Positions 1 through 27,782 of a stretch of 27,782 nt of DNA are shown one piece after another; the stretch's first letter is position 1; every line of letters begins with the position of its first letter. The notes under the pieces were generated by a model, which was given only the letters and a program-made list of their open reading frames with translations, was not told the DNA's origin and ran no database searches. Made by a program: the position numbers and the translations under genes. Source of the DNA: a virus; the IMG/VR virus record IMGVR_UViG_3300032087_001057, positions 1 to 27,782 of that record. One strand, 5' to 3'.

Positions 1-2
1 GG

Positions 3-3000
3 GAAGTAAAGTATGCAGACCGCAGCCGCTTCACGAACAACCAGCGCAAACTGCGTGACTTGTGGAATGCAACGTCTGACGATGCCCGCGCAGAAATGGA
101 AGGCATCCCACCAGACGCAGCGCTAAACGAAGCTGGCTACGAAACAAGTCTTGGCCGTCCGATGACCCAAGTCGAAGCAAGTTTCATAGAGCTTACAGCG
201 GACACGACGCTGACCGAGAAAGAAACAGCGGCAATCTTATACGCAGGCAAAAAGACAGACCATATCAAGAAGATCGACGAGGTCACTGTCGCTGACCTTC
301 TTTATTACGAGATGGCTCTCAACAGCACACGCTGGCAGCGAAACCTTAACGAACACCGTGCAATCGGTGAAGCTATCAAATCACTGAACGAGGTGATGGA
401 TCGCATTGCACCAAACGGCATTAAACTTCCAAACGCCAAACGTGCCGATGCGATGCGCAAACTAGATGAAATCTTTGCTGGTGTCGGCACCGACGAGTTA
501 CAGCATGCACGAGAGTTCCTGACACGCATGGGCGGCGACAGAGCCGTCGCACCTGAATTAGGCACGTCTACACCTACCCCGACTATGACTGGCGTGTATG
601 AGTTCGGCGTACCAAGGGAAGATGGCATGACTGCTGTCACCGATTTGGGTGTATCGCAGCGTGTTGGCGTTAAGCAGACACCAACCAAGGTGTATCCGAA
701 CCCACGTCTGATGACCTTTTACCATGAGATGGCGCACTGGGCTTACTACAACATTCTGACCCACAAAGATCGCGCCGACTTCTGGAAGTCGATGGACAAA
801 TACTACACAGACGATGGCAAGCTGGACATTGATCTACTGGTCGCAAGTGTCCCGAAGGTCGACGAGAAGGGCGTCCCCCTTAACAACGCGCTTGAGGCAC
901 CAGCCGAACTGTTTGCCAACCAGTTCGAAGTCTTCATGGCCAACAAGATACGGGGCTATGCAACTGGGTCTGAAAGCTACTGGCGTCGCGTAACAAAGTA
1001 CATCCAAGCAGTGTTCGACCGCTACTTTGGTGGCGTGATGATCGACCCTGACCTAGAGCCGATGTTTGCAAAAATCCTCCCAGACGAGGAAAGCGGTGCA
1101 TTCGCGATGGGTAAAGACGCAGTGGCCAAGACGGACGCGGGCAAGACCTATAACCGTCGATACGCACAGATCAAGATGGACCGACAAGACCTGAAGGATG
1201 CCATCTTCGATGACAGCCCTGAAGGCATCGTCAACGCATCCAGAACAATCGTCGAAACGCTACTCACACTGGCACCTCGCGTACACATCGCAATGAAGCG
1301 CGGTACAACTGGCACTCTGATGCCTCTGATCCCAATGCGATCTATGATCCGTCAGCGCATTGATGACATCAGTGAAATTCTGTCAGGCAAACCATTCGAC
1401 TTTGACGCATACGACAAGGGTGAAATGCCACGCTGGATGATCGACGAAGGTTTGACCGCCGTCGATGACCCTACGGAAGCCGCAGACATGCTGCGTGACT
1501 TCTACTTCAATGGCTACAACGGTAAGTTCCAACCGTCCAACGGCATCCCTGCTGGCCCGAAAGGTCAGCCCATCAATAAGCAGTATACGTCTCTCGAAAA
1601 ACTGTTCGATATGATGGAGACCCGTCTGGAAGCGGCATACAAGAAAGCTGAAAGCGGAGACCTGCCACCATCAGCAACGCCGAAGTTGGATACAGACGTT
1701 GAGCCGTCTGAAAGACCAAACCCAATCAAGCGGAAAGCTGCCAAGAAGAAGCAACGCATCGAGAAAGCAGCGGATGCAGCAGCGGCAGCCGTTACTAAGA
1801 CGCCCGCAGCCAAACGTACAAGACGCAACCCCAAGTCTGGCCGCGTCGTTGACCCAGCATTTGCAGAGAGCTTGAAGACAAAAGAGCCTAACGAACTGCG
1901 CTCACTGTTCATCGAACACAAAGGCACAGAGCGTGGCGATCAGGTCGCATTCGAGCTTATGCACCGCGTCAAATCACAACCAGCATCTGCCTACAAAGAA
2001 GCTCGTATCACTAAAGAGATCAAGGCGATGAAGTCCGACGAGCTTGAGGCGACATTCCTCAATGGCCTCGAAACGGGCGACCAGAACACTGTAAACATGG
2101 CGATCACTGAGATGATGCGTCGCCAGATTAACAAGCGTCGCAGAAAAGAAGGCTTGCAAATCATCCAGCCTCGCATTCTGAAGCGCGATATTCTCCAAAA
2201 AGAGATCGACGACAACGTCGGGTTGGCACAAAGCGACGGTATCCCACCAGCAGCGCGGGCGTCTGTGCGTGAAATACTGGGTTACATCACACACCGTGAT
2301 CCAGAAATTCAGTACACCGCTCGCACCATGGCATATCGTATGCTAAACCTGATGGGTAAAACGTCACGCAAAGCACTTGGCGAAGCCAATGTGATGACAT
2401 CTGCTGACCTTGCGCGTCTGGCAAACACTGATCCGAATACAGTGGGTAACGCTGCATTTGCAGACTTCCGCGCTCCTGAGTTCCAGAAGCTGCGCAGCGA
2501 TCTACGCCGCATGGCTATTGGCCTCAACAAAGGCAAGGCAAACCCGTTCGATATGATGCACGAGATTGGCCACGTCATGGTGCGCTCTGGTGTTCTGGCA
2601 GACGACGAGATAGCAGCGATCCGCGAAGCCTACACACTGGCAAATGACACCACCAAGAAGCGCATTCAGACAGCATATGCTGGCAAGTATGCTGACCGCA
2701 CAGAAAACATAGACGATCTGCTTGCAGAAGAGTGGTTCTCAGAAGGTCTGGCCTACTACATGGCAGAGCGTGTGGCCAAGGGCGACATCCTTGAAGCTGC
2801 ACTTGATGGCAACATCGGCAACCTTCGCATGCGCAACTCATTCAGCCGTGCGATGGACAAGATGATCGAGTATATCGCATACGTCTTGAACGGAATGGTT
2901 GGCCGCAACGACATCAAGCAGCAGTATCGCCGCTTGTTCTTGTTCGGTGACATGTTCCAGACAAACACCACGCCACCACTGGCTACAGTAATCCGCCGCA

Positions 3001-6000
3001 CAAAGGGCTTGAACGCATCTTACGCAGCGGACGCTGTGGCTGACCACATCGCCAATAGCCCATCTGCGCGTCTGGCAAAGATACGCAACTTTGTTGGCGA
3101 CGGTATGAGCTACGACGCAAACAGCGGTACATTCCTAGAGTTTTACCACGGCACACCAAACGGCTGGGCGTTCAAGCGCAATACGAACCCAGACGTAATT
3201 CTTGGCGGGTCTGCTCGCGGACAAAAAGGTCCAGGGGTCTACTTGACACGGTCTGCTGCGGTCGCGTCTGAGGTCTATTCTCGCAAGCCCACATACGAAA
3301 ACTTGCTGGGCCAAATAAATAGACTGGTTGAAGAAGAAAAGATTGACGAGGAAACATCGGTCTACATGGTCGACGCTGCTCGCGATCTCATCAACACACG
3401 TCTGGCTCTATCGAAAGCACGTCGTAAATACTCTGAGTTCACACAGTTCAACCAAGAGAAAGAGAAGCGCGACCTTATCAAAGAGCGCATCGACTACTTC
3501 GTTGATGAAGAGCAGGAGCTTAACGATTACCTGATTGAGCGTGGTCTTCTGGTCGAGCCAATGGTTATCCCGACATTTGTGCGGGTGATGAACCCTGCGG
3601 ACTTCCGCACCAGAACGATCTATCAGCCAAACCAAGCTGGCATCCCATCACCAATGGCTAAGATATTCATCGACCATGGCGACATGATGCAAATATTCAG
3701 ACCAACGGCTCTGGATAGCTTTGCTCGTGACACGTCTTCACGTCGCTTGGACGGAGAGGAAATGTACCAACGCATCGTCCAACTCTACACCGAAAGTGGC
3801 TTCAGCAAGGAAGAAGGTCAGCGCATGCTGAATGAAGTCCTTGACGACAACGGCTACGACGGCATTCGCTCCACACACCGCAATAGCCTTGGCATTGAGG
3901 GTACAGAGCAGATGCCGAACGGAGAGTTTTACGAAGCATCAATGACCGAGTACGAAGCTCTGACTGTATTCGAGACATCTAACGTCAAGCATGTGGACGC
4001 AGACGAGTTCGATGACTTCGATGACCGTCTATTCTACCGTGCCTCTGAGGCTATGCCTCGCGGCACTGCTGGCTCTGTCACTGAAGCGATTATGAACCGC
4101 GCCATCAACAGAACGTCTGACGTCAACCCTGCTTCTCTTGGCGAGGTTATGGAGGGTGACGGCGTAAGCTCACCGATGACGTCTGCGATTATGTCTATGA
4201 TCCGTGGTCGCAAGCTCGATGTGAAAGAAGAGCAAGCAATGCGCAAGACGTCGCCATTCTGGTGGCTGCAATCACAGTCACAGCGGATGAAAGACCTTGG
4301 CGCACACTGGGTTGGTGATTGGTATAAGAACAATTTCCCATCACTGCACCAGAAGTTCGCATCTAAATACTTCCCGATCCACCACCAGCTTCGTGCGCTG
4401 CCAGACGCAGACGGCAAGGTACGAGCATGGGCGCGTGCTGCATCAGGCAGTGTCGGACAGGCGCAGCCAAAAAGTTATCAGCGCATCGTGAAGGCTTTGC
4501 GTCGCGGATACGACAAAGACGGCAACGAAACCCGCTATGTGAAGAACCTTTCAGATCAAGAACGTACCGTGTGGAACCAGATCAGAAACGCTCTGTCTGC
4601 CGAACGTGATGAGATGATCGCTAAAGGTATGTACGTCGGGGACCGTGGCCCCAACTACCTGCCACAAGTTTGGAACAAGGAGAAAATTCGTGACAACAAA
4701 CAAGAGTTTCTTGCCTCAATGGCTGACTATTTCCGAATGGAAAAAACGGCGCATGGCATTCTCGATTATACTGACGAACAGGCTGCTGATTTTGCGGATG
4801 GACTGTTTGCGACTTTGGCTGAAGACGGGGCAGATGGTGTCTTCGTTCCGATCCAAGGTGGCTCGCGCAATCCGAAGTTTGAGAACGTAGACTTCAGTCG
4901 TATCATCGAACTAGAGAAGTATCCTGCCGCAATGGATAGCCTAGAGAAGTTCCTTGAGGACGATCTCGAAGCATTGCTGGTTAAATACTTTGAAGGATCA
5001 TCGCGTCGCATCAACCATGCGGAGCAGATGGGCATCAATAGCCACGCATTCTACGACTACATTCTGGCCGCAGACGCAGGTCGTGAAGGTATCATCCGCC
5101 TGCTGACAACAGCGAAGGACTTCCGTAAGGACATCCGAGCCATCAGCGAGAGCGGATACCCAGAGTACGCCACTCTGTCAGACGTCGTGCGTATGCCATT
5201 TGAAGGGAAAGAGGGACAAGCCGCAGAGTTTGTGGACAACCTGATCCGCGTCAGTAACGACGATGGTGCAGGCGCTGCTCGCAAAATGCTAGAGACCATC
5301 GCTCCGATGGACCCAGACGGGACAATCCCGCTGGCGTACAAGCGTCGTGCAGACGCAATAATTGGCGCACTGACAGACTACAAAGGTCAGAAGGTAAACT
5401 GGAAGCCAAGTGACTTCGAGTTTATGGAAAACTCTATGCGCGTCGCTATGAAGAAGCCACAAACTGGCACTGGTTCTCGCGGCATGATGAACTTCAGCCG
5501 TGCAATGCGCAGCTTCAACAGCGTCACACTGCTTGGCTTCACGACCCTGACGTCTTTGGGTGACTTGGTACTACCAATCATCCGCTCTGGTTCATTCACA
5601 GACTGGGCGAAGGGCGTACACAAGTGGAAGTCTGATCCAGAATACGCACAGTTCATCCACGATACTGGCGTCGCAATGGAGAACATCGTCCACGAACGCA
5701 TGGTTCACATGTACGGTGCGGTTGATGGCAAGCTGACCAACGCATTCTTCAACGCAACAATGCTGACACCATGGACTGACATGAACCGTCAGATCGCAGG
5801 TGCCACTGGCTACGAAGCGATGAAGACAATGCAGCGCAAAGCTCGCAAGCACTACAAGGAAGGTTTGCCAATCGGCGAGCAGCCTGTTCAGTACAAGACA
5901 GCAGCACGCTTCCTCAACACATATGGCCTTGGTGATTACCTACCAAGTGGTGTGAACAAGGGCATCAGTCTTGGGGATCGCAAGTTGATGGGCAGTGACC

Positions 6001-6737
6001 CAGCTTTGGGACAAGCTCTCATAAAGTTTGCAGACGAAGCTATCTTCCAGCCAAATCCAAACGACATCCCGCTATGGGCGCAAACACCATGGGGTTCGAT
6101 GATCTTCCAACTGAAGTCATTCCCACTGATGATGACACGTCTTGGCAAGCACGTCGTGGACGAGGCTATGAAAGGCAACGTCAAACCTCTGGCATACTTT
6201 GCAACTCTCGGACCTGCCTTCGGTATGGGTGCGCTGGCAGCCAAAGACATCGTGCAGATGCGTGGTGGCGACGACGAGCGCAGCCCAGAGCTACGCCGCC
6301 GCAACATCCTCAAGGCTCTTGGCTACGACGAGAAAGTCCACGGCAACGAGCAAGACTTCCTTGGCTGGTATGTCGAAGGGATGATGATGATGGGTGGCCT
6401 CGGTCTTATCGGCGACGTCATGCACAGCGCAGTTACTCAAGTGGACAACGGTGCATACGGTAAAATCCGCATCGCATCCACGATAGCTGGCCCATCCTTC
6501 GGTGCATTCATGTCTGCGGTAGACGTGGGTGCTGGAGCCAAGGACGCAATGGTTGGCGGGGACAACAGCAATGCCAAAGAGCGCAGCGCAGTACGCGAAA
6601 TGGCCACAAGGATACCAGTTGTTGGCGGCATTCGAGCCGCACGAGAGGGCATTGTCGACACCCTAGCAGGGGAACCTGATGGCGGCAGACGCAAGAAGAA
6701 CCCATGGCAGACAAGCTGGAGTAGCGGTTGGAAGTAA
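3..6737 (+). CDS. Giant virion-associated polyvalent protein (5' end outside window)
   Basis: The frame is open to the left edge, so the true start lies outside; at least 2244 residues are encoded here. Two zincin-type motifs are visible: HEMAH (nt 723-737) with a following E-rich AEPLF-like helix near nt 894-930, and HEIGH (nt 2559-2573) followed by an EEWFSEG segment near nt 2730. A third region resembles ADP-ribosyltransferases: YHGT at nt 3144-3155, GPGVYLT near 3228-3248, GYDGI near 3850, and a final acidic EALTVF segment near 3954, which would give an H-Y-E triad. A Lys/Ala-rich linker sits near nt 1720-1840. The C-terminal ~450 residues hold hydrophobic helices and Met/Gly-rich stretches. 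Its place directly before the lysis genes fits a protein ejected with the genome, as in polyvalent proteins of phages. The exact targets are unknown. Confidence 0.85.
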   Translation, partial: EVKYADRSRFTNNQRKLRDLWNATSDDARAEMEGIPPDAALNEAGYETSLGRPMTQVEASFIELTADTTLTEKETAAILYAGKKTDHIKKIDEVTVADLLYYEMALNSTRWQRNLNEHRAIGEAIKSLNEVMDRIAPNGIKLPNAKRADAMRKLDEIFAGVGTDELQHAREFLTRMGGDRAVAPELGTSTPTPTMTGVYEFGVPREDGMTAVTDLGVSQRVGVKQTPTKVYPNPRLMTFYHEMAHWAYYNILTHKDRADFWKSMDKYYTDDGKLDIDLLVASVPKVDEKGVPLNNALEAPAELFANQFEVFMANKIRGYATGSESYWRRVTKYIQAVFDRYFGGVMIDPDLEPMFAKILPDEESGAFAMGKDAVAKTDAGKTYNRRYAQIKMDRQDLKDAIFDDSPEGIVNASRTIVETLLTLAPRVHIAMKRGTTGTLMPLIPMRSMIRQRIDDISEILSGKPFDFDAYDKGEMPRWMIDEGLTAVDDPTEAADMLRDFYFNGYNGKFQPSNGIPAGPKGQPINKQYTSLEKLFDMMETRLEAAYKKAESGDLPPSATPKLDTDVEPSERPNPIKRKAAKKKQRIEKAADAAAAAVTKTPAAKRTRRNPKSGRVVDPAFAESLKTKEPNELRSLFIEHKGTERGDQVAFELMHRVKSQPASAYKEARITKEIKAMKSDELEATFLNGLETGDQNTVNMAITEMMRRQINKRRRKEGLQIIQPRILKRDILQKEIDDNVGLAQSDGIPPAARASVREILGYITHRDPEIQYTARTMAYRMLNLMGKTSRKALGEANVMTSADLARLANTDPNTVGNAAFADFRAPEFQKLRSDLRRMAIGLNKGKANPFDMMHEIGHVMVRSGVLADDEIAAIREAYTLANDTTKKRIQTAYAGKYADRTENIDDLLAEEWFSEGLAYYMAERVAKGDILEAALDGNIGNLRMRNSFSRAMDKMIEYIAYVLNGMVGRNDIKQQYRRLFLFGDMFQTNTTPPLATVIRRTKGLNASYAADAVADHIANSPSARLAKIRNFVGDGMSYDANSGTFLEFYHGTPNGWAFKRNTNPDVILGGSARGQKGPGVYLTRSAAVASEVYSRKPTYENLLGQINRLVEEEKIDEETSVYMVDAARDLINTRLALSKARRKYSEFTQFNQEKEKRDLIKERIDYFVDEEQELNDYLIERGLLVEPMVIPTFVRVMNPADFRTRTIYQPNQAGIPSPMAKIFIDHGDMMQIFRPTALDSFARDTSSRRLDGEEMYQRIVQLYTESGFSKEEGQRMLNEVLDDNGYDGIRSTHRNSLGIEGTEQMPNGEFYEASMTEYEALTVFETSNVKHVDADEFDDFDDRLFYRASEAMPRGTAGSVTEAIMNRAINRTSDVNPASLGEVMEGDGVSSPMTSAIMSMIRGRKLDVKEEQAMRKTSPFWWLQSQSQRMKDLGAHWVGDWYKNNFPSLHQKFASKYFPIHHQLRALPDADGKVRAWARAASGSVGQAQPKSYQRIVKALRRGYDKDGNETRYVKNLSDQERTVWNQIRNALSAERDEMIAKGMYVGDRGPNYLPQVWNKEKIRDNKQEFLASMADYFRMEKTAHGILDYTDEQAADFADGLFATLAEDGADGVFVPIQGGSRNPKFENVDFSRIIELEKYPAAMDSLEKFLEDDLEALLVKYFEGSSRRINHAEQMGINSHAFYDYILAADAGREGIIRLLTTAKDFRKDIRAISESGYPEYATLSDVVRMPFEGKEGQAAEFVDNLIRVSNDDGAGAARKMLETIAPMDPDGTIPLAYKRRADAIIGALTDYKGQKVNWKPSDFEFMENSMRVAMKKPQTGTGSRGMMNFSRAMRSFNSVTLLGFTTLTSLGDLVLPIIRSGSFTDWAKGVHKWKSDPEYAQFIHDTGVAMENIVHERMVHMYGAVDGKLTNAFFNATMLTPWTDMNRQIAGATGYEAMKTMQRKARKHYKEGLPIGEQPVQYKTAARFLNTYGLGDYLPSGVNKGISLGDRKLMGSDPALGQALIKFADEAIFQPNPNDIPLWAQTPWGSMIFQLKSFPLMMTRLGKHVVDEAMKGNVKPLAYFATLGPAFGMGALAAKDIVQMRGGDDERSPELRRRNILKALGYDEKVHGNEQDFLGWYVEGMMMMGGLGLIGDVMHSAVTQVDNGAYGKIRIASTIAGPSFGAFMSAVDVGAGAKDAMVGGDNSNAKERSAVREMATRIPVVGGIRAAREGIVDTLAGEPDGGRRKKNPWQTSWSSGWK

Positions 6738-6740
6738 TGG

Positions 6741-6935
6741 GTGTGGATAAACGAACGAAAAGGAAAGTGGAGGATATACGACGGTAGCGGAAGAATTGTC
6801 GTCATCTCAAGAGACAAGAGGGCTGCCATCAAATATGCAAAGGAGCAACTCAATGGCAATAGCTATGGAAAAAATACTGGCGTGGAAACTTCTGCCACGG
6901 ATAATGATGGCAGTGATGACGTGGATGTACATTGA
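6741..6935 (+). CDS. Small hypothetical protein before the holin genes
   Basis: This 64-residue ORF uses a GTG start just after the stop of the giant gene. The N-terminal half reads as a compact basic domain (WRIYDGSGRIVVISRDK then a helix AAIKYAKEQL), while the C-terminal third is polar and acidic. It overlaps the start of the following membrane protein by 83 bases in another frame. I do not recognise a family. A good Shine-Dalgarno is not obvious; GGAAG lies about ten bases upstream. It could be real because the first 40 residues look protein-like, or a chance ORF in the leader of the lysis genes. Confidence 0.45.
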   Translation: MWINERKGKWRIYDGSGRIVVISRDKRAAIKYAKEQLNGNSYGKNTGVETSATDNDGSDDVDVH

Positions 6936-7059
6936 AGTCTTGTGGTGGTTCATGGACCTGCCGCCAGACGCAATGACATCGCAGGCCACAGCCCTTACCG
7001 CAACAGTTACTGGCGCAATGACAGGTGCATTCGCCGTCTGGTTAGGACATGAGAAATGA
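6853..7059 (+). CDS. Small membrane protein, putative holin component
   Basis: The chosen ATG has AAGGAG eight bases upstream (6840-6845), which favours it over the upstream in-frame ATG at 6796. The 68-residue product has two hydrophobic stretches, around residues 9-32 (IMMAVMTWMYIEVLWWF) and 45-64 (ALTATVTGAMTGAFAVWLG), separated by a short polar PPDAM turn. It overlaps the next gene by ATGA and is followed by a GTA-type holin and an endolysin. Small two-helix proteins in this place often serve as holins or antiholins in the inner membrane. The role is inferred from topology and context only. Confidence 0.7.
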   Translation: MAIAMEKILAWKLLPRIMMAVMTWMYIEVLWWFMDLPPDAMTSQATALTATVTGAMTGAFAVWLGHEK

Positions 7060-7439
7060 TACAAGCAATTCTCGGACCTATCGCAAGTCTGGCTGGCAGT
7101 TGGCTAGACGCAAAGACAACAAAGCAGGCAGCCGAAGCAAAGCTGAAGCTAACTGAGGCAGAAGCGAAAGCGAAAATTCTCTTGTCAGAAAAGACCTCGG
7201 TCGCTGACTGGGAACGGATCATGGCAGAAGGCACGCAGAACTCGTGGAAAGACGAGGTTGTAACTGTAATCGTCCTCATTCCCGTCGTGCTTTGTTTTGT
7301 CCCAGGCTTTGAAGACGTCGTCAAGACGGGCTTCGAACGTCTGAACGAACTTCCCGAATGGTATCAGTACCTAGTTTACGTCGTCTGCCTAGCAGCGGTC
7401 GGCATTCGTGGAACCAAAATGTTTATGGGTAAAAAATAA
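7056..7439 (+). CDS. Holin of the GTA 3TM type
   Basis: The 127-residue protein starts with an amphipathic helix, has an Ala/Lys/Glu helical region (residues 20-48), a WKDE motif before a membrane helix (VVTVIVLIPVVLCFVPGF, about 68-85), and a last membrane helix (QYLVYVVCLAAVGIRG, about 104-119). The WKDE-membrane-helix-Pro-Gly-F pattern and C-terminal GIRG resemble the holin family described from gene transfer agents and marine phages. Holins make the inner-membrane lesions that let endolysin reach the peptidoglycan. It is coupled by ATGA to the previous membrane protein and lies ten bases before the endolysin start. No family search was run. Confidence 0.75.
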   Translation: MIQAILGPIASLAGSWLDAKTTKQAAEAKLKLTEAEAKAKILLSEKTSVADWERIMAEGTQNSWKDEVVTVIVLIPVVLCFVPGFEDVVKTGFERLNELPEWYQYLVYVVCLAAVGIRGTKMFMGKK

Positions 7440-7449
7440 GGAGCAAGTT

Positions 7450-7947
7450 ATGAGTTGGAAATTTGGCGGAAGAAGTTTGCGAATGCTGGAAGGCGTCCAC
7501 CCCTCACTGGTAGAAGCAGCACACAAAGGTCTTGAGCGTTGTGAGGTTGACTTCGGTGTCACATGTGGCACTCGAACACTGGCACAACAGATGGAAAACA
7601 TCCGCAAGGGTAGGTCAAAAACCAAGAAGTCTTACCACCTGATTGATTGGGATTGGGATTGGGATCGCACCAAAGACGGGATGTCTCACGCTATAGACTG
7701 CGTGGCCTATGATGGCTCAGACGTCGTCTGGGAAATGCCATACTATTTCAAGATTGGTGACGCATTGATCTCAGCAATGAGAGAAGTCGGCGGCATCAAG
7801 TTGCAGTGGGGTAGCGCGTGGCACATCCCAGACATGTGTGAGTACGATGGAGATATGAAGAAAGCGTATAACGAATACGTTGATCTACGCAGGTCGCAGG
7901 GCCGCACTCCCTTCACGGATGGGCCACACTTCCAAATCAGGATTTAG
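7450..7947 (+). CDS. Endolysin, M15-type L-Ala-D-Glu / DD-peptidase
   Basis: The ATG at 7450 follows TAAGGAG; the ORF is open further upstream but this start is better placed. The 165-residue protein matches the M15/VanY-like phage endolysin plan: an N-terminal helix (LVEAAHKGLERC), TCGTRTLAQQ, a metal motif region with S61-H63 and H80-A-I-D83, a GSAW segment (121-124), and the terminal DGPHFQI (H160) typical of the last zinc ligand. It would cut peptide stems of the cell wall at lysis. Unusual is a dozen-residue insertion carrying (Asp-Trp)3 between H63 and the AxD part of the usual SxHxxGxAxD signature. The gene ends 11 bases inside the convergent minus-strand gene. Confidence 0.88.
   Translation: MSWKFGGRSLRMLEGVHPSLVEAAHKGLERCEVDFGVTCGTRTLAQQMENIRKGRSKTKKSYHLIDWDWDWDRTKDGMSHAIDCVAYDGSDVVWEMPYYFKIGDALISAMREVGGIKLQWGSAWHIPDMCEYDGDMKKAYNEYVDLRRSQGRTPFTDGPHFQIRI
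7645..7662 (+). repeat. Hexanucleotide tandem repeat GATTGG x3 in the endolysin
   Basis: Three perfect GATTGG units, followed by a degenerate fourth (GATCGC), encode Asp-Trp repeats at residues 66-71. The repeat unit is a multiple of three, so slippage would change the loop length without breaking the frame. Confidence 0.9.
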
Positions 7948-8269
7948 TTTTTCCGAGAGCTTCATTGAGGCGGGACTGACGTTCTGCCTCATTGGTTATA
8001 AACTCTCCACCTAGTGCGCTGTAGCCACATTTGTCGACCCAACTATCAGAATGGTCCAGAGAGTTTAATAGTCTGGACGTCTTCATCCAGTCTAGCATAA
8101 GCGCAACGTGTTGCGCGGAAAGGTAGCCATGGGTCGTAAGCGCAGATCGAAGAATAATATTCCACCCTTCCGCTATACGGTCGAAGTTATCGTGTGCGTC
8201 TCCATAATCTTGAGCGCGTTGGCCGTTAATATACTCGCCAGCTTTCTCTAAAACTTCAGTCCTGTTCAT
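7937..8269 (-). CDS. DUF6378-like phage protein
   Basis: I place the start at the ATG giving MNRTEVLEKAG because a GAGG lies six bases upstream and this N-terminus matches the usual one; an ATG 12 bases further up is also open. The ~110-residue product carries the family hallmarks RAQDYG, NFDRIAEGW, HVALMLDWMKTSRL and DSWVDKCGYSALGGE. Proteins of this type are common in phages and are all-helical, resembling MazG-type folds in pattern, but the activity is not established. It is the last gene of the minus-strand recombination operon, overlapping the previous gene by 14 bases and the endolysin end by 11. Confidence 0.82.
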   Translation of the reverse strand: MNRTEVLEKAGEYINGQRAQDYGDAHDNFDRIAEGWNIILRSALTTHGYLSAQHVALMLDWMKTSRLLNSLDHSDSWVDKCGYSALGGEFITNEAERQSRLNEALGKTKS

Positions 8270-8558
8270 TGGTTGCCTCATAATCTACGAGCCACTTGAA
8301 CCGCATCTTGAGTGCATCAATCTCAGCCTCAACCAAACGAACATCATGCTTGCGCTGTGAGATGTCACTGCGGACACGCTTGCGTTTGTCCTTTGCTTTC
8401 ACGGTCTCATCGCTCGTCTGAGGGTTCGCGTCTTGCAGATCGACAATGCGTTCTGAAATACTCATTACTTCGTCTTCCATGTCATTGACGTCTTTCAGAA
8501 TGGCAGACCTTTTCTGAGACAGCTTTGTAAACTCTTCTAATATATCCTTGAACTTCAT
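8256..8558 (-). CDS. Coiled-coil hypothetical protein
   Basis: The 100-residue ORF starts at ATG 8558 with AAGGAA eight bases upstream; the longer open frame above it overlaps the nuclease gene and is not needed. The sequence is almost entirely charged helices with heptad patterns (FKDILEEFTKL, ISERIVDLQD, VRLVEAEIDALKMRFKWL), so an antiparallel or dimeric coiled coil is likely. It begins four bases after the stop of the nuclease, implying cotranscription and possibly a partner role. No family is recognised. Confidence 0.75.
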   Translation of the reverse strand: MKFKDILEEFTKLSQKRSAILKDVNDMEDEVMSISERIVDLQDANPQTSDETVKAKDKRKRVRSDISQRKHDVRLVEAEIDALKMRFKWLVDYEATNEQD

Positions 8559-8562
8559 ACGG

Positions 8563-9384
8563 CTATTCCTTCGGCAGCGGCTCGTATACTTCGTAGTCGC
8601 CGCACGGTGCGTTGGCTTCTTTATCGTGTTTGTCACAGTGCCAAGCGCCACTTGGGTGTGCGGAAGAAAAGCGACATGTTCCGCATCGTACTGGAACGTC
8701 CATACCTTCCCAACATACGCCACGTTTGAAGCATCCCTTGCATCTCCAATCAGTCCCGTCGTCGCTGATCTTTCTTGACTTGCCAAGGATTGATCTTTCG
8801 ATCCGCTCTTTGATGTGAGCAAACTCAAATTCGTCATAATTTACTAGCTCCGCATGATAGTCGCAGTTGTTCTTGTTGATGGCTATGAACAAAGTCTGCG
8901 TCATATCGGACATGCCCATCATCATCTGCACCTGTCCGAAATATTGTGGGTGAGATGACTTCACCCCATTCTTTTTAAACTTGTTGAAACTTGCATCGTT
9001 CATCGACTTGATCTCCAAGACGCGGACGATGCCATCATCCAACTCAACGTGGCCGTCCATATGGCAGACGATGTGACCACCCCACGCTTCGTATGTATGC
9101 TGTCTGTTTGTAAGGCCGTCGACTTCCCAGACGCGGATGTCTGCCTTCCTCTTTAGGTCTTTGACGACTTCGTCTTCGAGGATGTGGCCCAACTGGAATA
9201 TGCGCTTGAGGCGAGGGTCTGGCTCAACATTTGGAAATCCGCGCAAGTTGAAAGCGATTGCGGCATCACAGGCGTGTCCGATAATTGACGCGCCAATGTA
9301 TTCTCTGGCTTTTTCTTCTCGTTTGTCATTGTCGTAACCTTCGTCGATTGCGAAGACCACTTCTTCTGCTGTTTTAACCTGCAC
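8563..9384 (-). CDS. PD-(D/E)XK nuclease with Cas4/AddB-like cysteines
   Basis: The 273-residue protein has the RecB-nuclease pattern: a GHILEDEVV helix (66-74), HMDGHVE with D110, LEIK with E124 and K126, and a later YFGQVQMMM helix with Q151. One Cys in the N-terminal helix (C39) plus C215, C218 and C224 near the end match the spacing logic of Fe-S nucleases such as Cas4 and AddB. A further C-terminal zinc-ribbon-like part has C234, C237, C250 and C261. A 5'-3' exonuclease role making single-stranded tails for the neighbouring SSB-like and Sak4-like proteins is likely. The start is GTG with AGGG upstream; no better ATG is available. Confidence 0.82.
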   Translation of the reverse strand: MQVKTAEEVVFAIDEGYDNDKREEKAREYIGASIIGHACDAAIAFNLRGFPNVEPDPRLKRIFQLGHILEDEVVKDLKRKADIRVWEVDGLTNRQHTYEAWGGHIVCHMDGHVELDDGIVRVLEIKSMNDASFNKFKKNGVKSSHPQYFGQVQMMMGMSDMTQTLFIAINKNNCDYHAELVNYDEFEFAHIKERIERSILGKSRKISDDGTDWRCKGCFKRGVCWEGMDVPVRCGTCRFSSAHPSGAWHCDKHDKEANAPCGDYEVYEPLPKE

Positions 9385-9413
9385 TGCTTCGCGCCCTATG
9401 TTTATAATTTAAG

Positions 9414-9436
9414 AGAGGGGCAAGCTGCCCCCCTCT
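9414..9436 (-). terminator. GC-rich hairpin after the SSB-like gene
   Basis: AGAGGGG pairs perfectly with CCCCTCT around a short loop, and on the minus strand it is followed by CTTAAATTATAAAC, an AT-rich tail rather than a pure U-run. It lies between the SSB-like gene and the nuclease, so it may attenuate transcription into the nuclease. Confidence 0.45.
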
Positions 9437-9445
9437 GTATGGCAT

Positions 9446-9928
9446 TTAAAACGGGATTTCGTCGTCCAGTTTCTTAGCAGTTCCACCTGACTTGCCTTCT
9501 TTGTCGCCACCTCCTGATGGCTTGAACGATTTAATCTCAGTCTGCTGACGTTCGTTCCCGTCTGTTCCCTTCCATGGCTTACCCATGCCGACATACACAT
9601 CGCACGACAGACCAACCAAAGTTGTCACGTCTGATGGATTGTCTGGCGTTGGGTGATCCCCTGCCAACAGAAAAGATTTCAACTGACGCAAACCAATCTC
9701 GACCGTCTGGTCATTGGTGTGATGCACGTTGAAATTAAAACGAATGTCACCAGACCCATCAACATCTTTGAAGTCTGCAACCACACGCTTGTGCTGCTCC
9801 TTGTCACCAAAACTTTCTACTTTTGCTGACGTACATTTTACTGTGTAGTTCCCAACAGCCAGACGCTGTGAGCCTTCACTCTGTTCAACCTTCGATAGGT
9901 CTAGTTCTCCAAAACCACTCCAACTCAT
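9446..9928 (-). CDS. DUF669-like single-stranded DNA-binding protein
   Basis: The 160-residue protein opens with MSWSGFGELDLS, has a beta-rich middle (NYTVKCTSAKVESFG, RVVADFKDV, RFNFNVHH), a Gly/Lys linker, and ends in DDEIPF. The acidic-aromatic tail is the hallmark of bacterial SSB proteins, where it recruits partner proteins. DUF669 proteins occur beside phage recombinases and are thought to be SSB-like. Its neighbours are a Sak4-like ATPase (ATGA overlap, 9925-9928) and a RecB-type nuclease, which supports a role in homologous recombination and replication. Confidence 0.82.
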   Translation of the reverse strand: MSWSGFGELDLSKVEQSEGSQRLAVGNYTVKCTSAKVESFGDKEQHKRVVADFKDVDGSGDIRFNFNVHHTNDQTVEIGLRQLKSFLLAGDHPTPDNPSDVTTLVGLSCDVYVGMGKPWKGTDGNERQQTEIKSFKPSGGGDKEGKSGGTAKKLDDEIPF

Positions 9929-10731
9929 TTTTCATCTCCTGTCTTTTTGTCAGATTGAGCCGATTGATATTTCTCCCACTCGTCGTCTGGCATAGACATT
10001 CGAGATAGAAGTTCTGTTACGTCGTCCACCTTTTCGTATGGCTTCAGACGTTGACGTGGGTCACGGACTTTGCCGTGCCAACCACTGGCCTCATCAGTCA
10101 CGACGTATCGTGAGACCTTGGGCATCCCTTGATCGTTCTTTTCGGTTGTGCGAACGCCGCACAAGACGTGGTCGAACAGTGCAGGAATTTGTTTTGACAC
10201 CTTCTGGCCTTTTACGAATGGCCAATACTGGGTCACATCATTTGCGTCTTGTTCCTCTGCTGCAAGGCAGGTGACATAGACGTGCATGTCGAGGTCGCGT
10301 ATCCACTTGAGGGTTCCGATCATCATCCGTGAGTAGTCGGCCCAAAGTTGGAAGCCATTGCTGTTGTGCTTGTGTTCGACTTCCAAGTGTTCAATCAAAC
10401 GCTCGGCAAGTTCAGTCAAGCTATCAATGGCAATCCATTTGTACCCTGCTTTCTGGAACTCCTCTGTTGCAATCATTTTACAGATGCCACGATATGAGTA
10501 CACACCGTCCTCTGGATCGTGATTGCCATCCCAAGACGAGAAAGGAACGTAGTCGATGTCGACATCTTCGACTGACTTCAGTCCGCTTTCGCCTGAGATA
10601 ATTAGACCTTTGCCAAATCTCTTCTGATAGAAGCGGCATTGGTATGTCTTGCCATATCCGTGGTGGGCATAGAGCAAGACTTTAGTAGGGCCATCCTTTG
10701 TGATGGATGACGTCTTGGGAAATTTAAACAT
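9925..10731 (-). CDS. Sak4-like RecA-fold ATPase (AAA_24 type recombinase)
   Basis: The 268-residue protein has a Walker A at residues 22-29 (AHHGYGKT) and a Walker B at YKWIAIDSLTEL with D103, in the compact RecA-like arrangement of AAA_24 proteins. Phage proteins of this type (Sak4) stimulate single-strand annealing and work with a cognate SSB. The C-terminal part is basic then highly charged (QSDKKTGDEK). It is translationally coupled to the SSB-like gene and overlaps the upstream gene by eight bases, so all three are one operon. Confidence 0.82.
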   Translation of the reverse strand: MFKFPKTSSITKDGPTKVLLYAHHGYGKTYQCRFYQKRFGKGLIISGESGLKSVEDVDIDYVPFSSWDGNHDPEDGVYSYRGICKMIATEEFQKAGYKWIAIDSLTELAERLIEHLEVEHKHNSNGFQLWADYSRMMIGTLKWIRDLDMHVYVTCLAAEEQDANDVTQYWPFVKGQKVSKQIPALFDHVLCGVRTTEKNDQGMPKVSRYVVTDEASGWHGKVRDPRQRLKPYEKVDDVTELLSRMSMPDDEWEKYQSAQSDKKTGDEK

Positions 10732-11158
10732 GTGGTATTACCCTCACTTTTGGTTTGTCTAGCTTTCGAGTGAGAGCAAATTTCAGCTTCTCCTGCTCGC
10801 TTGTTGGAAGTTTGAGGAACTTCCGCTTGTCTACGGTCAACGACCGCTTGACGTGATCGGGCAATTCACCTTGCGAGAATGCTTTCTCCAAGGCTTCCTT
10901 GTCCCATGTCCACCGTTCAGAACGGTTGACGATTACCTCATAGCTGTTTGTTGATATGGCTTTCTCACCCGCCTCTTCTGGGAAGACGTGCGCGATTTCT
11001 GTTTCCAACTGTGCTATGAGAATAGTCAGAGCCTCTAGCTGATTTGACACCTCAAGGTGTTGCTTTGCTAAATCCTCTAATGTTTTACTTCGCTCGGAAG
11101 GTTTGGGCGTCTTCTTCCCTATACTATCAAAGACATCCCACTCATCGCTTTCAATCAT
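10724..11158 (-). CDS. Hypothetical phage protein, first gene of the recombination operon
   Basis: The ATG at 11158 has a near-perfect Shine-Dalgarno (AGGAGGA) seven bases upstream; the longer open frame runs into the promoter region. The 144-residue product has an N-terminal acidic part, a helical coiled segment (LEDLAKQHLEVSNQLEALTILIAQLETEIAHVF), a beta-like SYEVIVNRSERWTW stretch, then LPDHVKRSLTVDKRKFLKL and a basic C-terminus. I do not recognise the family with certainty. Its place ahead of the recombinase genes suggests a DNA-metabolism accessory role. Confidence 0.78.
   Translation of the reverse strand: MIESDEWDVFDSIGKKTPKPSERSKTLEDLAKQHLEVSNQLEALTILIAQLETEIAHVFPEEAGEKAISTNSYEVIVNRSERWTWDKEALEKAFSQGELPDHVKRSLTVDKRKFLKLPTSEQEKLKFALTRKLDKPKVRVIPHV
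11047..11060. promoter_or_regulatory. Operator-like palindrome ACACCTCAAGGTGT (copy inside gene)
   Basis: Six-base arms ACACCT/AGGTGT around CA, identical to the copy at 11207-11220. It lies about 100 bases inside the first minus-strand gene, where a bound repressor could block elongation or loop to the main site. Confidence 0.6.
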
Positions 11159-11201
11159 TGTATCCTCCTGTGACTTACCAGCTACAATATCGTTTGGTGT
11201 C

Positions 11202-11232
11202 TTGTCACACCTCAAGGTGTAGTATATATAAT
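11202..11232 (+). promoter_or_regulatory. Early plus-strand promoter with operator in the spacer
   Basis: TTGTCA (11202-11207), a 17-base spacer, then TATATA (11225-11230, overlapping TATAAT at 11227-11232) fit a sigma-70 promoter firing toward the Cro-like gene. The palindrome ACACCTCAAGGTGT (11207-11220) fills the spacer, and a half site AAGGTGTC follows at 11235-11242. Binding there would block RNA polymerase. The region 11159-11262 also must hold the divergent minus-strand promoter; TTGACA is present on that strand at 11240-11245 but I see no clear -10. Confidence 0.65.
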
Positions 11233-11262
11233 ACAAGGTGTCAACTAAATGGAGTAGAAAAA

Positions 11263-11490
11263 TTGACTTCGCGATTGAACATATCGGCATTGATCTCTGA
11301 TCTTGGTGGAGCAGCCAAGGTTGCTGAGATTGCTGGCGTAGTGCGCACAGCCCCGTATGGATGGGTTAAACGCAACTACGTTTCGAGTTCCGTCTTGGAG
11401 AAAATAAAATCTGCCAACCCTGACATTAACTTAGACTTTTACTTTCACGAGGTGGACGATGACCAAGACAAAAATGGAGGCCGCTCTTGA
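11263..11490 (+). CDS. Cro-like helix-turn-helix repressor
   Basis: The 75-residue product is read from a TTG start with GGAG eight bases upstream; no ATG or GTG fits. It carries the Cro pattern LISDLGGAAKVAEIAGV, then RTAPYGWVKRNYVSSSVLEKI and a PDINLDFYF end, matching small YdaS/Cro-type HTH proteins. The weak start codon suggests low expression. Its gene lies just downstream of a promoter with a palindromic operator, so autoregulation and control of the divergent recombination operon are likely. It overlaps the primase gene by 32 bases. Confidence 0.8.
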   Translation: MTSRLNISALISDLGGAAKVAEIAGVVRTAPYGWVKRNYVSSSVLEKIKSANPDINLDFYFHEVDDDQDKNGGRS

Positions 11491-13369
11491 GTATTTGGAT
11501 CGCGGCTGGGCCGTTATCCCAATCAAGGGTGACAAAAGACCTGCAATAAAGTGGGCTGATTTTCAGACAAGGCATCCAACTGAGGAAGAGGTCGTAGACT
11601 GGTGGACCAAGTGGCCAGACTATGACATCGCGGTGATTACAGGTGAGATAAGCGGCATCGTTGTTGTCGATTGTGACAACGAGGAAGCCGTGGACGCTGC
11701 CCAAGAAGCGGGTATGCAAAGTCCTATAAGGGTGAAGACCAAGCGCGGTCTTCACCTTTACTTTGAACATCCCAAGGATGGCATACGTCGTGGCCCACGG
11801 GCTGGCGTAAACAGCAGAGGTTCAGACTGGCCAAAGATAAATGGCTTAGACTTCAGAGGTGACGGCAGCTATGCGCTGCTTCCCCCATCGAACAATTACG
11901 AATGGACAGTCCCACCTTACATGGACTGGGACGAGATGCCTATGTGGCGTGACTGGCAGCCCAAGCTGAAAGAAGAACGTCTGACAGCAGACTTCACTTT
12001 CTCCAAGCTCGACCTGTCTTCGATAGACCCCATACATCCAGACGAGTTTATCAGTGAGTGGGATCGCACAGCAAAGTATGTGCTTGAGCATTTCCCAACC
12101 ACCAAGAAGATACCGTCTGGCATGAGCAACGGACGCAACGAACGAGTGATGCGCTACATCAGCGAGAGCATACTCGAAGGGTTCTATGGACCAGAGTTAC
12201 GAGTGCGTGGCTTTGCGTTTATGAATGAGTTCTTTGAAGACAACCTTGATGAGCGTGAGTTCGAGGCCACAGTGCAGTCGATGGAGCAAGCTGAGAAGCG
12301 CAACCATCCAGAACGCTTCGACGACAAGGGCAACTATATATACAGCCGCGACCTTATGCCCAAGAAGGAAGAGAAGAAGGCAAAGAAGCTGATACAAATG
12401 CGGGATGCCGAGCAACTTTTAGAAGAGGCAGACGCGAAAACCTATTTGATAGAACCGTGGCTTCCTGCTAATACAATCGTGCAGGTCTTCGGTTACTCAG
12501 GACATGGCAAATCACTTTTCGTTCAGCATGCAGTCAGCGCACTCTGCGCTGGTCGGAAGTATTTTGGCCCCTTTGAAATCGGCAGACCTGCACGAGTGCT
12601 ATACTTAGACTTCGAGATGGGCATGGCAACTATCGCCAGACGTCTGATGGAGTTGCGTCAGATGCACGGCGATACCCAAGACAGGCTGAACATCTGGACA
12701 CCATTCATCGAGGGCAGAGAGATAGACTTGCAGACGCGAGAAGGTCTTCTCGATCTACAGGAATGGATAAAGTTTGCTGGCCCAGACGTCGTCGTCATCG
12801 ACACCATCCGCTCGGCATACCCAGGGATGGCAGAGAACTCGGCAGACGAGTGGGCAAAAGTAAACAAGCTGGCGGTAACATTGCGCAACTCTGGCCTTGC
12901 CGTCATCCTTATTCACCACAGCAACAAGCCGTCTGAGAGTGGCGTCGGCAGGGAAGCTGGCTCAACAAACCAGTTGACCGTCTTGGAGACGCAGATCAGG
13001 GTAGCTCAAGTATTCAAAGACGAAGAGACAGCAAAACAAAACGCTGGCTTATACGATGCGAACTACGACATGCCAGTCTGGCCTTTGCTGGAGAGCAAGC
13101 TGCCGCCTGAGTATCGGCTCTACATGGTGATGGAGATTAGGTACGGTAAGGTGCGTGAATGGACAGACTTACACGACCGTGTGCAGTGGATTGGTTACGC
13201 TGCGCACAACACAACAGACGAGAAGATTGTGGTAAGCAGCAAGTCAACAAAGCAGCGTGCGAAAGACATGGCCTTGGAGGGTCATTCGCCCATGGCTATT
13301 TCTGATAAGTTGCATCGACCTCTACGGTTGGTCCGTGACTGGCTCGAACTTCACGATACTTCTTCCTAG
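11459..13369 (+). CDS. Bifunctional primase-polymerase / RepA-like helicase
   Basis: The 636-residue protein has two parts. Residues 1-150 are an archaeo-eukaryotic type Prim-Pol domain: AIKWADFQTR, the catalytic VVVDCDNEEA (D71, D73), KTKRGLHLYF with H99, and a GLDFRGDGSYALLPPS segment. After a helical linker, residues ~340-520 form a RecA-like hexameric helicase domain with Walker A GYSGHGKS, VLYLDFEMG, the Walker B DVVVIDTIRS and a VILIHHSNK sensor. The C-terminal end contains a possible HTH (PMAISDKLHRPLRLVRDWLEL). It would prime and unwind DNA at phage replication. GAGG six bases before ATG supports the start. Its last 74 bases overlap a small minus-strand gene. Confidence 0.9.
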   Translation: MTKTKMEAALEYLDRGWAVIPIKGDKRPAIKWADFQTRHPTEEEVVDWWTKWPDYDIAVITGEISGIVVVDCDNEEAVDAAQEAGMQSPIRVKTKRGLHLYFEHPKDGIRRGPRAGVNSRGSDWPKINGLDFRGDGSYALLPPSNNYEWTVPPYMDWDEMPMWRDWQPKLKEERLTADFTFSKLDLSSIDPIHPDEFISEWDRTAKYVLEHFPTTKKIPSGMSNGRNERVMRYISESILEGFYGPELRVRGFAFMNEFFEDNLDEREFEATVQSMEQAEKRNHPERFDDKGNYIYSRDLMPKKEEKKAKKLIQMRDAEQLLEEADAKTYLIEPWLPANTIVQVFGYSGHGKSLFVQHAVSALCAGRKYFGPFEIGRPARVLYLDFEMGMATIARRLMELRQMHGDTQDRLNIWTPFIEGREIDLQTREGLLDLQEWIKFAGPDVVVIDTIRSAYPGMAENSADEWAKVNKLAVTLRNSGLAVILIHHSNKPSESGVGREAGSTNQLTVLETQIRVAQVFKDEETAKQNAGLYDANYDMPVWPLLESKLPPEYRLYMVMEIRYGKVREWTDLHDRVQWIGYAAHNTTDEKIVVSSKSTKQRAKDMALEGHSPMAISDKLHRPLRLVRDWLELHDTSS

Positions 13370-13553
13370 CTTCTATTTCCTCAAGCGTAAGGTGGCGCAC
13401 TGACGTCACCTTCGCTTTTGGGAAATGCTCCCGAACTCTATCGACTAACTCAGCAATTTCTGGGTACTTGCGACGGTTCTCGTCGACAAGTTTTTGTCTC
13501 ATAAGTTCTTCGTAACGCAGCTTATCTGCTGCAATTTCTTTCTTAGTTGCCAT
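13296..13553 (-). CDS. Small charged hypothetical protein
   Basis: The 85-residue ORF is rich in Lys, Arg and Glu with long predicted helices (EIAADKLRYEELMRQKL, EIAELVDRVREHF, LTLEEIEARKKYREV). The Shine-Dalgarno is weak (GAGAAA). The final 74 bases lie antisense to the end of the primase gene, so part of its C-terminus could be forced by that overlap. It reads as a plausible small phage protein but its family is unknown, and it may be preceded by the structured leader described separately. Confidence 0.55.
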   Translation of the reverse strand: MATKKEIAADKLRYEELMRQKLVDENRRKYPEIAELVDRVREHFPKAKVTSVRHLTLEEIEARKKYREVRASHGPTVEVDATYQK

Positions 13554-13565
13554 ATTTTCTCAGAA

Positions 13566-13674
13566 TTAAAATCGTCTAGGCGTGTGACGTTGTCACCTCG
13601 ACGTTGCTATCGTTTCACGACCGAGGCAGGCACTGCCGTGCCTGTCTCGGCCTAACGTCTCGCGACGATTTTAA
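13566..13674. other. Strongly structured intergenic element (origin or structured RNA candidate)
   Basis: An 11-base perfect inverted repeat closes the element: TTAAAATCGTC (13566-13576) with GACGATTTTAA (13664-13674). Inside are TAGG/CCTA (13577-13580 with 13651-13654), a hairpin GTGAC-GTT-GTCAC (13584-13596), two copies of GACGTTG (13586-13592, 13600-13606), and a 30-base hairpin at 13621-13650 whose 13-base arms differ at a single G-T pair. It lies directly beyond the primase-helicase and between divergent genes. It has no U-run, so it is not a plain terminator. A replication origin, a structured RNA or the leader of the 85-residue gene are all possible. Confidence 0.6.
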
Positions 13675-13703
13675 CTTTTCTGACTGGAAAGTCAACACCT
13701 TTA

Positions 13704-13717
13704 ACACCTGTGGGTGT
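13704..13717. promoter_or_regulatory. Operator-like palindrome ACACCTGTGGGTGT before a plus-strand gene
   Basis: The same ACACC-N4-GGTGT layout as at 11207-11220, with one more matching base on each side (AACACC/GGTGTT). Downstream, TTGATT (about 13717) and TATACA (about 13739) are promoter-like for the gene at 13779, with a spacing near 15-16. Confidence 0.5.
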
Positions 13718-13778
13718 TGATTTATCGTAACATTGGTTATACATTCGACACATAATAACTGTGCGACAAGGAAATATT

Positions 13779-14072
13779 ATGCCGAAAATGGTTCACGTCT
13801 CAGACGCGGACCTGAATTGGCTCAAAGAAAACCATTACGATTACTCTTACCCTGACATGGCGCAACGAATTGGATGTTGTGTCGACACCCTGAAGCGTAT
13901 CCTCGTTCGAGAGGGTCTTCAGGAATTTGACGGAGCCAAGTATCAGGTCCGCACTATCGACAAATCCAAGCTATGGACACGCCCCTGCATGTCGTGTGGA
14001 GAGGAAGAAGAGCGTCCGCGTTTCTGGTACTTCTGCACCACTTGCCGAAAAGGAATGGGATATACTGAATGA
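13779..14072 (+). CDS. HTH / zinc-ribbon DNA-binding protein
   Basis: The ATG at 13779 follows AAGGAA; an earlier in-frame GTG is less well placed. The 97-residue protein has a helix-turn-helix-like region (residues 22-46: YPDMAQRIGCCVDTLKRIL) and a C-terminal four-cysteine zinc ribbon (C70, C73, C86, C89). Such proteins act as small transcription or nuclease-associated factors in phages. It is coupled by ATGA to the resolvase-like gene, which may hint at shared DNA-processing work. Confidence 0.75.
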   Translation: MPKMVHVSDADLNWLKENHYDYSYPDMAQRIGCCVDTLKRILVREGLQEFDGAKYQVRTIDKSKLWTRPCMSCGEEEERPRFWYFCTTCRKGMGYTE

Positions 14073-14449
14073 CAAAAGCGCATAAGCGTAAGGGTGACGC
14101 ATATGAGAGGGAACTAGCTGCATACATCAACGACGCCACTGGGCTGAACTGCTCACGCGCACCTTTATCTGGTGGTGGTAAAGTCGGTATGCACGGGACA
14201 GCAGACCTCATCGGCACACCAGCACTGTTCGTAGAAGCCAAGAGAGTGGAGCGTCTGAACTTTCACGATGCTCTGAGGCAAGCAGAAACCAACATCAGCA
14301 AGACGAATAGCATGTGCATGCCACTCGTCGTAAACAGACGTTCAAGAATGAAGACTGGCGAAAGTCTCTGCCTCCTCAGACTTGACGATCTGTTGAAGTT
14401 GTACCGCTGTTACCTCGTGTTGAACGGGTACACGAAGGACGACCAGTAG
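14069..14449 (+). CDS. Holliday-junction-resolvase-like PD-(D/E)XK nuclease
   Basis: The 126-residue protein has the archaeal-resolvase-like plan: RKGDAYERELAAYI with E13, SRAPLSGGG, GTADLIG with D46, and VEAKRVERLN with E56 and K58. This gives the E-D-ExK active site. It probably cuts four-way junctions made by recombination and replication before packaging. It starts inside the stop codon of the HTH/zinc-ribbon gene (ATGA). Confidence 0.82.
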   Translation: MTKAHKRKGDAYERELAAYINDATGLNCSRAPLSGGGKVGMHGTADLIGTPALFVEAKRVERLNFHDALRQAETNISKTNSMCMPLVVNRRSRMKTGESLCLLRLDDLLKLYRCYLVLNGYTKDDQ

Positions 14450-14491
14450 CGTCTGACCTGCCATAATCCTCAAGAAACTAGCGAGGTTATC

Positions 14492-14767
14492 ATGGCAGCA
14501 AAGAAGAAGAAAAGATGTAACGTCTCCCTTTCTGTCAAGAAGGGTGAGAAGAAGCCTGCATCGCAGGGCGCGGGGCTTACTGCAAAGGGCAGGGCCAAGT
14601 ACAACAAAGCCTGTGGCTCCAAACTCAAAGCCCCCCAACCATCTGGCGGTTCTCGCAAGAAGTCTTACTGTTCTCGCTCCGCTGGCCAGATGAAGATGCA
14701 CAACATCAGTTGCTCCAAGACACCGAAGAAACGCATCTGCGCAGCACGCAGACGTTGGAAGTGCTGA
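14492..14767 (+). CDS. Lys/Cys-rich small phage protein (DUF6321-like)
   Basis: The 91-residue protein begins MAAKKKKRC and carries GAGLTAKGRAKYNKACGSKLKAP, then RKKSYCSRSAGQ and a final ARRRWKC. This pattern (AGLTxKGRxKYN, KSFCxRMxG, ALxRWxC) is one I know from marine phages and T7-like cyanophages; the DUF number is my best guess and unchecked. Net charge is strongly positive, so nucleic acid or scaffold binding is possible. GAGG lies before the ATG, and its stop overlaps the next start (TGATG). Confidence 0.78.
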   Translation: MAAKKKKRCNVSLSVKKGEKKPASQGAGLTAKGRAKYNKACGSKLKAPQPSGGSRKKSYCSRSAGQMKMHNISCSKTPKKRICAARRRWKC

Positions 14768-15336
14768 TGACAGACCCCAAAGACATAGCAGACGAAATCT
14801 TCAAGTGGTCAACCGAGATCGTCGAGACACCTCTCGAAGCCTTCGGTGGCCTCCCCGCCTGCCCGTTTGCACGGGCGGCGTGGGCGCAAAACAACGTCAT
14901 GCTTCACGTCATCTATGACATCGACGTCATACTCGACATAAAAAATTCTATCGACCCGTTCTCTCCGATGATCCACGTCTGCGCATGGCTAGACTACGAC
15001 GAGCTAACAGCAGACGAGTTTCAGAAGTGCATCGACCACCAAAACGAAAACCATTTTGGCGTCTGGCTCATGGGCTTCCACCCAGACAGTGAAGAAAACA
15101 CCATGACCCCAGAGTTCGATGGCCTCGTAGAGGACGACTACGCACTCATTCTTGTGCAATCATTGGAACATCTGGTGGAGGCGTCCGACAAACTTCGTCG
15201 CACAAGTTATTACGACGCGTTCTCACCAGAGGACATGTCATACATCAACCACCGACAGGAGATTTATTATGCGTGGAATGAAAAAATCGGTTCGCAAAAA
15301 GCCTTCTTCTACCAAGAAGAAGAAACGGTAAATTAG
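14767..15336 (+). CDS. Acidic hypothetical phage protein with CPFAR motif
   Basis: The start at 14767 overlaps the previous stop (TGATG); the ORF is open further up but runs into the previous gene. The 189-residue product is acidic, unlike its neighbours. It contains GGLPACPFARAAW (residues 27-39), a beta-like VMLHVIYDIDVILDI strand pair, CAWLDYDELTADEFQ and a helical C-terminus ending YYDAFSPEDMSYINHRQEIYY. I do not recognise the fold with confidence. A 20-codon basic ORF with its own Shine-Dalgarno lies in another frame inside its last 70 bases. Confidence 0.78.
   Translation: MTDPKDIADEIFKWSTEIVETPLEAFGGLPACPFARAAWAQNNVMLHVIYDIDVILDIKNSIDPFSPMIHVCAWLDYDELTADEFQKCIDHQNENHFGVWLMGFHPDSEENTMTPEFDGLVEDDYALILVQSLEHLVEASDKLRRTSYYDAFSPEDMSYINHRQEIYYAWNEKIGSQKAFFYQEEETVN
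15269..15331 (+). CDS. Nested 20-residue polybasic peptide
   Basis: AGGAG stands seven bases before ATG 15269, and the ORF reads MRGMKKSVRKKPSSTKKKKR. It lies wholly inside the end of the 189-residue gene in another frame. It fits the run of tiny Lys/Arg-rich genes that follows, which supports it, though no homology was checked. Confidence 0.45.
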   Translation: MRGMKKSVRKKPSSTKKKKR

Positions 15337-15345
15337 GAGAAAACT

Positions 15346-15525
15346 ATGGCCCGTGTTCGTAAAGACAGAGGCGTCGTGTTCGGAACGAGCGCGATGTCTA
15401 GCCGCAACAGACCAGTGATGGGCGGCAATCCATTTCAAAACGCTTCGAACGTATCTTCACAGTTCGGCTCATCCCTTTCCCGCAGCCCAGTCTACACAGG
15501 CCGCCAGAAGTCGATGCGCAGATGA
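15346..15525 (+). CDS. Small basic phage protein, 59 residues
   Basis: AGGAG lies six bases before the ATG. The product begins MARVRKDRGVVFG and ends RQKSMRR, with Ser/Asn-rich low-complexity sequence between. Its last codons overlap the next start by ATGA. The family is unknown; a virion-associated or DNA-binding role is possible from charge and position. Confidence 0.65.
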   Translation: MARVRKDRGVVFGTSAMSSRNRPVMGGNPFQNASNVSSQFGSSLSRSPVYTGRQKSMRR

Positions 15526-15632
15526 AGTCACGTCAAGTCAAAACAGTTGGTCGCAAGACCAAGTCAGCCAACATGCAGCACGACACCTGTCCCTGCGTCT
15601 TGGCCAACAACAAAAGGAGTAAGTCCAAATGA
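15522..15632 (+). CDS. Small Cys/Lys-rich peptide, 36 residues
   Basis: The ORF is linked by ATGA to both neighbours. It starts MKSRQVKTVGRKTK and has a DTCPCVLANN centre with two cysteines, then KRSKSK. The AGGAG for the next gene is inside its 3' end. It is short, so support comes from the coupling on both sides. Confidence 0.55.
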   Translation: MKSRQVKTVGRKTKSANMQHDTCPCVLANNKRSKSK

Positions 15633-15778
15633 TGGGTCGTAAAAAACCAATGCGTCGTGGCGCAGGTCCGAAGATCAGTCCACGCCAAGCGCAAATGATG
15701 ATGGCTAGGATGAACCCTGCCCAGCGCAAGAAGGCAATGATGATGGCGCAGCAAGTCTTGGCAAGAGGCCGCCGCTAA
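15629..15778 (+). CDS. Small Met/Arg-rich protein, 49 residues
   Basis: AGGAG at about 15616 supports ATG 15629 or the next codon, also ATG. The product is basic with Met-rich helices (RQAQMMMARMNPAQRKKAMMMAQQVLARGRR) and a KKPMRRGAG N-terminus. Amphipathic helices of this kind can bind nucleic acid or membranes; the function is unknown. The stop overlaps the next ATG (TAATG). Confidence 0.65.
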   Translation: MMGRKKPMRRGAGPKISPRQAQMMMARMNPAQRKKAMMMAQQVLARGRR

Positions 15779-15936
15779 TGCCAGCAAAGAAGAAGAAGGC
15801 TGCCAAAAAAGACGCGTGCTACAGCAAGGTCAAGGCTCGCTACAAAGTCTGGCCTTCTGCTTATGCGTCTGGCGCACTCGTCAAGTGCCGTAAGGTCGGC
15901 GCTAAAAACTGGGGAAACAAGAGTAAAAAGAAATGA
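15778..15936 (+). CDS. Small Lys/Cys protein with KDACYSKVKARYKVWPSAY motif
   Basis: The 52-residue product starts MPAKKKKAAKK and contains a highly conserved-looking core: DACYSKVKARYKVWPSAYAS, GALVKCRKVGAKNWG. I know this core from many marine and large viruses, but its function is unknown. It overlaps both neighbours (TAATG before, ATGA after). Confidence 0.8.
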   Translation: MPAKKKKAAKKDACYSKVKARYKVWPSAYASGALVKCRKVGAKNWGNKSKKK

Positions 15937-16133
15937 GCGATCTGCGCAAATGGTTCAGTCAGAACGGTGGCAAAGGATGGATCGACTGCAAGACGGGCAA
16001 ACCTTGCGGTCGCAAGAAGGGTGAGAAGCGCAAGTCTTATCCCGCCTGCCGTCCAACCAGAGCGCAATGCACATCAGCCGCGCGTAAGAAGACAAGTTCC
16101 AAGCGCATCAGTTGGAAAAAAGGCAAGAAGTAA
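15933..16133 (+). CDS. Small Cys/Lys protein with GWIDCKTGKPCGRKKG motif (DUF5872-like)
   Basis: The 66-residue product has WFSQNGGKGWIDCKTGKPC, GRKKGEKRKSYPACRP and a Lys-rich tail. This WVDCK-PCGR-YPACRP pattern is shared by phages and giant viruses; the DUF number is from memory. Three closely placed cysteines and a strong positive charge suggest a compact nucleic-acid-binding or virion component. It is the last of the coupled cassette and its stop overlaps the next start (TAATG). Confidence 0.8.
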   Translation: MSDLRKWFSQNGGKGWIDCKTGKPCGRKKGEKRKSYPACRPTRAQCTSAARKKTSSKRISWKKGKK

Positions 16134-17080
16134 TGGGCTTCTCATCGAACCTCGAAGGCAAAGACCTCGCAACCCTCATCACCGAAACAGCGTCAGCCCT
16201 TGGCGCTAACCCAGTAGACTTGGCCACCGTCATCTCATACGAGACAGGCGGCACCTTTGACCCCATGCAGTCTGGCCCAACCACCAAGTGGGGAACGCAC
16301 CGTGGCTTTATCCAGTTCGGCGAACCACAAGCCCAACAGTATGGCGCAGACTTCACCACATCCGAAGCCGCCCTCACCTCCCAGCTTGGCGCAGACGGAG
16401 CTATCGTAAACTACCTGCGATCCAACGGCTATCAAGAGGGCATGGGCATCCTCGACCTGTACTCGATCATCAACACTGGTGGCCCCAACAATTACAACTA
16501 CACAGACGCAGCAGCAGGCGGAGCGTCTGGCACTGTCCGCGACAAGGTCGAGAACCAGATGGGCGATCACCGTGCAAAAGCATTGGCCCTGCTCGGCAAC
16601 GAGAAACCGCAACCAACGGAACTCGCATCAGCAATCGACGCAGCCGTGGCTGAAGCGGTCGACTTTGACCCAGACAAGCAGAACGAAGCAGCATCAAACG
16701 AAATGAACGATGGCCCATCCGCGCCCGTGGCGGGCGCGTCTGGCGAAAAAAAGATTGACAGCAGCATCACCGACGCAGCTAACGAAGCCCAACGTCGTGA
16801 AGCCTATCGCGCAGCCCAAGAATTTATCTTCTCGATGACACCCCAACAGCGCATGATGGAAAAACAACTCTACTACAAAGCGCAGTTGGAACAGGGAGAA
16901 GCCCGTGGCTTCGACCAGTGGTTTACCAACACGCGCTTTGGAAACTATGCCCAAGAGTACATGAACGGCGACCAGACCTTCGTAAACCAACTCTCTGGCC
17001 CCCAACAAGTCTTGCTGCAACAACTCACAGCCAACGTACCACAAGCCCAGTCATTCGCTCACTATCTGATGGGCGTCTAG
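16133..17080 (+). CDS. Transglycosylase-like virion protein
   Basis: The start overlaps the previous stop. The 315-residue protein has an N-terminal lysozyme/SLT-like fold: LATLITETASALGANP, VISYETGGTF with E37 as candidate catalytic residue, then RGFIQFGEPQAQQYG (54-68) and a GGPNNYNY segment. A polar linker (residues 165-215) leads to a C-terminal helical region (SMTPQQRMMEKQLYY, FVNQLSGPQQVLLQQL). It would cut glycan strands when the genome enters, or act in assembly. It lies with other virion-type small genes rather than in the lysis cassette, which favours a structural role. Confidence 0.78.
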   Translation: MGFSSNLEGKDLATLITETASALGANPVDLATVISYETGGTFDPMQSGPTTKWGTHRGFIQFGEPQAQQYGADFTTSEAALTSQLGADGAIVNYLRSNGYQEGMGILDLYSIINTGGPNNYNYTDAAAGGASGTVRDKVENQMGDHRAKALALLGNEKPQPTELASAIDAAVAEAVDFDPDKQNEAASNEMNDGPSAPVAGASGEKKIDSSITDAANEAQRREAYRAAQEFIFSMTPQQRMMEKQLYYKAQLEQGEARGFDQWFTNTRFGNYAQEYMNGDQTFVNQLSGPQQVLLQQLTANVPQAQSFAHYLMGV

Positions 17081-17172
17081 GACGACTGCAACCCAGACGT
17101 TTGTTATCCTATACCCACCTGACCCTCACCTGACTTCACTTCACCAGTCTTTAACAAGCGGAAGTGTTTACA

Positions 17173-17640
17173 ATGATAGAGGTATTGGCTCTTGCCAGTG
17201 CAGTCTCAACAGTAGCGGGCAGTATTAGCAGCGGTATCAAGGCAGGAAAAGACGTCGGCTCTCTGATGCCGCAGTTCGGCAAGCTCGCCCAACTGGAAGC
17301 TGACATCCATCTGGCTGAGAAGGGCAGACATAAGGGTCCGCTCGGACGTCTGACCTCGTCTGAGGAAGAGGGCTTTGCTATCGCGCAAGCAAAGATCAAG
17401 CACAAGGAAGCGCAAGACCAACTCCGTTCCATCTGCATGTTGTATGGCCCCCCTGGAATGTGGGACATGGTCGTCGCTGAACAGGCGGCAGCACGCGCCA
17501 GACAAAAGAAAGCACTCGAAGCAGCCGCCGCCAGACGTGACCAGATATTCTGGTACATCTCTATTGGCATAGGTGTCGTCTTTTTCCTTACAGGAACATC
17601 AGGAATGATCTGGGGATTGAACTGGTGGGTGAACAGATGA
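17173..17640 (+). CDS. Virion-type membrane-anchored hypothetical protein
   Basis: GGAAG stands eight bases before ATG 17173. The 155-residue protein has a hydrophobic N-terminal helix (VLALASAVSTVAGSISSGIKAG), a conserved-looking block SLMPQFGKLAQLEADI, LTSSEEEGFAIAQAKIKHKEAQDQLRS, GPPGMWDMVV, an Ala/Arg helix, and one C-terminal membrane segment (WYISIGIGVVFFLTGTSGMIWGL). This pattern recurs in marine phage genomes without known function. It is coupled by ATGA to the next gene. Confidence 0.75.
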   Translation: MIEVLALASAVSTVAGSISSGIKAGKDVGSLMPQFGKLAQLEADIHLAEKGRHKGPLGRLTSSEEEGFAIAQAKIKHKEAQDQLRSICMLYGPPGMWDMVVAEQAAARARQKKALEAAAARRDQIFWYISIGIGVVFFLTGTSGMIWGLNWWVNR

Positions 17641-17810
17641 CGTGGTATCTCATCTTAATCACGTTCTCTCAAGTCTACCTGCCAGAATATGGCAGTGTCC
17701 TCGTGCAATACTGCCACTACAAGACGCACAAGGAACAAAAATGGGAGGACAGAAAAGTCTACGCTGTCCCCCCTGATTTCATTTGTCCAAGAACTTTCTC
17801 GGAAGCCTAA
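17637..17810 (+). CDS. Small hypothetical protein with hydrophobic N-terminus
   Basis: The 57-residue ORF begins at the ATGA overlap with the previous gene. An N-terminal hydrophobic stretch (TWYLILITFSQVYLP) may be a membrane anchor or signal; the rest is polar with two cysteines and ends PPDFICPRTFSEA. It is convergent with, and overlaps by four bases, the minus-strand gene that follows. The function is unknown. Confidence 0.65.
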   Translation: MTWYLILITFSQVYLPEYGSVLVQYCHYKTHKEQKWEDRKVYAVPPDFICPRTFSEA

Positions 17811-17977
17811 CGCTTATCCCGTCTTTCCAAAACAAGACGCGCAACATGCGCGATGCCTTCGGCCCTCTGTTTGATTGTGCCTCGGTATGGCTGACGCTGC
17901 GCATCCTTCGCGATCACATCAGCCTGTCTGACAATCTGCTCTAACAGCTTCGTGTCTTCATCTTCCCAAGGCTTCAT
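17807..17977 (-). CDS. Small helical hypothetical protein
   Basis: I place the start at the ATG that overlaps the stop of the winged-helix gene (ATGA). The 56-residue product is helical and charged (EDEDTKLLEQIVRQADVIAKDAQ, GIAHVARLVLERRDKR). It is coupled to a regulator and may be its partner. No family is recognised. Confidence 0.68.
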   Translation of the reverse strand: MKPWEDEDTKLLEQIVRQADVIAKDAQRQPYRGTIKQRAEGIAHVARLVLERRDKR

Positions 17978-18219
17978 GCTTGTTCTCCAAGCCATGCGAT
18001 CATGTACTTCTGTGCTTTGGGGCCAATGCTGACCCCTTGCCTATGCTTCTCCACAATACCGACATGATCCAACGTCTTGAGGTAATGAGACAAGGTCGAC
18101 GATGTCATCTCTGTCTCGTTGCTCAAGTCTTTAAGTGTCAGCTTTTGCTTTTCGCTTTTTTCCAGTGCTTTCAGCACCAGTATCGCTGTCTTCACTTGTC
18201 TCTGTGTTAGTCTGTGCAT
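17974..18219 (-). CDS. Winged-helix transcriptional regulator
   Basis: The 81-residue protein is a small wHTH of the MarR/IclR type: an N-terminal helix (QVKTAILVLKALEKSEKQ), LTLKDLSNETEMTSSTLSHYLKTLDHVGIVEKHRQGV as recognition helix plus wing, and a short C-terminus. GGAG precedes the ATG by eight bases. Its first 89 bases overlap the end of the upstream gene in another frame, so the two are tightly linked. Its place beside the attachment region and the integrase suggests a role in lysogeny control, which is inferred. Confidence 0.8.
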   Translation of the reverse strand: MHRLTQRQVKTAILVLKALEKSEKQKLTLKDLSNETEMTSSTLSHYLKTLDHVGIVEKHRQGVSIGPKAQKYMIAWLGEQA

Positions 18220-18439
18220 CGCCCTGCTCCCGATTTTGCACTCTCATTACGGTGTTCATAGTCCAACCAGTGCTATTCAATGCACCTTTCAAGTTGTCCA
18301 ACACCAACACAGCACCTTGCTTGTTCAAGACGTTCTCTGTGAACAGGGTCTCAACACCTAGTATCTGATCTCCATTTTTCACGATGTACAAATCACCGAC
18401 GTGTACTGTTTGCGGTTCTTGCTTTTGCTCTTCAGACAT
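18131..18439 (-). CDS. Small hypothetical protein with charged low-complexity tail
   Basis: AGAGGAG lies seven bases before ATG 18439, a strong start. The 102-residue product has a folded-looking N-terminal half (TVHVGDLYIVKNGDQILGVETLF, GAVLVLDNLKGALNSTGWTMNTVMRV) and a disordered Thr/Glu/Lys tail (residues 73-102). The tail coincides with the 89-base overlap with the winged-helix gene, so its composition may be shaped by that overlap. The function is unknown. Confidence 0.72.
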   Translation of the reverse strand: MSEEQKQEPQTVHVGDLYIVKNGDQILGVETLFTENVLNKQGAVLVLDNLKGALNSTGWTMNTVMRVQNREQGDAQTNTETSEDSDTGAESTGKKRKAKADT

Positions 18440-18650
18440 TGTTTATCTCCTCTTTAGTTTCTTGAATGTCGACACGACAATCAATGAGCGCATCTAATAT
18501 CTCGTTCATATTTTGCTTAACGAATGGCGACTTGCTTCGGTCGCTTCTTTGCTGCGTGGCTTCGATCAACTGATCCAAGATGCTGTCCATCTCGTCCAAG
18601 TCTTCTTCGTTGGCCACGACTTGGAAATTAACCTTAATTACATTACTCAC
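18432..18650 (-). CDS. Small acidic helical protein
   Basis: The 72-residue ORF starts at GTG with GGAG seven bases upstream. It has a short beta-like start (VIKVNFQVVANEED) then long acidic helices (LDEMDSILDQLIEATQQRSDRS, MNEILDALIDCRVDIQETKEEI). It overlaps the next gene by eight bases. It is the first gene of the minus-strand regulatory group next to the attachment region; the function is unknown. Confidence 0.68.
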   Translation of the reverse strand: MSNVIKVNFQVVANEEDLDEMDSILDQLIEATQQRSDRSKSPFVKQNMNEILDALIDCRVDIQETKEEINNV

Positions 18651-18838
18651 TGATGCTCTCCATCATTTGTATTGTTGACACTACAGGTGTCTGTGACGTC
18701 TGTAAATACTTCATCATTTGTGCCAGACGTGTGTCACAAGACACCCCTCTCTAAAATTGGGTGTCAATAGTTCAACAACCCCTGTGTCTCAAGGCGAGAC
18801 TGGGTGTGTCAATGTGACAAGGAAGTGTGTCATCAGTC

Positions 18839-18946
<108 letters not shown>

Positions 18947-18967
18947 TTTCTCCCTTGTCACAAACGC

Positions 18968-18975
18968 GTGTGTCA
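18968..18975 (+). repeat. GTGTGTCA site, fourth copy, between tRNA and integrase
   Basis: The same octamer as at 18729, 18804 and 18825. Having copies on both sides of the tRNA is the layout expected of integrase arm-type sites around an attachment core. Confidence 0.5.
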
Positions 18976-18976
18976 C

Positions 18977-19975
18977 TTATGTGCCACGCACACCTAGAAG
19001 ACCTATCGTATCCTCAAGGTGTGATGGCGCAAGATGACTGTAACGCATCACCATTGACAGTGAACTGTGGCCAAGCAAGTCAGCCACCGCTCTTAGCGAA
19101 GCGCCCCTCTGCACCAGTAACGATGCAAAGGTATGGCGCATGTCGTGCGGCCTAAAGTCTTCAATGGCTGCACGTCTCGTGGCTCTGTAGAAATAGTCAT
19201 AGAAACCATCTCTATGCCACTGACCCCCTGCGGGGTTCGGGAAGACCAGTCCTGTACCTCTTCTTCCCATGGCTTTGGTGACGTCGTCGACCAACGGCAC
19301 GGCTCTGAACCGCGTCTTGCCTGACGTCCCCTTGCGCGTCCCAAAAGTGGCCTTGCCATCTATGATGTCAGACCACTCCACACGGAACGCCTCGCCAAGT
19401 CTCGCCCCTGTAAAAAACAGGAACGTGACCAATCCTTCTATTTCTGGCTCGCAACATTCGATGAGCGTATCTCTCTCATCCTCGTCAAGCCAACGTGTGC
19501 GGCTGTCGTCGACCTTCGGCTTCTTCAACCGCAAGTCTGGCGCATCCAGTCCCATGTCCTTGGCATGGTTCAGCATGGCCATAATGCTGTTGATCTCCCG
19601 CTTCACGGTCGACGCTTTGTTACCACGACTATTCACCCACAACATAACATCAGCAACAGTCAGCGCCTCCAGACGTGTCTTGCCATGGGCCGCATCAAAG
19701 CGCCCCATGATATTTACATCTGTCTCCCCGACCTTGCTTGGCCTATCCAAGAACAGCCTAATCGCCTGTCCCACAGACACACTGGAAGTCGCGCCCTTTT
19801 CAAGACGTCCATCCAACGCATCCTTGAGTATCCGCCCCATGGCTTCTTGCGCATGTGGCTTCATACTCCGACCAAACCCAGTGCTTTTACGGACGCGTAG
19901 TCGACCACCAGTTGGCGTGACCACAGTCCCACTTACTTGCCAAACATCATTACGCAGCGTCAGTCGTAGTGTCAT
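18977..19975 (-). CDS. Tyrosine recombinase (phage integrase)
   Basis: The 332-residue protein starts at ATG 19975 with GGAG seven bases upstream; the longer frame above it lies in the LuxR-type gene. It has an N-terminal arm/core-binding part (SVGQAIRLFL, LTVADVMLWVNS) and a catalytic domain with R192 in TGARLGEA, H277 and R280 in RPHDMRHTFASLL, H303 in LLGHSS and Y312 in MRYSHL. These are the R-H-R-H-Y residues of the family. It would integrate and excise the phage, probably at the tRNA-Thr region 30 bases beyond its end. It overlaps the LuxR-type gene by 26 bases, so the two are cotranscribed. Confidence 0.95.
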   Translation of the reverse strand: MTLRLTLRNDVWQVSGTVVTPTGGRLRVRKSTGFGRSMKPHAQEAMGRILKDALDGRLEKGATSSVSVGQAIRLFLDRPSKVGETDVNIMGRFDAAHGKTRLEALTVADVMLWVNSRGNKASTVKREINSIMAMLNHAKDMGLDAPDLRLKKPKVDDSRTRWLDEDERDTLIECCEPEIEGLVTFLFFTGARLGEAFRVEWSDIIDGKATFGTRKGTSGKTRFRAVPLVDDVTKAMGRRGTGLVFPNPAGGQWHRDGFYDYFYRATRRAAIEDFRPHDMRHTFASLLVQRGASLRAVADLLGHSSLSMVMRYSHLAPSHLEDTIGLLGVRGT

Positions 19976-20408
19976 TCCTCTTCTCCGCATACAAACGAGC
20001 GAACGGATCAGGCTCAACAAAGTTTGCGTCCCAGTCTTTGGGCAGCCCACCTGTCATCATCATGTATCCGTTGTCATCAATCTCGTCGAACTCTCTATGC
20101 AGACGATGGATAAGTTGTGCGCGTGAATTAACATTCAGTTTTCTGAACATCCCCCTCACATGCACCTTGGCCGTGTTGATGCTCACAACCATCCTGTCTG
20201 CAATTTCTTGGTTATCAGCCCCTCGCATCAGCATTTGCAATGCGACGTGCTGCTTCGTAGTGAACTTATGCAGCACACTTTCCATTAGGGTCGCCTTTGT
20301 TGCCGAAGCCAAGGCTTCGGCGTCTGTAGATGCGTCGTAGGCTTTCGCCATAAGCGCACCAAGTATTTGGTCGAGCTTCCACTCGATCCGATCCAGTTGT
20401 GTTGTCAT
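19950..20408 (-). CDS. LuxR/NarL-type (GerE) regulator without sensor domain
   Basis: The 152-residue protein has a GerE HTH at residues 48-105 (FTTKQHVALQMLMRGADNQ, then EIADRMVVSINTAKVHVRGM and LNVNSRAQLI). The first 45 residues form a short helical, probably coiled-coil, dimerisation segment (QLDRIEWKLDQILGALM), and no autoinducer or receiver domain is present. The C-terminal 45 residues are polar and acidic with GYMMMTGG. It overlaps the integrase gene, so it may be made with it and control lysogeny. The start is ATG with AGGGA upstream. Confidence 0.88.
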   Translation of the reverse strand: MTTQLDRIEWKLDQILGALMAKAYDASTDAEALASATKATLMESVLHKFTTKQHVALQMLMRGADNQEIADRMVVSINTAKVHVRGMFRKLNVNSRAQLIHRLHREFDEIDDNGYMMMTGGLPKDWDANFVEPDPFARLYAEKRNDTTTDAA

Positions 20409-20541
20409 GTAAGTCCCTATTTCCCTGAGTAGTTATAGTTATTCTTCTCTCATCACGGGAACATGGTGGTCCGCAGGGCGGGCAGCACCAGTTGGTCACT
20501 GATAACCCACACTCGGACGAACTATACGCCTCGTGTCTCAT
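20266..20541 (-). CDS. Possible Cys-rich leader ORF overlapping the LuxR-type gene
   Basis: GAGGAG lies seven bases before ATG 20541, a better Shine-Dalgarno than that of the LuxR-type gene. The first 40 codons precede that gene and include WCCPPCGPPC, a cysteine cluster. The rest overlaps it in another frame and looks like a shadow (Arg/Thr rich). It could be a regulatory leader peptide, a real small zinc-binding protein or chance. Confidence 0.3.
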   Translation of the reverse strand: MRHEAYSSSECGLSVTNWCCPPCGPPCSRDERRITITTQGNRDLHDNTTGSDRVEARPNTWCAYGESLRRIYRRRSLGFGNKGDPNGKCAA

Positions 20542-20558
20542 GTCGCTCCTCATGTTAA

Positions 20559-20581
20559 AGGTGGCACACCCTATGCCACCT
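20559..20581 (-). promoter_or_regulatory. Perfect hairpin in the leader of the LuxR-type gene
   Basis: AGGTGGCA and TGCCACCT form an eight-base perfect inverted repeat with a seven-base loop. It lies just upstream of the Shine-Dalgarno at about 20547-20552, so it could affect initiation or protect the 5' end of the transcript. Confidence 0.5.
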
Positions 20582-20616
20582 GTATAATACGTTATACACA
20601 TATCGAGATATGTCAA
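20582..20616 (-). promoter_or_regulatory. Probable minus-strand promoter and palindrome of the integrase operon
   Basis: TTGACA reads on the minus strand at 20616-20611, and AT-rich TATAAC and TATTAT elements follow, though the spacings (14 and 21) are not standard. The palindrome GTATAATACGTTATAC (20582-20597) and ACATATC/GATATGT (about 20599-20614) overlap them. The rest of 20409-20630 holds only the possible leader ORF. Confidence 0.5.
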
Positions 20617-20630
20617 GGTGTTTGTGGGTG

Positions 20631-21095
20631 TTAAAAATCCATCAACTTCTCGCATGCGTTGACCGCATCTTTGAACTCATTGTGACGTGATCTCAAGCAA
20701 ATGCCATCCACTCTATGCTCGTTTCCCTTGGTGTCCTCGAAGTCAAACTCTGATGACCAACCCTCAACAGTACACACGCAGTATTGGCCACCCTTGATGC
20801 CAACCAAAACAACCTGACCATCTTTCAACTCAGGTATCTCTTTCTGGCTGACCCAACCACCTGCAAGCTGATCCATGCCACGCTTGCTCTTGTCCACACC
20901 ATCGACACGCTTCATCCAGTATGGCTTGTAACTTCCCCGACGTTTCTTCTTGGGCGATGTAGTCGACTTTCCCGCCTCCCACTTGTCTGCCAGACCAGAC
21001 CCATCCAACTCGTTCCCGATCTGCAAGACGACTTCCTTCTTCTCGTCTTCATCCATGGCCTTGAACAGGCGCATCACAATATTCACAGCTTCCAT
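20631..21095 (-). CDS. Hypothetical protein, end of the minus-strand chain
   Basis: The start is the ATG overlapping the previous stop (ATGA), not the longer frame. The 154-residue product has an N-terminal helix pair (VNIVMRLFKAMDEDEKKEVVLQI), a basic middle (SPKKKRRGSYKPYW), and a C-terminal part with beta-like KDGQVVLVGIKGGQYCVCTVEGW. The basic patch suggests nucleic-acid contact. I do not know the family. It is the last gene of the run of coupled genes that starts at the right edge. Confidence 0.75.
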   Translation of the reverse strand: MEAVNIVMRLFKAMDEDEKKEVVLQIGNELDGSGLADKWEAGKSTTSPKKKRRGSYKPYWMKRVDGVDKSKRGMDQLAGGWVSQKEIPELKDGQVVLVGIKGGQYCVCTVEGWSSEFDFEDTKGNEHRVDGICLRSRHNEFKDAVNACEKLMDF

Positions 21096-22264
21096 CACTT
21101 CGCTCCTTTGCTTTTCAATTCGTAGTCGTGGACAATCGTGCCGACCTCGGCGCTGCCCACCCATTGCTCTTCAATCCACCGCGTAACCACGGTGCCGTCC
21201 TTGCGTCTGTACCGACGCCAATGCCCACGTCTGACGTGCCGACGCTTCTTGCCGCCGCCACCCTTGAACATGCGCTCGTACCTCGTCGTCCCTCTTGGCT
21301 TTGGCAGATCAATCTCCAGTAGACGCAACTCATTGCGTGGCACAGGCCGACCAAACGCCACGCGTCTGATGCCCTTCTCCATCTTCCGCTCGATGACCGT
21401 GTGCGGGTAATTAACCAGTGCAAGCACGGCAATCAGGAAGCGCAAGTCGCCAACCCACATGTCAATGGAACTGTTGCGCTCTTGTTGTAAAAACTTTTCA
21501 GCTTCATCTCTGGCACTCGCAGACGAACTGCGTGTCGCCGCAACCCAGTCGAGCAGGTGCGCCCCACCAAAGTTACCCAACGTCAGCAACGTGCGTTCGA
21601 AGACGTCAGTCATACGCTTTGTGCGCTTGCCACCATGATTGTGAACGTAGGTCGGACTTATCAGACGCTCGCCATGGATGTGTTGATTGGCTCGCATCAA
21701 ACTTTCTTCACTCTTCTGACCCACCGTAGAGACCAGACGCTCTGGCTCATACAAAATGGGCGCGTCGGGACAAAACTGCACAGAGAACGAAGGCATTGCG
21801 ATCTTCCCGCCCTTGCCGTCTGGGTTCTCGATGAAACAAAACTGCTCCACGTCGTAGTTGTTGATGCCCTTGTCCCTGCTGCGTCTGATGTGCAGACCAA
21901 TCGTGTCTTGCCATGCCTCTGGCGCAGGGTCTTCGCCTCGTTCCCATCCCAACTCGTCCATCGTTTCGAACAACATGGGAATACGCTTCTTGTCGTCCCA
22001 CTCAATCCACATGTTGTCGAATGGCGGCACACCAACCTCGAACATGTCGAGCAACGTCTGCGGTGGCGCAAGACTGGCCGTAACCGCATGCTGCAAAAGA
22101 CTGTCGCACACGATAAACTTCTGCGCTCCAAGCAAATCGGCACGCGTGGTGCGTGCCGTTGCTGCAATGTGTTTCTTAATCGTTTGGCTCTTCACATCCT
22201 TGTGCCAGAACCCACGCTTGGGGTCGCCGCAAGCGGCAACCACCAAGTTGAACAGGTCGCTCAT
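21095..22264 (-). CDS. Large hypothetical phage protein
   Basis: The ATG at 22264 overlaps the previous stop (TGATG); a GTG just above is less likely. The 389-residue protein has a soluble, mixed alpha/beta make-up: QFCFIENPDGKGGK, SVQFCPDAPILYEPE, a helix-rich middle (LLTLGNFGGAHLLDWVAATR) and a basic C-terminal segment KKRRHVRRGHWRRY followed by a short Trp-rich end (VTRWIEEQWVGSAEVG). The HVRRGHWRRY-type tail recurs in phage proteins of unknown function. It may bind DNA through that tail. Nothing else is certain. Confidence 0.8.
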   Translation of the reverse strand: MSDLFNLVVAACGDPKRGFWHKDVKSQTIKKHIAATARTTRADLLGAQKFIVCDSLLQHAVTASLAPPQTLLDMFEVGVPPFDNMWIEWDDKKRIPMLFETMDELGWERGEDPAPEAWQDTIGLHIRRSRDKGINNYDVEQFCFIENPDGKGGKIAMPSFSVQFCPDAPILYEPERLVSTVGQKSEESLMRANQHIHGERLISPTYVHNHGGKRTKRMTDVFERTLLTLGNFGGAHLLDWVAATRSSSASARDEAEKFLQQERNSSIDMWVGDLRFLIAVLALVNYPHTVIERKMEKGIRRVAFGRPVPRNELRLLEIDLPKPRGTTRYERMFKGGGGKKRRHVRRGHWRRYRRKDGTVVTRWIEEQWVGSAEVGTIVHDYELKSKGAK

Positions 22265-22737
22265 CACTTGTCCTCCACGCTGATGACCCGATACTTGCCG
22301 TCGTGCGGATCAAGATGTTTGAAGTGGTCTGGCAACAGCGCAGACAACGCATCCCGCAGCGCTGTCCCCGCAGTCCCCTGATTGATGAGACCCGCACCCT
22401 CAGTCACGTCCAAGACGTAGTCTGCAAGCACACTCACCAGACGCTCGTAATCAGAGCGCGAGTATCTGGCCGTGTCCTCTGGCCACGGCAACTCGCGCAG
22501 AGCCATCAGCTTCCCATCCACCTTGGCCTTGCTCAATGCGCTCGGCGTCTGTATGGCAGGCACACGCTTGGCATAGTCCGCATAAGACGTGGCAGGCTTT
22601 GGTGTATACTTCTGTGTATACGTCTTGCGTGGGGCAATCGTCTTGGCGGTCGGTGCCTCACGCTTCTCGGTCACACCGTAATCCGATAGCTTGGATCGTG
22701 TGATTGTGTTGACGACATCTTTAGCTTGCTTGGTCAT
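22264..22737 (-). CDS. Hypothetical phage protein
   Basis: The ATG at 22737 has GAGGAG eight bases upstream; the longer frame is not needed. The 157-residue product has a disordered Lys/Thr/Pro N-terminal half (TAKTIAPRKTYTQKYTPKP) and a folded helical C-terminal half (YSRSDYERLVSVLADYVLDV, LRDALSALLPDHFKHL). It overlaps the upstream gene by 17 bases. No family is recognised. Confidence 0.74.
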   Translation of the reverse strand: MTKQAKDVVNTITRSKLSDYGVTEKREAPTAKTIAPRKTYTQKYTPKPATSYADYAKRVPAIQTPSALSKAKVDGKLMALRELPWPEDTARYSRSDYERLVSVLADYVLDVTEGAGLINQGTAGTALRDALSALLPDHFKHLDPHDGKYRVISVEDK

Positions 22738-23023
22738 ACTCTCTCTCCTCTGGTAGGGTTTGTGTGCGAAAGAACCCCTGATGTTTGGGGAACTCCCACA
22801 TGAACAGCCGCGCATAATACGGCGTGTAATTGTTGGACATCTTGAACTCCTCACCAGACGTCTCGACGTCTGTGTGCCATCTGATGCGCTCGAAGATTGC
22901 CTTGCTGCTGTATTGCTCATGCCCTCTGGCAATCACCTCAAACGTGAAGCGCTTGAACAATTCGTAAATGTGCGGGTTATCTTTGTGGTACATCCACCAC
23001 TTGTGCTTGATGCTCTGGCTCAT
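22721..23023 (-). CDS. Conserved phage protein with RFTFEVIARGHEQYSSKAIFERIRW core
   Basis: The ATG overlaps the previous stop (ATGA). The 100-residue product has a well-marked core: FKRFTFEVIARGHEQYSS, then KAIFERIRWHTDVET, NNYTPYYARLFMW and GFFRT. I know this aromatic-rich pattern (YSSxxIxxxIRWxT, NNxYxxxxxRxFM, GFFxTR) from many phages and some bacteria, but no function is established. It looks like a compact alpha-helical domain. Confidence 0.82.
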   Translation of the reverse strand: MSQSIKHKWWMYHKDNPHIYELFKRFTFEVIARGHEQYSSKAIFERIRWHTDVETSGEEFKMSNNYTPYYARLFMWEFPKHQGFFRTQTLPEEREYDQAS

Positions 23024-23526
23024 GCTGCCACCTCGTAGTCTGCCAACCACTCTGGCTTGTCACGCTTGGTCCACTTGTGCAGGTGACGCTTGTCGCATGC
23101 GTAGTACCAACGATACGAAGCAACGTGACACGACGTGTCACCGTGATGCTCGTCATACGGAACCTTGTACTCGTCTGGGATGCAGCGTGGCGGATTGCGC
23201 CAACCATTCTCAGGTATCAGACGCGACGCAAGCCCAAGACTTGGCAGCAACTGCATCGAACCGTGCGCTTTTCCGTACCGTTTGATCCACTCATCGGCCA
23301 ACGCAACCGCATGGTCCCAACACCACTCGTAATGCGACCGACTGGCACCCACCCACAAGGTCATGGGGTGACTGACATGCGTGTCGCCATACCCGCCGAC
23401 GAACCCGTAATCACGGGCCGACGTGGACATCATCTGGCAACACTCAATAAGTATCTTCCCGACGTGCTTGTCCGCATAGTAACGCGCAGCCTGATCGGGA
23501 TCGTCGTGCAAAAAGAATATGTTCAT
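23020..23526 (-). CDS. Conserved phage protein with MNIFFLxxDPxxAAxYxxDKHVxK N-terminus
   Basis: The 168-residue product starts MNIFFLHDDPDQAARYYADK then HVGKILIECCQMMSTSA, a signature of a widespread phage family. It continues with SHPMTLWVGASRSHYEWCWDHAVALADEWIKRYGK, and a basic C-terminus (ACDKRHLHKWTKRDKPEW). Charged, His-rich parts suggest metal or nucleic-acid binding, but the function of this family is not established as far as I know. It is coupled by ATGA on both sides. Confidence 0.84.
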   Translation of the reverse strand: MNIFFLHDDPDQAARYYADKHVGKILIECCQMMSTSARDYGFVGGYGDTHVSHPMTLWVGASRSHYEWCWDHAVALADEWIKRYGKAHGSMQLLPSLGLASRLIPENGWRNPPRCIPDEYKVPYDEHHGDTSCHVASYRWYYACDKRHLHKWTKRDKPEWLADYEVAA

Positions 23527-23696
23527 ATGTCTAACTCCTCACATATGGCTTTGATGGTTGATAAATCTGCGTGGCGCACATTGCGTTCACGCACTCGCTT
23601 GGACACTGCCATCCAGAACTTCATGTCCTTGCGTGGATGCAGACGCATCCACTCGGCTCTCACTGTCCACTTCCTGATGCGCGGCCTATACCGCAT
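23523..23696 (-). CDS. Small basic protein between the conserved phage gene and the CobT-like gene
   Basis: The 57-residue ORF starts at ATG 23696, overlapping the end of the CobT-like gene by 11 bases, and ends in an ATGA overlap with the next gene. It reads MRYRPRIRKWTVRAEWMRL, then MKFWMAVSKRVRERN and a final helical AICEELDI. It is strongly basic. Coupling on both sides and the absence of any gap make it very likely real. The function is unknown. Confidence 0.72.
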   Translation of the reverse strand: MRYRPRIRKWTVRAEWMRLHPRKDMKFWMAVSKRVRERNVRHADLSTIKAICEELDI

Positions 23697-25569
23697 GCTT
23701 GGTGTGATCCAACGTCACGCGCTCTCCAAGCAGCAGCTTGGACAACTGGTTCATCACCTCGCCTTCAAGGTCTTTGATGTCGTTCACGACGACGTGCTTG
23801 GAATAGAAACGCTCGACCGCATCGCTCTGAATACCGATGCCCACAAGCTCGACGTCTGACGCCTCGATGCCACGGCACACCTCCAACAGATGCTGCTCGT
23901 GGCCATAGCCGTCAGCCGCAGGCCATCCGTCTGACAGAACCATCATCACCTTGCGCTTCTCAGGACGCGCACTCAGTCTGTCGTATGCGTGAAGCACTGC
24001 CTCGCCATCCGCATTGTTACCGTCTGCCATCGCAACGATGCTGCCGATAGCCCCCTTGGCCTCGAACAGACGCTCCTCAAAGTGCTTGAACACAGACATG
24101 CGCAGCGGCTCTGTCCTGTTGTACGAACCTGACTTGGCACGGTAGGCTTTCCTGTACTCGGCACTCCACATCGCACCAAACTGGTTGTCGAAGCCCAGTA
24201 TCTCGTACTTGATGCCTGTACGATCCACCGCCTCGGCAATCGCAATGGCACACTGGCGTGCCGTCTGTATGCGCTTGCTGCGTGTCATCGAACCACTCAG
24301 GTCGATGAGCAACGTCACTGCCGTGTCCATCTCCTGCCTGTCGGTGCGCACCTTGAACACATTCGGACGACCCGCAACCGCAGCGGTCAGACGCTTGGTG
24401 TCAAGACGACCATGCTCCTTGGCCACATCCCAGTCACGCGTCTGCTTGGCAATCAGCGCACGCTCCAACTTACGTCTGAGCATGTTGATGGTGCCGCTCA
24501 TCTCCGCAAGCACCCTGTCATACGTCTCGGCCTTGCCCTGCGCGAGAATGTGAAACCCCTTGTTGCTATGCTCGCCACCTGGGTATTTGTTTGGCTCGTC
24601 TGAGCGGTGGAACCACATGTCATAGGCAGTCGAGAACGGTGTGTACCGCTCACCACTCTTGCCCTTGACCCTGCGTGCGAGCTTCTCAAGTGCTTTCTCT
24701 AGTCCAAAGTCTTCGTAAACGTCATCCACACGAGGCTCATCTGCGGTGTCTGTGTGTTCCCTGTCGCCATCATCAGGTTTGTCGCCTTCTGAAACATCGC
24801 TTCCCTCTGGCTGATCGGTCCCGTCCACGTCGTCTCCATGTCCACCCCGTTCGGCGTCGCCCACCTCGCCGTCAGGCGTCCCTGTCTCTCCGTCTTGTTG
24901 CTCATCTCCGCTGTCTCCTTTCTCTGGTTCTTCGCGTTCATCACGCTCACGACGCAGCGCAGCTTCCATCTCCTCGGCCAGCGCGAAGACGTCTGAACTG
25001 CTGTCACACTCATCAAGACGCTCGACGTAACCGCGAAGCATGGCCTCAAGATCGCCGTCGAGCAGGTCGATACATTTCTGCTGTGTCTCGCCGCCGTAGC
25101 CCTCACGACCAATCCATGTGGCTGCGACTGGCCCAATGAACACTGGGTCTTGCAGACGTGGGTCGCTGCGCTTGATCTCGCGTAGGAACTCCTTGTTGAC
25201 CGCATCACTCGTGGCTCTGATGTTCTTCTCGGCTCCGCCGTACTCAGAGATGACGCGCTTCTCCAACCACACGTCTTCGAGTGCGTTGGCACATGAGTGC
25301 AGCAGCTTGTTGCCCTTCAGCTTGTCTGCGTTCTTGCGCAACACGTCGAAGTCTGTGTGACGCACATGCCCTGCCTCATGGTCGACGTACCCACGCATGA
25401 TGGCTGCGTCTTCCTCGCTCACGTCACCGCGCAGGTTGAGTGCAGGAAGTATGATTTTGCTGCCGTCTGTGGCTGCGCCGTCACCTTGGAAGACGACTTC
25501 GACTGATTTCTTGCGACCGAAAACGCTTGATGTTTTGGTCAGTTCGTTGGCGAATATGTTACCCTTCAT
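23686..25569 (-). CDS. cobT: CobT-like VWA-domain protein
   Basis: AAGGAG seven bases before ATG 25569 sets the start; the 627-residue protein has three parts. An N-terminal zincin-like region has H64-E-A-G-H68 and ALED with E98, as in the CobT N-terminal domain. An acidic, disordered linker of ~85 residues follows (about residues 205-290). The C-terminal part has a VWA/MIDAS fold with DLSGS (~residue 421), the middle FDNQFG and VLSDGW. CobT pairs with CobS and CobN as the aerobic cobaltochelatase in host bacteria. Here only CobS is present, immediately upstream in the operon. The metal-binding N-terminus may be structural or a remnant. Whether it makes cobalamin or remodels another target is unknown. 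Confidence 0.87.
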   Translation of the reverse strand: MKGNIFANELTKTSSVFGRKKSVEVVFQGDGAATDGSKIILPALNLRGDVSEEDAAIMRGYVDHEAGHVRHTDFDVLRKNADKLKGNKLLHSCANALEDVWLEKRVISEYGGAEKNIRATSDAVNKEFLREIKRSDPRLQDPVFIGPVAATWIGREGYGGETQQKCIDLLDGDLEAMLRGYVERLDECDSSSDVFALAEEMEAALRRERDEREEPEKGDSGDEQQDGETGTPDGEVGDAERGGHGDDVDGTDQPEGSDVSEGDKPDDGDREHTDTADEPRVDDVYEDFGLEKALEKLARRVKGKSGERYTPFSTAYDMWFHRSDEPNKYPGGEHSNKGFHILAQGKAETYDRVLAEMSGTINMLRRKLERALIAKQTRDWDVAKEHGRLDTKRLTAAVAGRPNVFKVRTDRQEMDTAVTLLIDLSGSMTRSKRIQTARQCAIAIAEAVDRTGIKYEILGFDNQFGAMWSAEYRKAYRAKSGSYNRTEPLRMSVFKHFEERLFEAKGAIGSIVAMADGNNADGEAVLHAYDRLSARPEKRKVMMVLSDGWPAADGYGHEQHLLEVCRGIEASDVELVGIGIQSDAVERFYSKHVVVNDIKDLEGEVMNQLSKLLLGERVTLDHTKHAV

Positions 25570-25579
25570 GGTCGGCTCC

Positions 25580-27385
25580 TTATGAGAATACGCGAGTTGC
25601 AAGGCCGTTAAGCACGGCACGATCCTGCACACTGGCTCTGTCGAGAATGGTTGCCTCAAGCGCTTGCTTGGTGGCGTCTTTCATGCCCATGGTCGAGAAC
25701 GTCTCGACTGCTCTGGCAAAGGCGAGGAATGTGCGTGGGCTGATCGGTTGCAGCACCTTGGCAGACGTGAACGCTTCGAGGTGTTCGCCAACGTACTGGT
25801 TGACACGACTGAGCAAGTCGCCGTTGAGCGTGGGCGCATTGCTCTCAATCAGCTTGGCTCTGTCGCTTGCGGCCATGTACTCAACCTTGACCCACACGGT
25901 GAAGCGGTCGAGCAATGCCATCGACTGCGGTCTGGCACCCTGATACATGCCGAACTCATCACCTTGGCCCACGGTGTTGCCTGTGGCGAACATGCGGAAC
26001 ATCTTGTGCGGATTGACGATGCGACCGCCATCCTCGGTCAGCATGAGGCCGTTGCCCTCAAACGCACGCTGCATAACGTAGGCGACGTCTGGTCTGACGA
26101 AGTCGATCTCGTCGAAGATGCCGATGTATGGCCCCGACATCATCTGCGGCAAGATACCGTCAACGAACGTGGATGTGGTGGCACCGTCCTCAGACGACAA
26201 GACGTCACGACCGATGAGGTCCATGCGTGTGATCTCGCTGTCGAAGTTGACGCGCATGACAGGCCAGTTCAGCATGGCAGCAACTTGCTCCACGAGCGTC
26301 GTCTTGCCTGTGCCTGTGTGACCGTGCAAGTAGCAGCGTTGGTTGGTGATGATGGCGTACAGCACACGGAACAACTCGAACGGACGGAAGATGTAGTTGG
26401 GGTCACGCACTGGCACATGCGGATGCGGTGCATCCCACTGCCACACTGGCACGTCGAAGTTCAGCGTCTTCTTGGCACCCGCAGACGTGAGGCCGAACAC
26501 CTCATACGCCTTGGCAATCGTGACCTTGCCTGTGGGCAGCTTGCCGTCTGGCGTGAACTCGATCTCGGTCGGCACACTCGGCATGACCGCAGCCTTGGCC
26601 TTGGCTGATGCTTCTGCGAGGTCGCGTGTCAGCGTGTCGATCTGGTCGAGCATGGTGTTGATGCTCGGCAGCGATGCGGCAGACAGCATGGCGTCGATCA
26701 TCTTGGCCTCGCCTGCGTCTGGTCGCTTGCTGCTTGGCGTTGGTGTCGGTTCGTCGCCGTACATCTCGTCGCTCTCCTGCACCTCATGGATGCGGTCGGC
26801 AATCGCTCTGGCCTCTTGCGTATGTGCGGTCGACAGATACGGTGGCTCGGTCGGGTTCTCGTCACGCACGCGAATGGCGTCGAGTGCGGCTTCGAGCTTG
26901 CCGAGCTTCACGTCTGTGACCTCACGCATGGCGTCCTTGATGATCGTCAGGGGCATCTTCGTGTGGAATGTGACGTGGTCGATGATTGCGATAAGTTCGG
27001 ATAGGTTCATTTCGGGCGCGTCCTCCTCTTCTGCTGCTGCGCGTATGATTTCGCCGTATTTGTCGTCGTCGAAGTGCAAGGGACGACCGATGTCGTAGCC
27101 CGACTTGGTGGTCGGTTTCGGGTAGCACTTGCTCTGGTCTGCGAGAGCATCGACGACGTCGTAGACGTTGATCTGGCCTGCGACGATGCCTGTGAGCGTC
27201 TGGATGCTCATTGCGTCACGCAATGCCGCCCACGATGGACGGCACGACCAGTCAGCTTTGTGAATGGCTTCGCGTATGCTGTGCGAGTGCAACTTGAGGT
27301 CGTCGCTCGCCATATTGCGCAAGAGTTTGCGCTGCTCGGCGAACGGCAAGTCCATCGCTTGTCGTATGATTTTGAGGTTTCTCAT
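25580..27385 (-). CDS. cobS: CobS-like AAA+ ATPase with long N-terminal extension
   Basis: ATG 27385 overlaps the previous stop (TGATG) and has GGAGGAG five bases upstream. The core (last ~290 residues) matches CobS: HPHVPVRDPNY, Walker A GHTGTGKTT (~353-361), MRVNFDSEITRMDLIGRD, GILPQMM, Walker B IFDEIDFVRPDV (~residue 425) and FATGNTVGQGD sensor-1 region, then the QGARPQSMALLDRF box. About 300 residues precede the core and are not CobS: helical, Ala/Glu/Asp-rich, of unknown role. CobS with CobT forms the ATPase part of cobaltochelatase. Only 10 bases separate it from the CobT-like gene. An alternative is a MoxR/VWA-type chaperone pair. Confidence 0.88.
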   Translation of the reverse strand: MRNLKIIRQAMDLPFAEQRKLLRNMASDDLKLHSHSIREAIHKADWSCRPSWAALRDAMSIQTLTGIVAGQINVYDVVDALADQSKCYPKPTTKSGYDIGRPLHFDDDKYGEIIRAAAEEEDAPEMNLSELIAIIDHVTFHTKMPLTIIKDAMREVTDVKLGKLEAALDAIRVRDENPTEPPYLSTAHTQEARAIADRIHEVQESDEMYGDEPTPTPSSKRPDAGEAKMIDAMLSAASLPSINTMLDQIDTLTRDLAEASAKAKAAVMPSVPTEIEFTPDGKLPTGKVTIAKAYEVFGLTSAGAKKTLNFDVPVWQWDAPHPHVPVRDPNYIFRPFELFRVLYAIITNQRCYLHGHTGTGKTTLVEQVAAMLNWPVMRVNFDSEITRMDLIGRDVLSSEDGATTSTFVDGILPQMMSGPYIGIFDEIDFVRPDVAYVMQRAFEGNGLMLTEDGGRIVNPHKMFRMFATGNTVGQGDEFGMYQGARPQSMALLDRFTVWVKVEYMAASDRAKLIESNAPTLNGDLLSRVNQYVGEHLEAFTSAKVLQPISPRTFLAFARAVETFSTMGMKDATKQALEATILDRASVQDRAVLNGLATRVFS

Positions 27386-27780
27386 CACGTCTCCTCCGTG
27401 ATTGGTTTCGGTTTGAAATTCGAGGCATTCTGCCCCACCTGATAACCCCTTTTAGGGGGAAGCGCGTGCCGCGCGAGGACACCTTCCGACACCTCGTATG
27501 TATAACGTGCTATACAGGGTGTCAAGGGTGTCTCTTTTGTGAGGGTGACGGTGTCGCCGACGCTTGCGATGCGCTTGACGTCTTTGATCGACACTCTGCG
27601 GTCGCCTCTGGCTGTGACGTAGAAGCGAACCTTGGTGGCAACGCCGTTGACGTAAGCGTTGACCTCGACCTTCTCGCGAAGGCTTGCGTAGTCGATGCCG
27701 TAGGCGTCGAGCGCCCAAGACCTCACCGACGCGTTGGCGTCGATGATGTGCTTGTCGAGCATCGTGCGAGTGAGTTTGAT
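27385..27780 (-). CDS. Hypothetical protein, 5' end outside window
   Basis: The frame is open to the right edge, and the first in-window ATG (27762) has no Shine-Dalgarno, so the true start is probably outside. The N-terminal part visible is folded-looking: RSWALDAYGIDYASLREKVEVNAYVNG, VRFYVTARGDRRVSIKDVKRI. The last ~45 codons cross a promoter-like region and use rarer codons (ATA, AGG, CCT), so the sequence there may be shaped by regulation. It is coupled by TGATG to the CobS-like gene. The function is unknown. Confidence 0.65.
   Translation of the reverse strand: MKLTRTMLDKHIIDANASVRSWALDAYGIDYASLREKVEVNAYVNGVATKVRFYVTARGDRRVSIKDVKRIASVGDTVTLTKETPLTPCIARYTYEVSEGVLARHALPPKRGYQVGQNASNFKPKPITEET
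27446..27458 (-). promoter_or_regulatory. Hairpin CCCCT-TTT-AGGGG upstream of the CobS-like gene
   Basis: A five-base perfect inverted repeat with a three-base loop, inside the end of the partial gene and about 60 bases before the CobS-like start. It has no U-run. It could stabilise the leader of a transcript starting at the promoter-like sequence just upstream. Confidence 0.3.
27499..27525 (-). promoter_or_regulatory. Promoter-like sequence and palindrome driving the cobS-cobT operon
   Basis: On the minus strand TTGACA (27525-27520) and TATACA (27504-27499) are 15 bases apart. They overlap a GTATA-N6-TATAC palindrome (27500-27515), the same layout as at 20582-20597, and GGTGTC/GACACC half sites (27488-27493 and 27518-27523). 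It lies inside the ORF of the upstream partial gene. Confidence 0.5.
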
Positions 27781-27782
27781 CG

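Follow-up and report, generated by a model that had tools for sequence, protein, structure and literature searches.

The CobS-CobT-like gene pair of a CRP-810-type phage and its candidate role as an AAA+/VWA machine with a gluzincin-type motif

Introduction

Phage cobS and cobT genes are regularly counted as B12 auxiliary metabolic genes, and cobS serves as a core marker of marine cyanophages. Their namesakes belong to aerobic cobaltochelatase, with which the phage pair has in common the AAA+ ATPase, the PF06213 plus VWA architecture of the second protein, the pairing itself and the CobS-CobT gene order. For the viral 'cobST' clusters of archaeal and bacterial tailed viruses, a role in cobalamin metabolism by way of the host CobN has been proposed (PMC8651126), and a cobalamin reading has also been given for the CRP-810-type roseophages, in 'almost all' of which cobS and cobT have been reported (PMC11288001). 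A different proposal was made for group 2.2 jumbo phages, in which a MoxR AAA+ gene adjoins the gene of a vWA protein with an N-terminal metallopeptidase; virion assembly was suggested as the function of that pair, and CobS/CobT are unmentioned there (PMC7824862). From structures of NorQD, it was proposed that an AAA+ ring converts ATP hydrolysis to movement of the VWA domain (PMC13036017). The pair described here and both competing ideas about it, CobN hijack and a MoxR-vWA-peptidase machine, are therefore already published, and what we add is evidence that favours one of the two.

Results

Locus and phage identity

The window analysed here is a linear IMG/VR virus fragment of 27,782 bases. 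Because it is collinear with the complete genome of Roseobacter phage CRP-810 (57,692 bp) and both phages carry an integrase beside a tRNA-Thr(GGT), it is a fragment of a CRP-810-type phage. In CRP-810, gp06 and gp07 are annotated as CobS and CobT (50% and 48% identity to the window proteins, respectively) and gp09 as a glycosylase, matching the position of the glycosylase-like gene in the window. A CobT with 96% identity is encoded in a 58.5-kb IMG/VR contig. Of 296 Rhodobacteraceae genomes, 274 contained sequences similar to the tRNA-Thr of the window (best 93%), in keeping with this group but singling out no host.

The features of the locus are listed in Table 1. On the minus strand, the upstream gene is followed by the CobS-like gene, the CobT-like gene and the glycosylase-like gene, whose Pfam Pyr_excise match falls slightly below its cut-off. 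The CobS-like gene starts with an ATG preceded by a Shine-Dalgarno sequence (GGAGGAG) and overlapping the stop of the upstream gene as ATGA, and the two genes are probably in the same transcription unit; a GTG at 27388 is also open, giving 601-602 aa. The ATG of the CobT-like gene lies 11 bases past the CobS-like stop with AAGGAG in front, and a 657-aa version from a TTG was rejected as an unsupported upstream extension. Purifying selection acts on the two genes, with dN/dS values of ~0.26-0.37 against two relatives. The separate recombination operon of the phage is 12 kb away from the pair.

Table 1. Features of the locus in window coordinates
Feature	Position	Strand	Basis or remark
CobS-like MoxR-family AAA+ ATPase gene	25580..27385	-	ORF, AAA_5, phrog_249
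CobT-like VWA gene	23686..25569	-	ORF, PF06213, CobT_C; 627 aa
HExxH codons (H64-H68 of the CobT-like protein)	25366..25380	-	computed from ATG 25569 and alignments
Upstream gene	27385..27762	-	ATGA overlap with CobS-like start
Downstream gene, pyrimidine dimer DNA glycosylase-like	23020..23526	-	phrog_624, 1.1e-43
Separate recombination operon (Cas4-type exonuclease, SSB-like, Sak4-like annealing protein, further gene)	8563..11290	-	
Primase/polymerase-helicase type replication protein	11459..13369	+	

The CobS-like protein

The original prediction of a CobS-CobT-like pair was confirmed by the profile matches of both genes and by their best solved sequence relatives, PDB cobaltochelatase CobS (1e-49) and CobT (8e-38). 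The pair is an ordinary representative of a gene pair already known from viruses. The AAA+ core of the CobS-like protein spans residues ~311-600 and contains Walker A (GHTGTGKT) and Walker B (DEID) motifs; with its AAA_5 match, these are of the MoxR/dynein-related kind, and a VWA gene is adjacent, as in MoxR AAA+/VWA pairs. Since homology begins at residue 311 in the phage protein versus residue 26 in canonical CobS, the extension predicted at about 300 N-terminal residues amounts to ~285. The predicted model had a mean pLDDT of 89, with a confident, mostly helical domain at residues ~1-210. The core model matched CbbQ and NorQ in a fold search, and in a search that included the extra N-terminal domain, AAA+ matches filled the list. 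In a tree with only three canonical sequences, canonical CobS formed a separate clade.

The CobT-like protein and its HExxH site

The CobT-like protein (PF06213, 5.9e-18; CobT_C, 4.9e-39) comprises an N-terminal PF06213 domain, an acidic disordered linker at ~215-280 and a C-terminal VWA domain. The MIDAS motif of the latter is DLSGSM (residues 423-428), in which D423, S425 and S427 are invariant in a 53-row alignment, and in a fold search its model matched midasin (MIDAS domain, Z 21) and NorD (Z 20). NorQ/NorD, CbbQ and midasin are the closest folds for the AAA+ core and the VWA domain, and the ring-plus-VWA principle is likely common to them and the phage pair. Their clients differ from that of the phage pair, however, and to our knowledge an HExxH domain is not known in any of them.

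In the N-terminal domain, an HExxH motif lies within DHEAGHVRHTD (residues 63-73) and forms part of a gluzincin motif consisting of HEAGH (64-68), NALED (95-99) and E103. H64, E65, H68, E98 and E103 are invariant in the 53 rows, two of which (L057 and L062) have a one-residue insertion (HEAGGH). Each of the 44 viral relatives in the alignment, the most distant at 24% identity to the window protein, retains HExxH and NxxED; these 44 rows had been gathered with probes lacking the HExxH motif, while the bacterial set was found by an HExxH-containing pattern and was therefore left out as evidence for motif conservation. A chance occurrence of HExxH was ruled out by its conservation across dozens of divergent rows. 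As read from the sequence, H64, E65 and H68 together with E98 and E103 correspond to the ligand set of a gluzincin. The predicted model places HExxH in a helix at 52-71, followed by the Glu-bearing helix at 88-109. Fold searches with the CobT-like protein listed VWA proteins only, so that they neither support nor contradict a zincin fold of the N-terminal domain, and in profile searches of this domain against PDB and Pfam, CobT itself was the sole convincing match.

HExxH together with the third glutamate (NxxED) is present in nearly all phage and plasmid relatives, and of the 10 named phages, 8 have an undamaged HExxH. Pseudomonas phage hairong and Stenotrophomonas phage BUCTxx99 no longer have the histidines and metal ligands, and ICP2 no longer has the third ligand, E98; because of these losses and the altered HEAGGH spacing in the two rows, catalysis would not be universal in the family. 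The motif is absent from all 29 distinct canonical alphaproteobacterial CobTs, which were collected without reference to it; at this position, they read RG-x-AD...LRLRHHD or similar, as does the solved CobT. Thus, the motif noted in the original prediction is real, but the statement that the protein 'keeps' it is not correct, as canonical CobT has none. In the tree, canonical CobT formed one separate clade (SH-aLRT 100) on a stem of 2.3 changes per column.

Comparison with cobaltochelatase

We scored the pair with the NCBI equivalog models for cobaltochelatase (TIGR01650 and TIGR01651; the solved structures are the PDB 9uka series). The CobS-like protein scored 174.2 against a cut-off of 558.55 bits and the CobT-like protein 184.4 against 759.05 bits, so that both fail, and the Paracoccus controls passed with 591.4 (CobS) and 816.1 (CobT). 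CobS and CobT nevertheless remain closer in sequence to the pair than any other solved AAA+/VWA pair.

A profile search with PF02514 found no CobN in the window, in agreement with the original prediction, and none in 16 pair-carrying records consisting of the complete CRP-810 and 15 others, some of which, as IMG/VR records, may be fragments. A CobN gene elsewhere in the genome would have spoken against that prediction; as complete relatives do not carry CobN, this objection did not materialize. Among 14 bacterial genomes with the mobile, HExxH-containing type, CobN was absent in 9, including those of the isolates Lentisphaera marina and Chitinibacter tainanensis, although several of the other genomes without it were assembled from metagenomes and are possibly incomplete; CobN was present in some carriers, e.g. 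Paracoccus. A homologous pair was found on plasmids in 219 of 5426 complete Escherichia coli genomes and on no chromosome, and a DNA-level test of a CobN gene against E. coli gave no match, in line with the established inability of this species to make the corrin ring. Hosts with the pair and without CobN include E. coli, Desulfovibrio and Lentisphaera. In sum, the phage pair differs from aerobic cobaltochelatase in having no CobN, ~285 additional CobS residues, an HExxH plus Glu site, scores below the cut-offs and separate clades. The cobalamin label of the pair is weakly supported, and the pair is unlikely to serve for inserting cobalt into hydrogenobyrinate diamide.

Gene neighbourhood in relatives

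In T5-like and SSU5-like phages, the pair is located near DNA ligase, primase, DnaB or Pol III alpha genes. It is found between gp46 and the gp45-gp44 clamp genes in cyanophage P-SSM2, ahead of DNA polymerase and primase-helicase in a cobavirus, and near DnaB in ICP2. In Desulfovibrio, Geobacter, Lentisphaera and some alphaproteobacteria, homologues lie beside DUF3150, and in the loci of this kind that were read closely they often follow an ERF annealing protein and an exonuclease-like gene. The order in the IncC plasmid pNDM10505 is AAA, hypothetical, ssb, bet, exonuclease, DUF3150 and VWA. The ERF or Bet-exonuclease cassettes of Desulfovibrio, Lentisphaera and IncC plasmids thus hold a homologous AAA+ protein and HExxH-VWA protein beside recombination genes, but with a DUF3150 partner, whereas no DUF3150 was seen adjoining the pair of the window. 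The clear alternative partner mentioned in the original prediction was not found in the window phage, DUF3150 being recurrent only in the bacterial and plasmid branch. It is the neighbourhood that suggests a target at DNA, and early phage genes are often near replication genes in any case.

Discussion

We consider it probable that in this pair a MoxR-type AAA+ ring drives an adaptor of the VWA-metalloprotease kind, with a DNA replication or recombination complex as the predicted client. The CobS-like ring would take hold of the VWA domain of its CobT-like partner in the way that NorQ grips NorD and midasin its MIDAS domain, and ATP hydrolysis would shift this domain relative to the N-terminal domain. 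The MIDAS site may then bind a client protein, most likely a protein complex engaged in replicating or recombining phage DNA, and the putative gluzincin-type metal site (HExxH plus Glu) may cut or grip it. The original prediction had offered two readings, help for the host CobN and a MoxR/VWA machine with another target. We favour the latter and disfavour the former because of the hosts without CobN, the gluzincin-type site that the pair has of its own, the failure at the equivalog cut-offs, and the replication and recombination neighbours in many relatives.

The metabolic alternative, that phage CobS and CobT replace or supplement the host subunits and drive the host CobN to more cobalamin, draws on the clear homology to CobS and CobT, on the joint maintenance of the pair in many viruses and on the carriers with CobN. 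It accounts poorly for carriers without CobN, for an HExxH site that real CobT does not have, for scores far under the cut-offs and for CRP-810 itself, which encodes no convincing B12-dependent enzyme. Moreover, the CHUG lineage infected by CRP-810 is a B12 auxotroph: cobG and cbiX are missing, de novo synthesis of B12 has been lost, and the corrin substrate cannot be made de novo (PMC11288001; PMC9426536). We regard this explanation as very improbable.

Virion assembly and structural-protein processing, the function proposed for the group 2.2 jumbo-phage pair with a precedent in archaeal-virus tail assembly (PMC7824862), would involve the same three modules, namely a MoxR AAA+ protein, a vWA domain and an N-terminal metallopeptidase, although the two pairs were likened by description. 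The CRP-810 pair, however, resides in an early-type block that is set apart from the head and tail genes and oriented opposite to them, its relatives in other elements have replication or recombination neighbours, and related pairs are found on IncC plasmids, which build no virion, so that such a role is unlikely here. The early-type block with its integrase and small genes, as well as the broad spread on phages and plasmids, would also suit host takeover or anti-defence, where the AAA+/VWA protease dismantles a host protein (a nuclease, a repressor or a defence complex) early in infection; PADLOC defence families gave weak generic AAA+ matches only, and we give this possibility a low probability.

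If the pair is such a remodelling protease, many ecological statements on viral B12 metabolism fall, a very common phage machine is left without a known client, and the gluzincin-type HExxH signature offers a simple way to tell the mobile type from cobaltochelatase CobT. The versions on phage-plasmids of E. coli and Salmonella bring the question within reach of tests with laboratory strains, since E. coli is without CobN. More speculatively, the 'CobST' of mobile elements (tailed phages, phage-plasmids and IncC plasmids) might be a widespread class of AAA+-driven VWA metalloproteases that remodel or cleave proteins at replicating or recombining DNA, and cobaltochelatase CobT would have branched off from them with loss of the metal site; we put this forward tentatively, as somewhat doubtful.

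The gene names are a further source of confusion, as CobS and CobT in the Salmonella nomenclature denote unrelated enzymes, cobalamin synthase and dimethylbenzimidazole phosphoribosyltransferase, respectively. These Salmonella-type functions were given to the phage genes in the CRP-810 paper (PMC11288001). The CobT of phage Cyrano is annotated with the Salmonella-type function as well.

Metal sites and gene neighborhoods of the pair

The HExxH motif of the CobT-like protein was altered in four of the related viral proteins (see the table). In two of them (L057 and L062), one extra residue lies within the motif while the remaining site is conserved. The proteins of phages hairong and BUCTxx99 have lost both histidines and retain the glutamate, and their lineages therefore have a degenerate metal site. 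Five PHROGs families (phrog_249, phrog_1576, phrog_459, phrog_17276 and phrog_5298) cover this one viral pair under labels that disagree: porphyrin biosynthesis, unknown function, peptidase, CobT subunit and cobalamin biosynthesis.

Coordinates of features discussed in this section
Feature	Location	Motif
CobT-like protein, related virus	L057:4462-6342	HEAGGH
CobT-like protein, related virus	L062:6549-8516	HEAGGH
CobT-like proteins, phages hairong and BUCTxx99	L018:3062-5140, L019:3857-5842	
tRNA-Thr(GGT), complete	window 18872-18946	
Integrase gene	window 18977-20050	
Giant open frame, 2,244 aa, truncated by window edge	window 3-6737	

The IncC plasmid pNDM10505 has a recombination module (L125:1774-9767) of consecutive genes of the types AAA, ssb, bet, exonuclease, DUF3150 and HExxH-VWA, in which the AAA, DUF3150 and VWA genes may have a role. 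A Desulfovibrio assembly, MES5, encodes the HExxH-VWA protein at five loci (L104, L105, L110, L112 and L114), possibly related prophages or mobile islands, and has five DUF3150 genes; the order at the two loci read closely (L104 and L105) is AAA-DUF3150-VWA.

Putative integration site and window edge

The 3′ end of the window integrase gene is adjoined by a complete tRNA-Thr(GGT), which likewise flanks the integrase of the Roseobacter phage CRP-810 and was found in three IMG/VR relatives, suggesting a host tRNA-Thr gene as the site of integration. The giant frame at the window edge weakly matched virion structural proteins, and CRP-810 gp34/gp35 are its likely counterparts.
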